Shown: positions 1 to 64,000 of the stretch, one piece after another
How positions within the stretch are numbered: the stretch's first letter is position 1
Layout: every line of letters begins with the position of its first letter
Assembly (NCBI RefSeq): GCF_003046585.1
Contig: NZ_QAAE01000001.1
Location: 248,001-312,000 of the forward strand
Length of the DNA stretch: 64,000 bases
DNA from: Nitrosomonas aestuarii
GTDB lineage: Bacteria > Pseudomonadota > Gammaproteobacteria > Burkholderiales > Nitrosomonadaceae
Direction: 5' to 3'
The notes under the pieces: generated by a model
What the model saw: the letters and a program-made list of their open reading frames with translations, nothing else
What the model was told of the DNA's origin: nothing
The model's database searches: none
Made by a program: the position numbers and the translations under genes

Positions 1-785
1 CGTTCGCTTTTTAGGTCGACTGTCCAGCCAAGCCCTGATTCCAGTGGTGTTTTGGTTTCATCCATGTCCTGGCCGTACAAATTCATGCCGGCTTCTAGGC
101 GCAACGTATCACGCGCACCAAGCCCGGCTGGAGCTACTCCGGCTGCATATAACGCTTTCCAGAATGCGGGCGCTTCGTCGGCGGGTACAATAATTTCAAA
201 ACCATCTTCACCTGTATAACCGGTGCGAGCGATAAAAAATTGATTGTGTGTGGTGGATTGAAATAATTTGAGCTCTTCTGTTGCAGCTTGAGAATCTGGG
301 ATGACCTGCCATAATTTCGCGCGGGCATTGGGTCCTTGTACTGCGATCATGGCCAGATCGCGGCGGGGAGTAATTTCTAAGGCGGTTGCAAGGGCGTCAC
401 GTTGTTTAAGAATCCATTCAACATCCTTGTCGGCGGTGCCTGCATTCACAACAACACGAAACCATGATTCGGATAAAAAGTAGACGATAAGATCATCAAT
501 GATGCCGCCTTGTGGCGTCAGCATGCAGGTATACAAAGCTTTGCCAGGGATGGTGAGCTTGTCAACATTATTGGCGACAAGCTGGCGTAAAAAGCCGCGT
601 GCGTTATCGCCTTTAATATCGACAGGTAGCATATGCGAGACATCGAACATGCCGGCATCCTGGCGGACTTTATGATGTTCTTCAAGCTGTGAACCATAAT
701 GTAATGGCATATCCCAGCCACCGAAATCTACCATCTTGGCATTCATTTCACGGTGAGCTTGATTAAGGGGTGTTTTTTTCAGCAC
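1..785 (-). CDS. gcvT: Aminomethyltransferase, glycine cleavage T protein (3' end cut by window edge)
   Basis: The reverse strand is open from a GTG at 785-783 to base 1, about 261 codons with no stop. GGGAG lies about 6 bases before the GTG. The translation starts [20 protein letters not shown], then has [10 protein letters not shown] and AGMFDVSHM, the usual GcvT N-terminus. Further on come [22 protein letters not shown] and, at the edge, [11 protein letters not shown], which bind folate in the family. The enzyme takes the aminomethyl group from lipoylated H protein, passes the methylene to tetrahydrofolate and releases ammonia. Full-length GcvT is about 365 residues, so roughly 100 are missing. 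MLPVDIKG replaces the more usual MGxxxxxG after SHM, a small divergence. The tandem glycine riboswitch upstream supports both the start and the function. Confidence 0.93.
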
Positions 786-842
786 GGTTTTCTCCCGTTA
801 ATAAAAAATAAGTCATCATATCCATGATGTTCTTAATAATTT

Positions 843-1050
843 CACCCCTCTGTCCTTTTACCTGAGAGATTTACGGAAAAACCGCGTGCCCCTTCGGTGG
901 TCAAGTTAAACCTTGACACTCTCCAGATTGCCTGTTTCAAGCGGTTTTTAGGGAATTGTCGTGACTACCATGCCTGAGCGGTTCCGGGGGGGTTACGCCT
1001 TCGGCGGCGCTATGATTGTGCAATTGCATTAGCGCGCTCTCCTGCTTGAA
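843..1050 (-). promoter_or_regulatory. Tandem glycine riboswitch upstream of gcvT
   Basis: Read on the minus strand, two glycine aptamers lie in series. The first (about 1047-970) has GGAGAGCGC, then GCCGAAGGCG and CTCAGGCA. The second (about 930-850) has CTGGAGAGTGTC, then CACCGAAGGGGC and CTCTCAGGTA, followed by GGACAGAGGGG. These are the conserved P1/P3 elements of the gcvT riboswitch class. The second aptamer ends about 60 bases before the GTG start of gcvT. Glycine binding in this class usually turns on glycine cleavage genes. The exact ends are estimates. Confidence 0.92.
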
Positions 1051-1889
1051 CATATGTTGGCTGTGCGCGCACTATACCCTAGCAGTAGTGGTTAAGACAA
1101 GACTTAAGATGATTTTTTCATGCTTTTTTTTTGAATATTTATACTCTATATTTTTAATTTAATCTATTGATAGATAGTATGAAGCGGTTGGTTCGGAACC
1201 TTGTAAAGGAAGGGTGAGTACAATTCTTACAGCTTCGTAGAAAGAAATGGCAATTGTCTTGCAGTTTTTTATAGAAAATAGAAAGGATCGACCGCCGTTT
1301 TGAAAAGTTTTCAGACGAATTTAAAAAAACACAGGTGGTGTCGAAAAAAGTATTTGCGGTTATTTGGCTGAAAAAATAGAGATCGTTTTTATGAAAATCT
1401 TGACAGTATTGTATCAGATGGAGTCTACTTGTAATCCATGAACCTAGAAATGCTGGATGCAGCGTTCACAAATCGTTTCGTTACAGGAAGGGCGCGGCGT
1501 GCGAACAATGTCGGTCGTCCTTGGCGAATCTGTTACGTGGTGATGAAACATACTCTGATCACACGCGACTGGTTAGCTATTTAAACGATATTGGTTGCGT
1601 TAGACTTTTTGACGAAGGTTGTATTGTCTTTTGCTGGCGATACCTGACTTGCCAGTATCGTTGGAAAGCAAATTGAACACAGCATTCCCTATGTTGATGG
1701 AGTACTGGCAAAGTCAAAGAGAAAATCTGTCAGTTATTATGGATAAAATGATTAATGATCTTTGTCGGGACTTGTTGATTGTCAGGTTGTAGTTGAAGGA
1801 ACATTAGTCGCCCCAGCACGAAAAAGCTTTCAAAGCTTGTTTGGCATAAAGAAAAACAGTTTTCAACTAGTTAAGAAGGACTGAATCAT
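1051..1889. other. Intergenic region with possible decayed coding remnants
   Basis: No intact gene is visible over 840 bases between the glycine riboswitch and the universal stress gene. A short plus-strand frame from the ATG at 1438 (about 48 codons, beginning MNLEMLDAAFTNRF) and a following stretch near 1630-1730 look mildly protein-like. They are broken by stops and match no family I know. The divergent promoters for gcvT and the stress gene must lie here; I could not place them securely. Confidence 0.4.
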
Positions 1890-2336
1890 ATGCAATCTCA
1901 AAATATATTAGTCACTACCGATTTTTCAACTGTTTCATTTGCTGCTTTAACTTACGCTGCAAAAATGCAAGTAAATCAGATTACGCTGTTGAGTATTGTG
2001 CAATCTGGAGACGTGCCGCCTGATTTATTAAAACAAATGCCCAATCCCAATGCTGTTCAGGAATATCGGGCGGATGTGCTGAAGCAAACGAAAGCTAAGC
2101 TTGATTCAATCGCTGCACAATATTTTACCGGTAAGCAAGTACAAACTGATGTAATTGTCTGCAATGAGGATGTCGCGTCTGAAATATGTAAATACGCTAA
2201 TAGCTATCCAATAGACATCATTGTCATGACAGGACAGGGCCGTGGTGCACTGGGTAATTTATTTGTTGGCAGTACAGTGCAAAAAGTTTTAAGAATGACA
2301 AAACATCCGGTATTAGTCATTCCTAAAGAAGAGTGA
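1890..2336 (+). CDS. Universal stress protein (UspA family), single domain
   Basis: This 148-residue protein is the normal size of a one-domain Usp. It opens with NILVTTDFS, the family's first strand and ATP-binding Asp, and has IDIIVMTGQGRGALGNLF near residue 115, followed by GSTVQKVLR and HPVLVIPK. The ATP-loop pattern G-x2-G-x9-G-S is kept except that the first Gly is Thr. AAGGA sits 9 bases before the ATG, so the start is sound. Usp proteins are small cytoplasmic stress proteins, some of which bind ATP; the specific role cannot be read here. It stands alone, 348 bases before ureE, with its own upstream region. Confidence 0.88.
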   Translation: MQSQNILVTTDFSTVSFAALTYAAKMQVNQITLLSIVQSGDVPPDLLKQMPNPNAVQEYRADVLKQTKAKLDSIAAQYFTGKQVQTDVIVCNEDVASEICKYANSYPIDIIVMTGQGRGALGNLFVGSTVQKVLRMTKHPVLVIPKEE

Positions 2337-2684
2337 TGAACAGTCTTAGCTGATGATAGATTCAATGCAAATTGAACCGGAGATATCTGCCGGATAGTAG
2401 AAAATCAGGAGACAAACGGAAACAGAACAACGTAGCTCCCTTGGTCGCCCGGTCTTCACTCTACAATAATGACAAACAAGTCGATTGTCTGCTGACTTGA
2501 CACTTTAATTCTGCTAAATCCCGGCAGATTTGTGGACTGTTGATTGTTCACAAGGCTTATATACAATAATAATTCTATGGTCGTGAGATTTGTTTAAACA
2601 GCTGTTTGAAAAAGTCAGAACAGGAAATTGATTACATAAATATCACAGCAATTATGAAATTCTTCTAATTTTAAAGGAGTATAA
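2337..2684. other. Intergenic region before ureE
   Basis: These 348 bases between the stress gene and ureE show no coding frame and no clear terminator. The ureE ribosome binding site AAAGGAG lies at the end, 6-7 bases before the ATG at 2685. A promoter for the ureE/ABC group is expected here, but no convincing -35/-10 pair was found. Confidence 0.4.
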
Positions 2685-3224
2685 ATGCTTATATTGAATG
2701 CGAAGGTTACGCATGCAGATTCAATTTTTGCGCAATTGATTCTGCCTTATGAGTTGCGAGAAAATAGTCGATTACGTACAGCATTGACTTCGGGAGAGGA
2801 AGTTGCCATTTTTACCCAGAGAGGGACTGTTCTGCGCAATAATGACCTGCTTAGCAGTGACGATGGCAGAGTTGTACAAATAGTTTCTGCAGATGAACCA
2901 ACTTATCGCATTACTTGCAGCACGCCGTTAGATCTTTTGCGTTGCGCCTTTCATCTCGGGAACCGTCATACGATGACGCAGGTGGGTGACGGTTTTTTGC
3001 GTATCTGTCAAGACAGTGTATTGAAAGAAATGCTGGAAGGACTGGGCGCAGTTGTGATCGAAGAAAGTGCGCAATTTGAACCGGAATCTGGCGCTTATAG
3101 TGCAGGCGGACATCACCATCATAATGACGGTCAAGATCATGGTCATAGCCATGCGCATGGGCCTCTTGCACCAATTCCGACTCGTCAGAAGATACATCGG
3201 GCAACAGACACAAAAACCCCCTAA
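2685..3224 (+). CDS. ureE: Urease accessory protein UreE, nickel metallochaperone
   Basis: UreE carries Ni(II) to the urease maturation complex (UreD/F/G). The 179-residue protein has the two-domain UreE form: an N-terminal peptide-binding half (LILPYELRENSRLRTALTSG, GTVLRNNDLL) and a metal-binding half with LRCAFHLGNRHTMTQV near residues 86-101. That half carries the His of the conserved GNRH motif. The C-terminal tail (about residues 142-159) is His-rich, with HHHH and then HGHSHAHG, a Ni store seen in many UreE proteins. A strong AAAGGAG sets the start. It is separated from ureD by about 5 kb holding a metal ABC importer and a porin-like gene. The first gene of that importer starts only 11 bases after the ureE stop, so chaperone and importer are probably co-transcribed. 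Confidence 0.95.
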   Translation: MLILNAKVTHADSIFAQLILPYELRENSRLRTALTSGEEVAIFTQRGTVLRNNDLLSSDDGRVVQIVSADEPTYRITCSTPLDLLRCAFHLGNRHTMTQVGDGFLRICQDSVLKEMLEGLGAVVIEESAQFEPESGAYSAGGHHHHNDGQDHGHSHAHGPLAPIPTRQKIHRATDTKTP

Positions 3225-3235
3225 TAGAGTGCTCT

Positions 3236-4237
3236 ATGCTGCTTAGCAGACAAATTAAAATATCTGGCATGAAAAGACCGCAATTATTTGTATCGACCGT
3301 TTTTGTATTTCTCGTAATTTTATTAATTTTAAATCCCGCAAATGCTGAAGAGTCCGGCAAAAACATACGCGTCGCTACAACAGTGCCGCCTATCACCAAT
3401 ATTGTTGAAAATGTTGGCGGTACATATGTCAACGTAGTTGGTATAGTCCCAAACGGAGTCGATTCACATACCTTTGAGCCTGTGCCCGCGGACGCAAAAT
3501 CACTGGCCGAAGCAGATATCATTTTTGTGAATGGGTTGGATCTTGAATTGCCCACGATTAAGCTGGCAGAAAAAGTTAAGAAATCCGATGCCCCCATTGT
3601 GCACCTGGGCAATAAAACGCTGCGAAAAGAAGAGTGGCAATATGATTTCAGTTTTCCGCGTGAGCACGGTCATCCGAATCCTCATCTCTGGCCTAATATC
3701 GCTTTGACAATAAAATATGTGGAAATCATCCGGAACTATCTGGTTGAGTTTGACCCGTTGCATAAAGATGCTTATGAGGCTAATGCATCTGTTTATATTG
3801 CCAAATTAAAGCAATTGGATGAGGCGATTTTTGCTTGTGTCAAGTCCATTCCGGAAAGTAATCGGAAATTGGTTACTTATCATGATTCTTTTGCTTATTT
3901 TGCGCCCCGTTACGGTATGAAAGTGATTGCGGCAATCCAGCCGGCAAGTTTTACTGAACCTGGCCCCCGTGAAGTAATACGCATTATCGAGCAAATCAAG
4001 AATGAAAAAATTCCGGCCATTTTCGGCTCAGAAGTTTTTCCCAGTAAAATAATGGCGCAAATTGCCCGTGAATCCGGCGCCAGATTCATTGAAGAACTTT
4101 CTGATGACGAGCTGCCCGCAAAACCCAGCGATTCTTTTATTGGCATGATGGTTAATAATATGACCATTATGTCAGAAGCATTGGGAGGTGATCCAGATTG
4201 TGCAGCAAATGTTGACACCCGTAATCTTATCCATTAA
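3236..4237 (+). CDS. Periplasmic metal-binding protein of a Zn/Mn/Ni-type ABC importer (ZnuA/TroA family)
   Basis: This is the solute-binding component of a cluster A-I metal importer. A hydrophobic signal segment (roughly residues 17-37, ending NPANAEE) precedes RVATTVPPITNIVENVGG. Candidate metal ligands are the His in GVDSHTFEP, the His in NPHLWPN, the His in TYHDSFAYFA and an acidic residue near FGSEVFPS. A short His loop, REHGHPNPH, is typical of ZnuA. The start may be the ATG at 3236 or the internal one at 3269 (MKRPQLF), which gives a shorter signal. Zinc or manganese is usual for this family, but the position between ureE and ureD makes nickel the likely cargo (inference). A 225-base spacer without a clear gene separates it from the ATPase gene. 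Confidence 0.87.
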   Translation: MLLSRQIKISGMKRPQLFVSTVFVFLVILLILNPANAEESGKNIRVATTVPPITNIVENVGGTYVNVVGIVPNGVDSHTFEPVPADAKSLAEADIIFVNGLDLELPTIKLAEKVKKSDAPIVHLGNKTLRKEEWQYDFSFPREHGHPNPHLWPNIALTIKYVEIIRNYLVEFDPLHKDAYEANASVYIAKLKQLDEAIFACVKSIPESNRKLVTYHDSFAYFAPRYGMKVIAAIQPASFTEPGPREVIRIIEQIKNEKIPAIFGSEVFPSKIMAQIARESGARFIEELSDDELPAKPSDSFIGMMVNNMTIMSEALGGDPDCAANVDTRNLIH

Positions 4238-4462
4238 CAGACCGAAGAAAGACATTTCCGACGCAGCCGGTACAAGGCAAAGACAGGTGTCAAAATTGCT
4301 GCAGGCAATTTTTGTACGACTGGTAACCGACCCAAAGGACGAAGCCCAGAACGTGGGGGTTAGAAAGCAGAGTCTATGTGTAAAAAATGAGCATCTTGAG
4401 TTTGTTTTTAATGCTGCAACGGTAAACCAGATAGTTTTTCAACAGCCTGTTAAATCTGCGGG

Positions 4463-5248
4463 ATGAACCCTGCCATCACTTTGATCGATGTGACTGCCGG
4501 TTATGACAGCACTATCGTATTTACACATTTATCGCTTAATATTCATGCGGGTCAGTTTGCCGGTATAGTAGGTCCTACAGGTTGCGGTAAAACAACTTTG
4601 CTCAAAACTATCTTAGGCGTGCAACCCGTATTATCCGGTGAGGTATTGTTGAACACTCAGCCAGTAAATAGTGTGCCGGGCAAGAAAATTGGCTATGTTC
4701 CTCAATTGGAAAGTGTGGACTGGAGCTTTCCGGTTACAGTGGAAGAAGTCATTTTAATGGGATTGTATACCAACAAATGCAGCCTGCCGTGGCAAAGCAG
4801 GGAAGAGCGGGAACGTGTCCATGAATTGGCTGAAAAGCTGGGTATTTATAATTGCCTGCATCAGCATATCGCGCATACTTCGGGTGGACAGCGCCAGCGC
4901 GCGTTTCTTGCGCGCGCTTTAATCAATAATCCACAGTTTCTAGTACTTGATGAACCGACTTCCGGTGTGGATATTAAAACCCAGCACGAAGTACTGCATC
5001 TGTTGGGCGACATCAACAGCCAGGGCATGACGATTTTGCTGACAACACACGACCTCAATGCTGTTGCCTCGCATTTGCCCTGGGTAATTTGCTTCAATAA
5101 CGGTGTTGTCGCAGAAGGCCGCCCAGGCGATATTTTTACCAATGAAATTCTCGCTAAGACATATGGCAGTGAAATCGTCATAATCAAACATGGCGAGTAT
5201 TATTTGATCGCCAATAGCACGCCTTTGAAACTCAATCACAATCCTTGA
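4463..5248 (+). CDS. ABC importer ATPase subunit, metal type (ZnuC/MntA family)
   Basis: This cytoplasmic ATPase powers the metal importer. The 261 residues show Walker A GPTGCGKT at 37-44, the Q-loop in YVPQLESVDWSFP, the signature SGGQRQR at 140-146, Walker B FLVLDEPTSG around 159-168, and the switch His in TTHDLN. The segment SVDWSFPVTVEEVILMG is characteristic of Zn/Mn importer ATPases. The stop overlaps the permease start by 4 bases (ATGA), which implies translational coupling. No strong ribosome binding site precedes the ATG, so translation may depend on upstream coupling. Substrate is inferred to be nickel from the urease context; zinc or manganese cannot be excluded. Confidence 0.9.
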   Translation: MNPAITLIDVTAGYDSTIVFTHLSLNIHAGQFAGIVGPTGCGKTTLLKTILGVQPVLSGEVLLNTQPVNSVPGKKIGYVPQLESVDWSFPVTVEEVILMGLYTNKCSLPWQSREERERVHELAEKLGIYNCLHQHIAHTSGGQRQRAFLARALINNPQFLVLDEPTSGVDIKTQHEVLHLLGDINSQGMTILLTTHDLNAVASHLPWVICFNNGVVAEGRPGDIFTNEILAKTYGSEIVIIKHGEYYLIANSTPLKLNHNP

Positions 5249-6171
5249 TGCAATTTTTGTTAGAACCACTCGATTATGCATTTTTTCGACACGGTCTGCT
5301 GGCTGCAGTCATGGTCGGTGCGTTATGTGGATTAATTGGTGTGCATGTTGTACTGCGCGGTATGAGCTATGTTGGGCATGGCCTGTCACATGCTGCATTT
5401 GGTGGCGCAGTCATTGGATTCGTTTTCAGCTTTAATTATTACGTAGGTGCTGGCGCCATGGGTTTGCTTGCAGCATTGCTGATCAATCAAATGACAAAAA
5501 ACAGAAAGATTAAATCCGATGCGGCTATCGGTATAGTAACAACCGCCATGTTTGCCCTAGGTGTGGTCATTATCAGCCAGCAGCGTACTTTAAACCGCAG
5601 TCTTGATTCTGCCTTGTTTGGTAACATTCTGGGTATTACCGGTTACGATCTGATTATAATTGGACTAGTTACTGCAGCAACTATGGTTGCAATGTTTTTT
5701 TTGTACAGGCCATTACTTTTTTCTACTTTCGATAACGAGGCTGCAAAGATTTTCGGCATTAAAACAGAAGCAGTGCAATTGATATTTGCACTGCTGCTAA
5801 CACTGTCTATTATTGTTTCAATGAATATCGTTGGCGTAACCATGATCGCGGCAACCTTAATCATGCCGGCAATGACAGCGCGAATGATGACGGACAGTTT
5901 TAGCACGATGCAACTATATTCCATCGCAGTCGGCGCTCTGATCGGAGCAGGTGGGATGTATTTGAGTTATGCTTTTGATATAGCTTCTGGCGCAACAATT
6001 GTACTGTTCGGTGCACTAATATTCTGTTTTGCTGTTTTGATCAGGCATATTCGGGAAAAAAGAATGTTGCATGCCAATATGCACCGTCATGGCAATTTAA
6101 TCCATTCTCATCCACGTGACAACAGGCGTGACATTCAAAATGACGCTGATGAAGCATCAATAAAAAAATAA
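5245..6171 (+). CDS. ABC importer membrane subunit, metal type (ZnuB/MntB family)
   Basis: This 308-residue protein has about eight hydrophobic helices and the family motif LRGMSYVGHGLSHAAFGG near residue 35, which is nearly invariant in ABC-3 metal permeases. Other family marks are SDAAIGIVTTAMFALGVV and VGVTMIAATLIMPAMTARM. The last 40 residues are hydrophilic with several His (HANMHRHGNLIHSHPRD), possibly a cytoplasmic metal-sensing or buffering tail; ordinary ZnuB proteins end sooner. The ATG overlaps the ATPase stop. With the two genes before it, it makes a complete importer. Confidence 0.9.
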   Translation: MMQFLLEPLDYAFFRHGLLAAVMVGALCGLIGVHVVLRGMSYVGHGLSHAAFGGAVIGFVFSFNYYVGAGAMGLLAALLINQMTKNRKIKSDAAIGIVTTAMFALGVVIISQQRTLNRSLDSALFGNILGITGYDLIIIGLVTAATMVAMFFLYRPLLFSTFDNEAAKIFGIKTEAVQLIFALLLTLSIIVSMNIVGVTMIAATLIMPAMTARMMTDSFSTMQLYSIAVGALIGAGGMYLSYAFDIASGATIVLFGALIFCFAVLIRHIREKRMLHANMHRHGNLIHSHPRDNRRDIQNDADEASIKK

Positions 6172-6477
6172 GTAAGGTCACTTTGTCACCACACATATAA
6201 ATATGTTTGCTGACATACCCCGGTGTATTGCAGTTTTTTGGAAAATTATTATTTACTTTCAAAAATTTTAAAGCTATATTCAAAAAAAATAACAACTTCA
6301 ACGAAGTTTAAAGATTATTCTCGCAATTACCTGCCAAGTTTCAGCAGCCGTTTTTGTTTCACAGTAATTACATGTTTACATGTTTGTAATTTAGAGGTCA
6401 TTAATAACAGTTCTTGTTTAACGCCTTCGAAGTGTTTGTGTTTTATCTTGCATCATAAATTAAAGGGAGATTCATGA
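6172..6477. other. Intergenic region before the porin-like gene
   Basis: No gene is seen in these 306 AT-rich bases. They contain the repeat-rich site at 6367-6390 described separately, and end in AAAGGGAGA, the ribosome binding site of the porin-like gene. Confidence 0.5.
6367..6390. promoter_or_regulatory. Possible operator: direct repeat inside an inverted repeat
   Basis: The site has outer arms ATTACA and TGTAAT, which are reverse complements. Between them ACATGTTT is repeated with no gap. It lies 88 bases before the ATG of the porin-like gene. The form suits a dimeric or tetrameric regulator. Whether this is a target of the NikR-type protein encoded 9 kb downstream is unknown; it does not match the E. 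coli NikR consensus that I recall (GTATGA/TCATAC). Confidence 0.35.
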
Positions 6478-7935
6478 ATGAAGATTAATGTTGAGCAGAC
6501 GCATCACGAATCCGGTCCAGACAGTTGTAAGCTGGGAAATAAGTTACATAGCTTTTTTTTGGGTAATAGACCAGAAAGCAGCTACCTCATTTTTGCTTTA
6601 GTAATTGCATTACTTGTTGCCGCGGTTCCGGTGTCAAATGTTCATGCGGATGACTTCAAAGCTGATCCCGGTCATGATGAAACAGGCGGTGTTGGTGATA
6701 GAGAAAAACAAGATTGGTGGCTTAGTGGCAATGACTTCAAAACCAATCATGCCAAAATAGGGAACGTAAAAGTTGGCTTTGATAAACTCAAATTCCGAAT
6801 GGAGTATGATGACTATCGATGGTTAACAATAGGCGCCGGTTACCGAGGCTCAGGGGTCTGGGCGCAAAATGCGCAGAACAACTACCGTGATCGTTATAGC
6901 AATGACAACGCCCGTATCTATGTGAATGGCCAGATTCATCGCTTTCTCAAGTTTGAGTTTAATACCGAATGCTTCTGGTGCAATAATACACATGCAGGTG
7001 ATAGCCCAAAACTTCTATTTACGGTGCTGGACGCAGTGGGTAAATTTGAATACAACAGTCATTTTAACGTCTGGGGCGGGCGCATGCTGGTGCCGACCGA
7101 ACGTGGAGAATTGAGCGGTCCCTTTTATCAAGCTACGCACGACCCTTTTAAAACCCCTTTTTTCCCCAGTGACTTTAGTACTAAATTCGGTGCCGGGGGC
7201 GCAGGGCGATACGGCCGGGATGACGGCGGTACAATCTGGGGCAGCGTTGAACCAAGGTTTATTCCCGGTACACTGAGTTACGCAGGTGGCGTTTACAGAG
7301 GGTTGTCTTCAAAAAATGATCTGGGGCCCAATCAGGGTGATGACGTAAAATGGGCTGGACGTGTAACGTATAATTTCCTGAACCCTGAAAATAATCCGGG
7401 TTACTATACCAGCAGTACTTATTACGGAACCGCCGGTGATATTCTGGCTGTCGCTTTTGGCTTTGCTTATCAAAAGAATGGTGCCGGTTCCTTTGCGAGC
7501 CGCAGCGATTTTCTCGGACTGGTGACCGATGTTTTGTTTGAAAAAGTGTTACCGCAAAATCTCGGTGTCGTCACTGTGAACGGCGAGTATAAGCATTTTT
7601 ATGCGGATTACGACAGAAGAGCATTCGCTGATCCCGATTGTTTTTGTATTTTTGACGGGCAATCCTGGACTGTAACCGGACTTTATTTGTTTCCCACCAA
7701 AATCGGAATTGGTCAATTCCAGCCCTATGGTAGATATACCAGCGTGCAACCTGATAACAGCAGTAACCGTGAAGAGGTTGAGGGCGGCATGAATTATATA
7801 ATTGACGGTTTTAATGCGCGCATATCTGCGTATTATCAGTACGGAGATTTGTTTACGAAAGGCTTAAACTATGCACCCGGCGCATTTGGCGAAAAAGTCA
7901 ATGTATTTAAGTTGTCGTTCCAGATACAAATCTAG
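6478..7935 (+). CDS. Outer-membrane beta-barrel protein, porin-like
   Basis: This 485-residue protein has an unusually long polar N-terminus, then a hydrophobic export segment at about 37-56 (LIFALVIALLVAAVPVSNVH, likely cut before ADDF). The rest is rich in alternating aromatic and polar strands, and the protein ends KLSFQIQI, a plausible barrel-terminal strand. It lacks TonB-receptor plug motifs. I do not recognise an exact family; alginate-export-type and phosphate-selective-type barrels are the nearest in feel. Its place between the metal importer and ureD suggests passage of nickel, a nickel chelate or urea across the outer membrane (inference). A fair ribosome binding site, GGGAGA, precedes the ATG. 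The ATG at 6474 opens only a very short frame. Confidence 0.7.
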   Translation: MKINVEQTHHESGPDSCKLGNKLHSFFLGNRPESSYLIFALVIALLVAAVPVSNVHADDFKADPGHDETGGVGDREKQDWWLSGNDFKTNHAKIGNVKVGFDKLKFRMEYDDYRWLTIGAGYRGSGVWAQNAQNNYRDRYSNDNARIYVNGQIHRFLKFEFNTECFWCNNTHAGDSPKLLFTVLDAVGKFEYNSHFNVWGGRMLVPTERGELSGPFYQATHDPFKTPFFPSDFSTKFGAGGAGRYGRDDGGTIWGSVEPRFIPGTLSYAGGVYRGLSSKNDLGPNQGDDVKWAGRVTYNFLNPENNPGYYTSSTYYGTAGDILAVAFGFAYQKNGAGSFASRSDFLGLVTDVLFEKVLPQNLGVVTVNGEYKHFYADYDRRAFADPDCFCIFDGQSWTVTGLYLFPTKIGIGQFQPYGRYTSVQPDNSSNREEVEGGMNYIIDGFNARISAYYQYGDLFTKGLNYAPGAFGEKVNVFKLSFQIQI

Positions 7936-8269
7936 TTACCAAATGCGTTTTATCAAGACCATTTTTCATGCTATTAGTCCATTAACTGATCATTTTTAAT
8001 GGATTAATAGCATAAGTATACGCCAAAATTATAATCATTCGTTTGTGCTGGTTTCTGGCAACAGTTGCTTCAGTATGAAAAACCATAGAAAAATCATATT
8101 GATGTTTATGTAATTTTCTGTATTTACAATATTTACATCGCCAGAAATTGAGTGTAATGTTTGTACAAAGGTTAATGTATCGACACTCCAAAAAAGATTG
8201 ATAATCTGTTTTGAATGTGTTTGCAAAAAAACGAAAACGCACATACCTCAAATTAAGCATATAGATTTC
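7936..8269. other. Intergenic region before ureD
   Basis: There is no supported gene in these 334 AT-rich bases. The ureD frame is open upstream of the chosen start (to 8198), but that extension is Cys/Lys-rich and not family-like. The promoter of the ureDABC group should lie here, as 260 or more bases follow the porin-like gene. Confidence 0.45.
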
Positions 8270-9265
8270 ATGAATTCTAATATTCACGACGCAAAACCAG
8301 CTAAAAAAAAAACAATCCAAAAAAATGCTTCTGTTTTTTCATTGAACAAAATAGACGCTAATTGTTTGTCACTAGATCAGACTCTCAACAATAAAGAGCC
8401 GGAACAGAACAAACTGCCATCATCGGCGTTGGATAAAAAACCCGATGCAAGTATTTCATTAGCCTTTAGCAGAGAAGATGAAAAATGCAGATTAGTTGGG
8501 CGTGACCATTTTGGCCAGTTATACGTGCAAAAACCCTTTTATCCCGAAGGTCCGGAAGTATGCCATGTTGTCATTGTGCATCCCCCCGGAGGCGTTGTCG
8601 GTGGGGACAGGCTTGAGATCGCCAGTCGCGTTGGCGCTGCTGCAAATGTGCAGATAACGACGCCGGGTGCAGCTAAATGGTACAAGGCAAACGGCCATGT
8701 TTCACACCAGAATGTCCAGCTTGATGTGAAAGCGGGCGGAGCGCTGGAGTGGCTGCCGCAGGAAACCATTTTCTTCGATAATGCAGAAGTAGAACTCGAT
8801 CATACTGTAACGTTAGCGAAAGATTCATCTTATATAGGTTGTGAAATATTTTGTTTTGGCCGTACCGCTTTTGGGGAGTCTTTTAATGGCGGGCGAATCA
8901 GGCAGAAGGTTAATATCCGTTGTGACGGTAAATTGATCTGGTATGAACAATTAAATTTAGCCGGCGGTGGTATGGCAATGAAGAGTCCGTTGGTGTTAGC
9001 TGACAAAACAGTGTGTGCAACACTGATTGCGGTGAGCGATAGGACGCACACGAGTGAATTGATTAACACTTTGCGTGAGGATGCAGATAAGCTGGCAAAT
9101 GGCGTTGGTCATCTGGGTGTGTCACAAGTAAAGTCAGTTCTGGTGGCGCGTTATTTAGGTGACTCAAGCGAAATTGCTCGTCAAATCATGCTCAGGATCT
9201 GGGGCATTTTGCGGCCAGCCATGCTTGGACGTAAAGCAGAAGTTCCGCGCATGTGGAATACCTAG
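8270..9265 (+). CDS. ureD: Urease accessory protein UreD (UreH)
   Basis: UreD is the scaffold that binds apo-urease and, with UreF and UreG, lets nickel and CO2 reach the active site. Family marks are HPPGGVVGGDRLEI, TTPGAAKWYKA, EWLPQETIFFDNA and GRTAFGESFNGGRIRQ, followed by a C-terminal ILRPAMLGRKAEVPRMW. From the ATG at 8270 the protein has 331 residues. That is longer than typical UreD (about 270-290) because of a roughly 60-residue Lys/Asn/Ser-rich lead before SLAFSREDEK. An upstream start at 8198 is possible but less likely. It precedes ureA by 83 bases, heading the structural urease genes. Confidence 0.93.
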   Translation: MNSNIHDAKPAKKKTIQKNASVFSLNKIDANCLSLDQTLNNKEPEQNKLPSSALDKKPDASISLAFSREDEKCRLVGRDHFGQLYVQKPFYPEGPEVCHVVIVHPPGGVVGGDRLEIASRVGAAANVQITTPGAAKWYKANGHVSHQNVQLDVKAGGALEWLPQETIFFDNAEVELDHTVTLAKDSSYIGCEIFCFGRTAFGESFNGGRIRQKVNIRCDGKLIWYEQLNLAGGGMAMKSPLVLADKTVCATLIAVSDRTHTSELINTLREDADKLANGVGHLGVSQVKSVLVARYLGDSSEIARQIMLRIWGILRPAMLGRKAEVPRMWNT

Positions 9266-9348
9266 TGTAGCGGATAGCGGTAGATGGGTAATCACAGTAT
9301 TTATTTCAGGCAGGCCTTTATTAATTATTTGTTACTGAGGAGAAAACC

Positions 9349-9651
9349 ATGGATCTAACCCCAAGAGAAAAAGATAAACTTCAGATATTTACTGCAGGAC
9401 TAGTTGCGGAAAGGCGCAAAGCGCGTGGTGTTAAACTCAATTATCCCGAAGCAATCGCATTGATTACCTGTGCAGTACTGGAGGGCGCACGTGATGGACG
9501 TACCGTCGCCGAACTGATGTCAGAAGGCACACGTATTTTGACGCGAGCGGATGTTATGGAAGGCGTGCCGGAAATGATTCACGATATTCAGGTTGAAGCC
9601 ACCTTTCCAGATGGCACCAAACTGGTCACCGTTCACAACCCGATTTCTTAA
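9349..9651 (+). CDS. ureA: Urease subunit gamma
   Basis: The 100-residue protein has the standard size and sequence: [20 protein letters not shown] at the start, [26 protein letters not shown] and [23 protein letters not shown] ending. Gamma packs with beta and alpha in the (alpha-beta-gamma)3 urease, which hydrolyses urea to ammonia and carbamate in the cytoplasm. GAGGAGAAAACC precedes the ATG. It lies 20 bases before ureB. Confidence 0.98.
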
Positions 9652-9671
9652 AATTTAAAGGAGATAACATA

Positions 9672-10001
9672 ATGATTCCAGGTGAAATAATCATTGAGGC
9701 GGGTAACATTCAATTAAACGTTGGCCGTAAGACGAAAACAATCAGAGTTCGAAATGCTGGTGACCGGCCAGTGCAGGTCGGATCACATTTCCATTTTTAC
9801 GAAGTCAATTCAGCGCTCAGTTTCGAACGGGAAGAAGCTTACGGTATGCGACTTAATATTATGGCAGGCACGGCAATTCGTTTTGAGCCTGGCCAGGAGC
9901 GCACTGTCGAATTAGTCAATCTCGCCGGAAGCAGAATTGTGTATGGCTTTAACCAGAAAGTGATGGGGTCCTTGACGCAAAAAGCAGTCCCAAAATCATA
10001 G
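9672..10001 (+). CDS. ureB: Urease subunit beta
   Basis: The 109-residue protein begins [20 protein letters not shown], the UreB hallmark (usually PGE near the start), and continues [21 protein letters not shown] and [18 protein letters not shown]. All are standard for a separate beta subunit. AAAGGAGATAAC lies just upstream. It is co-directional with ureA (20 bases) and ureC (49 bases). The separate gamma and beta genes follow the usual bacterial three-subunit plan rather than the fused Helicobacter plan. Confidence 0.98.
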
Positions 10002-10050
10002 GCTTGAACTGATACTTGGATTTTTATTTTAAATTTATAGGGGATAAGAC

Positions 10051-11757
10051 ATGAGTTTTGAAATTTCTCGACAGGCTTATGCTGAAATGATGGGTCCGAC
10101 AACTGGCGATCGAATTCGCCTGGCCGATACCGAATTATTTATTGAAGTCGAAGATGATTTCTGCACATACGGTGAAGAAGTTAAATTTGGCGGCGGCAAG
10201 GTTATCCGTGACGGCATGGGACAATCACAGCGTGTACACGATAACGTTATGGATACCGTAATAACCAATGCGGTCATTATCGATTATTGGGGAATTGTTA
10301 AAGCCGATATTGGCATTAAAAACGGGAAAATAGCCAATATCGGTAAAGCTGGTAATCCTGATACGCAGTCGGGTGTGACTATGGCTATTGGTGCAGCAAC
10401 AGAAATTATTGCCGGTGAAGGTCAAATTGTAACCGCCGGCGCATTGGATGTGCATATTCATTTCATCTGTCCGCAACAAGAAGAAGACGCTATGATGAAC
10501 GGCATTACCACCATGTTGGGTGGCGGCACTGGACCTGCAGCGGGCACAAATGCAACCACCTGCACACCTGGACCATGGCATATTCAATCCATGCTGCGCG
10601 CTTCTGATGGTATGGTCATGAATACCGGTTTCTTTGGAAAAGGCAATGTCAGTGTACCGGAGCCCAACGTTGAGCAGGTACTTGCTGGAGCATGTGGATT
10701 AAAATTGCACGAAGACTGGGGTACGACTTTTGGCGCGATTGATAATTGTCTGTCAGTTGCCGACAAGATGGATGTACAGGTTGCCATTCATACCGACACG
10801 ATTAATGAGGGCGGTTATCTTGAAAACACAATCAATGCTTTCAAAGATAGAACAATCCATACGTTTCACACTGAAGGCGCAGGTGGTGGGCACGCGCCGG
10901 ATATTATGAAAGTGGTTGAGCTGGAAAATGTCTTGCCGTCATCAACCAATCCGACACGCCCTTATACACGGAACACGCTGGATGAGCATCTGGACATGCT
11001 CATGGTCTGCCATCATTTGAGTGCTAATATTCCTGAAGATGTTGCGTTTGCTGAGTCACGAATTCGTAAAGAAACCATCGCGGCTGAAGATATATTACAT
11101 GATATCGGTGCTATTTCCATGATGGCTTCCGACTCACAAGCCATGGGACGTATCGGTGAAGTTGTTACGCGTACCTGGCAAACCGCGCATAAAATGAAAG
11201 TACAGCGTGGTGCGCTCAAGGAAGATTCTGCAAGAAATGATAATTTCAGAGTCAAACGATATATCGCAAAATATACTATTAATCCAGCAATTACTCATGG
11301 TATTTCACATGCGGTGGGATCTATTGAGGTCGGCAAATATGCTGATCTGGTGATTTGGAGACCAGCGCATTTTGGCGTTAAGCCATCAGTAATTCTAAAG
11401 GGTGGCATGATCGCAGCTGCGCTCATGGGTGATCCAAACGCATCGATTCCAACGCCACAGCCCGTGCACTACCGATATATGTTTGGTGCCTATGGATCAG
11501 CGCTTAAACACACCTGTTACACTTTTGTTTCTGAAGCTTCTCTGGCAGCTGGCTTGGTTGATCATCTTAAGGCTGACAAGCCATTGATAGCTGTTAAGAA
11601 TACGCGTGGTCTGCGCAAAAAAGATATGATCCATAATGGTGCAACACCTAAAATGGAAATCGATCCAGAAACATATGAAGTTCGCGCCGATGGTGAATTG
11701 TTGACCTGCGAGCCTGCCGATACCCTCCCTATGGCTCAGCGGTACTTTTTATTTTAA
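10051..11757 (+). CDS. ureC: Urease subunit alpha (catalytic)
   Basis: This catalytic subunit holds two nickel ions bridged by a carbamylated lysine. The 568 residues show all expected ligands: H135 and H137 in DVHIHF, K218 in [11 protein letters not shown]247, H273, and D361 in [10 protein letters not shown]. The mobile-flap Cys320 and His321/322 lie in [16 protein letters not shown]. The length matches the family (about 567-570). The gene has its own ribosome binding site (AGGGGATAAG). A strong hairpin follows 20 bases after the stop, before ureF. With ureA and ureB it yields ammonia from urea, which in an ammonia oxidiser is both energy and nitrogen source. Confidence 0.98.
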
Positions 11758-11776
11758 TAAACCAGCTTCTATGCCA

Positions 11777-11811
11777 ACAGTAAAAGGATAAAGTGAATAT
11801 CCTTTTACTGT
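11777..11811 (+). terminator. Perfect 14-bp hairpin between ureC and ureF
   Basis: ACAGTAAAAGGATA at 11777-11790 pairs exactly with 11798-11811 across a 7-base loop. No run of T follows, so it is not a textbook intrinsic terminator. It could terminate weakly, be a processing or stability element for the ureDABC mRNA, or separate structural from accessory gene expression. The region to the ureF start at 12005 shows no gene. Confidence 0.6.
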
Positions 11812-12004
11812 CCATATTGTTGTCAAAACGAATTGAGGGCGGTATTAATCATTAGGTGTCATATTATTGGCCCTATTAATGCATTCGTGAACAATCATGG
11901 TGGTTGGTGGCTGGAAATACCACAAGACAGACTCCGTGTATTCACTCAGCACATTTTCTATTTATTAAATAAAAGTTGAATTTTACATAGGACTTGATGA
12001 ACAA

Positions 12005-12694
12005 ATGTTGCGTGAAAAACAAAATACTGAACTGCTTCGTTTGCTTCACCTGGCAAGCCCGTCACTTCCGATTGGCGCGTATACCTATTCGCAAGGACTG
12101 GAAGCAGCCATCGAGAATGGCGAAGTTAAAGACGAAGCGTCAGCACATGCCTGGATTACTGAGTCTTTAGCAGTAATTGCTGATTTTGAAGCGCCCATAT
12201 TCTGGCGTTTGCTACAAGCGTTCTCAAACCGTGATGAACAAACAGTCACTTATTGGACGGAACGTTTTATCGCGGCACGCGATACCAACGAATTTCGTGC
12301 TGAAACCATTCAAATGGGTTACTCGCTCAATAAGCTGGTATTGGATTTAAAAATTGCGGATGAGTCACTGCAGAAGATTATGGCCGATCAAGTTGAAATT
12401 CCATTGCCGACAGCTTTTGCTTTTGCAGCTGTTGCGTTGGAGATATCGCATGAAGCGGCATTGTTGGGGTTATTATTTTCCATAGTTGAGAATCAGGTGT
12501 TGGTATGTGTGAAATCTGTTCCGCTCGGGCAGGTTTCAGGTCAACGGTTACTGCTTTCCCTTCATCCGAAAATCGAAGAGATAGCTCACCGGGCACAAAA
12601 TTTATCCGATGATGAATTGTCCAATTGGGCGCCAGGCCTGTCCATACTCTCGATGCAGCATGAAATACAATATAGTAGAATTTATCGATCATGA
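12005..12694 (+). CDS. ureF: Urease accessory protein UreF
   Basis: UreF joins UreD and UreG on apo-urease and gates GTP hydrolysis during nickel insertion. The 229-residue sequence has the family start LLRLLHLASPSLPIGAYTYS, then SQGLEAAIENG, and the C-terminal region with PLGQVSGQRLLLSLHP. An all-helical fold is expected. There is no UreE gene directly before it, unlike the common ureEFG order; ureE is 9 kb upstream. The stop lies 30 bases before ureG. Confidence 0.95.
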   Translation: MLREKQNTELLRLLHLASPSLPIGAYTYSQGLEAAIENGEVKDEASAHAWITESLAVIADFEAPIFWRLLQAFSNRDEQTVTYWTERFIAARDTNEFRAETIQMGYSLNKLVLDLKIADESLQKIMADQVEIPLPTAFAFAAVALEISHEAALLGLLFSIVENQVLVCVKSVPLGQVSGQRLLLSLHPKIEEIAHRAQNLSDDELSNWAPGLSILSMQHEIQYSRIYRS

Positions 12695-12724
12695 GCAATT
12701 TCAACAATTACACTGGAATATAGA

Positions 12725-13354
12725 ATGGCAAATACATCTAATCCGCTGCGTGTTGGCATAGGCGGACCGGTTGGGTCCGGTAAAACGGCGCTGTGTGAAG
12801 TACTCAGCAAAAGAATGCGTGATCATTATGACATGGCTGTCATTACCAATGATATTTATACAAAAGAAGATCTGGAAATCTTGTTACGTGCTGATGCACT
12901 GCCCGCAGAACGATTGATTGGTGTTGAAACCGGCGGTTGTCCGCATACCGCAATCAGAGAAGATGCATCAATTAATCTTGAGGCGATTGCACGCATTACC
13001 CAGGATTTTCCAAACCTCGATCTGGTTCTGGTTGAATCCGGTGGTGATAATCTGGCTTCTACTTTCAGCCCCGAACTGTCCGATTTAACTATTTATGTGA
13101 TTGACGTGGCTGCAGGTGAGAAAATACCGCGGAAAGGCGGACCGGGCATTACGCGCTCGGCTTTACTTGTCATTAATAAAATCGATCTGGCCCCGTATGT
13201 GGGAGCAGATTTGGATGTTATGGCGCGAGATGCTAAAAAAATGCGCGGAGATCGACCTTTTGTCTTTACCAATTTACGCACTGGACAGGGTGTACAGGAA
13301 ATTATTGATTTTATCGTCAAGCAAGGTCTGTTGGAAGAAATGAAAACACAGTAG
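12725..13354 (+). CDS. ureG: Urease accessory GTPase UreG
   Basis: UreG is the SIMIBI GTPase that delivers nickel for urease assembly. In 209 residues it shows the P-loop GPVGSGKT at 14-21, the nickel-binding CPH at 72-74 inside [24 protein letters not shown], and the G4-type NKIDLAP. The length and order match the family. No His-rich N-terminal tail is present, consistent with UreE carrying the metal store. It is followed by 119 bases and then the urea transporter gene. Confidence 0.97.
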
Positions 13355-13473
13355 TTCAGACGGGTTATTTGCTTGGCATTATTTGCAACATTTACGAGAA
13401 GCAAATTTGTAGATAGTGAGATTTTGATCCTGATAAACATTTTCATTAAAAAATAATCCTGGAGATAACTATA

Positions 13474-14454
13474 ATGCAATGGTCAATGAAAGTAGACATG
13501 GCGCTGCCTGTTCCTGTGCGTGTAATTCTGAGAGGTGTAGGCCAAGTATTTTTTTGCGGTAATGCCGTAACTGGATTGATTTTTCTGATCGCACTGTATG
13601 TTGGCGGTGTGACCGCCGGGCTAGCTGCTACAGTTGGTGTCGTGACGAGTACGATTACAGCTTATTTGCTCGGTTTTTCTGACGATGATATTGATGCCGG
13701 CTTATATGGTTTTAATGGTACTTTGGTTGGGCCCTGCTTATTCCTGTTTCTTGAGAACACGCCGCAACTGTGGATTTATGTCGTTCTTGCTTCGATTTTG
13801 TCAAGCGTTGTGCTGGCAGCCCTGATTAGGATTTTGACACCCTATAAAATACCGGCATCTACTTCTCCGTTTGTTTTGACTTGTTGGATGTTTATGGTTG
13901 CAGTCTACTCATTTGATAGTTTCTCACGTGGGCCTGTGCTGCCGTCACCGGAAATTCCGGCGGCAATCGCAAGCGCTGACCTTCCTGCCACAACCTGGCT
14001 TTCGTCCATGACGGCAGAGACAACCGAAATGTGGTACGTGGCATTGACAAAAGGCGTCGCAGAAGTCATGTTTGCTGATAACGTTCTGGTTGGTATTTTA
14101 TTTTTAATCGGTATAGCGATAACCTCGTGGCGTGGCGCTTTTATGGCACTTTGTGGCACTTTCGTGGGGGTGTTGGTGCCGGTACTGCTTGGTGCAAATC
14201 AGAATCTGATAGAAATGGGCCTGTATGCGTTTAACCCGGTGTTAACCATGATGGCTATCGGATGGGTTTTTCTCAAGCCCTCAACCGGCACGGCTTTTCT
14301 AGCGCTCATAGCCGGAATTCTAACTGTTATTTGTCAGGCTGGCCTGGCTAATTTTCTGGCGCCGATTGGTTTGCCAACATTAACATTTCCGTTTGTGCTT
14401 GTTATGTGGATGTTTTTATTTGCAGCAGGTATGTCGAAACACTGGTCAAACTAA
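13474..14454 (+). CDS. Urea transporter (UT family)
   Basis: This inner-membrane channel-like protein conducts urea. The 326 residues form two homologous halves, each with the UT signature: GLYGFNGTLVGPCLFLFL near residue 75 and GLYAFNPVLTMMAIGW near 250. This twofold repeat is the selectivity-filter design of UT proteins. About ten hydrophobic helices are visible. An N-terminal RVILRGVGQVFFCGNAVTG is also typical. CTGGAGATAAC precedes the ATG. Its place after ureG ties urea uptake to urease; the gene ends in a palindrome shared with the convergent carbonic anhydrase gene. Confidence 0.95.
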   Translation: MQWSMKVDMALPVPVRVILRGVGQVFFCGNAVTGLIFLIALYVGGVTAGLAATVGVVTSTITAYLLGFSDDDIDAGLYGFNGTLVGPCLFLFLENTPQLWIYVVLASILSSVVLAALIRILTPYKIPASTSPFVLTCWMFMVAVYSFDSFSRGPVLPSPEIPAAIASADLPATTWLSSMTAETTEMWYVALTKGVAEVMFADNVLVGILFLIGIAITSWRGAFMALCGTFVGVLVPVLLGANQNLIEMGLYAFNPVLTMMAIGWVFLKPSTGTAFLALIAGILTVICQAGLANFLAPIGLPTLTFPFVLVMWMFLFAAGMSKHWSN

Positions 14455-14465
14455 TGTTTGGGATT

Positions 14466-14504
14466 GGAGAATCTGAGAGTGCAAAATACGCGATCAGATT
14501 CTCC
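14466..14504. terminator. Palindrome between convergent urea transporter and carbonic anhydrase genes
   Basis: GGAGAATCTGA at 14466-14476 pairs perfectly with 14494-14504 across a 17-base loop. It sits between the stop codons of two convergent genes, the usual place of a bidirectional terminator. T-tracts are weak on both sides, so efficiency is uncertain. Confidence 0.6.
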
Positions 14505-14532
14505 AAAAATTCTTGAATCTAAATATAAAAGG

Positions 14533-15297
14533 TTATGCGACCAGCCTAACTTTACCCGTTTCCAATTGGTACACCCCGCCTGCAACTTTTAATTTTCCAT
14601 TGTCAACCAAACTGCTCAAAATCGGCGGTTGCTTTCTTAATTCTCTAACGGTTAATATAACATTCATTTTGACGATTTCGTAATATCTATTGGCGGCAAC
14701 ATAATCTGGTTTTTTTTGTACGGCTCTTACAGCCGGGGTTAGTGCGGTAGCGATGGATTGTATATGGCCTGGAAATTGTTCATTATTATCTGTCGCATCA
14801 ATAGCAGCTTTTACTGCGCCACAATTTTCATGACCCAATACCATTATTAAGGGTGTATGTAATACAGCAGCAGAATACTCCAGTGTTGCGATAAAGTCGG
14901 TTGTCAAATAATTACCGGCCACACGTGCGACAAACAGATCCCCACGTTGTTCGTCAAAGCAGAATTCTGGACTCACTCTGGAATCCGAGCAGCTCAAAAC
15001 GCAAGCATATGGGTTTTGCCCGCGCATTAAATCCAGACGCTCGTCACTAAAATTGAGTGGTATCGATTGTCCGGAAACATAGCGTTCATTACCCTTCATC
15101 AAGCGTTCTAATGCGGCTTCAGGTGTGAGTACATTTTCAGGTAAAGGCGGAGATTTCATAACACCGGAAGTGGCGTGAACATTTCCCAATGGCGTAAGCC
15201 CCAATCCAAGAATGGATGCAGTTGTTAATTTCAGAAAAGAGCGTCTGTGCTGGTTATTCTGTTCAATGATGCTGGTATGATTTTCTGTGTTACACAT
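14533..15297 (-). CDS. Beta-class carbonic anhydrase with Tat export signal
   Basis: The enzyme interconverts CO2 and bicarbonate. Zinc ligands are visible as C103 in CSDSR and H156/C159 in HENC, with the D105-R107 dyad. The N-terminus carries a twin-arginine motif, HRRSFLKLTT at 17-26, then a hydrophobic stretch TASILGLGLTPLG and a likely cut near HATSG. The protein should therefore be folded and exported to the periplasm. The 254 residues are 215-220 after cutting, normal for the class. The ATG is preceded by AAGGAGTTG. It lies convergent to the urea transporter, inside the urease locus, and could trap CO2 from urea hydrolysis or supply bicarbonate. Confidence 0.93.
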   Translation of the reverse strand: MCNTENHTSIIEQNNQHRRSFLKLTTASILGLGLTPLGNVHATSGVMKSPPLPENVLTPEAALERLMKGNERYVSGQSIPLNFSDERLDLMRGQNPYACVLSCSDSRVSPEFCFDEQRGDLFVARVAGNYLTTDFIATLEYSAAVLHTPLIMVLGHENCGAVKAAIDATDNNEQFPGHIQSIATALTPAVRAVQKKPDYVAANRYYEIVKMNVILTVRELRKQPPILSSLVDNGKLKVAGGVYQLETGKVRLVA

Positions 15298-15401
15298 GGT
15301 TCAACTCCTTGTTTTCTGTAATTAAATATGGTTACATCATCTGATGCATTTAATAAGTGTTTAGTTCCATATTCGCGTTCTTGATCAGTACATTTGCAAA
15401 A

Positions 15402-15863
15402 TCAAATGAGTGGGTTGCTGTGAGTATGTGATGAAGGTTCGTGCAAATGCTGTTCCTGTTTAATTTCAACCGGAACCATAAATAGCTTTCCATGCCGAAC
15501 GCCACGCGTCGCAATAACCTGATTGGCAAAATCTGTAACATTCTGGATAGATCCGCGCAGAAAAACGACTTCGAGACAGTTAAAATGATCCATGTGTACA
15601 TGCATACTGGATAAAGTCAAATTGTGATGATTATGGTGGATAGCAGTAATCCGATTTGCTAAATCACTTTCATGATGATTATATATATAACTCAGCGAAG
15701 CAACGCAGTCGCCATCACTTTCATTTTTAAGGTGCTCAGTTTCAAGTTGCTTTCGAATCATGTCACGCACAGCTTCTGAACGGTTCGTATAACCACTTGA
15801 TCGCATCAATTTATCAAATTGTGCTGACAACTGATTATCCAGTGAAATAGTAAAACGCTTCAT
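15402..15863 (-). CDS. nikR: NikR-type nickel-responsive regulator
   Basis: This ribbon-helix-helix repressor senses nickel. The start is taken at the ATG 15863 (MKRFTISLDNQLSAQFDKLM), which matches family N-termini; the 12 upstream codons are not family-like. The RHH domain covers residues 1-45 (SGYTNRSEAVRDMIRKQL). The four high-affinity Ni ligands known from E. coli NikR (His76, His87, His89, Cys95) are all present, shifted by one: H77, H88, H90 and C96. A short His-rich tail (EQHLHEPSSHTHS) follows. It lies between carbonic anhydrase and the TonB receptor, so it probably controls nickel uptake genes of this locus (inference). Confidence 0.93.
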   Translation of the reverse strand: MKRFTISLDNQLSAQFDKLMRSSGYTNRSEAVRDMIRKQLETEHLKNESDGDCVASLSYIYNHHESDLANRITAIHHNHHNLTLSSMHVHMDHFNCLEVVFLRGSIQNVTDFANQVIATRGVRHGKLFMVPVEIKQEQHLHEPSSHTHSNPLI

Positions 15864-16083
15864 GCAAGTAATATTTAAAAAATTTATAAAATTAGCCAAG
15901 CTTAATCAAGTGCATCATATTATTTTCCAAACGACTGGATGTTGACAATGGAAATTGATAGTTTAATTTTTATGTTGAAAAAGCCTATTGTTTCAAGTTT
16001 AACAGAGAAGTGTTGATTTGAGCTTGCTGTACATTGCTTTGTTTTTCAAAGTTTAATTTATGAGGCTATCTTGACTGCTGCTA

Positions 16084-18180
16084 TCAAAAGTTGGCAACTA
16101 TACTGGCTCTGAGCGAGCGGGTTTCAATTGGATGAAAATGTCTGTCATCGATACCCTGAGTAGATTCTCCAGGTAGTCTGGATGTATAGAAATAATCTAT
16201 GGCGTGATCATGTGAGTTCAGTAAATTAAACGCTTGCAGCATTATCTGAACTTTTTTGCCAATTTTATACCCGACCTGGCCATTCAATGTAATGGTGGAT
16301 TTTGAACGGACGCTATTATCTTCTATAAGTGGGCGTTTGCCGAAATAACGGAATTGCAAGCTGCCAAAAAAAGGTCCTAAGTGATTAAAGGCGATTGCAG
16401 CCTTTCCGACACCCTGTACAGCTTGCGGTATATAGTTTCCCGCAGGATCAGAATCTGAAAACCGGGCCTTGGTCAGTGCATAGTCAAGATCGACGGTTAA
16501 CCAATCCAGGGGTTTATAGAAGGTTGAAATCTCAAAGCCTTCTCGCGTACTTGGCCGGGTTGCAAAAGTGGTACCCGCATCTCCTACGAACAACAACTCG
16601 GAATCAATATCCAACCGGAAAAAAGTAAGTGCAGCTTGCAATCCTGGCAGGATGGCCGTTCTAAGTCCAGCCTCAAATCCTGTAGAGCGTACCAGGGGAC
16701 TTACCTTATCTATCGGCGTTCCGGTTTTGGGATCTATCGTGGTTGTCGTGCCACGCGCGTCATTACTATGAAAACTGCTTCCATAGTTAAAATAATATTC
16801 GGTTTGAAACCATGGTCCAAAAATCAGACTTAATTTGGGGTTAGTCATGCTGTCATGAACAGTACCGGAATTTGCAGCCAGATTGCTATTTACATCAAAC
16901 CAGTATAGGTCGCTGCGAACACCCGCCACAGTTCGAAATTTTTCCAGCCATTGTACGCTGTTCTGATAGTATAGGGCGATACTGTTCTGCAGTATATGAT
17001 CTCTGCGAGTGGTAGATAATTTTTGGCGCTGTTTTGTTTTTAACAATCCATTATCAATGACATCATTCTGGAATTGAAATCCTACTGTATTTTCCAGCGC
17101 AAGCCCGGCGAAATTATTGACCCATGCATGGCTTAGATCCAGTGCAGACTGGAAGCGTTTGTCAATTTGTGAAAACTGGTCACCGTTGACCGGATCCTCT
17201 AAAAAGTAGGTAAAATTCGAAAATAAGGCCAGATTAGTATGCAATGTATAAAGATTGATTTTGGTAAGTCCATACCGGCTGGTATGTTCAAGTGCACTTG
17301 ATAGGCTAAAACGGTGCGCTTCAGCCCCATCACTCGGGTCTATGGTATCCAGTCGCGAAATAAGCTTGTTGTCGACTGCGCGTTGAGGAATTTGGTCAGT
17401 CGAGTTCCATCGGCCGCCATAACCCATTGCAGTAATATTGAATCTGGTCTTGCCCGTATTTTGGCTATATCGTAGTACGCCATTAAATTTTTTGTATTTT
17501 TCATTGTTGACCCAGGGCCCGTCTTTTTTGAGCAATTCCAGTGCATACAATAAATCACCCTGACCGATTGCATGCGATTTTGCAACCAATCCACGGATAA
17601 ATCCCTGTTGCCCTGCGCTAAAACTGGCGATACCAACCGGCAATTTATTGAGATAACGCATACTGATAGCCCCTGCTGAAGAAAAGTCGCCTTGATCAGC
17701 ATAATAAGGCCCTTTTTGATAATGCAGATTATTGATCAACTCCGGAATTACAAAATTGGTATCGGCCCACCCTTGTCCGTGTCCATGTGAACGCTGATTG
17801 ACCAACATCCCATCCACAACAATTCTCAGATCGGTCCCATGATCCAGGTTGAAGCCGCGCATAAAATATTGATTCGCTTTTCCTTCGCCACTGTGTTGAG
17901 TAACGATTAATCCTGGGACCGTCTCCAGTAGCTCTCCGGGGCGATATACTGTTCGTTGGTCTAGTTGTTCTTTGAGTACGGTACCTTCGTTGGCAGAGTT
18001 GGCAACTCCCATCAATTCTCTGGTATTGGCGCGCACTTCGATTTCACTGAGCGTTGGAATACCCGCTGGATAAATAGTGGAAGGGTATATTGTGAATGGA
18101 ATCAATGACAGCCAGACAAGCAGCTTTTTCCATAAGCCGTACAAATAATTATTAATATTCAAAGGCGGCGCTCTGTACAT
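16084..18180 (-). CDS. TonB-dependent outer-membrane receptor, probable nickel or metal-chelate uptake
   Basis: In 698 residues it has a hydrophobic signal (about 15-38), a plug domain with RPGELLETVPGLIVTQHSG and FMRGFNLDHGTDLRIVVDGM, and a long barrel ending in the aromatic RASIVANF. The loop VNQRSHGHGQGW is His-rich. The plug is of the form often annotated as a catecholate or cobalamin-type receptor. It is divergent to the SDR gene and follows the NikR-type gene on the same strand, 220 bases upstream of it. Nickel is the best guess for cargo; iron chelates cannot be excluded. No good ribosome binding site precedes the ATG at 18180, so the start is uncertain within a few codons. Confidence 0.88.
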   Translation of the reverse strand: MYRAPPLNINNYLYGLWKKLLVWLSLIPFTIYPSTIYPAGIPTLSEIEVRANTRELMGVANSANEGTVLKEQLDQRTVYRPGELLETVPGLIVTQHSGEGKANQYFMRGFNLDHGTDLRIVVDGMLVNQRSHGHGQGWADTNFVIPELINNLHYQKGPYYADQGDFSSAGAISMRYLNKLPVGIASFSAGQQGFIRGLVAKSHAIGQGDLLYALELLKKDGPWVNNEKYKKFNGVLRYSQNTGKTRFNITAMGYGGRWNSTDQIPQRAVDNKLISRLDTIDPSDGAEAHRFSLSSALEHTSRYGLTKINLYTLHTNLALFSNFTYFLEDPVNGDQFSQIDKRFQSALDLSHAWVNNFAGLALENTVGFQFQNDVIDNGLLKTKQRQKLSTTRRDHILQNSIALYYQNSVQWLEKFRTVAGVRSDLYWFDVNSNLAANSGTVHDSMTNPKLSLIFGPWFQTEYYFNYGSSFHSNDARGTTTTIDPKTGTPIDKVSPLVRSTGFEAGLRTAILPGLQAALTFFRLDIDSELLFVGDAGTTFATRPSTREGFEISTFYKPLDWLTVDLDYALTKARFSDSDPAGNYIPQAVQGVGKAAIAFNHLGPFFGSLQFRYFGKRPLIEDNSVRSKSTITLNGQVGYKIGKKVQIMLQAFNLLNSHDHAIDYFYTSRLPGESTQGIDDRHFHPIETRSLRASIVANF

Positions 18181-18797
18181 TGTGAGTTATAAGTTTTTTT
18201 TAATTTAGTAATGATCTAGCGCTATTACTTGAGATTTTTATTAAATATGAAAAATAATGATTACTTCATACTTGTTAAAAATAACTGCTTTCCTTCTTGA
18301 TGTAAACTTAAATCTGAAGCGTGGTTTTCTGGTTAGGAATTGTCAGATTGATTTGAAATATGCAGCATACCGAACGCAGCGTATTTGAATACAGCTACTT
18401 TGCACGGAAAAGAGTTAACCAGCGTGACACCTGCTGCATTTTCTTCGGTGATATTGATCATTATCAGATGTTCTGGAAATTCTGCAGCGGGATTGTGTTG
18501 ATGTTTTCGTTCAGGTGATTACTTTGGAGGTTGTAGGCGATCACAAAAATTGTGTTCTGCTTCTGCCCTACACCTATATTATTATAACTAGAAATTCAAA
18601 TCTGATTTTGAACAAAATGAGGCGTTTATAATTCTGAATAGAACTTTCATGTTATCCAATTGGATGAAAATATGGAATGTTCGCATTGTGAATACGTTTA
18701 TAATCGTTGGTGATGACGAATGCATGGGTTATTTGAATTGGTTATGCATATGGCAATTTGAATAACATAACAGCAAAATATAGGAATAGCGAATCAA
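18181..18797. other. Intergenic region between divergent TonB receptor and SDR genes
   Basis: Of these 617 bases the first 100 are very AT-rich and must hold the receptor promoter. A minus-strand open stretch between stops (about 18345-18525, around 57 codons, containing LVNSFPCKVAVFKYAAFG) looks mildly protein-like but has no ribosome binding site or recognisable family. I treat it as a possible gene remnant. Confidence 0.35.
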
Positions 18798-19496
18798 ATG
18801 AAAACTGTTTTAATCACCGGTACAAACCGTGGCATAGGATTGGAGTTTGTACGCCAATATGCCGATGACGGCTGGCGAGTGCTGGCTTGTACACGTAACC
18901 CGTCAACTTCAAGTGAACTGAATCAATTGGCAGCGCAGTTTCCTGATGTTATTCATATTCACGCGCTGGATGTCACCAATCATGAACAGATCGCACAACT
19001 GTCGCATGAGCTGTCAACAGACAAAATCGATCTACTTATTAATAACGCGGGTGTTTATCCTACGGTGCGAGGCGCTACTTTTCATCAAGTTGACTATGAT
19101 GCATGGGGCCATGCATTTAAAGTCAATTCAATGGCGCCACTGAAGATGGCGGATGCTTTTTTCTCCCAGATTTCAAGAAGCGAATTGAAAAAGATTGTTA
19201 CCATAACCAGTAAAATGGGTAGTGTGGCGGATAATCGTGGTGGTGGCAGCTATGTGTATCGTTCAAGCAAATCCGCTCTTAATATTGTCATGAAAAGTCT
19301 GGCCATTGACTTAGAATCAAAAGGATTTATCGTTGCTTTATTGCACCCTGGTTGGGTCAGAACAGATATGGGCGGCCCCAATGGTTTAATTTCTGCTGAA
19401 AAAAGCGTATCGGGAATGCGGCATGTCATTGATGGACTGACGCACACGGATACGGGAAAATTTTTTGCTTTTGATGGTCAGATTGTTCCTTGGTAG
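18798..19496 (+). CDS. Short-chain dehydrogenase/reductase (SDR)
   Basis: This classical SDR has 232 residues. It shows the NAD(P) motif TGTNRGIGLEF near residue 7, the structural NNAGVYP near 85, a catalytic region with Ser in VTITSKMGS, and YxxxK as YRSSKSALN near 154. The variation TGTNRGIGLE is typical of the carbonyl-reductase-like or C-factor-like group. The substrate cannot be told. It is followed 68 bases later by a class II aldolase-like gene on the same strand; the two may form a small operon. Confidence 0.9.
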   Translation: MKTVLITGTNRGIGLEFVRQYADDGWRVLACTRNPSTSSELNQLAAQFPDVIHIHALDVTNHEQIAQLSHELSTDKIDLLINNAGVYPTVRGATFHQVDYDAWGHAFKVNSMAPLKMADAFFSQISRSELKKIVTITSKMGSVADNRGGGSYVYRSSKSALNIVMKSLAIDLESKGFIVALLHPGWVRTDMGGPNGLISAEKSVSGMRHVIDGLTHTDTGKFFAFDGQIVPW

Positions 19497-19564
19497 TGAC
19501 TTGGCTGGGTTTTGTAAAATATTATCTGTAAAAAAGTACATTGCGCCTGAGGGAAACCAAAAAT

Positions 19565-20353
19565 ATGACTGGAAAAACTTTCGATCTGGATAAAAAGGAA
19601 TTAATCAATCAATCATTCAATCAGATGGACGCGCATTTGCAGGGTGCGCAGTATAACCAGGCACAAAAGCTGGCATTAACCTGCCGGATATTATTTGATA
19701 ATGGCCATGACTCTGGGCTAGCCGGTCAAATTACAGCACGTGGTGAAAAACCGGGTACATATCTGACCCAGCGTCTGGGCCTGGGATTTGATGAGATCTG
19801 TGTGAGTAATTTATTGCTTGTGAATGAAGATCTGGAAGTATTGCAGGGTGATGGTATGGCCAATCCAGCTAATCGTTTTCATTCGTGGTTATACCGTGCC
19901 CGTGCGGATGTTCAGTGTATTATACATACCCATGCTGTGCACACGGCTGCATTGAGCATGCTCGAAATGCCACTGGAAATTTCCCATATGGATAATTGCG
20001 TACTCTACGATGATGTTGCTTTCCTGCCAAAATGGCCGGGTGTTCCTGTCGGAAATGAAGAAGGTGAGTTAATTGCTCAGGCGATTGGCACAAAGCGTGC
20101 TATTTTGCTGGCGCATCACGGCTTGCTTGTGGCTTGTCCTAGTATTGAAGAAGCCTGTCTGCTGGCGATGGCATTTGAACGGGCAGCCAAAATGCAACTG
20201 CTCGCACTTGCTGCAGGCGAGATTAAGCCAATCAATTCCGGATTAGGTCGTGAAGCACACGACTGGATTCTGCGTTCTCAACGCAGCGCTATCGGTTTTG
20301 CCTATTATGCACGACGCAGTCTCAAGAACAATAATTTCGATTGCCTGAAATAA
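19565..20353 (+). CDS. Class II aldolase/adducin-domain protein
   Basis: The 262-residue protein has the class II aldolase/adducin head domain. Zn-binding His are visible in CIIHTHAVHTAAL near residue 120 and in LLAHHGLLVACPS near 180. FHSWLYRARADVQ and ITARGEKPGTYLT are also family-like. The ATG at 19565 is chosen over the TTG at 19541 because MTGKTFDLDKK begins a normal soluble N-terminus and GAGGG lies upstream. Members cleave or epimerise phosphorylated sugars, but many are uncharacterised; a sugar-phosphate aldolase or epimerase role is only a family guess. Confidence 0.87.
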   Translation: MTGKTFDLDKKELINQSFNQMDAHLQGAQYNQAQKLALTCRILFDNGHDSGLAGQITARGEKPGTYLTQRLGLGFDEICVSNLLLVNEDLEVLQGDGMANPANRFHSWLYRARADVQCIIHTHAVHTAALSMLEMPLEISHMDNCVLYDDVAFLPKWPGVPVGNEEGELIAQAIGTKRAILLAHHGLLVACPSIEEACLLAMAFERAAKMQLLALAAGEIKPINSGLGREAHDWILRSQRSAIGFAYYARRSLKNNNFDCLK

Positions 20354-20845
20354 CCATCATCAATAAGTATAAAGAAGCGTACTGTCAGCATCAAATAAAA
20401 AGATCCACTTTTCTCAATTGCTACGGTTTGGCGCATTGTCTATCGTGAGCAGATTTCCCGCAAACATTTCTCGCCAAAGATGGTTCGCTGCTGGTATATA
20501 TGATCCGTATTGTATCGCATCAAAGCTTGACCCACTCGTGTATTGACGTAATGTGTATTGGCGTCATTACCAGGGGAAACTGGCGGACTAATTACCATGG
20601 AACTTTGTCGTAACATCCTATCAGTAAGGTCACTAGCCTGGCAATGAATCAATCATCGCTATGCTACAACTAGTGATGATTTTGACCGTTGAACTCTAGG
20701 GCGCTGGTCTGCATATTTTCTCTCAACCATACGTATCTAAAGCAAGTTGGACTTAATTCAATTTGGTCATTTGCTTTGAGCTGAGCAGAGATCTGAGCTT
20801 GTCACAAGTGAGGAGCTCCCAGTGATAACGCAATCACCACATTTT

Positions 20846-21085
20846 TTATCGCTTTGTCGTGCGTTTTTTATGGTGGTGATCTTGGCGATATGTACATTTG
20901 AGTGTCTGAGGGCCTTTTTCTTTAAGCATCTTTCGGCTCTTGTATATGGTTTGGCGTGACATGCCACTTATCCGGGCTGACAGAGTCCACGTATATTGGA
21001 CTCTGTCAATAACAAGTGGATCAGAGTTTTCAAAGCACTGGTCATTGACCCAGATTGGGAGTGAGAATGCGGCAATTTGTCGCAT
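20846..21085 (-). pseudogene. Possible remnant of a helix-turn-helix (transposase-like) ORF
   Basis: The 79-codon frame ends in a basic tail. It includes ARISGMSRQTIYKSRKMLK, a plausible HTH with the turn at SGMS. The rest of a transposase is absent. A hairpin-forming repeat (20979-21007) interrupts the frame region. This may be chance coding; confidence is low. Confidence 0.25.
20979..21007. repeat. Perfect 11-bp inverted repeat
   Basis: GACAGAGTCCA at 20979-20989 is mirrored at 20997-21007 around a 7-base loop. There is no T-run on either side and no gene ends next to it. It could be an operator or the mark of a lost mobile element. Confidence 0.45.
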
Positions 21086-21177
21086 TGCTAATGATCAAGT
21101 GATAACTGATAATCTGTGTCCAAAGATTAGGCAGTAATTTCTGAATGCCACCTTTGTTAAAGGAAACACGCTATAAA

Positions 21178-22716
21178 ATGAGAAATAGAAAATACAGTAT
21201 TAATATAAAAAATCTTGTGCTCTCCATGATGCTCTGGCAAGGGATTAGTCTCAGCGCCTTCAGTCATGAGGGTGTTGATCATACGGGTTCGGGTACATCG
21301 GAAGTGCCAGAACTCCCGGATTGCCAAATATTGGCAGCTACCCGGTTATTTGATGGTATCAACTTTCCTCAAGAAAATATGGCTGTACTTATTGAGGGAA
21401 ATACGATTAAACAAGTGGACTCACTCACGAAGCTGAATGGGTTGTGCGTCAATCAGATCAATCTGGGTGATGCAACTATTTTGCCTGGTTTTATCGAGTC
21501 GCATGCACATATCAGATTCCAGAACGTAGATAAAAATATAGTGCTGGAACATGGAATAACTACTGTGCAGGAAACGGGGGGGCCATTATTTGCATCTGAA
21601 GGGGGACAAGGTACGCTGCGATTGTTTAGCGTTGGCCCTATTATCCAGGCTGTTGGCGGATATCCGCTGAATATATTCGGGGGCGGTGATGGAGGATATG
21701 ACAAGATTGGCATTCACGTAGCATCCATTACAGAAGCCGAAGAAGTTGTCACCACCCTTGTTGCGGGAGGTGCGACAGCCATCAAGATAGCACTGGAACC
21801 CGGTGGCGAAATGGGAGCGCCGTGGATGCAACCGCATGCGGGTGTCCTTCCACCGCCTACGCCATGGCCCATCCTTTCACAGGATATAACGAACGCGATT
21901 GTAGCTAAAGCTCACGAGCTGGGTAAGCGAGTTCTTGTACATGTCGGTGAGAATACTGGTTTCGAAAGAGCGCTTAATGCCGGAGTTGATGAATTTGCCC
22001 ACATTCCCTGTGCCGAAATCGATGAAGACCTGCTGCAACGTGCAGTGGATCAAGGCGTTACTTTCGTAACGACAATAGATACGCTTTCGTCATGTGTGAA
22101 TTCCGCTACACAAAAAGGCATTCATTCCAATACAGTGAGTTTGGCAAGTAAGGGAGCAAAATTTATCTACGGTTCCGAAATTGGACACGACAACGTTCCT
22201 TGGGGGATTAATGGGGAAGAGCTTCACCAAATACTGCACTTGACAAGCGGAGAATCCATAGATTTTGCCGATGTTGTAAACGTATTTAAATCAGTAACTT
22301 CAAAAGCCGGAGAACACCTGCGTTTGGCTCCTTTAGGCACATTAACACCCGGTGCCCCGGCTGATGTTATTGCAGTAAGAGGCAATCCGTTCGAGAAATT
22401 TAAAATATTGGAATATCCAGATCTGGTTATTTCAGGTGGCCGTACTATTGTTAATAAATTTATAAACCAGTTGTCAGCAACAACACTTGAGTGCTTTTTC
22501 GCTTGGGCGGAAGGAACATATCCTAATGAACTGGCGCCAACGGGCGCTTCTACAGAGGTTTCGAACGCTTACAGCTATCGTTATTACTCGTCGACTAACA
22601 CCTATCTTGGTGTTTCATCAGCTGATAATCATGTTTATTACATGAAAGCTGAAGACGGATTATTGCAAAATGCGGGCCCGTTATCCAATTGGCTGCCAGT
22701 TTCGGGATGTCAATAA
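21178..22716 (+). CDS. Exported amidohydrolase with an extra C-terminal module
   Basis: This metal-dependent hydrolase has 512 residues. The ATG at 21178 gives a signal peptide (MRNRKYSINIKNL, then VLSMMLWQGISLSAFSH); AAAGGA lies 13 bases upstream. The earlier ATG at 21145 would add 11 codons. Metal-site motifs of the imidazolonepropionase-like group are present: GFIESHAHI near residue 105, a Lys region in ATAIKIALEPGG, and LVHVGENTG, EFAHIPC and YGSEIGHD. The last 75 residues (from ECFFAWAEGTYPNELAP to LSNWLPVSGCQ) form a separate small module with an invariant-looking YRYYSSTNTYLGVSSADNHV. I recall similar tails on other betaproteobacterial exported proteins. The substrate is unknown. Confidence 0.85.
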   Translation: MRNRKYSINIKNLVLSMMLWQGISLSAFSHEGVDHTGSGTSEVPELPDCQILAATRLFDGINFPQENMAVLIEGNTIKQVDSLTKLNGLCVNQINLGDATILPGFIESHAHIRFQNVDKNIVLEHGITTVQETGGPLFASEGGQGTLRLFSVGPIIQAVGGYPLNIFGGGDGGYDKIGIHVASITEAEEVVTTLVAGGATAIKIALEPGGEMGAPWMQPHAGVLPPPTPWPILSQDITNAIVAKAHELGKRVLVHVGENTGFERALNAGVDEFAHIPCAEIDEDLLQRAVDQGVTFVTTIDTLSSCVNSATQKGIHSNTVSLASKGAKFIYGSEIGHDNVPWGINGEELHQILHLTSGESIDFADVVNVFKSVTSKAGEHLRLAPLGTLTPGAPADVIAVRGNPFEKFKILEYPDLVISGGRTIVNKFINQLSATTLECFFAWAEGTYPNELAPTGASTEVSNAYSYRYYSSTNTYLGVSSADNHVYYMKAEDGLLQNAGPLSNWLPVSGCQ

Positions 22717-22861
22717 ACTGGCAAAAAATATTCCGGCCACAACTATAAGCAATCACATTACGTCATGAGATTTTAACTATAAAAGCAATGTATTAATTGG
22801 TCGGCATTGAAAACCTGCATCTATCGCTATATTGGGTGAGCAACTTTAAAAAAACAGAGTG

Positions 22862-22970
22862 TGAATCGGCCCGGCTTTTTCGGAGATTTTTTTGTTTGAG
22901 TCAGGCTGCATCAGCCGACTCTTCCAATTGGCGATAATATGCCATTTCAAATTCTGCCGGTGGAATAAGA
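22862..22970 (-). mobile_element. 3' end fragment of an IS3-family element
   Basis: Read on the minus strand, a frame codes for LIPPAEFEMAYYRQLEES and then ADAA, with the stop at 22903-22901. This is the usual C-terminus of the IS3-family OrfB transposase. After it comes an end sequence with CTCCGAAAAAGCCGGG, like IS3-family terminal repeats. Everything upstream of the last 22 codons is missing; a second IS remnant begins at 22972, so it was probably cut by that insertion or a deletion. Confidence 0.75.
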
Positions 22971-22971
22971 A

Positions 22972-23445
22972 GTGGGCCCCATTTTTTGGACAGGTGTCTT
23001 AGGCGTTATTTTCTTAAACCATTAACCCGCCTTCGGCAACTTACTGGACTCATAATAAACTTGATCGGGTGTTACTTTCAAGGTTTGATGCTTCCGGTTT
23101 TCGTTGTAGAAGCGAAAGTATTTTGTCAGCGATTGTCTCGCTTCAGGTGCTGATTCATAAGCATTGAGATAAACCTCCTCGTATTTGACGCTGCGCCATA
23201 AACGTTCGACAAACACATGTTTCTTCCATTTCACGATTAGATTGCTGTTGATGCCATATTGCTGAGAGAGTTCAGTTAGCGTCTTATCGCCCTTGATCGC
23301 AGCCAGCGCAACTTTTGATTTAAATTCCGGTGAATGACTTCTGCGTTTCTTGCTCGTTCTCTATACTCATTTTATTTATAAAAATAATCATACAGAAAAA
23401 AACTCCTCAGCTTCGGCATTCCAGTGTCCAATTATCCGGAGCCAC
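22972..23445 (-). mobile_element. Internally deleted IS3-family element (474 bp)
   Basis: The ends are imperfect inverted repeats: left GTGGGCCCCATTTTTTGGAC, right (reverse complement) GTGGCTCCGGATAATTGGAC. The inside is a minus-strand frame that joins the start of OrfA directly to the end of OrfB. The complete family member would be about 1.2 kb. The remaining element keeps both ends and could have been moved in trans by a full-length relative. No clear target duplication could be confirmed by eye. Confidence 0.8.
23022..23370 (-). pseudogene. IS3-family transposase remnant, OrfA N-terminus fused to OrfB C-terminus
   Basis: From the ATG at 23370 the frame shifts by one base after three codons (an extra G near 23361). 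It then reads RTSKKRRSHSPEFKSKVALA and a helix-turn-helix ending INSNLIVKWKK, typical of OrfA. Without break it goes on as HVFVERLWRSVKYEEVYLNA and then YFRFYNENRKHQTLKVTPDQVY, the DDE-domain end of OrfB. The join near 23217 removes the rest of OrfA and most of the integrase core, so no active transposase can be made. Confidence 0.85.
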
Positions 23446-23707
23446 ATCATCCCCCAAATTCGCAAGAACTGGCTTGAATTTGTATGCTATTACGAAAGCA
23501 CGCTTTGGTTGTTCAATTGAGTTAAAGGGATACAATGGATCCTGAAGGTGTTATTCTTTGACTGTGAAAGTCACAGGCTCGTGGACTGGTTGCTGGGAAT
23601 TTTTGACAGCCGTATGATGAGACAATCACTGGTGCTAAAATGAACAGTGCTGCATCAGTTTGTTTAATGGGTTCAACCATGTGTTGCAAGTCGGGGAGGG
23701 CATGAAT

Positions 23708-26700
23708 ATGACAAAATCCAACATTCCGCCTAAACAGGGTCTGTATGATCCCATCTTTGAGCATGATGGCTGTGGGATTGGTTTTGTGGTGAATGTTAAG
23801 GGCAATACTTCTCATCTGATCGTGGAACAGGCGCTCACTGTACTGCAAAACCTGGATCATCGTGGTGCATGTGGTTGTGAAGAAAATACCGGTGATGGAG
23901 CCGGTATCTTAATGCAAGTTCCGCACGCTTTTCTCCAATATGCTTGCGAAGGTCTCGGTTTTCAGCTACCTAAGCCGAAGCAGTATGGCGTAGGGATGAT
24001 TTTTTTGCCATCCGATAGAGAGCAGCGTCACGATTGTGAGAAACGCCTGGAAGATATCGTGCGCCGTGAAGGTCAGGATGTTATTGGGTGGCGCAGCGTT
24101 CCTACAGACAATTTCTATCTTGGAGAAAGCGCGAAATCGTGCGAGCCATTTATACGCCAGGTTTTTATTCGCCGCAATGAAATGCTTTCGGATGATATGG
24201 CATTTGAGCGAAAGCTCTATGTGATTCGAAAGCAAGCTGAAAATATTATTGGCAGCGGAGATATTGCCGGCGGTGATTATTTTTTTGTGCCCAGCCTTTC
24301 CTGTAAGACGCTTGTTTATAAAGGTATGTTAACGCCGCGGCAAGTCGTCACTTTTTACCCGGATCTCTCTGATCCTTTGGTTGAGTCGGCGCTGGCGGTG
24401 GTGCATTCACGTTTCAGCACGAATACATTTCCAAGCTGGGAACGTGCGCACCCTTGTCGTTACATCATACATAACGGAGAAATTAATACGCTGCGGGGCA
24501 ATGAGAATTGGATGCATGCACGTCAGGCGATGCTGGCTTCCGATTTGTTTGGTGCCGACATGTCTAAGCTTTTTCCGGTCATTCATGAAGATGGCAGCGA
24601 TTCGGCCAAGTTCGATAATTGTCTCGAGTTGTTGACACTGGGTGGGCGTTCCTTGCCGCATGCGATGATGATGATGATTCCGGAGCCCTGGGAAAATCAT
24701 ACCAATATGCCAGATGAGAAACGCGCCTTTTATGAATACCACAGCAGTTTCATGGAACCGTGGGATGGTCCGGCGTCGATTGCTTTTACCGATGGAACCA
24801 GCATTGGTGCTGTGCTTGATCGTAACGGTTTGCGTCCTTCCCGCTACTATGTCACCAAAGACGATCTGGTAATCATGGCTTCGGAAGTCGGAGTGTTGGA
24901 TGTGCCGTCGGACAGGATACTCGAGAAGCGACAGTTACAGCCAGGGCGTATGTTTCTGGTGGATACTGAGAAACAACGGATCATCAGTGATGAAGAACTG
25001 AAATTGCAAGTGGCCGGTGAGCATCCTTATAGGCAATGGTTGAACGACAATCTCCTGCATTTTAGTGAATTGCCTGACATCGAGGAAACACAGTTGCCCT
25101 ATGAACGCAATATTACATTGCAGCGGCAACTGGTTTTTGGGTTTAATTTTGAAGACTTGCGCGTCAATATTGGCCCCATGGCGGCCAATGGGATTCAACC
25201 TATCGGGTCGATGGGCACGGACACGCCGCTGGCTGTCCTGTCCGACAAACCTCAATTGCTTTACAGTTACTTTAAACAGCTTTTTGCTCAAGTGACCAAT
25301 CCGCCTATCGACCCAATACGTGAAGAATTGATTACTGCTACAACACTGACCCTTGGGTCTGAAGGTAATCTACTGCAATCGAAGCCGGAAAACTGCCGTC
25401 AACTGAGATTGCAGCTACCTATTCTCAATAATGTCGAGTTGGAAAAGATTCGACGACTCAATCAGCCCGGACTCAATTCGGTAACGCTACCGATTCTGTT
25501 CAAGGTGGCTGACGGCAGAGCAGGGTTGGAGCAGGCGCTGGATGAGCTATTTCAGGCTGCTGACCAGGCTATCGCAACGGGCGCTACGATTCTGATATTA
25601 TCTGATAAGGGCTTTGGCTGTGACCATGCACCGATATCCGGGCTACTGGCGTCGGCGAGCTTGCACCATCATTTGATCCGCACAGGAACACGAACACGCG
25701 TGGGACTGGTACTTGAATCCGGTGAGCCGCGAGAAGTACATCATTTTTGTTTACTGCTCGGCTATGGTGTGCAAGCGATCAATCCCTATATGGTTTTTGA
25801 GAGCCTGAACGGTATGATCAGCGAGGAAATGTTGACCGGCGTAACATATTCGGAGGCGGTTAAGAAGTATATCCAGGCAGCAGTCAAAGGCGTCGTGAAA
25901 GTCATGTCAAAAATGGGTATCTCCACGATTAAGTCTTACTGCGGTGCGCAAATTTTTGAGGCCGTCGGTCTGAATCAGGTATTGGTTGATAGATATTTTA
26001 CCCGTACGGTCTCTCGTGTTGGCGGCATCGGCTTGGAAGAGATCGCTTTGGAAGCCAAGCGGCAGCATGCACGTGCTTTCTCAGTGCTTTCGCAGCGCAC
26101 GTTGGACAACTATGGCCAGTATCAGTATCGTTTCGATGGAGAACTGCATCTGTTTAACCCGAAAACAATCCACTTGCTGCAGAAAGCCTGTCGTAACGCC
26201 GATTATGCATCATTCAAAGCATACACTGCACTTGTGAATGATCAATCAAAACGGTTTGCGACTCTGCGTGGTTTGATGGAACTGAAGATGGTGCCTGAAT
26301 CTATTCCGATTGAAACAGTGGAGCCGGTTGAGGCAATTGTCAAGCGCTTTAAAACCGGAGCAATGTCATATGGTTCAATCAGTCAGGAAGCGCACGAAGC
26401 GCTTGCTATAGCGATGAACCGTATTGGCGGTAAAAGCAATACAGGTGAAGGCGGAGAAGATCCCGCACGTTATATTCCGGATTCAAATGGGGATTCACGT
26501 AACAGCGCCATCAAGCAAATAGCCTCAGGACGTTTTGGCGTCACCAGTTATTACTTGACGCAGGCGAAGGAATTGCAGATAAAAATGGCACAGGGAGCCA
26601 AACCTGGAGAGGGAGGCGAGTTACCGGGACGCAAAGCCTATCCTTGGATTGCAAGAGTACGCCATTCGACACCTGGAGTGGGCCTGATCTCACCACCGCC

Positions 26701-28300
26701 ACATCATGACATCTATTCGATTGAGGATCTGGCTCAGTTGGTCCATGATTTAAAGAACGCAAATCATCATGCCCGTATCAGTGTTAAATTGGTTTCTGAA
26801 GCGGGTGTGGGAACCATTGCCGCCGGTGTAGCAAAAGGACGCGCCGATGTTGTGCTGATCAGTGGTCATGATGGTGGCACTGGGGCAGCGCCGCAAACCA
26901 GTATCAAACATGCCGGTTTGCCGTGGGAGCTTGGGCTGGCGGAGACGCATCAAACACTCGTACTCAATAATCTGCGTAGTCGCATTGTGGTGGAGACCGA
27001 CGGTCAGTTGAAGACAGGGCGTGATGTAGTGATTGCGGCCCTGTTGGGTGCTGAGGAATTTGGTTTTGCAACTACAGCTCTGGTATCGCTCGGCTGTATT
27101 ATGATGCGGGTCTGTCATCTTGATACGTGCCCTGTTGGCGTAGCCACGCAGAATCCGGCTTTACGTAAAAAATTTATGGGTGATCCATCACACGTGGTTA
27201 ATTTTATGTATTTTATCGCGCAGGAAATGCGAGAAATAATGGCGCAAATGGGTTTTCGTACAGTCAACGAGATGATTGGTCGTACGGACAGACTTACAGT
27301 TAAGCAGGCAATCGAGCACTGGAAAGCAAAGGGACTGGACTATTCGTATATTCTCTATCAGCCGGAAGTTGCGCCAGAGGTGGGACGTTATTGCCAGTTT
27401 CCGCAAGATCATGGACTTGAGAACGCGCTTGATAATCTAGTGCTCCTTGATTTGGCTGAACCCGCGCTGGTGCGTCGTGAAAAAGTTAAGGCAACTTTGC
27501 CAATCCGTAATACAAACCGTGTGGTAGGAACAATACTCGGCAGCGAGATTACCCGGCGTTACGGCCCGGAAGGATTGCCGTGCGATACAATTCATTTTCA
27601 TTTTCAAGGTTCTGCCGGGCAGAGTTTTGGCGCATTTATACCACCCGGCCTAACGCTCGAACTGGCAGGGGATGCCAATGATTATTTCGGCAAAGGTCTC
27701 TCCGGGGGTAAGTTGATCGTTTACCCCCCTTCAGAGTCTACGTTTATACCTGAACTAAATGTCATCGTCGGAAATGTGGCGTTTTACGGTGCCACTGGCG
27801 GCGAAGCTTATGTGCGGGGCATGGCTGGTGAACGATTTGGCGTACGCAACAGCGGTGCAAACATCGTGGTCGAAGGTGTCGGCGATCACGGGTGTGAATA
27901 TATGACCGGTGGACGCGTTGTAGTCCTTGGGGCAACCGGACGTAATTTTGGCGCGGGTATGTCCGGTGGTATTGCCTATGTTTTTGACGCGCAAGAAGAC
28001 TTCAGCAAACGCTGCAATCCTGGCAGCGTAGTCATTGAAGGTCTTGACGCGGAAGATATGAGCGAAGTTAAAGAAATGATTCGAAGGCATGCCGAGTGTA
28101 CCCAAAGCGAATTCGCTTGGAAATTTCTTGCCTTGTGGGACAGCAGAGTGCATCAATTTGTCAAAGTGATGCCAAAGGATTATCGTCGTATGCTTGAGGC
28201 TATCCAGCGTGCTGAGCATGATGGATTGAGTGGTGAGGGTGCGGTTATGGCTGCATTTGAAGAAAACAAAAATGATATTGTCCGTGTCAGTGGGAACTAA
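23708..28300 (+). CDS. gltB: Glutamate synthase (NADPH), large subunit
   Basis: The large GOGAT subunit transfers the amide nitrogen of glutamine to 2-oxoglutarate. With the ATG at 23708 it has 1530 residues; this start sits 8 bases after GGGAGG, while the ATG at 23702 is too close. The short propeptide ends before Cys22 ([10 protein letters not shown]), the nucleophile of the Ntn amidotransferase domain. The FMN domain near residues 870-1270 includes [13 protein letters not shown] and a 3Fe-4S pattern, C-x5-C-x4-C, in [16 protein letters not shown]. The C-terminal GXGXG repeat domain has [20 protein letters not shown]. It is followed by gltD after 52 bases. It assimilates ammonia in partnership with glutamine synthetase. 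Confidence 0.97.
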
Positions 28301-28352
28301 AACTACTAATTATTCGAACCAAGTATTGGCATAGCAGGGAGGGATCGATAGC

Positions 28353-29837
28353 ATGGGAAAACCGACTGGATTTATAGAGTTTCTGCGTGAACTGCCGAAA
28401 GATCGACCACCACTGGAACGAATTCATGACTGGCAGGAGTTTCATGAACATTTGCCGGAAAATAAGTTGCAGGAACAGGGCGGGCGGTGTATGGATTGCG
28501 GTATACCTTTCTGTCATACGGGGACACTGATAGGTGGTATGGCTTCCGGATGTCCGATCAATAATCTGATTCCCGAATGGAATGATCTGGTCTATCGTGG
28601 CCTATGGAAACAGGCGCTGGAGCGGTTGCATAAAACCAATAATTTTCCGGATTTTACCGGGCGAGTCTGTCCGGCGCCATGCGAAGGGTCCTGTGTATTG
28701 GGTATTACCGATCCACCGGTTACGATTAAAAACCTCGAATGCGCAATTATCGATAAGGGCTTTGAACAAGGCTGGGTGGTTGCAGAACCGCCAGTGCATC
28801 GTACGGGAAAGAAAGTCGCTGTCGTGGGTTCCGGTCCAGCAGGGCTTTCATGTGCTGCTCAATTGAATCGTGCCGGTCATCTGGTAACCGTGTATGAACG
28901 TGCCGATCGCATCGGTGGTCTGCTGATGTATGGCATTCCGAATATGAAGCTTGATAAAGCTGTTGTGCAGCGGCGTGTTGATCTATTGAGTCGGGAGGGA
29001 GTGAGTTTTATCACCAATACAACTGTTGGGATTGATCTGCCGTCAATCAAGCTGCATGAAGATTTTGACGCAATCGTTCTTTGTTGTGGTGCGACAAAGC
29101 CGCACGATTTGCAGATTGAAGGACGCAATCTTCAGGGTGTTCACTTTGCCATGGAATTTCTGCATGCCAACACTAAGTGTTTGCTGGATTCAGGCCTCGA
29201 ATGCCGCAACCATATCTCAGCTAAGAATAAGCATGTTGTCGTGCTCGGTGGAGGAGATACCGGGACGGACTGTGTCGGCACTGCGATGCGGCATCGGTGT
29301 AAAAGCCTTACCCAGTTTGAAATTCTGGCTCGTCCTGCCGATGTGCGTCAACCTGACAATCCCTGGCCGGAATGGCCGAAAGTATACCGGCTTGATTATG
29401 GGCAGGAGGAAGCTGCCGCTCGTTTTGGTGCTGACCCCCGTAATTATCTTATTATGACCGAAGAATTTGTTGGAGACGGGCACGGCGATGTCAAAGCGTT
29501 ACATACTATTGATATCGAATGGGCAAAGGATGAGCATGGCCGTCTTTTTCCTAAAAAAATACCCGGAACTGAAAAAATCTGGCCGGCTGACCTGGTATTG
29601 CTGGCCATGGGATTTTTGGGCCCAGAAGACACGATTCTTGATGAACTGGCCATTGAGCGGGATGCGCGCTCAAATGCAAAGGCCGACGAAGGGGCATACA
29701 GAACTAATGTTGATGGGGTATTCGTTGCGGGCGATATACGACGTGGTCAGAGCCTGGTGGTTTGGGCTATCAACGAGGGGCGCGGTGCCGCGCGTGAATG
29801 CGACCGTTATTTAATGGGCACAACCCGGTTACCCTGA
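28353..29837 (+). CDS. gltD: Glutamate synthase (NADPH), small subunit
   Basis: The FAD protein passes electrons from NADPH through 4Fe-4S clusters to GltB. The N-terminus has cysteine motifs CMDCGIPFC and [18 protein letters not shown], then [17 protein letters not shown] Rossmann motif is [16 protein letters not shown] near 154; the NADPH motif is [17 protein letters not shown] near 293; the C-terminal FAD site is [19 protein letters not shown]. The 494-residue length fits. The GGGAGGG ribosome binding site lies before the ATG at 28353, in one operon with gltB. Confidence 0.97.
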
Positions 29838-30096
29838 GCTGAAGGCTTATGAAAATATTTCTCGGACGATTGTTGTAACCAGACCTGCAGTTTTTGTCAA
29901 TTGAAGCGTCCAGGCATGTTTAAACCTGTCAGCATGAGTGTCAGTTGCCTGACATTAATGCGACTAAAAACAGATATTTTCTTGTTCATTCGGGAGTGTG
30001 TTTGACTTAATGTTGGGGCAACGTATAATAAATTTGTGTAAAAACACTTATTTCTATATGCTATTTATCAATTTTAATTCAATTGGTTATAAATAT

Positions 30097-31383
30097 ATGA
30101 TTCAGTTTAGACTCATTCTGATCCTGTCGTTTCTTGTGCCGGTTATGGCAACAGCAAACACGCAATTATTTACTTCAGTCGACACAAGCAGTTCAAAATC
30201 CGCATCAGATGCATCACCAACTGTTTCCGGCAATGTATCGTTTGCTTCTGAACCAATTGTGATGGCTCGAAACATAGACACAAATGATTCTGCAACTGTG
30301 ATGTCAAGGTCCCGTGCGCCAGCAAGTCCGTCCAATTTTATGCCTGAGCTACAGGTAGGAGAAGGAGTAATATTGCCGCGGTTTAAAGTGGAAGGCTCGG
30401 CAGAAGGCTTAAAGTTACATAATTTTGCTACCCATGGACCAGGTATTAGAGACTGGAGTCAAAAATTTCCTTATTCGCTAAAAAATGGAAAAGCCTATTA
30501 TGCTGGCGGTAATCATGGTGTACCTCACAAGTATGACGATGTCTGGTCATATGATGTAGTTACGAATACTTGGACAATGGAGAGTGTGCCGACGCCGGGA
30601 GTCCATACGCTTCATACCTATTGGTGCCTGGATTATGATGATGCTTCAGATAGGTTAATCCAATATGCGAGAATCAGTGATGCAACCGGTAAATGGCCTT
30701 TATTGCAAGATCCGGATCCCGATATTTATTTGATACAGTGGCGAAAAAGCACAAAGACGTGGGAGGCTTTTCCTTTGCAGGATATGAATGCTCTCAAAAA
30801 TGGTTTTGGATGCGCAACAGTGCTGCTTCCTGACGTTAATCGACTGATTACCTACGCCGGGAACTGGGATGGTTCGGGAATGCAGTCAGTAGATTTAACA
30901 ACGGGCAAAGTAGAGACGCTTTTGTCAAACCGCGAATTATATTTTGAAAACTTTGATAATACTCCAAGGGATCGTTTAGGTATGGAGTATGTTGGTAACG
31001 GCAAAATCATCGCTTGGGAGCATCATAGCAAGTTTACCTACGATCTGGTAACAAACCAATGGACAAAAGAAGAGAATTTTTGGCCGCTGAATTTACAATC
31101 AGGGGGGACTGCGGTGGCTTATGACCCGGTCAATGGTTTGCTGTTTTTCCATAGTCAAGGCAAGTTCTGGTCGTACGAACCAGTTACAAATAAAATTGAG
31201 ATGCTAAACATACCAGGTATGCCAAATGCCAGGAAAGAGTCACTCATGTATTATGATATTAGAAATAATGTATTAGTGTTGTATGAGGATAACGCGACTA
31301 GCATGTTTGTATATCGGCATGGGGATGGCACGGTAAGACGTCAATCAATCCCGACTCCAATGCCGCAGCGCGTTGCGCCTTGA
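30097..31383 (+). CDS. Exported kelch/galactose-oxidase-like beta-propeller protein
   Basis: From the ATG at 30097 (MIQFRLILILSFLVPVMATA) a signal peptide leads a 429-residue protein; in-frame ATGs upstream (30058, 29998) would only add a polar lead. After a Ser/Ala-rich stretch, residues about 120-400 show repeated blades such as NGKAYYAGGNHGVP, DDVWSYDVVTNTWTMESV, MQSVDLTTGK and KFTYDLVTNQWTKE, with the Tyr/Trp pattern of kelch repeats. No oxidase copper ligands are obvious. It is probably a periplasmic or surface binding protein; function unknown. It has no close operon partner. Confidence 0.7.
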   Translation: MIQFRLILILSFLVPVMATANTQLFTSVDTSSSKSASDASPTVSGNVSFASEPIVMARNIDTNDSATVMSRSRAPASPSNFMPELQVGEGVILPRFKVEGSAEGLKLHNFATHGPGIRDWSQKFPYSLKNGKAYYAGGNHGVPHKYDDVWSYDVVTNTWTMESVPTPGVHTLHTYWCLDYDDASDRLIQYARISDATGKWPLLQDPDPDIYLIQWRKSTKTWEAFPLQDMNALKNGFGCATVLLPDVNRLITYAGNWDGSGMQSVDLTTGKVETLLSNRELYFENFDNTPRDRLGMEYVGNGKIIAWEHHSKFTYDLVTNQWTKEENFWPLNLQSGGTAVAYDPVNGLLFFHSQGKFWSYEPVTNKIEMLNIPGMPNARKESLMYYDIRNNVLVLYEDNATSMFVYRHGDGTVRRQSIPTPMPQRVAP

Positions 31384-31584
31384 CCTTGATATCCTGTATA
31401 ACTTTTAACCGGAGAGATGATGGGGCTGGTGTTAGTCAATTAATAGCTGGCATATCGAAATTAAGTTATGCAAGCTTCATTGAAAGCCGCATTTTGAACG
31501 TTCTATTTTGCTATTTAGTACGTGACTATATGTATAGTGGCAGTTTTATTTTTATATAACATCGAGTAGGTAGTGATCAGAAAT

Positions 31585-32979
31585 TTAAATAAGTCCGAGT
31601 ACCCACTCAGGAAAAATACCGAAAGCTATTATAAGCAGAGTGATAGTAACTACAATGATCAGTGTTCCCTGTGAATATTGTGCAGCACCCAGGTTTGTTT
31701 CATTTGTATCATAAAATACATTTAAGATGCGTAAGTAGTAATAAAAAGCAAGCGCCGTATTGAGTACCGCTATGATTGCGAGTATTGTATGACCGGCTTC
31801 AATGGCGGCGCCAAAGGCGATCAGTTTGGCAATAAATCCTGCGGTTGGAGGAACACCTGCGAGAGCCAGCAGACATACTCCCATAGCTATTCCCAGTACA
31901 GGGTGGCGTCGACCCAGTCCACGAAATTCTTCCAGATCTTGTCGATCCTGGTCGTGGCGAGTGAATGCGGTTATGACTGCAAAAGTTCCCAGATTCATCA
32001 GCGCATAGGTTAGAGCATAATAAATGGCTGCGTCACGACCCAGGGAATTCCCTGCTGCCAGAGCAACAAAGATATAGCCGAGATGCGCAATGGACGAATA
32101 GGCTAGCAATCTTTTTAAATTCTGTTGATGTAGTGCCAGAAGATTGCCTGCTACCATACTGGCTACCGCAAGCATCCATATTAATGGCAGCAAAGCTTCC
32201 CATATATGTTGCAACTGCATGCATAATAGCCGAATCAAAAATACCAGAGCAGCCACCTTTGCAATACTTGCAAACAATGCTGTTATCGGTGCGGGCGCAG
32301 CCTGATAAATATCCGGTGCCCACATGTGAAAGGGTATCAATGCCAGTTTGAACCCCACACCGACCAGAATCAAGGTTACAGAAATCGCAAGCAATTCTGC
32401 GTTGGTGGTCACAGCGCCCAATACCGTTAAGTCTATGGTGCCGGCGCTTGTGTATGCCAGAGCAGTTCCATATAGAAAAAATGCAGCTGCAAAACCGGCA
32501 AGTAGAGCATATTTTACGCCACCCTCAATTGCGCCGTTGCGTGCCGGTTGCCAGGCAACAAGAGCGAATAGAGGCACCGTTAAAATTTCGAGCCCGACAA
32601 AGGCCATCATAAGATTTTGTGAAGCTATGAGCAGCGTCATGCCCAATGTGGAAAACAGAAGCAGACTTAAATATTCTTCGCGTACCTCGTTTTTAATCGG
32701 CGTGTAACCGGAAGAGAGAATGATGATGACTGCGGTGCCAAACATAAAAAACTGAGTAAACAATCGGCTTAAGTTGTCGGTTACCAGCATGCCATTCACT
32801 TCATGCGGTGCATCCCAGAACAAAGTGGCTACAGCCCCGAGGAATAAAAAAGCTATCGCAACCATTGTTAATATTTGCGTCGAGACAGGTTTGGGCCAGA
32901 CACCTAGAGCAAGTATCGTTAGTCCGCCCAGGATGAGAGCAATAAAAGGTGCCAGACTAATCAGGTCAGCGGAATGCAT
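31585..32979 (-). CDS. nuoN: NADH-quinone oxidoreductase subunit N
   Basis: NuoN is one of three antiporter-like proton-pumping membrane subunits of complex I. The 464 residues have about 14 helices. Family marks are AFVGLEILTVPLFALVAW, LIPFHMWAPDIYQ, LLAYSSIAHLGYIFVAL and GVPPTAGFIAKLIAF, with the Lys and Glu positions of the antiporter fold. The start overlaps nuoM by 14 bases. It is the last gene of the operon; about 200 bases without a clear gene follow. Confidence 0.96.
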   Translation of the reverse strand: MHSADLISLAPFIALILGGLTILALGVWPKPVSTQILTMVAIAFLFLGAVATLFWDAPHEVNGMLVTDNLSRLFTQFFMFGTAVIIILSSGYTPIKNEVREEYLSLLLFSTLGMTLLIASQNLMMAFVGLEILTVPLFALVAWQPARNGAIEGGVKYALLAGFAAAFFLYGTALAYTSAGTIDLTVLGAVTTNAELLAISVTLILVGVGFKLALIPFHMWAPDIYQAAPAPITALFASIAKVAALVFLIRLLCMQLQHIWEALLPLIWMLAVASMVAGNLLALHQQNLKRLLAYSSIAHLGYIFVALAAGNSLGRDAAIYYALTYALMNLGTFAVITAFTRHDQDRQDLEEFRGLGRRHPVLGIAMGVCLLALAGVPPTAGFIAKLIAFGAAIEAGHTILAIIAVLNTALAFYYYLRILNVFYDTNETNLGAAQYSQGTLIIVVTITLLIIAFGIFPEWVLGLI

Positions 32980-34468
32980 CTTCCGTTCCTGTCATTATTG
33001 CGGGATTAGATTCGATGATGCCGGTTGCGGGGACTTGCAGGTAATCGAGGAAGGGTGCTGGGTACAGACCCAGCCAAAGCACAGTCACTGCCAGTAACGT
33101 CAGTATCAGCATTTCACGGCGATCAAGGTCTACCCAGATACGATCGCTGCTTTGCTCACCCAGCATTGCACGTTGGTACATCCATAGCAGATAGATAGCA
33201 CTGGCGACAATACCCATGGCGCCTGCTATGGCAAGACTAGCTGAGACTTGGTATACACCGGCTAAAACTAGAAATTCACCCACAAAATTGGCCAATCCCG
33301 GCATACCCATAGCAGAAAGTGTGAAGAGTAGCAGCATGGCACCCAAGCGAGGCATCGGTGACAATAAACCGCCCATACAAGACAGCAAGCGGGTGCCGGT
33401 TCGTTCTTCCAACATGCCGATAGTCGCGAACATGGCGCTTGTTGTTGCACCGTGCGCAAGCATCAGAAGCATGGCGCCGTGCAGGCCTTCCTGGTTCCAA
33501 GTATAGATGCCAAACACGACGAAACCAAGATGACTGATAGAGGAGTAAGCAATCAGCCGCTTTATGTCTTCCTGCACCAAGGCCAGTAAGGCGCCGTAGA
33601 GGATGCCGACCACGCCTAGTGCCATAGCAAATGGTGCAAAATCTATAGAAGCTTCAGGGAAAAGCGGCAAGCAAAAACGCAGCAGGCCATAGGCTCCGGT
33701 TTTTAACAATAGGCCAGCGAGAATAATACTGCCTGCAGTCGGCGCTTCTGTATGAGCATCGGGCAGCCAGCTGTGGATGGGGAAAAGCGGAATTTTAACG
33801 GCGAAGGCAACAAAAAATCCGAGCATTAGCCACATTCCGGTGTCACCAGACAGATTGGTATGTAGCAGCTTAAAGTAATCGAAGGTGTAAATGCCGGTCT
33901 GCTCACCGTGAATAAAATACAGTCCGAGAATCGCTACCAGCATCAGCAAAGAACCCGTTACTGTGAAAAGAAAGAATTTGTAGGCAGCGTAGAGCCGTCG
34001 CTCATGTCCCCATAATCCAATCAAAAAATACATTGGCACCAGCATAAGCTCCCAGAACACATAGAACAGTATCAGATCCAATGCCAGAAAGACGCCAATA
34101 ATACCCGCCTGGGTGGCAAGCAGCAGTGCAGCGAAAGTGGACCAGTTATGGCTAATTGAGCGCCATGAAACGAGTATCGCTATCGGAACAAGCAGTGTGG
34201 TTAGCAATACCAGCAGCAGGCTCAGGCCGTCCATCCCCAGCAGAAACTGAATACCCATTGTCGGAATCCAGGGAACCTGAACTATGTATAGGTAGCCGTC
34301 AGAGTCAGGGCTTGCGATCCACCAGAGACCCAGTGCAATAGACAGCTCAACAGTGGAGATGGTTAACGCGGCCCAGCGAACGTAGATTGTTTTGTTGTGG
34401 CCTGTCAGTGCGATCATGAGCGCGCCTGACAAAGGCAGGAATATTAATACACTTAACAACCAGTTCAT
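32966..34468 (-). CDS. nuoM: NADH-quinone oxidoreductase subunit M
   Basis: This 500-residue antiporter-like subunit shows FYVFWELMLVPMYFLIGLWG, FPIHSWLPDAHTEAP, LIAYSSISHLGFVVFGIY and GMPGLANFVGEFLVL. These carry the key Glu and Lys residues of the proton channel. Fourteen helices are expected. Only 7 bases separate it from nuoL, and it overlaps nuoN. Confidence 0.97.
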   Translation of the reverse strand: MNWLLSVLIFLPLSGALMIALTGHNKTIYVRWAALTISTVELSIALGLWWIASPDSDGYLYIVQVPWIPTMGIQFLLGMDGLSLLLVLLTTLLVPIAILVSWRSISHNWSTFAALLLATQAGIIGVFLALDLILFYVFWELMLVPMYFLIGLWGHERRLYAAYKFFLFTVTGSLLMLVAILGLYFIHGEQTGIYTFDYFKLLHTNLSGDTGMWLMLGFFVAFAVKIPLFPIHSWLPDAHTEAPTAGSIILAGLLLKTGAYGLLRFCLPLFPEASIDFAPFAMALGVVGILYGALLALVQEDIKRLIAYSSISHLGFVVFGIYTWNQEGLHGAMLLMLAHGATTSAMFATIGMLEERTGTRLLSCMGGLLSPMPRLGAMLLLFTLSAMGMPGLANFVGEFLVLAGVYQVSASLAIAGAMGIVASAIYLLWMYQRAMLGEQSSDRIWVDLDRREMLILTLLAVTVLWLGLYPAPFLDYLQVPATGIIESNPAIMTGTEDAFR

Positions 34469-34475
34469 AGTATTC

Positions 34476-36413
34476 TCACCATAGCCAATAACCCAATAGG
34501 AAAACGGCTCCAGCGCTGATCATCAGGGCGTAGCGACTTAACAAGCCATTTTGTGTGGCGCTTAGCCGCATATGTCCGAGCCGGAGTCCTGCCAACAATC
34601 CAGTGATACTTTTATTAAGCACGCCGTACTCCAGGCCATCTCGGCAGGCTGTAGCAACAGTCATACCTGAACGTGTCATTTTTTGCAGCGTCCCCTCAAT
34701 TAAGAGCGCTTCCACATTCTTAAAAAAGCGAGCCAGCGTGAAATAAGGACGTATCAGAATAATTTGATAGAGCGCGTCAAAATTCCAGCCGGTACGCAAA
34801 AACGCTGCCAAAGGCAGCTCGAATCCCAACTTTTCACGGCGCACAAGAACGAGTGCGACCCCGATACCGATCAACGGCAGCACACAGGCGATGAATTGCA
34901 GACTGTAAGCAGTCGCAAGTGTGGGATGGCTTGCTGATCCAAGTTCATCCCTCAGCCAGTCACTCCACAGGTGCAGGCCTGGCCAACCTTCGGGAAACTC
35001 AACAAAGCCAACGACAAGGCTTGCAAGGGCTAGGATAGACAATGACCATGTCATTGGAGCGGGGATTGGAGGCATTGGTGAGCCGGATCGTGAACCTTGG
35101 AATACAAAAAAGTAAACGCGAAAAATATAAACTGCCGTCAACAGCGAACCGAAAGCTGCAAAAGCCCATAATAAAGGGCCTGTAGGTGCAGACCATGTGG
35201 CGGTTAGAATGGCTTCCTTACTATAAAAGCCAGCGGTAATGATAGGAAAGCCTGCTAACGATGCAGCACCGATCAGAAAACACCAGCGTATCAGTGATGA
35301 GTGATTGCCGCGTTTACCCAGATTGTGAATATTGTGTTCATTGTCATTGGTACGGATCATTGTGCCGGCTGTCAAGAACAGTAAGGCTTTAAAAAAGGCG
35401 TGTGTAGTTAGATGGAGCAATGCCAACGCGTTGGCGCCGCAACCCAGTGCCAGAAACATATAACCAACCTGACTGATTGTAGAATATGCCAGTACTCGCT
35501 TGATATCGTTTTGTGCCAGTGCCGCGCTGGCCCCATAGATAATGGTCAGCGTGCCGATGGCCGCTACAGACCATTGAACCTGAGGTGCCAGTTCGAACAA
35601 AGGATAAGTACGTGCGATCAAGTAAACGCCGGCTGTAACCATAGTGGCGGCGTGAATCAATGCAGAAACCGGACTGGGTCCTGCCATGGCGTCCGGTAGC
35701 CAAATCTGTAACGGTAATTGGGCCGATTTGCCGATAGCGCCGCCAAGGATCAGCAATGCTGCCAGGATGGGCATCTGTGAACCTGTTTCCCACTGTACCG
35801 TGGCATTTGCAAGTAGGACTGACACCGACAGTTCATTAAACTCGTTGAACAGCAGGAAAATACCGAGCGCCAGTGATAGGTCACCGATACGGGTGGTGAT
35901 GAACGCTTTACGACCTGCACTGGCACGCAGTGGGTCCCGGTACCAGAATCCAATCAGGGCAAAAGAACAGAGTCCAACCAGTTCCCATCCCAAATAGAGC
36001 AACAACAGATTATCGGCAAGTATCAGAAGCAGCATGCCCGCCAGAAATAGATTGAGAAAAAAATAGTAGCGGCGTTGATCGCTGTCACCGGCCATAAAAG
36101 TTATCGAGTAGATATGAATCAGCAAACCGATACTACTGACTACACTCACCATTACCAAGGCAAGGCGATCAAGCGTAAATCCTATTGTTGGCATCCAGTT
36201 GCCTACTCCTATCCATGTGTAAAGCGTTTGCTGGAGCGGCTGGCTGGTGGCGGCACCCATCAACCATGCCAACAGCACGGTCAGAAAAGCAACGGCTGCG
36301 GCACAACTTGCCAGAATAGAGAAATGTCTTTGCTTTAGGTATCCTCCCAGCAAGGCGATTATCAGTGCACCGAGCATGGGTGAACCGGGAATCAACCACA
36401 GAAACTGGCTCAT
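34476..36413 (-). CDS. nuoL: NADH-quinone oxidoreductase subunit L
   Basis: The 645-residue subunit has an antiporter-like domain (LYLGWELVGLCSFALIGFWY, PLQIWLPDAMAGPSPVSALI, VLAYSTISQVGYMFLALG) followed by a C-terminal region for the long lateral helix and a last membrane helix (AVFLLGYWLW). It is the distal proton pump of complex I. The start overlaps the nuoK stop by 4 bases. Confidence 0.97.
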   Translation of the reverse strand: MSQFLWLIPGSPMLGALIIALLGGYLKQRHFSILASCAAAVAFLTVLLAWLMGAATSQPLQQTLYTWIGVGNWMPTIGFTLDRLALVMVSVVSSIGLLIHIYSITFMAGDSDQRRYYFFLNLFLAGMLLLILADNLLLLYLGWELVGLCSFALIGFWYRDPLRASAGRKAFITTRIGDLSLALGIFLLFNEFNELSVSVLLANATVQWETGSQMPILAALLILGGAIGKSAQLPLQIWLPDAMAGPSPVSALIHAATMVTAGVYLIARTYPLFELAPQVQWSVAAIGTLTIIYGASAALAQNDIKRVLAYSTISQVGYMFLALGCGANALALLHLTTHAFFKALLFLTAGTMIRTNDNEHNIHNLGKRGNHSSLIRWCFLIGAASLAGFPIITAGFYSKEAILTATWSAPTGPLLWAFAAFGSLLTAVYIFRVYFFVFQGSRSGSPMPPIPAPMTWSLSILALASLVVGFVEFPEGWPGLHLWSDWLRDELGSASHPTLATAYSLQFIACVLPLIGIGVALVLVRREKLGFELPLAAFLRTGWNFDALYQIILIRPYFTLARFFKNVEALLIEGTLQKMTRSGMTVATACRDGLEYGVLNKSITGLLAGLRLGHMRLSATQNGLLSRYALMISAGAVFLLGYWLW

Positions 36414-36733
36414 GGCGCTCCACCTTTGGTGTCATCCTTAAGCCGGGTGAGCATGTCCACCTGTGTCGTTTTGAGGTGTTCAAAAGCTAACCACACCAGA
36501 ATCAACGCTACGGCCAGTTCGGCTGCAGTGACTACCATCAGGAAAATGGTCAATACCTGACCATCAGGATTATTCCAGTATTGACCGGCTGCTATGGCCG
36601 TCAAGGCTACCCCGTTGAACATGACTTCTAAGCCCATCAAAATGAAAAGCAGTTCGCGTCGTAGCAGTATGATTGCAAGCCCCAGTACGAACAGGAGTGC
36701 TGCAATAGTAAGACTGTGGCTGAGCGGAATCAT
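36410..36733 (-). CDS. nuoK: NADH-quinone oxidoreductase subunit K
   Basis: This small three-helix membrane subunit (107 residues) has conserved glutamates in LIGLEVMFN-like LMGLEVMFNGVAL and TAAELAVALILV. These glutamates form part of the central proton axis. It overlaps nuoJ and nuoL by 4 bases each (ATGA), a tightly coupled order. Confidence 0.97.
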   Translation of the reverse strand: MIPLSHSLTIAALLFVLGLAIILLRRELLFILMGLEVMFNGVALTAIAAGQYWNNPDGQVLTIFLMVVTAAELAVALILVWLAFEHLKTTQVDMLTRLKDDTKGGAP

Positions 36734-37221
36734 GAGCGTTCCTTACGGCTGAGATAAAGCGCGGCTACGAGTGCCGCCAATAATAAAACGGCAGCGACTT
36801 CTACTACCAGAAGATAGGGCCCGAACAATGCAAGTCCCACTGCTTTGGGTTCAATTGCTGTAATATTATTTGTTGCTGTAATCTGGAATCTGTTGAGTAT
36901 CCACAACAGTTCCAGTAATAGTATCAGCGCCAGGAATGCAGGTCCTTTCCAGCCGGATGCCAGTGGCGCTGACTGGTTTTGTCCGGGTCGCAGATTCATC
37001 ACCATAATCAGAAATAAAAACAATACCATGATTGCTCCGGCATAAATCATGACTTGAAGAGCGGCCAGCAGTGGTGCTCCGAGCAGAAAAAATAACAATG
37101 CCAGCGCCAGTAAAGATATGACAAGATAGAGTGCGGCATGCACCGGATGAGGCGCTATCAATATCGCACTGGCAGCAAGCACTGCGATGGCGCTGGTGAG
37201 ATAAAAAATAATTTCATACAT
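36730..37221 (-). CDS. nuoJ: NADH-quinone oxidoreductase subunit J
   Basis: This membrane subunit has 163 residues and about five helices. The conserved QVMIYAGAIMVLFLFLIMVMN segment carries the Tyr and pi-bulge helix of the family. The 105 bases before its ATG (to the nuoI stop) have no gene; this is the widest gap inside the operon. Confidence 0.95.
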   Translation of the reverse strand: MYEIIFYLTSAIAVLAASAILIAPHPVHAALYLVISLLALALLFFLLGAPLLAALQVMIYAGAIMVLFLFLIMVMNLRPGQNQSAPLASGWKGPAFLALILLLELLWILNRFQITATNNITAIEPKAVGLALFGPYLLVVEVAAVLLLAALVAALYLSRKERS

Positions 37222-37326
37222 AGTCTGTATTCATTGGATTGAGGGTTACTATGGCAATTTTTTGTACTCTTCAGTTGACTGTCAATTGCTGTATGATGCA
37301 TCGCATCAAAAAGGGGCCGTCTTTTG

Positions 37327-37881
37327 TCAGGGTAGATTATTATCACGATCCACTGGCGACATATCGGTTTCAGCAGCACCAATCTTTTTTCCGCTTATCG
37401 CAACACCAGCATGCCGGTAAAAATTATAGCCTGGGTATTTTCCCTGTCCATCGATCAATAGCTGTTCTTTGTTATATATCAAACTTTCATGACGGCGCTC
37501 GCACATTTCGAAATCCGGTGTGAGTTGAATTGCAAGCGTTGGACATGCTTCCTCGCAAAATCCACAGAAGATACAGCGACTGAAATCAATGGAAAAGGTT
37601 TCCGGATAGCGGCGCCCGTCATCATTTTGACGTGCCTGCAGATGGATACAATCCACCGGGCATACCGCCGAGCATAAGTAACAAGCAACACAGCGCTCTT
37701 CGCCGTCAGGGTCACGTGTAAGCACAATGCGCCCGCGCCAGCGTGAGGGTAACGGGCGTTTGATTTCGGGATAAGACACCGTTTCACGTTTTACAAAAGC
37801 GTGGCGCAGCACTGTCCATAGTGAGCGGCATAGTCCCAAAATCAGTGTTGGTACGGGTTTATTCGTTCGTTTCTTTTGCAT
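37327..37881 (-). CDS. nuoI: NADH-quinone oxidoreductase subunit I (two 4Fe-4S)
   Basis: NuoI carries clusters N6a and N6b, which pass electrons toward quinone. Two motifs, [16 protein letters not shown] and [16 protein letters not shown], are intact. The 184-residue protein has a basic N-terminus ([13 protein letters not shown]) and a C-terminal [13 protein letters not shown] region. It begins 5 bases after the nuoH stop. Confidence 0.97.
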
Positions 37882-37886
37882 GGCTA

Positions 37887-38849
37887 TTAACCTTCCATCC
37901 AGAACAATCCTAATACCGCTGTAACCATGAGGTTAACCAAGGCTGCGGGTAATAAGAACTTCCAACCAATATGCATAAGTTGATCGTAACGCAGTCGCGG
38001 CAGACTTGTGCGCAACCAGAAGAATAGAAAAATCAATGCTAGTGTTTTTATGGTGAACCAGACGGCACCAGGAAACCATGGGCCATGCCAGCCGCCTAAA
38101 AACAGAACCGTTGCCAATGCCGCAATAAGGAGTACACCAATGTACTCGCCCAGAAAAAAGAAAGCGAATTTGATATCGCCGTATTCAGTATTGTAACCGG
38201 ATGCCAGTTCGTTTTCAGCTTCAGGAAGGTCGAATGGCAAGCGATTGGTCTCGGCAATGCCGCATATCAGGAAGATAATGAATCCGATGGGTTGCAAAAT
38301 AATAAACGGTATTTCCTGAGCCGAAACAATATCTACCAGGCTAAATGAACCGCTTAATATCACGACACCCATGAGCGCGAGTCCCATCGGTAATTCGTAA
38401 CTGATCATTTGTGCAGCAGAGCGCAGGCCGCCAAACAACGGATATTTGCTGTTGGAAGCCCATCCGCCAAGCATAATGCCGTAAACCCGCAACGAAGACA
38501 GTGCCATTATAAACAGTAAAGCGATATTAATATCTGCCAGCCACCAGTTATAGCTTACTGGTACGACAACAAAACTGAGCAGCGCGGTGAAAGGGACAAT
38601 AATTGAAGCGATAATATAGATTTTACGATCGGCAAAAGGAGGCACGAAGTGTTCTTTGGTTACCAGTTTCAGAAAATCGGCAGCGGGTTGCAATATGCCA
38701 AAAGGGCCGGCGCGATTGGGGCCGAGGCGATCCTGCAGCAGCGCGATTATCCGGCGCTCACCATAAACCATCAAGGCCGCGATAGAAAACAATACCAGCA
38801 GTACTAGCGCCAGCCCTGAAAGCGTCAGAAGCCATTGAATGAGATTCAT
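37887..38849 (-). CDS. nuoH: NADH-quinone oxidoreductase subunit H
   Basis: NuoH forms much of the quinone pocket in the membrane. The 320 residues have about eight helices. Family marks are [51 protein letters not shown] and [20 protein letters not shown]. The ATG overlaps the nuoG stop by 4 bases. Confidence 0.98.
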
Positions 38850-41158
38850 AACACTTTTTCCAGTTCAATTGGGTCGCCGTGGCCGAGGCCTAGTCTAACG
38901 AGCACGTTACGTCCGATGCCGACTGTGCCAGCAGCTATGTTTTGATTAAGCTGCACGGGGAGTACTACTGAATCGGCAGAGCCACGCAGTCTGATTTTAG
39001 AACCATCCACAATGCCTGTTGCAGTGGCAGTTGCCTGTTCAATCATTGCAATAGTTGCTGGTGCAAGCGAAGTCAGGCCTGGTGCAAAGCTGGCAAGCGT
39101 TTCATCGCCGTACCAGCTCATCAGAGCAGTCTGCCATGTACTATTATTGCTGGATAGCAGTGGGGAGCCCGCAGATGGAGAGTCTGATATGGGTGGCAAG
39201 GATACGGGGATCGGTGATCCTAAGGTACCCGGTGCAGGTACCTGGAAATCAGGAAAAGTATCTTGCAGTACAGATAAAACATCTTGCCGTGAACATTCGA
39301 GATACTTGGCCAGGTCTGCAATCACGTCCGCTGCACTGGGCAGGTATTCAGGGCGATGGAAAACAGGTAAGAAGCTCTGGGCACGGCCTTCGTAGTTGAC
39401 AAAAGTACCCCCGCGTTCTGTCCATGCGGCTACAGGAAACAGAATATCAGCTGCTTCTGCAGTGGCTGTCAGAATACAGTCGAGAACGATCAGCGTGTTG
39501 AGATTCCTGCATGCTGCACGCCAGCGCAAGCCAAAACGCGGGTCGCTGAATGGATCATTACCCGCAACAATCAAAGTCTTGATTTTTCCTGTTTCAACTG
39601 ACTCAAGAATCTGCATGGCATTGCCCTCCGGTGCAAGTAAAGCACTTCCATAAGCATTGGGACCGGATAATGCGTATGTGAGCCTGGCATTGGGTCCTAA
39701 CGTAATTGCCAGTTTTGCAAGAACGGACGCATCCGTTGCCGTTAGCGTTTCGATCGTGCCGATCAGTAGCGGTTGCCGGGCTTTTATCAGGGATTTCGCG
39801 ATGACTGCCATTGGGTCATCAGAAATGTCTCTGCCTGCCAATAGGGCGTTAATAAGTGTGCACAAATGTGATAGCTTTGCATACATTTCCCGAGGCGGCA
39901 CCGTTATTGCACTGGTTGTGAACTGGGCCAGCGGCGTGGGGCTACTGTGAAACAGTGTCAGTTCAGCGCCTTTGCGATACGCTTGGCGTAAGGCCAGATC
40001 AATCATCGGGGCATGTGCGGTCAGATCACCTATAATCAATGCTGCGTCAATCTGTTCCATTTCAATTAGGGACGGGGCGCCTGCCGAATTTTGCAGCCAG
40101 CTGACGGCAGCGATTGTTGCAGCTTCCAGTGCAGGATCATTAAATGCTGTAAAGACCCCGCCTACTTCATTAAGCAAGGCTTGCAGCATTGTGTTACCTT
40201 CCAGATCCTCCCGTGCCGAACCGATCCCTCCAATACAGTTTTGAGTCGCTTTGATCCGTGTTGTGGCTGCGTTAAGTGCCTTGTGGTAACTTGTGTTTTC
40301 ACCTGAGACGCGTGGTGACAGCAGACGGGCGCAATGTTCACTGTACTGATGACCATAGCGCCCGCGGTCACAGATAAACCAGCGGTTGAGTTCGGGATGC
40401 GTCCGAGAGCGGACCCGGCGCAGCGTGCCGTCTCTTGCGCCGGGTAGCGTATTGCAACCGACGCTGCAGTGAGGACAGATGGAAGGTGCGGTATTCAGAT
40501 CCCAGGCACGCGCAAACCGTTGCCGAAATAGGGCGTCGGTAAAAACGCCAGTCGGACAGATCTCGACCAGATTGCCGGCAAAGGGGCTTTCTAGCGGCCC
40601 ATCCTGAAAGCGTCCAAAATAAACTTCGTTGCGCAAACGCATGGCACCGAGATCATTACCCAATGCATAATCCTGGTAAAAGCGAGTGCAGCGGTAACAA
40701 GTAATACAGCGGTTCATCTCATGGTGAATCAAGGGGCCCAGATCCTGATTTGTGAAAGTGCGCTTGCGGCCGCGGTAGCGCCGATAGGGCGGACCGCAAG
40801 TGACAGTCATTTCCTGCAAATGACATTCGCCGCCTTCATCACAGATCGGACAGTCATGAGGATGATTGATCATCAACAATTCTATAACATGTCGCCTTAC
40901 CTGTTGTGCTGCGGCAGCTGAGACGGAAACTTCCAGACCTTCTTTGGCGGGCTCAAGACAAGCCATTGTCAGTCGTGGGGCCTCGTTGGAATTTTTGGGT
41001 TTGATTTCCACGGCGCAGAGGCGGCAGGCGCCGAGACTGTCAAGCGCGGCATGATAGCAAAAATGGGGAATTTCCACATCGGCTTCCAGCGCAGCGCGAA
41101 GTATATTATCACCAGGTTTGAAAGCAATGGTGCGACCGTCAATCAAAATCGTACTCAT
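38846..41158 (-). CDS. nuoG: NADH-quinone oxidoreductase subunit G, with the extra N7-type cluster motif
   Basis: NuoG holds the 2Fe-2S and 4Fe-4S relay of the peripheral arm. In 770 residues it shows the ferredoxin domain (IPHFCYHAALDSLGACRLC), the His-ligated cluster motif HPHDCPICDEGGECHLQ, CITCYRCTRFYQDYALG, and near residue 230 CPHCSVGCNTLPGARDG with a fourth Cys in WFICDRGRYG. This last set (C-x2-C-x3-C-x27-C) is the N7 cluster known from E. coli and Thermus and lost in many other lineages. A molybdopterin-like domain follows, without expected cofactor. The ATG overlaps the nuoF stop by 4 bases. Confidence 0.95.
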   Translation of the reverse strand: MSTILIDGRTIAFKPGDNILRAALEADVEIPHFCYHAALDSLGACRLCAVEIKPKNSNEAPRLTMACLEPAKEGLEVSVSAAAAQQVRRHVIELLMINHPHDCPICDEGGECHLQEMTVTCGPPYRRYRGRKRTFTNQDLGPLIHHEMNRCITCYRCTRFYQDYALGNDLGAMRLRNEVYFGRFQDGPLESPFAGNLVEICPTGVFTDALFRQRFARAWDLNTAPSICPHCSVGCNTLPGARDGTLRRVRSRTHPELNRWFICDRGRYGHQYSEHCARLLSPRVSGENTSYHKALNAATTRIKATQNCIGGIGSAREDLEGNTMLQALLNEVGGVFTAFNDPALEAATIAAVSWLQNSAGAPSLIEMEQIDAALIIGDLTAHAPMIDLALRQAYRKGAELTLFHSSPTPLAQFTTSAITVPPREMYAKLSHLCTLINALLAGRDISDDPMAVIAKSLIKARQPLLIGTIETLTATDASVLAKLAITLGPNARLTYALSGPNAYGSALLAPEGNAMQILESVETGKIKTLIVAGNDPFSDPRFGLRWRAACRNLNTLIVLDCILTATAEAADILFPVAAWTERGGTFVNYEGRAQSFLPVFHRPEYLPSAADVIADLAKYLECSRQDVLSVLQDTFPDFQVPAPGTLGSPIPVSLPPISDSPSAGSPLLSSNNSTWQTALMSWYGDETLASFAPGLTSLAPATIAMIEQATATATGIVDGSKIRLRGSADSVVLPVQLNQNIAAGTVGIGRNVLVRLGLGHGDPIELEKVL

Positions 41159-42441
41159 GGTTGTCTCTCACCTTGAGTGGTTGTGTCAAAAGGACAATGT
41201 CCGTTTGTGACATGTTGTTCGTAGTGGGTGTGAAAGCACTGTATGCTGCTGATGAGTGGCATCACGGCGCCTGGCGCGAAAGCGCAGAAAGATTGTGAAG
41301 CAACAGTGGCGCACAGTTCATCCAGTAATGCCAGATCGTCAGCGTGGCCTTCACCGCTAGCAATGGCAGTTAAGATCTGCGCCAGATAAGGTAATCCGTC
41401 ACGGCAGGGTGTGCAGAAGCCACACGATTCGCGCGCAAAGAAGCGCATTAAATTCAACGTAAACTCGACGGGACAGGTGCTATTATCCAAAACGATAAGA
41501 CTGCCAGTGCCGAGTCGTGACCCCGCTTTAGCGACCGGGTCAAAGTCCATGGGCAAATCAAGATGTTCGGGCAACAAAAAAGCTGTTGAGGCACCGCCGG
41601 GTAAAAAGCCGAGCAGTGTTCTTCCCTCATCTAGACCGCCGGCATGTTCAAATATCAATTCCCCCGCCGGCGTGCCGCAGGGCAATTCAAACAAGCCTGA
41701 ATGCCGTACTTTGCCACTGACACAAAATAATTTGGGGCCGCAGCCACCGTTGACACCAAGACTACGAAACCAGTCTGCGCCATTGAGCAGAATATGGGGA
41801 ATATTGACCAGTGTCTCGACATTGTTCGTGGTGGTGGGCTGACCCCATAATCCATGTGTGCTGGGTCGCGGTATTTTAGGGCGCGGGTTAGGGCGTTTGC
41901 CTTCGATGGCGTTAATCTGAGCGGTCTCTTCACCACAAATATAACGCCCGCCACTTAGATGCACTTCAATTTGCAGATTAAAGCCGCTGCCGCAAATACT
42001 GGACCCCAGTAGTCCGGCTGTTTCTGCTTCCTGGATAGCCTGATTCAAACTATGACCGCCTTTGGCATATTCACCCCGAACAAAAATGAAAGCACGTTCA
42101 GCCTGGAGTGCATATGCGGAAACGATGACAGCTTCGATGATCTGATGTGGACCGCCATAAAGCAGATAACGATCCTTGAAAGTGCCAGGTTCTGATTCAT
42201 CCAGGTTGCAGATTAAATAGCGTGGTGATGGAGCATCTGCACCCCGTAGGCGCCACTTCAGTCCACATGAAAACCCTGCTCCGCCACGTCCGCGCAGATC
42301 AGCGGCTTCCACTGTTTCGATGATTTTCTCGGGTTTGAGATCGAATGCGGCGGACAGACTGCAGTAACCACCGATCGCTTGGTAAGCGGCCAGGTTCAGG
42401 GGGGTGGTAGCATCAAGATGACGAGTCAGCAGGGTTTCCAC
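41155..42441 (-). CDS. nuoF: NADH-quinone oxidoreductase subunit F (NADH and FMN binding)
   Basis: NuoF oxidises NADH at FMN. A GTG start at 42441 is chosen: it lies 9 bases after AAGGAG and gives METLLTRHLDATTPLNLAAY; the frame is open farther up, but that lies inside nuoE. Motifs are GRGGAGFSCGLKWR (FMN), NLDESEPGTFKDRYL, GGRYICGEETAQINAIEGKR (NADH), and the 4Fe-4S site ESCGFCTPCRDG with a later Cys. The protein has 428 residues. GEETAQ in place of the common GEETAL is a small change. Confidence 0.95.
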   Translation of the reverse strand: METLLTRHLDATTPLNLAAYQAIGGYCSLSAAFDLKPEKIIETVEAADLRGRGGAGFSCGLKWRLRGADAPSPRYLICNLDESEPGTFKDRYLLYGGPHQIIEAVIVSAYALQAERAFIFVRGEYAKGGHSLNQAIQEAETAGLLGSSICGSGFNLQIEVHLSGGRYICGEETAQINAIEGKRPNPRPKIPRPSTHGLWGQPTTTNNVETLVNIPHILLNGADWFRSLGVNGGCGPKLFCVSGKVRHSGLFELPCGTPAGELIFEHAGGLDEGRTLLGFLPGGASTAFLLPEHLDLPMDFDPVAKAGSRLGTGSLIVLDNSTCPVEFTLNLMRFFARESCGFCTPCRDGLPYLAQILTAIASGEGHADDLALLDELCATVASQSFCAFAPGAVMPLISSIQCFHTHYEQHVTNGHCPFDTTTQGERQP

Positions 42442-42445
42442 TATA

Positions 42446-42922
42446 CTAATCTCCTTTTTGTAAGCGCTGAAGCAATGCTTCCAGAGAGGCATTATTCAAT
42501 GGCCCCAGTGCTTCTCCGTCAACAAGCGCCGCAGGTGCCTTATCGCAGAGACCCAGGCAAATACTTGGTAACACGCTAAGGGCGCCATTCGGTGTAATCG
42601 CGCCTAAAGGTCTGTGAAGATATTTTTCAGCTGACTCCAATAATTGATCGGCTCCGCGCATGTTGCAGCATACGCTGTCGCAGATTTGAACAACGTGACG
42701 ACCGGGAGGGCGACGGTAGATCAGGCTGTAAAAGGTGGCCAGTTCTTCTAATTCGGTTGTTGACAAGCCGGTGATCTGAGCGAGTTTTGTAATTGCCATG
42801 TCGTCAAGATAGCCAAGTTCGGCCTGCAGGTTCTGCATGGCCGGCACCGCCGCCGCTCGTCTTCTTGGATGAGTACGTGACAGGTGAGCTAGATTTTTTT
42901 GCAGGACTTCAAACGTGTTCAT
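42446..42922 (-). CDS. nuoE: NADH-quinone oxidoreductase subunit E (2Fe-2S)
   Basis: This thioredoxin-like subunit holds cluster N1a. The ATG at 42922 (MNTFEVLQKNLAHL) follows AAAGGA and is preferred over a TTG at 42946. The four cysteines are in CDSVCCNMRGA (first and sixth of the pattern region) and CLGLCDKAPA. The 158-residue length is normal. It lies 13 bases after nuoCD and 4 bases before the nuoF GTG. Confidence 0.94.
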   Translation of the reverse strand: MNTFEVLQKNLAHLSRTHPRRRAAAVPAMQNLQAELGYLDDMAITKLAQITGLSTTELEELATFYSLIYRRPPGRHVVQICDSVCCNMRGADQLLESAEKYLHRPLGAITPNGALSVLPSICLGLCDKAPAALVDGEALGPLNNASLEALLQRLQKGD

Positions 42923-42935
42923 ATCAGCGTTTCCT

Positions 42936-44648
42936 TTAACGATCAATGTCGGCGAGGATATAGTCTATGGATCCGAGAATAGCAATCAGGTCTGCTAAAA
43001 GGTGCCCGGTAGCCAGTGGTGCAAGAGCTTGCATATGCGGGAATGAAGGTGTGCGAATACGCAGACGGTAAGGATGTTCTGTGCCGTTGCTGACGACAAA
43101 ATAGCCGTTCATTCCTTTGGGTGCTTCGGTGATAAATAGGCTTTCTCCAGACGGAAAAGTCATTCCCTGCCCGACAGTGATGAAATGGTGAATCAGTGTT
43201 TCAATATCTTGCAGCGTTGCTTCCTTGCGCGCAAAAGCGTAGCGCGCCTGGTCGGAAAGTACAGCGCCATTTGGCATGTTTTGTATGGCCTGTTCGACGA
43301 TACGCAAGCTTTGACGGATTTCTTCCAGGCGTACTTCGGCACGGGCCAGAGAGTCGCCCTCAATGGCGGTAGGTATCTCGAAATCATATTGTTCATAACC
43401 ACTATAGGGACGACACTTGCGCAAATCCCACGCAAGGCCGCAGGCTCTAAGATTGGGTCCGCTGACGCCCCAGTCGATTGCTTCCGTAACTGACAGGATA
43501 CCAATGCCACGGGTACGGCCACGCATTATAGGGTTATGTGTAAGCAACGCTTGGTATTCGTCTATTGCAGCTGGCATGCGTTTTAGAAATGCCTGTATCG
43601 CTTCGTGCCAGCCCTCGGGCAAATCCATAGCCACGCCGCCGATACGAAAAAAAGCTGGATGCATACGTCCGCCAGTAATCAATTCTACTGCGTCGAACAG
43701 ATATTCGCGATCCCGAAATGCATAGAATGGAGGCGCCAACGCGCCCAGATCATGTGAGTAACTAGCTAGCCAGACCAGGTGACTGGAAATACGGAATAAT
43801 TCACAGAGCATCACACGGATTACTTGAGCACGTTCCGGTACTGTTATACCGGCGAGCTGTTCCACTGCCAGTAAGTAAGGGAGTTCATTTTGTACGCCGG
43901 ACAGATAGTCTATACGATCAGTGTAGGGTATGTAACTGTGAAAAGTTTGACGTTCAGCCATCTTTTCTGCACCGCGGTGATGAAATCCAATATCGGGACG
44001 AACATCACGAATTTCCTCTCCTTTCAGCCTTACCACCAGACGAAGTAAACCATGCGTGCCGGGATGCGTGGGGCCGATATTGAGCGTCAACTCTTCAGTG
44101 TCATCCATCGGTTCGCGATAATCTTCGGCACGGTAACTTTCCATAATTTCACGATAATGTGCCTCAGGTAGCTGGTAGGGTGGCATATCGGTGGCGCGAT
44201 TAGGGTGCTCTTTGCGCAGAGGGTGACCTTCCCAGTATTCAGGCATGAGTATGCGTACTAAATTAGGGTGATTGTCTACGTGAATCCCGAACATGTCGTA
44301 GAGTTCGCGTTCGTACCAGTTCGCGGCTCGCCAGACAGAACAGATGCTGGGCAGTACCGGGTTTTTCGCAGGTAAATTGACTTTGATGCGCAAATCGGCG
44401 TTGCCTGACAAGGATAACAACTGATAGAACACGGTCAGTCCGCCGTTTCTCTCTGTTTCGTCTATGGCAGACAGATCAAAAAGCATTTCAAAGTGGGGTG
44501 TTGCCTCGTATTTGAGAAATTCGAGCGTTTCAGTAACGCGTTCAAGCGGTACTGAAAGGGTTTTGACCCTATCATGCGACAGCTCGCAGGGAGTGGCGTT
44601 AAAACGTGTTTCTAATTGCGTGCTTAGCGTCATTTTGCCGTCAGTCAT
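42936..44648 (-). CDS. nuoCD: NADH-quinone oxidoreductase fused subunit C/D
   Basis: A single 570-residue frame joins NuoC (about residues 1-170: [39 protein letters not shown]) to NuoD (about 185-570: [54 protein letters not shown], and the ending [10 protein letters not shown]). NuoD forms the quinone site, with a conserved His in GPTHPGTHG. The fusion is the E. coli type; most betaproteobacteria have two genes. The ATG lies 3 bases after the nuoB stop. Confidence 0.96.
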
Positions 44649-44651
44649 CAG

Positions 44652-45149
44652 TTACTCTCCGACTTTCAGGCCTAGTGGGCGACGCTCATTACCAATTGAT
44701 TCTTGAAGTAAGACCAATCCCTCTAACAATGCTTCTGGCCGCGGCGGGCAGCCCGGTACATAAACATCCACTGGAAGAATCTGGTCGATTCCCTGTACCA
44801 CGCTGTAGATATCATACATGCCGCCGGAATTGGCACAAGAACCCATGGAAATAACCCACTTGGGTTCGAGCATTTGATGATAGAGACGCAGGATCATGGG
44901 TGTCATTTTGATGAATACGGTACCAGAAATGATTAATAGATCAGACTGGCGCGGCGTGCCGCGCATGACTTCGGCACCGAAACGGGCTATATCGTGGCGC
45001 GGCGTAAAAGTTGCCATCATTTCAACAAAACAGCAGGAAAGTCCAAAATTGAACGGCCATAGGGAGTACTTCCGTCCCCAGGACACGACCTCTTCCAGTT
45101 TGCCGAAAACGGCTGTCAAAGGTCCTTGGTTATTTTGTCTGGGGCCCAT
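44652..45149 (-). CDS. nuoB: NADH-quinone oxidoreductase subunit B (cluster N2)
   Basis: NuoB carries N2, the last Fe-S cluster before quinone. The start is the ATG at 45149, 6 bases after a strong AAAGGAGGT. An earlier ATG at 45170 lacks this. Cluster ligands are the adjacent cysteines in [23 protein letters not shown] and [14 protein letters not shown]. The 165-residue length is normal. It overlaps the 3' end of nuoA by 34 bases. Confidence 0.97.
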
Positions 45150-45508
45150 GCCAAACCTCCTTTGCGCCATTCATAAATTAAACCAAGCAGCAGGATCGCG
45201 ATAAAAATGCAAGCGCCAACCACACCTCTGGCACCCAGTTCCCAATATGCTACAGCCCAGATAAAAAGAAAGACCGCTTCAATATCAAACACCAGAAAAG
45301 AGACGGCAACTATATAAAAACGCACCGGCATACGCGCACGCGCGTCACCTGTTGGAGGAATGCCGCATTCATAAGGCTGTTCTTTATCCCACTGTGACCG
45401 GTAGCCGCCCAGCCATCGGGACAACCAAAGCAAGCCCAACAGTGCAGACAATATAAGCAGTGCAAAAAGGCCGATAACAACAGCAGGTTCCAGGTTTTGC
45501 ATTTGCAT
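45116..45508 (-). CDS. nuoA: NADH-quinone oxidoreductase subunit A
   Basis: This three-helix membrane subunit is the first gene of the operon. It has [41 protein letters not shown] (spread over residues 42-80), which is the family hallmark with conserved Cys, Glu and Asp. Two start ATGs lie at 45508 and 45502; a GGGGA sits too close to the first and 8 bases before the second, so 45502 is likelier. The operon promoter must lie between 45509 and the decayed IS3 copy at 45774. Confidence 0.95.
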
Positions 45509-45773
45509 TCCCCATGGCTTTATGAACGGGTCTTAGAACTATTTGTATCTGCTGCATTCTTTTCCATTGATTTCTGCAAACAGTAAACATAAAAGCAGCT
45601 GGAAACGTAGCAGAGTCTGGAAAAAAGCTTTTATTCACAGAAGCTACGGTAAGTTGAATCAATTGTCAAGTAAGTGAATTATTGGTATGCCTTACAGATT
45701 ATGAGTCGCTTATTTTGGATGTTTTACCATTGCTGTTGCGTTAGTATAGAACTAAAGCCAATTGTTTGTCGGA

Positions 45774-46460
45774 CTTGAATTTGAGTTTTCGAGAGTCAAA
45801 CGCGAATTGGCAGAAGCCAAGATGGATCGGGACTTCATGAAAAAGTGTGCGGTCCTTCTTGTGAAGGAATTACGGTGAAATACGGGATAGTTGATTCTAT
45901 GCGACAAACTTATCCGGCAACTTTCATGTGTCGGGTATTTGATGTTTCAGAGAGTGGCTTTCACGCATGGATATTTCGGCCGAAAGTGTGAACAGGAACG
46001 TGAGAAAGGACGACTTGAAATAGAAATGCCGGCTGCGCATCAGTGTATCCGGGAAACCTATAGAGTAAAGCGCCTGCATAGTGATTTGACAGACCGTGGC
46101 GTGCGAACATTACGAGAGAAACTGGTTTTGCGTTGTAAACAGATGCAAAAATTCAAAATGACGACTGATTCCAGAGAATCTTTGCCAGTCGCTCCCACTG
46201 TTTTGAATCGGTAAATTGCTGTTAGCGCGCCTGACAAAGCGCGGGTAAGCGATCTTACTTATAGTGCTACTGCTGAAGGCTGGTTGAATCTGGCCGAAAT
46301 AAAGGATTTATTTGGTGGTAGACTGGAGGGTTGCGATGAGTGAGAATATTGCCAGGAAACTGGTTATACAAGCATTATTTCGGTCAACAGCGGATAGACA
46401 TTCATCTGCGGGGCTGATTCTGCGCTCGTATCCGTCGAAGTCAGTATTGTGCAAGTGAAT
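45774..46460 (+). pseudogene. Decayed IS3-family transposase (OrfA end and most of OrfB)
   Basis: The frame from 45774 codes for FSRVKRELAEAKMDRDFMKK, the leucine-zipper end of OrfA, to a TGA at 45878. OrfB begins at GTG 45875 (KYGIVDSMRQTYPATFMCRV) with the usual small overlap, but breaks at 45991. Pieces in other frames follow: KFKMTTDSRESLPVAPTVLN, ARVSDLTYSATAEGWLNLAE (the first catalytic Asp region) and remnants of GLIHHSDRGSQYC near 46415-46455. Many stops and shifts make it dead. It lies just upstream of the nuo promoter region. Confidence 0.8.
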
Positions 46461-46725
46461 ACCGGCAGCTTAATCCTGTGGACTCCATAGTCAACAACAC
46501 ACAGGAACATTGATGAGTATTTAAATCGGGCGAATTATAATAATTCAGCTTCCGTGATGAAATTTCGACAAACATTTTTTATTTGTCAGGTAATGCTTAT
46601 ATGAGTTACGGACATTTTACTGAATGACTGTGCTGAATTGAAAGCAGCTTTTCTATTGATGCAAAACTCGATATAGTTCAGCTGTCCAATGAAAGTAGAG
46701 ATCTGTAAAAAAAGGTGATGTACAT

Positions 46726-47148
46726 ATGAACAATGAATCAACTGAAAATAATAAAGATTCAACGAAAGGTAAAATTTCCTTTCCGCCCCTGACCAAGAAG
46801 GAATCGCCCGAGAGTGCGAGAGATCCGTTGCGAATATTAATGGAAATTGCCGCAGATCCTGATATTGATAGCAATACCAAGGCGTGGTTATTTGATTTCT
46901 CGGTCTCCCGGTTTAATAATCGCAGGCGCATGGCTTATCTTTCATTGATAGCTATAATCGTGTTCATGATTTTCTTGATTTTTGGTGCAGTGCATGACGG
47001 GATAAGTGTGTGCGTGGTAGAAAAAACATGTAAAGGTATCATGGCAAGTATCAGTGAGATTAAGGAATTACTGATATGGATAGGTGGTTTCTTAACCACT
47101 ATTGTTGCTGCCTATTACGGTGTAACCAGCTTTCGACCGTCAAGCTGA
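46726..47148 (+). CDS. Small membrane protein of unknown family
   Basis: The 140-residue frame has a polar, charged N-terminal part (about 1-65) with KAWLFDFSVSRFNNRRR, then two membrane segments: LSLIAIIVFMIFLIFGAV (about 73-90) and LLIWIGGFLTTIVAAYYGV (about 114-133). Between them are two Cys (SVCVVEKTCKG). The layout suggests a two-helix protein with its tail in the cytoplasm. AAAAGGTGATG lies before the ATG. I do not recognise the family. It stands between a dead IS3 copy and the rnfB-like gene. Confidence 0.6.
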   Translation: MNNESTENNKDSTKGKISFPPLTKKESPESARDPLRILMEIAADPDIDSNTKAWLFDFSVSRFNNRRRMAYLSLIAIIVFMIFLIFGAVHDGISVCVVEKTCKGIMASISEIKELLIWIGGFLTTIVAAYYGVTSFRPSS

Positions 47149-47239
47149 TTCATTTAAGATAATCTCTGTTGCTATTTGAGTCCACCATTACTTATATCCA
47201 TAAATTTTAAATTTTTATTAAAAATAAACAGGTTATTGT

Positions 47240-47890
47240 TTGAAGTTTGACAAAGCACTCATAAAAAAGATTGACGCTGTATTGCCACAAACGCAATGTG
47301 GTCAATGCGGGTTTGATGGTTGCGAACCTTACGCAACTGCAATTGTGGAAGGACGCGCAGATATTAATCAATGTCCGCCAGGTGACGCCAGTGGAATACA
47401 GAAAATTGCCGCGTTGTTGGATATCGACCCCAAACCGTTAAATACAAGTCACGGCTTGCCGAAACCCAGGGCGGTTGCAGTGATTGATGAGAATCTTTGT
47501 ATCGGCTGTACCTTCTGTATTCAGTCTTGTCCTGTGGATGCCATAGTCGGAGCTGCAAAGCTTATGCATACTGTGATCGCTGATGAATGTACCGGCTGTG
47601 AGTTATGCGTCGCGCCTTGCCCAATGGATTGTATTAGTATGGTCTCTGTCAGCGAGCAATCTGAATATGCCACTGAAGAATACAGCAAGAGAGCTGATCG
47701 GGCGCGTATGCGCTATCAATTCAGGCAGAAAAGGGTTGGACGGAAGAAAGTCAGTGTAAAAGAAAAAACCATTCTGGAAGCCCCGTCCAGGTCGGATGGC
47801 CCGCTACTTCCAAATGAAGAACGTAAGCATGCCATTGTGCAAGCGGCGCTTAAACGCGCTGCTGCCATGCGTGCGCAGGCGAATAAATAA
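47240..47890 (+). CDS. RnfB/RsxB-like ferredoxin protein
   Basis: The 216-residue protein starts at a TTG (47240), giving [20 protein letters not shown]. It has the four-Cys motif [13 protein letters not shown] and then CPPG, followed by two 4Fe-4S motifs, [16 protein letters not shown] and [16 protein letters not shown]. That is the RnfB layout without the N-terminal membrane helix, as often seen in betaproteobacteria. The tail is basic and Arg/Lys-rich. There are no other rnf genes here, so it likely acts as a separate electron carrier. nth follows after 30 bases, a common pairing. Confidence 0.88.
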
Positions 47891-47920
47891 TCTTGATTTG
47901 AGTCAATTGCAGGTAATTGT

Positions 47921-48553
47921 ATGAATTCAGTCAAGCGACACGAGATTTTTGTATGCCTGAAATCTGCGAATCCACACCCTACTACGGAACTGGAGTATCA
48001 AACGCCTTTTGAGTTATTGATAGCGGTAATTCTTTCCGCGCAGGCTACTGACAAAAGTGTCAATCTGGCCACACGAAAGCTGTTTCCGCAAGCCAATACA
48101 GCGCAACAATTGTTTGAGTTAGGCGCGGCAAGGCTGCTCGACTGTATTAAAAGTATTGGACTCTACAAAACCAAAGCTAAAAATATTCTTGCAACTTGTC
48201 AACTTTTGATTCAACAATATGACGGCGAAGTGCCGCGTACACGGGCGCAGCTGGAAAAATTGCCGGGTGTCGGCCGCAAAACTGCAAATGTTATCTTGAA
48301 TACCGCATTTGGGGAACCTACGATTGCAGTCGATACACATATTTTTCGTGTCGCAAACCGCACGGGGCTTGCGCCCGGTAAGAATGTGCTGGAAGTCGAA
48401 CGAAAGTTGCTTAAGGTGGTACCTAAAGAATACAGGCATGATGCCCATCACTGGTTGATTTTGCATGGACGCTACATCTGCAAGGCCAGAAAACCGGAAT
48501 GTGCCAAGTGCATTATTGCGCATTTGTGCGAATTCAAGGACAAAACGATTTAA
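47921..48553 (+). CDS. nth: Endonuclease III
   Basis: This DNA glycosylase/AP lyase repairs oxidised pyrimidines. In 210 residues it has the helix-hairpin-helix LEKLPGVGRKTANVILNTAF with catalytic Lys (GVGRKTAN), the catalytic Asp in AVDTHIFRVANRTGL, and the C-terminal 4Fe-4S ligands C-x6-C-x2-C-x5-C in CKARKPECAKCIIAHLC. The length and order are standard. It is 25 bases before the DUF1841 gene. Confidence 0.97.
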   Translation: MNSVKRHEIFVCLKSANPHPTTELEYQTPFELLIAVILSAQATDKSVNLATRKLFPQANTAQQLFELGAARLLDCIKSIGLYKTKAKNILATCQLLIQQYDGEVPRTRAQLEKLPGVGRKTANVILNTAFGEPTIAVDTHIFRVANRTGLAPGKNVLEVERKLLKVVPKEYRHDAHHWLILHGRYICKARKPECAKCIIAHLCEFKDKTI

Positions 48554-48577
48554 TTAATAATTTAAGCTTTTGATGAT

Positions 48578-49021
48578 ATGTTCAAACCAACCAGAGATCA
48601 GGCACGCCAATTATTCTTTGATACCTGGGGTAAATATCGCCGCAAAGAAGTATTGACGGGAATTGAACAAATTGCTTTGGAAGTGATCCTGTTGCATCCT
48701 GAGTACCACAGCATCCTTGAGAATGAAGTGCGTTACCGCGATCAAGATTATCTTCCGGAAATGGGCGATACCAATCCATTTTTGCACATGAGTATGCATG
48801 TTGCGATTAAAGAGCAGTTGTCCATTGATCAACCGATCGGTATCTGCGAGCGTTTCTTGCGATTACAACAACAGACAGGCAGCGAGCACGAGGCAACCCA
48901 TCGGGTGATGGAATGTCTGGCCGAGATGCTGTGGCAGGCGCAACGTAATCAGACTGCACCGGATGCAATTATTTACTTTGATTGTCTAGATAAACAGTTA
49001 ATAAAGCCGGTGAAAAAATAG
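48578..49021 (+). CDS. DUF1841 family protein
   Basis: The 147-residue protein starts MFKPTRDQARQLFFDTWGKY and contains NPFLHMSMHVAIKEQLSIDQ, both typical of DUF1841. The family is found mainly in betaproteobacteria, often next to nth. Its role is not known. It is probably in an operon with rnfB-like and nth (gaps of 30 and 24 bases). Confidence 0.87.
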   Translation: MFKPTRDQARQLFFDTWGKYRRKEVLTGIEQIALEVILLHPEYHSILENEVRYRDQDYLPEMGDTNPFLHMSMHVAIKEQLSIDQPIGICERFLRLQQQTGSEHEATHRVMECLAEMLWQAQRNQTAPDAIIYFDCLDKQLIKPVKK

Positions 49022-49102
49022 AAAATCGCATTGAACGCTCAAAACGACATATTTAAAAAGCAGAACAATATTCCAGATTTGGGGCGGACGAAAAATACCA
49101 GA

Positions 49103-49459
49103 CTATTCATCAAATTCATCGTCCAGAAAAGTGTCATCTGTCAGGTCATCGTCAACTAATCGTGTTTCGGTAGTTGTAGTCTCGCTGTTATCATGATTAA
49201 CTTGCCATGAGAAACTTAACCACATCAGGAATAACAAAATCAAAGAAAAAAGCAATAAGGATGTGTTCTTGTGCCATGAGATGCCTTCATGCGCTGCAAT
49301 ATTTTTTCCGGTATGGATGAAATTTTTCGATGATTCTAGTTTTTCCAAAGCAGCGCTACGTGCGGTTTGCAGTTTTGTTGCAGTGTTTTGGTTGATATTT
49401 TTCAAGTCTTGATTCAATAACCTGACTATTGTCTTACTTATCTGATCATCGTGATTCAT
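49103..49459 (-). CDS. DUF3619-type membrane protein
   Basis: The start is the ATG at 49459, which overlaps the sigma factor stop (ATGA). The 118-residue protein has a polar N-terminus (ISKTIVRLLNQDLKNINQNT), one membrane helix (LLLFSLILLFLMWLSFSW near 67-85) and an acidic tail rich in Asp/Glu/Thr. This matches DUF3619 proteins found next to such sigma factors in betaproteobacteria. It may act as a membrane partner of the sigma factor; no anti-sigma motif can be seen. Confidence 0.75.
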   Translation of the reverse strand: MNHDDQISKTIVRLLNQDLKNINQNTATKLQTARSAALEKLESSKNFIHTGKNIAAHEGISWHKNTSLLLFSLILLFLMWLSFSWQVNHDNSETTTTETRLVDDDLTDDTFLDDEFDE

Positions 49460-50037
49460 AATGTGATTCCTTTTTCTTTCAGAAGTATAGCAAGTGTATT
49501 CGCTGCGCGTGAGCAGTGTGTTTTTACACTTCCTTCTGAACATCCCATGACTTTGGAGGTTTCGCTTACATCCATTCCTTCCCAATAACGTAATAAAAAG
49601 GCTTCCCGTTGACGTGCAGGTAAAGCTTCCAGCGCTTTCTCAATAATTTTAATTAATTGCGACTGCTCTAGTACTAAATTTGGATTTTTACCATAACTCT
49701 GATCGCTTGGAGAGGGTAATATTTCCGAAAATTCATAATCGTAAATTTCTTTCTCGTTTTGGATTCGTTGTGGTGCAAATGTGGAAAGCAGTGAACTAAA
49801 TAAAGAACGCGTTTTTTGGCGCCGGTAGTGATCGTGAATGGTATTTTGTAATATTCGTTGGAATAGCGGAGGAAGCTCATCAGGAGGCTTGTCGGCATAC
49901 TTGCTGGTTAACTTCATCATTGAATCCTGTACAATGTCCAATGCATCCTGTTCATCACGTACAGCAAATAAGGCCTGTTTGAAAGCGCGCAATTCAACTT
50001 TCTCTAGAAAATCAGAAAATTCAGATCTTGTAGCCAA
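49456..50037 (-). CDS. RNA polymerase sigma factor, ECF-like
   Basis: The 193-residue protein has region 2 (FKQALFAVRDEQDALDIVQD, with DHYRR near 75) and region 4 (LPARQREAFLLRYWEGMDVS then GCSEGSVKTHCSRA, a helix-turn-helix). It lacks regions 1 and 3, like ECF factors. The downstream gene overlaps by 4 bases and codes for a DUF3619 protein. A 13-bp inverted repeat lies 53-116 bases upstream. Confidence 0.9.
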   Translation of the reverse strand: MATRSEFSDFLEKVELRAFKQALFAVRDEQDALDIVQDSMMKLTSKYADKPPDELPPLFQRILQNTIHDHYRRQKTRSLFSSLLSTFAPQRIQNEKEIYDYEFSEILPSPSDQSYGKNPNLVLEQSQLIKIIEKALEALPARQREAFLLRYWEGMDVSETSKVMGCSEGSVKTHCSRAANTLAILLKEKGITL

Positions 50038-50089
50038 GTAAATTAGCCTTTAAATTAAATAAACCGGCGACATAGTGGCAAATTTTATG

Positions 50090-50153
50090 ATCCTGCAGAT
50101 TCGTATTCAAAGAGTGCATCATTTGATTGTCTCGGGGCTTGAATCTGCAGGAT
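50090..50153. repeat. 13-bp inverted repeat upstream of the sigma factor gene
   Basis: ATCCTGCAGATTC at 50090-50102 is the exact reverse complement of 50141-50153. The 38-base gap is too long for a tight hairpin unless the inner bases also pair. TTTTTG follows on the plus strand, so it could end plus-strand transcription; alternatively it is an operator pair for the sigma gene. Confidence 0.45.
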
Positions 50154-50242
50154 TTTTGTGCACAAGAGATTAGTTTCATCTAGTCTGAAATGTTCGGAAC
50201 AGCTTCATCTAAATATGAGAGCATTGAATGCTCGAATTATTG

Positions 50243-50545
50243 TCAGAAATTTTCTTCCCCGCTTTCGATTCTTCGTTTCCATTTAATTGTCAGGTATGTT
50301 CCCAGGTAGGCACCAATAAAGGCAGCAAATATATATATCTGATTTTCTACATAATTAGTCACAGTGAATGAAGTAACCAGAATTATCATCGCTGACCAAA
50401 GCGATGCAGGGTGTGCTTTTCTTCCTTCTACATCAATAAAATAAAGAGTCCAGAAAACATCTGCAAGTGCCATTGCCATCATGATTAGTAAAAACTTCGT
50501 AACTGAAAATTCCATGTCAAAATCCTGCATATGGTGATAACTCAT
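50243..50545 (-). CDS. Small inner-membrane protein of unknown family
   Basis: The 100-residue frame has three hydrophobic segments (FLLIMMAMALADVFWTLYFI, ASLWSAMIILVTSFTVTNYV, IYIFAAFIGAYLGTYLTIKW). This resembles short membrane proteins of the DUF5698 or small-permease type, but I cannot place it. It is on the same strand as the DapF-like gene, 130 bases downstream, and might be the last gene of that group. Confidence 0.6.
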   Translation of the reverse strand: MSYHHMQDFDMEFSVTKFLLIMMAMALADVFWTLYFIDVEGRKAHPASLWSAMIILVTSFTVTNYVENQIYIFAAFIGAYLGTYLTIKWKRRIESGEENF

Positions 50546-50674
50546 TTTAAAGCTCGGAAGTGCATTTACATTGCTAGCCGTGTAAATGCTCAGTACGCTT
50601 TCTCTCAGTCAATTTTGCGATATAGTAATTTTCCGTGGCAACGTTAGTTCAGTTTAATGTGAGGCATACATTTT

Positions 50675-51511
50675 TTACATGCTTAACCATGCATAGTCTC
50701 GCGGCCAATGAAAGGTAGGTGATACAGATTTCGGGTGAAGTGTATTAACAAATCCGATAACCTTACCCTGATAGCGCGTCAGACCGCTGATTGATAAATG
50801 TCCGTCATTGTCTTTGATTTCAAGCCTACCTCCCAGTGAATGTGTGATGATCGGAAACGCTGTTCCGAAAACACGGGATGCAACAAAAGCACTTGCCGCA
50901 CTGCCGGTTCCGCAGCTTTGGGTGATATTCTCAACACCTACTTCATAAGTACGTACAGAAATACTTTCTTCATCGCGCCAGATAAAATTCACGTTAACGC
51001 CTTCCGGATGACCGAGGAATTCACATAAGGATTTTTCTTCCCGTAAGGATCTGCCCACAGCTCTTGCGGTTTCTTCATCAAGGCTGGAACCGATAACAAC
51101 GACATGGGGGACACCGGTAAAGACGAAGTGCAGATGTTGATCAATCTGTTGGTAACTGCGTGCCTCTCCCAGATTTACTTCAACAAGACCATCGTGCACA
51201 AACACATCCTTTTTGCCGTCACCGGTCAAGATTGAAAACCTGTCGGTGGGAATATAGGCATCACGGAAATAGCGCGTTGCACATCGTAATCCATTGCCGC
51301 ACATGGTTTCTTCGGTGCCGTCACTATCAAAAATCCGCATTGTAGGAAAATCCTGCTGTCTATCTACATAGAGAATGCCATCGGTATCATGCTGCGTCGC
51401 TAATGCATTTGCAATCTGCGCTCGGTCAAATCCCGCAAGAGGTGTTCTCATTTCATCGACCACCAAGAAAGAATTACCGCATCCATCCATCTTCGTTGCT
51501 TTGATTCTCAT
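50675..51511 (-). CDS. DapF-fold amino acid epimerase/racemase, probably not diaminopimelate-specific
   Basis: This 278-residue protein has the two-cysteine, PLP-independent racemase active site: C71 in MCGNGLRC and C200 in SCGTGSAAS. The length and two-fold lobes match DapF. The residues that hold the distal carboxylate in Haemophilus DapF, as I recall them (Asn64, Asn157, Asn190, Arg209), are changed at three places: FNADG is FDSDG (D62), GNPH is GVPH (V134) and YERG is YEVG (V191). Only the VN near 173 stays. So diaminopimelate is an unlikely substrate. It follows a GNAT gene and an ATP-grasp ligase gene on the same strand. The ATG at 51511 lies 10 bases after GAGG. Histidine-racemase-type DapF homologues of opine metallophores are a precedent. 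Confidence 0.85.
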   Translation of the reverse strand: MRIKATKMDGCGNSFLVVDEMRTPLAGFDRAQIANALATQHDTDGILYVDRQQDFPTMRIFDSDGTEETMCGNGLRCATRYFRDAYIPTDRFSILTGDGKKDVFVHDGLVEVNLGEARSYQQIDQHLHFVFTGVPHVVVIGSSLDEETARAVGRSLREEKSLCEFLGHPEGVNVNFIWRDEESISVRTYEVGVENITQSCGTGSAASAFVASRVFGTAFPIITHSLGGRLEIKDNDGHLSISGLTRYQGKVIGFVNTLHPKSVSPTFHWPRDYAWLSM

Positions 51512-51645
51512 TGTCTTATCGCCTCATGCGCTGGAATAAAAAATTGGCTACAAATTGACCGGGGTATAAATATTTCTAATTATGGGTAGTTCAAATTTAG
51601 GCGGGTTTTCCGAAGAAGATCCTGAAGTGATCATTATTTAAATAT

Positions 51646-52104
51646 TCAGTAAGGTTTATAACCCATCCGTCTTGTCAGATGCGCCTGCGCCACGCCTGAA
51701 ATAAATTCATCCTGAACAATACCTGTAAGTACAAATCCATTCTTGAGGTAGAAGCTCAAGCTCTCGTTTGCATCAGCATCTGTAGTTACATTCAGGATTC
51801 TTCCTCCTTGTTTCTCGAGTTCGACAAAGATGCCATCCAGCAGTAGTGAGCCATATCCTTGGCCGCGATGATTTTTGTCTACAGCGATGGTAAGTAAGTG
51901 GTAGGTATCAACCGTTTTTTTAACAATCACATAGCCAACAGGATGTTCGTTGTGCATCACACAGATACCAAAACACTTGCCGCGCTTGATATCCTCAAGT
52001 TCATCATTGATGTCAGATTGGTACATGGCACCAATGTCCTGTAGGGCGATCTTCACAAGGTCTGGGTAAACGTTTTCTGAGATAGGCACGATTACGGTTT
52101 TCAT
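51646..52104 (-). CDS. GNAT-family N-acetyltransferase
   Basis: The 152-residue protein has a GNAT fold: LLTIAVDKNHRGQGYGSLLL contains the acetyl-CoA loop RGQGYG near 91-96, and ANESLSFYLKNGFVLTGI is the C-terminal motif. Its ATG overlaps the stop of the ATP-grasp gene (ATGA), and AGGAGA lies inside that gene's end. The two proteins are therefore probably made together. The substrate could be the amino group of the ligase product or precursor (inference). Confidence 0.88.
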   Translation of the reverse strand: MKTVIVPISENVYPDLVKIALQDIGAMYQSDINDELEDIKRGKCFGICVMHNEHPVGYVIVKKTVDTYHLLTIAVDKNHRGQGYGSLLLDGIFVELEKQGGRILNVTTDADANESLSFYLKNGFVLTGIVQDEFISGVAQAHLTRRMGYKPY

Positions 52105-53201
52105 TGTTCTCCTGCCCGTTTGCCTAAAAGTGTATACGTCCGGTCCTGGTAGATGATCGTGCCAGCTTTCGCAACATTATTAATCACAGAATTTGCCAGA
52201 TTCTCAAGTAATTCGGTCTTGTCAGCGAATCTTGTCGGATATGACTTGGTGAGTCGTTGTGCTGCTGCATTTACGATCAGTGCAACCATGTCATCATGTT
52301 TGATACCTGCATGGCGGCACATGTTGGTAAGATCAGCTTCTGTTGGATGGATGCCGGGAATGACATTGGCTTCAAGAAAATAGAGTTGGTTATCCCGTTC
52401 ACGAAAATCCATGCGGTTATAATCACGTACTTCCAGCGCTTCATGTGCTGCAATTGCAAACTTAGCAAATTGTTTTGCTCTGTCAGTCCAGTCAAGATGC
52501 GAAATATAAGGGTTCTCAATATCTTTTACATGTGGATCACGTACTTGTGGTTGCCCTGGAATCTTGGCAAAGTCAATCTCTAAGATCGGTAGCATATGGT
52601 TCCCGATAAGACCTACCGTATATTCATTTCCAGGTAAAAATTCTTCGACCAGTGCAGGCTGATTGAACTGTGTGTAGATCGACTCAACGACTTCATTCAA
52701 TTCCAGCGTGTCGTTTACTTTACTTTTCTGACTGATACCAATGCTTGTTCCTTCACTGCAGGGTTTTACCATCAGGGGAAAGGACAAATCCTTAAGCTTT
52801 TCTCCTGGTTTCATAAGTTGAAATCGCGCAGTCGGCACAGCATCATACGCGACGATTTTTTTTGCTGTTGCTTTGTCCATTTTGTTGATAAATGTCTTTG
52901 GACTACTGCCTGTATACGGAATATGCAGGTGTTCGCAAAAGAATGGAACTATGGCTTCACGTAATTCCTTTTCATCGAGACCTTCGGCATTATTAAACAC
53001 AAGGTCAATGCGATGCCTGCGTTTTTCGAGTTGAAAATAAATGTCGGGACCTACATCAATCAGTTCAACATGTGCGCCGGTACGTTCCAGTGCGGCCGTC
53101 ACGGCTTCAATGGTGGCAGGACTTTCAAATTCACCATATCGTTCATCTTCCATACCCGGTTTTCTAACGTTACAAGTATAAGCAATATTGAGTTTTTTCA
53201 T
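52101..53201 (-). CDS. ATP-grasp ligase of the D-alanine-D-alanine ligase type
   Basis: This 366-residue ATP-grasp protein ligates a carboxylate and an amine at the cost of ATP. Motifs follow Ddl order: DLVFNNAEGLDEKELREAIV (near 72), PYTGSSPKTFINKMDK, MVKPCSEGTSIGISQKS (ATP-binding), PALVEEFLPGNEYTVGLIGN and the Mg-binding DFRERDNQLYFLEANVIPGI, then HPTEADL. Ddl usually has HGxxGEDG and NTxPGMT; the changes here (FNNAEG, NVIPGIHPTE) set it apart. It starts the group with the GNAT and DapF-like genes. No strong ribosome binding site is seen. Confidence 0.87.
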   Translation of the reverse strand: MKKLNIAYTCNVRKPGMEDERYGEFESPATIEAVTAALERTGAHVELIDVGPDIYFQLEKRRHRIDLVFNNAEGLDEKELREAIVPFFCEHLHIPYTGSSPKTFINKMDKATAKKIVAYDAVPTARFQLMKPGEKLKDLSFPLMVKPCSEGTSIGISQKSKVNDTLELNEVVESIYTQFNQPALVEEFLPGNEYTVGLIGNHMLPILEIDFAKIPGQPQVRDPHVKDIENPYISHLDWTDRAKQFAKFAIAAHEALEVRDYNRMDFRERDNQLYFLEANVIPGIHPTEADLTNMCRHAGIKHDDMVALIVNAAAQRLTKSYPTRFADKTELLENLANSVINNVAKAGTIIYQDRTYTLLGKRAGEQ

Positions 53202-53922
53202 GGTTGAGGCAAAGTTGATAAAATTAAACCTGTCTTTCAGGTGAACCGGGTCAAGTCAATAAATATTCAGAAAGAACCTCCATCGGCCGATTAACAAAAC
53301 ACATGATCATGCTCAACATTGATATTAATTTATAAAGTTAGACATAAGAAGGGGTTTCATAGGTTGGAATCATTTCTGTAAAATTTTTAGAGCACCACAT
53401 ATCTTCGAGGCAGAATGGTAACGCTACATTAACGTTGCGTTGTTCAATCGGTTTACATAAAAAAATAAAATTGTTAACGACAGTAGTGTGAACTTCTTTG
53501 ATGGTGTAGTAATGCTGATTCAATGAAGAATTTTCGTTTAGAAACTACTGGCTAAGCAATTGTTCCTTATAACTATTGTCTATTTGTGGAAAATTTCTTA
53601 GTGTTTATGTGCAGCTTTAGGCTGATATTGATTGATTGGCTGGTAGTTCAGAATGATTCGTAGCCGGCGATCAGATGCCACACGGCGGGAGAGGTGGTTG
53701 TTAACAGGTGCAGTCAAATCTTTGGTGATATTGATATCCCTGCCATTTGTTTTGGTATAAATTGATTGTTAACGTAAAAAATCAGCTCTGGTGTCTGGTG
53801 TAAACAGAGTATTTTAATCTGGACAGTGTAGTGAATTGCAGGCCGGTATTAACTTTATGCCATATGGCTAGTTTCTGGGGACGCACTGCGACTGTTTTTT
53901 TCAGGCGCAGTGCCATTGATAA
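53202..53922. other. Gene-poor region with a decayed minus-strand frame
   Basis: There is no intact gene over 721 bases. A minus-strand open stretch, 53768-53598, codes for a basic, protein-like tail (NNHLSRRVASDRRLRIILNY, ending AAHKH). It has no start codon, and an upstream piece in other frames (53880-53770) also looks protein-like. Together they suggest a frameshifted small gene. A further 61-codon frame (53523-53338, TTG start, no ribosome binding site) is not supported. Confidence 0.4.
53598..53768 (-). pseudogene. Possible remnant of a small gene
   Basis: The 56-codon open stretch ends with a TAA at 53600-53598. Composition is natural (INITKDLTAPVNNHLSRRVA), but there is no initiator; just upstream (higher coordinates) the reading frame stops and appears to continue in another frame. 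Family unknown. Confidence 0.3.
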
Positions 53923-55560
53923 TCAAAGTCTGGGAGCAATATGTCCGGTTACATCCAGCGCATCCTTGGCATCACTCCAGTTGACGGTATCTTCAACAAA
54001 ATAGTCAAAAGTGCGCGGCATCGCACTTTTTGTTTTTTCGTTATAGTTGATAATGTCCAGAATAAATAAGCTGCGCAAAACACCGCGGCGGCGATAGCCG
54101 GTCTTTTTTCTGGAAACAATCTGATCCCGCCAGGTACCGAAATTGATATAGGTTACCGGGTACTCAGTGTTCAGATTAGGTTCTTCCTGCAACGGTTTGT
54201 GGGTATGCCCTTCACCGTGAATCTGGAAATTGTAGTGACGATATATGGGCAAAAAACTGGGGAATGTTTTCATCACCGACAGCTTGACACTGGGTTGTTG
54301 CATTCTGTCGAAAAATGCCAGAATACGCATCAGAGCAGCAATTGATTTAATTTCTAGTCCATGGCCAATTGATTTCATGATTTCCAAAATACGCTTGGCA
54401 AGCTTGAGCCCTTTTCTGCGCAGCGCCGGAGAAGACTGGTAAGTAAAGTCCCAGCTGAGCCATTCAAGAATGCATTCATATAGTGTGTCTTCAATGATGT
54501 CGATAATTTTTTGATCCTTGTTCTGCTCGCGCATTTTCGCTGCTTCTTCCAGTACCCTATTGACAGCGGCGTAAGTCGGACGGTAAAGATCCAGTTCATC
54601 GAGAATACTGTCTAGGCGCGGGTCATTGCAATTGGCGTCATCCAGTTTTTTCTTGGCTTTATATATAAAGGTTGACAATACCCCGGCGGCAACCGAGTCA
54701 CCGAAACAAGGTTCGAAAAAAGGTGAAAATTTCAATTGCTGCCAGGTTTCAATTTGCCAGCCGTTGGCAACTTTCCAGCCGGGTCGGCCTTTTTCTGCTT
54801 TGATACGGCGACTGTTTGCTTCATCACGCCATTGTCCATGCGTGGTAAAAAACCGAAAACCGGTATCACCATAGTAAAAAGGTAGATACGGTGCTTGATC
54901 TGGATCTAGAAACATGATTTCGTCACCGTACATGCGACCCAGCATTCTGCGTTCTTCTTCTGGAATTTGACTGACATTGCGCCCCAGTCCTTGTTCGTAA
55001 AAATACTTTAATGCTTTTGGATCACAAAACAGCTCCTTGTCATGATTGCCGATCGTGATCACTATTCTGGCCGAGATATTGCTGAGTTGGTTTTCCTGTC
55101 TGAGTTTGCTTTCCAGTTCACGCAGCCATTGGAAAAAGTATGCATGCTGATTTTCTACGATATCTTGAATAATGGCATTGACGACAGCGGAAAATTCTTC
55201 TTTTCTATTCCGTTCCCATGGATAGATAGGCGGCTCATGCGCTGCCCATTTACTGCTGCGGATCATATCGACGACATCGCCGTCCAGCACAAAGACAAGC
55301 TCGTTAATGGCATATCGAATGCAGCGCTGCTTTATGGTGTCGTAAAAGGAATTCCAGATCGCATCATTTAAGTTCTGGAATCCAACCGTGCCATCTGTTA
55401 AATGAATATCGCTAACACTGACGCACAGGCGATTGCCTCTGTCCTCAGGCGGTTCATTGACTTCAAGTGTACGTCGTTCAACTTTGCCAAGACCTATGGT
55501 TTTACACATTTTATCTATGAGTCCGGTTTGTTGCTTTTGATCAGTCTGACTGGAATTCAT
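53923..55560 (-). CDS. Large metallophosphoesterase (calcineurin-like)
   Basis: This 545-residue protein has the five metallophosphoesterase blocks: SDIH at 50-53, GDVVD at 94-98, GNHD at 171-174, THGQ at 240-243 and GEGHTHKP near 460. Two metal ions are expected at the active site. Between blocks four and five lies an insert of about 200 residues, mostly helical, with many charged residues (for example AKMREQNKDQKIIDIIEDTL). That is much longer than in typical members. It has no signal peptide, so it is probably cytoplasmic. Substrate unknown. It stands alone with unassigned flanks. Confidence 0.85.
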   Translation of the reverse strand: MNSSQTDQKQQTGLIDKMCKTIGLGKVERRTLEVNEPPEDRGNRLCVSVSDIHLTDGTVGFQNLNDAIWNSFYDTIKQRCIRYAINELVFVLDGDVVDMIRSSKWAAHEPPIYPWERNRKEEFSAVVNAIIQDIVENQHAYFFQWLRELESKLRQENQLSNISARIVITIGNHDKELFCDPKALKYFYEQGLGRNVSQIPEEERRMLGRMYGDEIMFLDPDQAPYLPFYYGDTGFRFFTTHGQWRDEANSRRIKAEKGRPGWKVANGWQIETWQQLKFSPFFEPCFGDSVAAGVLSTFIYKAKKKLDDANCNDPRLDSILDELDLYRPTYAAVNRVLEEAAKMREQNKDQKIIDIIEDTLYECILEWLSWDFTYQSSPALRRKGLKLAKRILEIMKSIGHGLEIKSIAALMRILAFFDRMQQPSVKLSVMKTFPSFLPIYRHYNFQIHGEGHTHKPLQEEPNLNTEYPVTYINFGTWRDQIVSRKKTGYRRRGVLRSLFILDIINYNEKTKSAMPRTFDYFVEDTVNWSDAKDALDVTGHIAPRL

Positions 55561-55841
55561 CGTATATGCTCCTTTTATGCTTATGCCAAATACGTTTAAA
55601 ATATCCGGAAAGTACGTGTATCATTTGAAAATGAATGCCTTTCTGAACAGCGTAACCTGGTGGTTTTTTCTTTTTCATGCAATCTTTTAGAATTTACCAG
55701 CTTTCGGGAAACAGGTGTTAAGTGTTTAATCCGATACCGATGCAGATAGTACGATCAATAATTTTTGATACTGTGATGTGATGCAGAAAAATTTTCAACA
55801 GCTTGTTCGTGCCAGTATTATTGACAATTAGCATGATTTCT

Positions 55842-56279
55842 ATGACCGTTCGGATTCGACCTGTTGAACATTCTGATTACGACTGGCTGCTAGACCTTCA
55901 TCATACCGTCTATCGTGAATTGATTATAAAAGAATTTGGATACTGGGATGATGATGAAGAACTTGGATTGTTTCTTGAAGCCTGGGAGACAAAGAAAATC
56001 GATATCATTATGAAGCAAGGCAATTCTGTGGGTATGTTTATTATCGATAGTAAAAATGATTATTTGTGGCTGGATGAAATTCAAATACATCCGCAATATC
56101 AAAACCAGGGTATCGGCACAGAAGTTATTGTGCAGCTCATCCTGCGCGCACGAAAACTGAGTTTGCCGTTGCGTCTGCGCGTATTACACGCCAACCAGGG
56201 CGCGTATCGGTTGTATCAAAAACTGGGGTTCCGACAAATCAGCAGTGCAGCGCATCACAACGTGATGGAATTGAGTTAG
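55842..56279 (+). CDS. GNAT-family acetyltransferase
   Basis: With the ATG at 55842 (MTVRIRPVEHSDYDWLLDLH) the protein has 145 residues; an ATG at 55833 adds three. The acetyl-CoA site is IHPQYQNQGIGTEVIVQL (QNQGIG), followed by LRVLHANQGAYRLYQKLGFR. Some distance before it is DDDEELGLFLEAW, acidic. The fold is clear, the substrate is not. It stands before the DCC-family gene with a 118-base gap. Confidence 0.87.
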   Translation: MTVRIRPVEHSDYDWLLDLHHTVYRELIIKEFGYWDDDEELGLFLEAWETKKIDIIMKQGNSVGMFIIDSKNDYLWLDEIQIHPQYQNQGIGTEVIVQLILRARKLSLPLRLRVLHANQGAYRLYQKLGFRQISSAAHHNVMELS

Positions 56280-56397
56280 CCCTGCATCGGCTGGCATTAA
56301 CAGTTTGTTGAAAAAATTTTAAGGAGTCAGCTTCAGCTCCAATTTTTCCAAGAATATTACTTCATCGTTTCATCAGTTATTTTCAGGGAGAGCGCAT

Positions 56398-56769
56398 ATG
56401 GATCAAAGCAACAGGAAAATTACTGTTTATTATGATGGCGCCTGTCCCAGTTGTGTAAAGGACCGGGACAGTTATGAAAAAATGGCCGGTAAAGCAGGGG
56501 AGGATGTATGCTGGTTTGATATTACCGGACAAGATACGCAATTGCGTGGAATCGGAATTGATCCCCATAAAGCGATGACCGAATTGCATGTGCGTGATGA
56601 GCATCAGCGGGTCGTGTCAGAACTGGATGCCTATATACTGTTGATGCAACGGGTACCGCGACTCAAACCGCTGGCCTGGTTGATCAGTTTGCCGCTGATA
56701 CGGCCAATGTTGTCGACTCTTTACCGACGGATGGTCAGAAAACGCCTGAAAAGAACTGGACGTATGTAA
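56398..56769 (+). CDS. DCC-family (DUF393) thiol-disulfide oxidoreductase-like protein
   Basis: The 123-residue protein has the DCC signature YYDGACPSCVKDRDSY near 11-26 (D-x2-C-x2-C), a thioredoxin-like fold mark. The region SELDAYILLMQRVPRLKPLA and then LPLIRPMLSTLYRRMVRKR matches the C-terminal half of the family. CAGGGAGAG lies before the ATG. Function is unknown for the family; a redox role is likely. It ends 2 bases before the convergent GGDEF gene. Confidence 0.87.
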   Translation: MDQSNRKITVYYDGACPSCVKDRDSYEKMAGKAGEDVCWFDITGQDTQLRGIGIDPHKAMTELHVRDEHQRVVSELDAYILLMQRVPRLKPLAWLISLPLIRPMLSTLYRRMVRKRLKRTGRM

Positions 56770-56771
56770 AC

Positions 56772-57911
56772 TTATTTTGTGGTGATAATCCGGTTGCGTC
56801 CAGATTCCTTTGCTTCATAAAGATGTTTATCTGCAGCAGACATATAGCTGTCTATGGTATCGATTTCATCAGGTATCCTGGTGACTGTACCAACGGTGAC
56901 CGTCAAATATGGTGAGACACTGCTGTATTTATTCGGAATATGCAGGCCCTCAATTTCTTTTCTGATAATTTCAGCAAATTCTGCAGTGCCGTGTATGTCC
57001 AGGTTGGACGAAATAATACCAAATTCTTCACCGCCAAGCCGAAAGGCATAATCACCGGGGCGCTGACAAATTATTTTTAATTGCTGGCTTATCCTGATCA
57101 ATATGTGGTCGCCTTCGCTATGTCCGTAATTATCATTGATTTGTTTAAAAAAATCGATGTCGATGAAGATAAGTGCTAAAGGTAATTTTTCCCGTCTTGC
57201 CCGCTTGAGTTCGCGCATAAATATACTGTTAAAATGTCGGCGATTATACAGATCCGTCAACTGATCGGTAATGGAGAGCGACTCCAATCGTAAATTAGCT
57301 TTTCGCAATTGCTTATTGGTTTTGTGCAGCTTCTTTTCAATTTTCTGCCGCGCGTGACTTTCACGGATGAGCGCCAGTGTCCGGGTGGATAAACTGTCAT
57401 ACATCTCCATTACGGTTTCGATCAGAATTCTGATTGAGCCGTTCATTTTTTTGTCGGCGGCAATCTTGGCTTCTTCAAGCGGCATCCCTTTGTGAATATT
57501 TTCAATGCACAGTGCCATGCGTTTATCATTATCCATAATATGGAATGCCAGCCAACGAATGAGGAACAATATGATGCATTCAATGATTTCTGTCTGTGAT
57601 TTATTGGTTTCCTGCTCTTTGATTTCGATCACTTTGGGTAAAAAAAATGAGTGACTGAGCTGGTGGGACGACAGCCACGAATCATCCCCAAAGTAGTCTA
57701 CCCAGATCGCCTCTTCCATTTGAAAATGATATTCAGCATATTTTGCCAATTCACTAAAAACATGATTAATTTCAATCGGGTTGTCTCGCGTAATTGTCGA
57801 GGCCAGTTCATTTAACAATGAAATGAGCATTTTGTGTTGTTCATCGATTACTTCAATGCCTATTTCAAAATTTTTATTCCATGGAAATACTTCGAATTTA
57901 TTCTGAGGCAT
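56772..57911 (-). CDS. Bacteriohemerythrin-GGDEF diguanylate cyclase
   Basis: The 379-residue protein has two parts. Residues 10-135 form a hemerythrin domain with iron ligands H26 (DEQHK), H62 and E66 (YHFQMEE), H83 and H87 (SHQLSH), H124 and D129. A linker with a coiled-coil look (KKLHKTNKQLRKANLRLESL) leads to a GGDEF domain, with the active site RLGGEEFG (GGEEF at 293-297) and the inhibitory I-site RPGD at 284-287. The protein can bind O2 or NO and make cyclic di-GMP, so it likely tells the cell about oxygen. No membrane segment is present. Confidence 0.93.
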   Translation of the reverse strand: MPQNKFEVFPWNKNFEIGIEVIDEQHKMLISLLNELASTITRDNPIEINHVFSELAKYAEYHFQMEEAIWVDYFGDDSWLSSHQLSHSFFLPKVIEIKEQETNKSQTEIIECIILFLIRWLAFHIMDNDKRMALCIENIHKGMPLEEAKIAADKKMNGSIRILIETVMEMYDSLSTRTLALIRESHARQKIEKKLHKTNKQLRKANLRLESLSITDQLTDLYNRRHFNSIFMRELKRARREKLPLALIFIDIDFFKQINDNYGHSEGDHILIRISQQLKIICQRPGDYAFRLGGEEFGIISSNLDIHGTAEFAEIIRKEIEGLHIPNKYSSVSPYLTVTVGTVTRIPDEIDTIDSYMSAADKHLYEAKESGRNRIITTK

Positions 57912-58119
57912 ATTATTATTATTAAATAGACACTTGAAGTGATCGGAAACAACAGATTTTTACCATACAGAAAAGCTGTGTTTAATGAAAGGGCATATCT
58001 TATCATTCTTATTTATGCGTGTCCTGATAATATACCTACATATATTGTGGGTATATGTGAAAATAAAACAGCGTCCATTCATGCGCATGTTTTGAAATAG
58101 CAACGCACTTGCAGAGAAA

Positions 58120-58302
58120 TTAATATCTATCGACTTTAATTTGAACGAGGGAATTACGGCCTACAGATTTACTGCAGGTGTAGAGGGAGATTTGGCCGCC
58201 GGGAGTTTTGCAAGTTGATTCTTGTGAAATTCTGCTGGTATAGATATTTTTGTGATTATGTAAGATGCTATACGCTTTCACTTGCTGATACCCGACTGCC
58301 AT
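58120..58302 (-). CDS. Possible small ORF downstream of corA
   Basis: The 60-codon frame from the ATG at 58302 lies 14 bases after corA. It contains VGYQQVKAYSILHNHKNIYT and, near the end, ISLYTCSKSVGRNSLVQIKV. A similar pattern, YEQAKVHGIFRFPYRSVSH, occurs in the ORF on the other side of corA (59690-59493). No ribosome binding site is clear, so this may be a remnant of a longer secreted, Cys-containing protein. Confidence 0.35.
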   Translation of the reverse strand: MAVGYQQVKAYSILHNHKNIYTSRISQESTCKTPGGQISLYTCSKSVGRNSLVQIKVDRY

Positions 58303-58315
58303 CAGGCTTGAAGAA

Positions 58316-59428
58316 CTACAGCCATTTTTTCTTCCTAAAATAAATCAATAAGCCAATGCCGATAGCAATAAAAATGATCCATAAAGCAGGATAGGCCCAG
58401 CGCCATTTCAATTCCGGCATATGCTCAAAATTCATCCCGTATATACCGGCGATGAATGTGAGCGGTATGAAAATGGACGCAAAAATAGTCAGAATCTTCA
58501 TGGTTTCATTCAATTTATTGCTGATACTGGAGAGGTAAATATCCTGGATGGAGGCAATTCTTTCCCGGTAGGAATCAAGTGAATCGGTTACACGCAGCAC
58601 ATGATCATGCACATCGCCGTAATAACGTAGTGTTTTTTCATGCAGCAGGGCAGTATTGGCATGTTGTATTGTCGTCAGCAGTTCGCGTAGCGGAGAAATG
58701 CTGCGCTTCATGGCAATCAGATTGCGACGAAGCAGTTGTATGGTATGCAGCATTTCTTTGGTTGGATTGGATAGTAAACTGTCTTCCAGTGGATCGATAA
58801 TGTCATCCAAGCAATCTTCAACCACAAAATATTCATCCACAATGGTATCGAGCAATACATACGCTAAGTAATCACTGCCACTTTGCCGCAGACGATCCTT
58901 ACGATTCTGCATGCGGTAGTAAACAGGTTTGAAAATCTCATCGGCTTTTTCCTTGAAAGTAATGACATAATTTGCGAGTAATAAAATACTGATCTGTTCA
59001 TATCGTAAATCAAGATTGCCGTTGTATTGTGCGCTGATGCTTTTGATAACCAGATAAATATAATCTTCATATTCTTCCAGTTTGGGCCGCTGATGTGTGC
59101 TTAAAATATCTTCCAGTACCAGGGGATGAATATTGAGTTCAGCACCAATGTGTTCAACGATGCTGGTGTCACTTAATCCGTCAATATTAACCCAGATAAT
59201 CGACTTATTATCTTGCAATTGCTGTAATTCCGATATCGATTTGATTTCACACTGCTTCAACGTATCCTCGTTGTATTGCGTGATCGATATGCGGCATGCA
59301 GTCTCGTGTTTTTTGCCGATATGCACCAGTGAGCCTGCCGGTAATCCGGATTTATCCGCAGCGCTGCGCAAAACTGTTTTGTTTGTCTGCTTGTGCAGGC
59401 GGTGCCATACCGGATACTTGAAATTCAT
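58316..59428 (-). CDS. corA: CorA-type magnesium/cobalt channel
   Basis: CorA is a pentameric inner-membrane channel for Mg2+ (also Co2+ and Ni2+). The 370 residues have a large cytoplasmic domain with HPLVLEDILSTHQRPKLEEY near 120, a long stalk helix, and two C-terminal helices: ILTIFASIFIPLTFIAGIYG, ending in GMNFEHMPEL (the GMN selectivity motif), then WAYPALWIIFIAIGIGLLIY and a basic RKKKWL end. All typical. Nickel leak through CorA would matter beside urease, but that is speculation. The start at 59428 is supported by LKF-type basic N-terminus but not by a strong ribosome binding site. Confidence 0.94.
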   Translation of the reverse strand: MNFKYPVWHRLHKQTNKTVLRSAADKSGLPAGSLVHIGKKHETACRISITQYNEDTLKQCEIKSISELQQLQDNKSIIWVNIDGLSDTSIVEHIGAELNIHPLVLEDILSTHQRPKLEEYEDYIYLVIKSISAQYNGNLDLRYEQISILLLANYVITFKEKADEIFKPVYYRMQNRKDRLRQSGSDYLAYVLLDTIVDEYFVVEDCLDDIIDPLEDSLLSNPTKEMLHTIQLLRRNLIAMKRSISPLRELLTTIQHANTALLHEKTLRYYGDVHDHVLRVTDSLDSYRERIASIQDIYLSSISNKLNETMKILTIFASIFIPLTFIAGIYGMNFEHMPELKWRWAYPALWIIFIAIGIGLLIYFRKKKWL

Positions 59429-59492
59429 GATAATTGCCCTATGAGCGTTTCAGTGATTTGATCAATCTATATAACTACATGAATGGCGAAAT

Positions 59493-59690
59493 TCACTCCA
59501 GCTCAATCTGACCGTGCGATACAGATCGGTACGGAAAGCGGAAGATGCCATGCACTTTCGCTTGTTCATACTGACACTGGTCATTCTGCTGAATGAAGTA
59601 ACAAGAATCATAGGATGAAGGATATAAGGAACAGTCCAAATCACATCGTGCATGATGAATGTTTCTCGCAACGACGATACAATTTGTCAT
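59493..59690 (-). CDS. Possible small Cys-containing ORF upstream of corA
   Basis: The 65-codon frame (ATG at 59690) contains five Cys, in NCIV, RCDLDC, DSCYF and DQCQYEQ, then YEQAKVHGIFRFPYRSVSHG. It looks like a shortened secreted protein. The pattern Y-[EQ]-Q-x-K-x2-x-I is shared with the 58302-58120 frame. No export signal is complete and no ribosome binding site is seen; it may be a fragment. Confidence 0.35.
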   Translation of the reverse strand: MTNCIVVARNIHHARCDLDCSLYPSSYDSCYFIQQNDQCQYEQAKVHGIFRFPYRSVSHGQIELE

Positions 59691-59720
59691 GTTCCGTATG
59701 GCATATATAAAATAACCTGC

Positions 59721-60335
59721 TCAGTGCAGAGGTGTGACACGTATTACGCGCTGATCGTCGGCAAACTCCAGCAGCAGCCGGCGTACACGTTCCTGCCAGG
59801 CATCGGCGAAGGCAGTCTGTTGTGAGGCATCGGCACAATTTTGCAGGATCGCCATCAAACGTTCCCCCTGAGCCGGATCGACCGGTATCAGGGAAACATC
59901 GAGCGTCACTGAGACAGTGGCACCGGTATCAAGTCGTTTGAAGACAATGGCTTCGCCCTGACGATCATTCGCAAAACTAAGCAGTCCCTTGCGTTTAAAG
60001 CGGCCGCGGATACCCTGAAATCCATTACTTGCGGCTGCACCGGTCAGCAGCGTCAATACCTGAGCCATGACGCCGGTCGTGCCCTCATCTTCTGGTGCAG
60101 GCATATGCACGGAAATATTGCCGCGTTCGGCCGGTTCGTCAGGATAAAGTGCCGCCAGCGCCGCGCGGCCGATCAGAAATGCACCGGCAACGGTAGGACA
60201 AGAATGTCCGGCCAATCGTACGGCATCCTCATAATGGTAATCAAGCAGACCGTCACGGGCGGCGCCCAGCGTGGCGGCAAAGGAATCATAAGTGCGCACA
60301 ACCGGCGCTTTTGCATAAAAATCAGGAAAACTCAC
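59721..60335 (-). CDS. FmdE-domain protein
   Basis: The protein resembles the E subunit family of formylmethanofuran dehydrogenase operons (FmdE domain). The GTG at 60335 (SFPDFYAKAPVVRTYDSF) is 7 bases after AGAGG and is preferred over the GTG at 60344. Residues 44-60 hold the domain mark HSCPTVAGAFLIGRAAL with conserved His and Cys. The C-terminal half has no zinc ribbon. In bacteria the domain occurs in proteins of unclear role, possibly metal binding. A truncated, frameshifted copy of this gene lies at 62300-62412. Confidence 0.78.
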   Translation of the reverse strand: MSFPDFYAKAPVVRTYDSFAATLGAARDGLLDYHYEDAVRLAGHSCPTVAGAFLIGRAALAALYPDEPAERGNISVHMPAPEDEGTTGVMAQVLTLLTGAAASNGFQGIRGRFKRKGLLSFANDRQGEAIVFKRLDTGATVSVTLDVSLIPVDPAQGERLMAILQNCADASQQTAFADAWQERVRRLLLEFADDQRVIRVTPLH

Positions 60336-60830
60336 AATAATCACCTCTCTGAATATTATTGAATAGGGTTATGCGTCAAATGTAATGCAGGCATACGGCC
60401 GAAATGGAAGTGATTGAGGTACGCAATAATAAGAGTGGTCGTTACAATCTCTGTATACCAGTATTTTCGGCTTTCTTCTGTGTGCATGAAATCGACGAGT
60501 GGACAGTAAATGGGCAACATTACTATAGAACCATGACTGATTGCAAAAATCTATTTATAACTTATTGTTAACAAAAAGTTTAGTCTAATAACAGATAATG
60601 GGCTGTCATCAGTTTCCGTTTGTGTTGCGTCATATGTTGTCATGCCGCTTTCGTCATCTTTGTCAGCATGGCTGTATTCGGTTGAATGTGTCTCTGAACC
60701 AATAAAAAATAATATATCCAGGTTAGATTTTTTTTAGCTTCACGTTTCGTTCCTATGTAACTTTTTTTCTGCTGGCATTTCTGACTATGCGCTGGCTTGA
60801 GCAAAAAAGACTGCGAATCGGTGCCTGGTG
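60297..60830. repeat. Copy A of a duplicated segment (fmdE-like start, spacer, broken carotenoid gene start)
   Basis: This stretch matches 62369-62915 along most of its length, for example TTTAGTCTAA at 60580 and 62657, CATTCGGTTGAATG-like sequence near 60675, and TTCTGACTATG at 60779. It keeps the fmdE-like gene intact but its copy of the carotenoid gene start is dead. Similarity ends near 60830. Ends are estimates by eye. Confidence 0.75.
60720..60830 (+). pseudogene. Remnant of a carotenoid-biosynthesis (CruF-like) gene start
   Basis: This aligns with the first 40 codons of the intact gene at 62798: both have TTCACGTTTCG and CTGGCATTTCTGACTATG. The start ATG became AGG at 60720, a stop and a one-base shift follow within ten codons, and the similarity stops after about 110 bases. 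The rest of the gene is absent. The stretch 60831-61168 after it shows no gene. Confidence 0.8.
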
Positions 60831-61168
60831 TCAGCATCACTTCTCATTGATATTCATTTTCCATTCCAAAATGACATAACCGTTTCGTGCAAAAAGTACT
60901 GCTGACCGGAACAACTATTGATGTTCAAGCAATAGAAGCGAGAAAATTTACTGCTTAACGGTACAGTTCAAGGGCAGTTCATTATTTCTTTTCTTTATGT
61001 GCAAACGTCGGCATATTTGACACCCTGCGTTTAAAGTCAATTGATGCTCAGCTTATCTATTTGATTGTTTGGTAAAAATAATTATGGCATGGTTTTTGCT
61101 TATGTCCTGAATATACTTTGTAATAATGAAGTATGGATTTTTAAAACTAAAAAAAGAGGATACATATT

Positions 61169-61924
61169 ATGAAAATAACAACGAAAAGTGCCCTGGCAGC
61201 AATTCCATTACTGATGAGTTCGACATTTGCTTCAGCCGTACTTGTTGATTCGGAATTGTCGTTGGTAATTGATGTTTCAGGTAGTGTAAGTAGCAGTGAA
61301 TACAACCTGATGATGGATGGTTATGCAAATGCATTTCGTGATTCGACTGTTCAAAATAACATTCTGAATGGCGGCACGAATGGTGCAATTGCTGTCAATG
61401 CAATATTTTTTGATTCTAGTGCTTACACGACCAGTCTTGATTCTTATACATTGTTGAACTCTGCTGCTAGCATCAATGCATTTGCCGACATCCTTGACAA
61501 TTTTACTCGGCCAGGCAGTGGTGGAACAGTCATTTCATCTGGTATGAATAAGTCGTTAGCCACTTTGCTTGCAGACAACGGCTTTGAAAGTACTAATCTG
61601 ATTATGGATGTCTCGGGAGATGGTACCTCAAGCACATCTCCTACTCAGGCCGCACGCGATGCAGCTCAAGCGGCTGGTGTGACTGTTAACGGTATTACAA
61701 TTGGATCAAGTTCCATTAATACTTTTTATAATAACAATGTAATAACCAGTAATGGTTTTTCTATACATGCCACCGATTTTGCTGATTTCGAGAATGGTGT
61801 TAAGCAAAAATTGCGTATAGAAACACAAAATCCAAATCAAGTACCTGAACCCGCTTCTCTGGCGCTTGTAGTGATGGGTTTGGTTACAATAGCAGGTTTA
61901 CGCCGTCGTGGTGGAGCACACTAA
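61169..61924 (+). CDS. PEP-CTERM protein with von Willebrand A-like domain (DUF1194 type)
   Basis: The 251-residue protein has a signal peptide (MKITTKSALAAIPLLMSSTF, cut near ASA), then a VWA-like domain with a MIDAS-type start LVIDVSGSVSSSE (D-x-S-x-S) and IMDVSGDGTSS near 150. The C-terminus VPEPASLALVVMGLVTIAGL plus RRRGG is a textbook PEP-CTERM sorting signal (PEP, hydrophobic helix, basic end), read by an exosortase. The mature protein is likely at the cell surface or in exopolysaccharide. AAAAAGAGG lies before the ATG. The exosortase gene is not in the window. Confidence 0.9.
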   Translation: MKITTKSALAAIPLLMSSTFASAVLVDSELSLVIDVSGSVSSSEYNLMMDGYANAFRDSTVQNNILNGGTNGAIAVNAIFFDSSAYTTSLDSYTLLNSAASINAFADILDNFTRPGSGGTVISSGMNKSLATLLADNGFESTNLIMDVSGDGTSSTSPTQAARDAAQAAGVTVNGITIGSSSINTFYNNNVITSNGFSIHATDFADFENGVKQKLRIETQNPNQVPEPASLALVVMGLVTIAGLRRRGGAH

Positions 61925-62797
61925 CCTATTATTAGCTTGACAGTATGTGTGCAGGGATAGACATATGAATCCCGGCACATCACACGTTGTAGTTTTGTAA
62001 CGTTGGGGCAGCATAATGATTAGTAGATAATTATGCCGCCCCAAAATTTTATAAGCAATTATCTTTTTCACGGTATTTGTTTTTTGCCTTATTTTCCGGG
62101 CAGGCGCAGCTATAACCGCAAATGAGCCTTTTCTGATTTCGGTGGTGTTGACAGGCTGTTGTTGTCTTACGGTAAACGCAGGCTGGAGGTTCTGGCAAGT
62201 TTGGTTTCGATAGTATATAGGTTTTCCGGTTAAGAAAATTTGTGGTTCGTTTGTTCGATCAGGGTCACGTGCATATCGTCAGGAATCAAAAAGGGAATCA
62301 GAAATTGTCTCGCTCTGCTGTTCCATTAGGATAAACTGCTGCCAGTGCCACTCGGCAAAAGAATCATTAGTGTGCACAACTGGCGCTTTCGCATAAAAAT
62401 CAGGAAAATTCTCAATAATCAGCTCTCTGAGCGAAACGGAACTGGGTTGCGCGACAGATGCAAGGCAGGCATGCGGCCGAAGTGGTTGAAGCACGCATGG
62501 CAAGAGTGGTTGTGTATGTCAGTATTTTTTGCATTCTTCTGTTAGACTTTCTTCTGTGCACATGAATATCAACACGTGCATAGTAGAAGCGCAACATGAC
62601 TAGAAAATGACGTTCAATTGCAGAAGCCTGTTTTTAACCCGACGTTAATGCGCAGTTTAGTCTAATCACAGGTAATATCCTGCCATCAATTTCCGGTTTA
62701 TCTTGCGTCATATATTGTCACGCCGATGTCGGCGCCTTTATCAATGCCGTTGCATTCGGTTGAATGCGTCTATGAACTAATAATAAATAATATATCC
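61925..62797. other. Intergenic region holding copy B of the duplicated segment
   Basis: There is no intact gene. From about 62300 on, it holds the broken fmdE-like copy and the spacer shared with 60345-60720. The first 350 bases show no gene and include a T-rich sequence after the PEP-CTERM stop. Confidence 0.5.
62300..62412 (-). pseudogene. Broken second copy of the fmdE-like gene
   Basis: The minus strand reads ENFPDFYAKAPVVHTNDSFA, nearly the start of the intact protein. It then jumps, in another frame, to ALAAVYPNGTAERDNF, which matches ALAALYPDEPAERGNIS of the intact copy. The 120 or so bases between (including HSCPTVAG) are deleted, and the rest after 62300 is lost. This is a clear pseudogene. 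Confidence 0.8.
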
Positions 62798-62915
62798 ATG
62801 TTCGAGCTTTTTTACAGCTTCACGTTTCGCCCCTATGTAACCCTTTTTCTGTTGGCATTTCTGACTATGAGCTGGCTTGAGCAGGGCGGACTGCGAACCG
62901 GCATCTGGTTGTTGA
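62369..62915. repeat. Copy B of the duplicated segment
   Basis: It matches 60297-60830 (same orientation, about 2.1 kb apart). It keeps the carotenoid gene but its fmdE-like gene is broken. The two copies therefore complement each other in what they kept. Confidence 0.75.
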
Positions 62916-63721
62916 CAGGCTGTCTGGTTGCGCTAGCTGCCGAGTGGGGAAGTATCAATCATGGTATTCCGTTTGGTTACTACGCATACCATTACGAAGT
63001 GCTGGCGCGTGATCTGGTTGTTTTCGGCGTTCCTTTTTTCGATTCGCTTTCATTTGTTTTCTTGAGTTACGTGAGCTTCACGTTTGCCCAGTTTTTCCTG
63101 TCTGCGCATTGGCGTTGCGGCTGGAACGTGCAGCGCGTGACGACTCGTAATCTTCGTAACAGCACCTCTGTACTGTTCGTTGGCGCTTTTTTCATGATGG
63201 TACTGGATCTAATCATTGACCCTGTCGCGCATCTCGGCAAACACTGGTTTCTGGGGGACATCTATCATTATCCCGCGCCTGGCTGGCATTTTGATATTAC
63301 GCTGGCCAACTATGCCGGCTGGTTCATCGTCGGATGGACGATCATTTTCATCAACCAACGGGTGGATGCAGCGCTGAACAGATGTGAATTGTCTGGAAAC
63401 AGGCCACTGCAATTGCGGTATATACCCGGTAAGGGGTTATTTGCGCCGCTGTTCTGGTTCGGTATTGCTGTCTTCGCGTTGGGAGTCACAGCATGGCTGG
63501 GCTGGGGATACGACCTTGAACATGTAACCGCCGCCGAGCGTGAGAGCTTTGTTGCGGAGACACGGAAACTGTTTCTGGCAGGCACTTTTATTATTGCACC
63601 GATTGCCGTACTTGCCTGGACGCACTTGGTGCGACGCGATAGCCAACCCCCGCACGAACAACTGGCAGCGTGGTTGAAAGAATATCCCAGTATCGAATTG
63701 AAGTCGCGTTGGCGTGTCTAG
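62798..63721 (+). CDS. Carotenoid biosynthesis protein, CruF-like (DUF422)
   Basis: From the ATG at 62798 (MFELFYSFTFRPYVTLFLLA) the protein has 307 residues and seven or so membrane helices. DUF422 marks are AEWGSINHGIPFGYYAYHYE, GVPFFDSLSFVFLSYVSFTF, DLIIDPVAHLGKHWFLGDIY and NYAGWFIVGW. Members hydrate or modify carotenoid ends (CruF, C50 hydratase) in bacteria and archaea. The frame is open to 62726, but that part lies in the duplicated spacer and is not family-like. No other carotenoid gene is in the window. Confidence 0.85.
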   Translation: MFELFYSFTFRPYVTLFLLAFLTMSWLEQGGLRTGIWLLTGCLVALAAEWGSINHGIPFGYYAYHYEVLARDLVVFGVPFFDSLSFVFLSYVSFTFAQFFLSAHWRCGWNVQRVTTRNLRNSTSVLFVGAFFMMVLDLIIDPVAHLGKHWFLGDIYHYPAPGWHFDITLANYAGWFIVGWTIIFINQRVDAALNRCELSGNRPLQLRYIPGKGLFAPLFWFGIAVFALGVTAWLGWGYDLEHVTAAERESFVAETRKLFLAGTFIIAPIAVLAWTHLVRRDSQPPHEQLAAWLKEYPSIELKSRWRV

Positions 63722-63839
63722 AATCCTGTAGTGAATCCGTCAGTTGAGGTTGATGAATAGCATTCGCCGGATTACGCTGTGTGAATTGGACCTGCACATG
63801 TTGATGTCCATTGCGTGTAAGCTTTGTTTAAGATAATTG

Positions 63840-64000
63840 TCAGGTGTCAGTCTTTAAATTCTTCAATATTTTGATATATTTATTTGCCAATTCCGGCTTC
63901 CAGTCAGAAAATGACTCTAAAGCTTGAATGGTTGAAGGAACCAGAACTTTGTGTCTTTGGGCCAAGGTTGTGATAGAGGCAAAAGCCGCATCAGAAGACG
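63840..64000 (-). CDS. 3' end of an unidentified gene, cut by window edge
   Basis: The reverse strand is open from base 64000 to a TGA at 63842-63840. It codes for 52 residues ending SDWKPELANKYIKILKNLKT, preceded by ASITTLAQRHKVLVPSTIQA. Codon use looks real. The fragment is too short to name. Confidence 0.6.
   Translation of the reverse strand, partial: SSDAAFASITTLAQRHKVLVPSTIQALESFSDWKPELANKYIKILKNLKTDT

Follow-up and report, generated by a model that had tools for sequence, protein, structure and literature searches.

We examined a window of 64,000 nt from Nitrosomonas aestuarii (GCF_003046585.1, contig NZ_QAAE01000001.1, positions 248,001-312,000 of the forward strand), in which a ligase gene, an acetyltransferase gene, a racemase gene and a gene for a small membrane protein lie together on the minus strand (Table 1). 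The original prediction had described a three-gene operon of an ATP-grasp ligase, a GNAT overlapping it by ATGA and a DapF-like protein (here DapF2). All three open reading frames were found in place and matched their families, but a fourth conserved gene, that of the membrane protein, had been overlooked. The four module genes are under purifying selection, with a median dN/dS of 0.08-0.09 for each, and low dN/dS together with the kept gene order shows that conservation of the module exceeds chance. Promoter-like sites occurred at chance level, six terminator-like sites were observed where 2.8 were expected, and Rfam gave no match in positions 45000-60000 of the window.

Table 1. Module genes and DapF2 active-site codons (positions in the window), with the KamA-type clusters of other genomes.
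Feature	Position or locus	Strand	Remarks
ATP-grasp ligase, Ddl-like, 366 aa, module gene 1	52101-53201	-	PF07478, 79 bits
GNAT acetyltransferase, 152 aa, ATGA overlap with ligase gene	51646-52104	-	PF00583, 53.5 bits
DapF-fold two-cysteine racemase (DapF2), 278 aa	50675-51511	-	DAP_epimerase PF01678, 94.5 bits
Small membrane protein, module gene 4, three predicted helices	50243-50545	-	Present in 27/27 betaproteobacterial loci
Cys71 codon, catalytic	51299-51301	-	Aligned with first catalytic Cys of DapF
Cys200 codon, catalytic	50912-50914	-	Aligned with second catalytic Cys of DapF
Asp62 codon (DapF Asn64)	51326-51328	-	Asp in 33/33 DapF2 rows; Asn in 18/18 other DapF rows
Glu68 codon, 3 residues before Cys71	51308-51310	-	Glu in 33/33 DapF2 rows; Ala/Val/Pro/Gly in 18/18 others
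Val191 codon (DapF Arg209)	50939-50941	-	Val/Met/Ala in 33/33 DapF2 rows; Arg in 18/18 others
Val134 codon (DapF Asn157), not diagnostic	51110-51112	-	Also Val in 6/18 other DapF rows
KamA - ATP-grasp - ATP-grasp - GNAT clusters, other proteobacteria	L101-L108, L110-L112; L113 (truncated at the contig end)

Most aligned homologues of the membrane protein begin at or near MEFS, and its true start may lie near 50515. The three helices are predicted by a low-confidence structure model (pLDDT 64.8), and the dN/dS of its gene was 0.094. The protein had no match in Pfam or PHROGs and none in phages, and one weak match on a plasmid. Two of its 27 betaproteobacterial loci are cut by a contig end. Orphan copies occur in nine module genomes; at the seven of ten orphan places that were read (six genomes), no racemase, ligase or GNAT match was present and no neighbour was common to all, and the pairs L092/L095 and L093/L097 represent the same place in related genomes.

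To examine how widely the module occurs, we searched 125 genomes of the family Nitrosomonadaceae, where the distribution of DapF2 was patchy (34 genomes). A close homologue of the ligase (E<=1.2e-194) was found in the same 34 genomes, adjoining DapF2, and the membrane protein adjoined the racemase in every one of them. A contig scan with two exact heptapeptides returned 30 loci, namely 27 modules, two from Aminicenantes and one unrelated DapF; diverged relatives can be missed because the scan relied on these exact peptides. All 27 betaproteobacterial loci had the same four-gene order, with the GNAT adjoining the ligase. The original prediction depended on its three genes being conserved together, and they were found to be. 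Neighbour conservation was queried with the open reading frames present in the window (at least 80 aa); beyond the four module genes, none of these window frames recurred in more than six of the 30 loci, so that the neighbourhood points to no substrate.

In a phylum sample of 398 genomes, a racemase match at E<=1e-34 was found in this genome only. Among 297 genomes of the Aminicenantes phylum there were two carriers and eight further matches at 1.1e-36 to 5.7e-31; seven of the eight entered the site table and keep FN[AP]D and ERG, and the eighth (L068) was excluded by its ORF length. The two Candidatus Aminicenantes carriers pair a racemase of the DapF2 clade (tree support 100/100) with an ATP-grasp gene, and lack both the GNAT and the membrane protein. 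Viral contigs gave no match, racemase matches from plasmids and phages were all below 60% identity, and two plasmid dapF neighbourhoods, in Streptomyces and Neochlamydia, contained no module.

DapF2 scored 157.9 bits against the NCBIfam DapF equivalog (TIGR00652; cut-off 114.65), and annotation pipelines would therefore name its gene dapF. It is not the canonical DAP epimerase gene of this genome: the original prediction had proposed looking for a second, canonical dapF, and one was found on contig C9, with FNAD, GNPH, ERG and all four distal residues. The structure model of DapF2 has the DapF fold, and its top VIA-align match is O-ureidoserine racemase (7vdy), in a near tie with DapF. Like DapF, the protein has both catalytic cysteines, the proximal site N13/G72/N73/G201, the glutamate of DapF Glu208 (Glu190 in DapF2) and the asparagine of DapF Asn190 (N173, kept in all Nitrosomonadaceae rows). 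It differs in being encoded beside a ligase and a GNAT, and in its pocket. Contacts of DapF to the distal amine and carboxylate of DAP have been described (PMC12039745), with Arg209 binding the carboxylate (PMC8225329, PMC12039745). The distal residues Asn64, Asn157, Asn190 and Arg209 correspond to D62, V134, N173 and V191 in DapF2, one of the four being kept.

We compared these positions in 33 DapF2 rows (31 distinct proteins) and 18 other DapF rows. Three pocket changes are clade-wide: Asn64 to Asp, Arg209 to Val, Met or Ala, and the new Glu68, which was absent from the list in the original prediction. C71, C200, FDSDG, GVPH and YEVG were all present as it had reported. Of the three motif changes on which it drew, those at Asn64 and Arg209 are absent from the 18 other DapF rows. 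GVPH has no diagnostic value, since Val also occupies the Asn157 place in six DapFs with FN[AP]D and ERG (L062-L067); two of these adjoin a gene that we read as lysA-like. The claim that the far-carboxylate site for DAP is altered holds for the whole DapF2 clade.

The module ligase scored under the cut-off of every NCBIfam model among the 25 of 37 matches listed, reaching at best 134.5 bits with the Ddl models among these (cut-off 243). A separate Ddl is encoded on contig C13 of the same genome. The acceptor site of Ddl contains a Ser-Leu pair; the genome's own Ddl carries SHSL and the module ligase TEAD at the same place, and the module ligase is, judged by its sequence, Ddl-like and not a Ddl. 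In a class sample of 369 genomes, the closest other ligases by score were examined at 13 loci; in 12 they adjoin a KamA-type protein resembling lysine aminomutase, and in 11 a GNAT is present. These clusters resemble the module in combining the ATP-grasp closest to its own by profile score with a GNAT and an enzyme that isomerizes a free amino acid. They differ in that a radical-SAM aminomutase replaces the racemase, a second ATP-grasp is present and the membrane protein was not seen; neither KamA nor a second ATP-grasp adjoins the module in the window. In the trees the module ligase grouped weakly with the KamA-cluster ligase (support 75/67 and 78/68), a relation that was lost once Ddl and a Thioflavicoccus row were omitted; its grouping with the Aminicenantes ligase was also weak, and the GNATs of the module and of the KamA clusters are distantly alike (best 25.6 bits).

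The best reading of these observations is that DapF2 is a racemase of another amino acid, with the ligase and the acetyltransferase as its partners. This was the central claim of the original prediction; the canonical dapF, the co-conservation and the altered site speak for it, but one of the substitutions that it cited is non-specific. Loss of the carboxylate grip and gain of acids in the pocket suggest a basic amino acid, and DapF2 most likely racemizes one without a far carboxylate. DAP minus its distal carboxylate is lysine, which makes lysine our first guess; ornithine or arginine would come next, with histidine as a rival. DapF2 would act as a two-cysteine, cofactor-free racemase. Its pocket has lost most of the distal-carboxylate grip, Val replacing both Arg209 and Asn157 and Asp replacing Asn64, and has the acids Asp62, Glu68 and Glu190 around the side-chain end. 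The Ddl-like ATP-grasp would join the D-amino acid to a partner via an amide bond, and the GNAT would acylate a free amine. The membrane protein would help to place or export the product; we infer the substrate, the order of steps, the product and this role.

Taken as a whole, this explanation, of a self-contained biosynthetic module with a basic-amino-acid racemase, a ligase, a GNAT and a membrane protein, is tentative, and we place the joint claim, substrate included, somewhat below an even chance. Besides the co-occurrence, the low dN/dS and the altered site, the Aminicenantes pairs of racemase and ATP-grasp, the KamA-type neighbours of the closest other ligases and the Arg209 to Val change of PddB count in its favour. 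Counting against it are the DapF2 score above the DapF cut-off, the kept Asn190, the occurrence of the Asn157 to Val change in other DapFs, the weak ligase groupings, the distant GNATs and the Aminicenantes pairs without GNAT or membrane protein. A bolder form, rather unlikely, is that DapF2 would be the first cofactor-independent lysine (or ornithine or arginine) racemase, and that the module would give ammonia-oxidizing bacteria a new family of N-acylated D-lysine amides made with neither an NRPS nor the ribosome, paralleling the recurrent KamA clusters, whose ligases of the same kind would make the beta-lysine versions.

Histidine racemization of the CntK and HisR type, with or without a metallophore, is distinctly improbable. 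These enzymes share with DapF2 the DapF fold, two cysteines and independence of a cofactor. Glu65 of HisR, which the authors align with Ala80 in Corynebacterium DapF (where the cysteine is Cys83), has been proposed to hold the imidazole (PMC11602996); Glu68, invariant in the DapF2 clade, is at the place of Ala80 and is a better counterpart of Glu65 than Thr69, and would also be compatible with histidine. By distance to the cysteine, however, Glu65 stands two residues before Cys67 whereas Glu68 is three away from Cys71, and the match therefore depends on that alignment. CntK and HisR showed 13-15% identity to DapF2 in structural alignment and scored below DapF and O-ureidoserine racemase. The original prediction had invoked the histidine racemases of opine metallophore clusters as a partial precedent, which Glu68 favours; with no further window gene conserved, no metallophore partner is seen among the window genes recurring around the module.

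Next in rank, and similarly improbable, is a substrate that is modified or has a neutral tail, with the GNAT possibly acting first and the racemase on its product. O-ureidoserine racemase of the D-cycloserine pathway offers the model, being a DapF-fold enzyme in a specialized pathway, and that pathway includes an ATP-grasp enzyme. No further D-cycloserine-type gene, and indeed no further window gene of any kind, is conserved around the module, and the acids D62, E68 and E190, which lie within or close to the side-chain pocket, would suit a cation better.

We give a still poorer chance to DapF2 acting on 2,4-diaminobutyrate (Dab) in the manner of PddB, a cofactor-independent Dab racemase with Arg209 to Val and Glu208 kept (PMC8225329). 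DapF2 shares these two features, the loss of the distal carboxylate site and a change that is also common among DapFs, Gln44 to Gly; a Thioflavicoccus plasmid ATP-grasp adjoins Dab- and Dap-making genes. PddB combines the Arg209 change with loss of all three distal asparagines, a pattern that Val191, Asp62 and Val134 fit but N173 does not. DapF2 also starts where DapF starts, without the N-terminal extension of 27-28 residues of PddB, and the adjacent poly-D-Dab synthetase is absent, the neighbours being the ATP-grasp, the GNAT and a 100-aa protein. Dab appears unlikely as the substrate because a Dab transaminase (TIGR00709 profile, E<=1e-80, EctB-type enzymes being outside this search) was found in only 4 of the 34 module genomes, this one being among the other 30. 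Finally, a second, divergent DAP epimerase for lysine or peptidoglycan synthesis would agree with the score above the DapF cut-off, the kept cysteines, Glu208 and Asn190 and the closest solved structures, mostly DapFs, but is just as improbable as Dab given the canonical DapF, in which none of the four distal residues is missing, the loss of the carboxylate-binding Arg209 across the clade and the patchy distribution of the module.

The known substrates of cofactor-independent racemases were listed in 2024 as DAP, Asp, Glu, Dab, Pro, hydroxyproline, O-ureidoserine, Ile and His (PMC11602996), and the authors of the PddB study named lysine and ornithine as hoped-for cases (PMC8225329). Among open-licence titles on PLP-independent lysine racemase, none names a cofactor-independent lysine racemase. 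The open-licence literature also yielded no paper combining a DapF-like or diaminopimelate epimerase racemase with ATP-grasp partners, none combining Nitrosomonas, ATP-grasp and racemase, and none combining KamA with ATP-grasp or aminomutase with ATP-grasp and acetyltransferase. If the proposed function is true, a Lys, Orn or Arg racemase would lengthen the list of cofactor-independent substrates, and the dapF label given by pipelines would hide a probable new racemase. Small as it is, the module is inherited strictly as a unit within the family and, if the proposal holds, would indicate that bacteria responsible for nitrification make a metabolite not yet described.

The original prediction had described a three-gene operon, and the coordinates, strand, and ligase/GNAT ATGA overlap of its ligase, GNAT, and DapF-like genes were confirmed; a fourth gene, absent from that prediction and encoding a membrane protein without a match in Pfam or PHROGs, also belongs to the module. 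A gap of 134 bases separates the DapF-like gene from the GNAT gene upstream. The DapF-like protein exceeds the NCBIfam DapF cut-off (157.9 vs 114.65 bits), and the best NCBIfam score of the ligase was 134.5 bits against a cut-off of 243, with scores below cut-off in all 25 matches listed, of 37. The 545-aa protein encoded upstream of the module carries, by eye, phosphoesterase-like motifs (SDIHL, GDVVD, GNHD, and GHTH), and matched no Pfam family at E 0.01.

Coordinates of the module genes and of other features discussed in the text
Feature	Sequence	Coordinates	Strand	Pfam or position
ATP-grasp ligase	window	52101-53201	minus	Dala_Dala_lig_C
GNAT	window	51646-52104	minus	GNAT
DapF-like	window	50675-51511	minus	DAP_epimerase
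Membrane protein	window	50243-50545	minus	after DapF-like gene
545-aa protein	window	53923-55560	minus	upstream of module
Membrane-protein remnant	L096	about 7476-7739		
Membrane-protein remnant	L099	about 6078-6203		
765-aa fusion	L078	6839-10764		
KamA cluster	L079	1097-6892		
pTHIMO01 cluster	L056	3557-9038		

Of 36 same-genus relatives searched, 12 have a homolog of the DapF-like protein with 67–75% identity, in each case adjoined by the ligase, GNAT, and fourth genes; the 24 same-order relatives searched have none at this level. Scanning genome_contigs yielded 30 loci: 27 module loci (26 titled Nitrosomonas, Nitrosovibrio, or Nitrosomonadaceae, one Proteobacteria only), two from Candidatus Aminicenantes, and one unrelated DapF of 25% identity. 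The order ligase, GNAT, DapF-like, membrane protein was kept in 27/27 module loci, with the membrane gene truncated by the contig in L033 and L038, and every other window ORF recurred in at most six of these 30 loci. In the two Candidatus Aminicenantes loci, the ligase immediately precedes a DapF-like gene of 39–42% identity, and neither locus gave a match to the module GNAT or membrane protein. Among 125 Nitrosomonadaceae genomes, the DapF-like gene was present in 34 (29 of the 99 of good quality), and a close ligase (E ≤ 1.2e-194; next best 3.5e-61) in exactly those 34; the membrane protein adjoins the DapF-like gene in every carrier (cut by a contig end in G008 and G374), and short or broken remnants of it occur in three further genomes (G366, G018, and G407). 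Median dN/dS, from pairs with dS 0.05–1.5, was 0.079 for the DapF-like gene, 0.089 for GNAT, 0.085 for the ligase, and 0.094 for the membrane protein, with an internal stop in one of 24 membrane-protein rows. Conservation of the genes together, a point on which the original prediction depended, is thus borne out by co-inheritance across family genomes and scanned loci, and the module is a real, selected, co-inherited four-gene unit. Nine family genomes, all module carriers, also have orphan copies of the membrane protein that lie apart from the rest of the module (including loci L091-L095, L097, and L098). In genomes without the module, the broken and short remnants at L096 and L099, both adjoined by a gene that reads as isoaspartyl-peptidase-like, appear to be what is left of a lost module or an orphan copy.

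Asn66, Glu215, and one backbone NH are described as holding the distal amine in Anabaena DapF, and Arg216, Asn66, Asn164, and Asn197 as holding the distal carboxylate (PMC12039745); in Haemophilus numbering, the carboxylate site is given as Asn64, Asn157, Asn190, and Arg209 (PMC8225329). Aligned to Haemophilus DapF, DapF2 (the 278-aa DapF-like protein of the module, and its clade) retains both catalytic cysteines, as first proposed, together with Asn11 (N13), Glu208 (E190), and Asn190 (N173), and has Asp62 for Asn64, Val134 for Asn157, and Val191 for Arg209. We compared 33 DapF2 rows (31 distinct proteins) with 18 other DapF rows, leaving out the 768-aa ORF of L068. Asp at 64 and Val, Met, or Ala at 209 were each present in 33/33 DapF2 rows and 0/18 others; Glu68, located three positions ahead of the first Cys, was likewise invariant in DapF2, with Ala, Val, Pro, or Gly there in the other 18. 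Two of the three substitutions originally noted are therefore clade-specific; the third, Val at 157 (GVPH), is not diagnostic, because six of the other DapFs (L062-L067), all with FN[AP]D and ERG, have it too. A gene that reads in translation as lysA-like adjoins DapF in L063 and L065. The Nitrosomonadaceae rows retain Asn190, which is replaced by His in both Aminicenantes rows, and the DapF2 proteins of the two groups formed one branch in a tree of 30 sequences (support 100/100). In other DapFs of the Aminicenantes phylum (L115-L144, also L060/L061), with FN[ASP]DG and ERG, Ser replaces both catalytic cysteines (SGNG and SGSG or SGTG; 27 of 30 loci read, with L129, L138, and L139 outside the motif pattern used).

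The genome has a second, canonical DapF on contig C9 (FNAD, GNPH, and ERG), so the module gene is not its only dapF, and a 305-aa Ddl is encoded on C13. The DapF-fold enzyme of the module is most likely not a DAP epimerase. A 765-aa fusion encoded on C1 joins a Ddl-like ATP-grasp to a peptidase-like C-terminal half, and the gene after it reads as gamma-glutamyltransferase-like.

As read from the alignment, the distal pocket of DapF2 has mostly lost its carboxylate side, has kept its amine side, and has gained two acids, so its substrate should have a cationic side chain without a far carboxylate. Lysine is DAP minus its far carboxylate, and DapF2 may act on lysine. The Dab racemase PddB has the same Arg-to-Val change (PMC8225329). 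It is possible that DapF2 is instead a histidine racemase: the authors match Glu65 of HisR, a proposed imidazole contact, with Corynebacterium DapF Ala80 (Cys83), the place of DapF2 Glu68 (PMC11602996). A role as Dab racemase is unlikely, since the Dab transaminase TIGR00709 (E ≤ 1e-80) was found in 6 of 125 family genomes (4/34 with the module, 2/91 without) and not in this N. aestuarii genome.

A search of a 369-genome class sample with the ligase alignment (E ≤ 1e-45) matched 13 places outside the N. aestuarii genome, and in 12 of them (L101-L108 and L110-L113) a KamA-family protein adjoins the ligase. The neighborhood in 11 of the 13 also includes a second ATP-grasp and a GNAT (opposite strand in L105; L113 stops at a contig end); the remaining place, L109, differs in having a fused ligase adjoining a gamma-glutamyltransferase-like gene. 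A similar cluster is present in two same-genus genomes that lack the module (L079 and L080), and the L079 protein passes the KamA family cut-off, its top score being to lysine 2,3-aminomutase AblA (468.8 bits, below the cut-off of 525.4). YYLYQCDP was present in 15/15 KamA ORFs checked and a matched D..GGGGK stretch in 13/15; these stretches would contain the Asp pair for the epsilon-amine of lysine. The clusters and the module have in common a ligase of one type, a GNAT, and an enzyme rearranging a free amino acid, and in the rows compared their ligases share N-terminal 'EF.S..TI'-like and C-terminal 'G..P..[SA]DL' stretches not seen in Ddl. The parallel is suggestive only, because the ligases group weakly in trees (75/67 and 78/68) and the GNATs are barely similar (best 25.6 bits); the ligase group was not recovered in a tree omitting Ddl and the Thioflavicoccus row. 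The combination of a KamA-type aminomutase, two ATP-grasp ligases, and a GNAT recurs across proteobacteria, and we found no paper in the open-licence literature linking KamA or an aminomutase with ATP-grasp (and acetyltransferase). The Thioflavicoccus mobilis plasmid pTHIMO01, typed as conjugative, carries together a Dab transaminase, SbnA, an ornithine-cyclodeaminase-like gene, a related ATP-grasp, and a KamA protein.

PddB, O-ureidoserine racemase, and CntK are precedents for a specialized DapF-fold racemase in a small-molecule pathway. If the lysine reading of DapF2 is true, the substrate and the product of the module would both be new.
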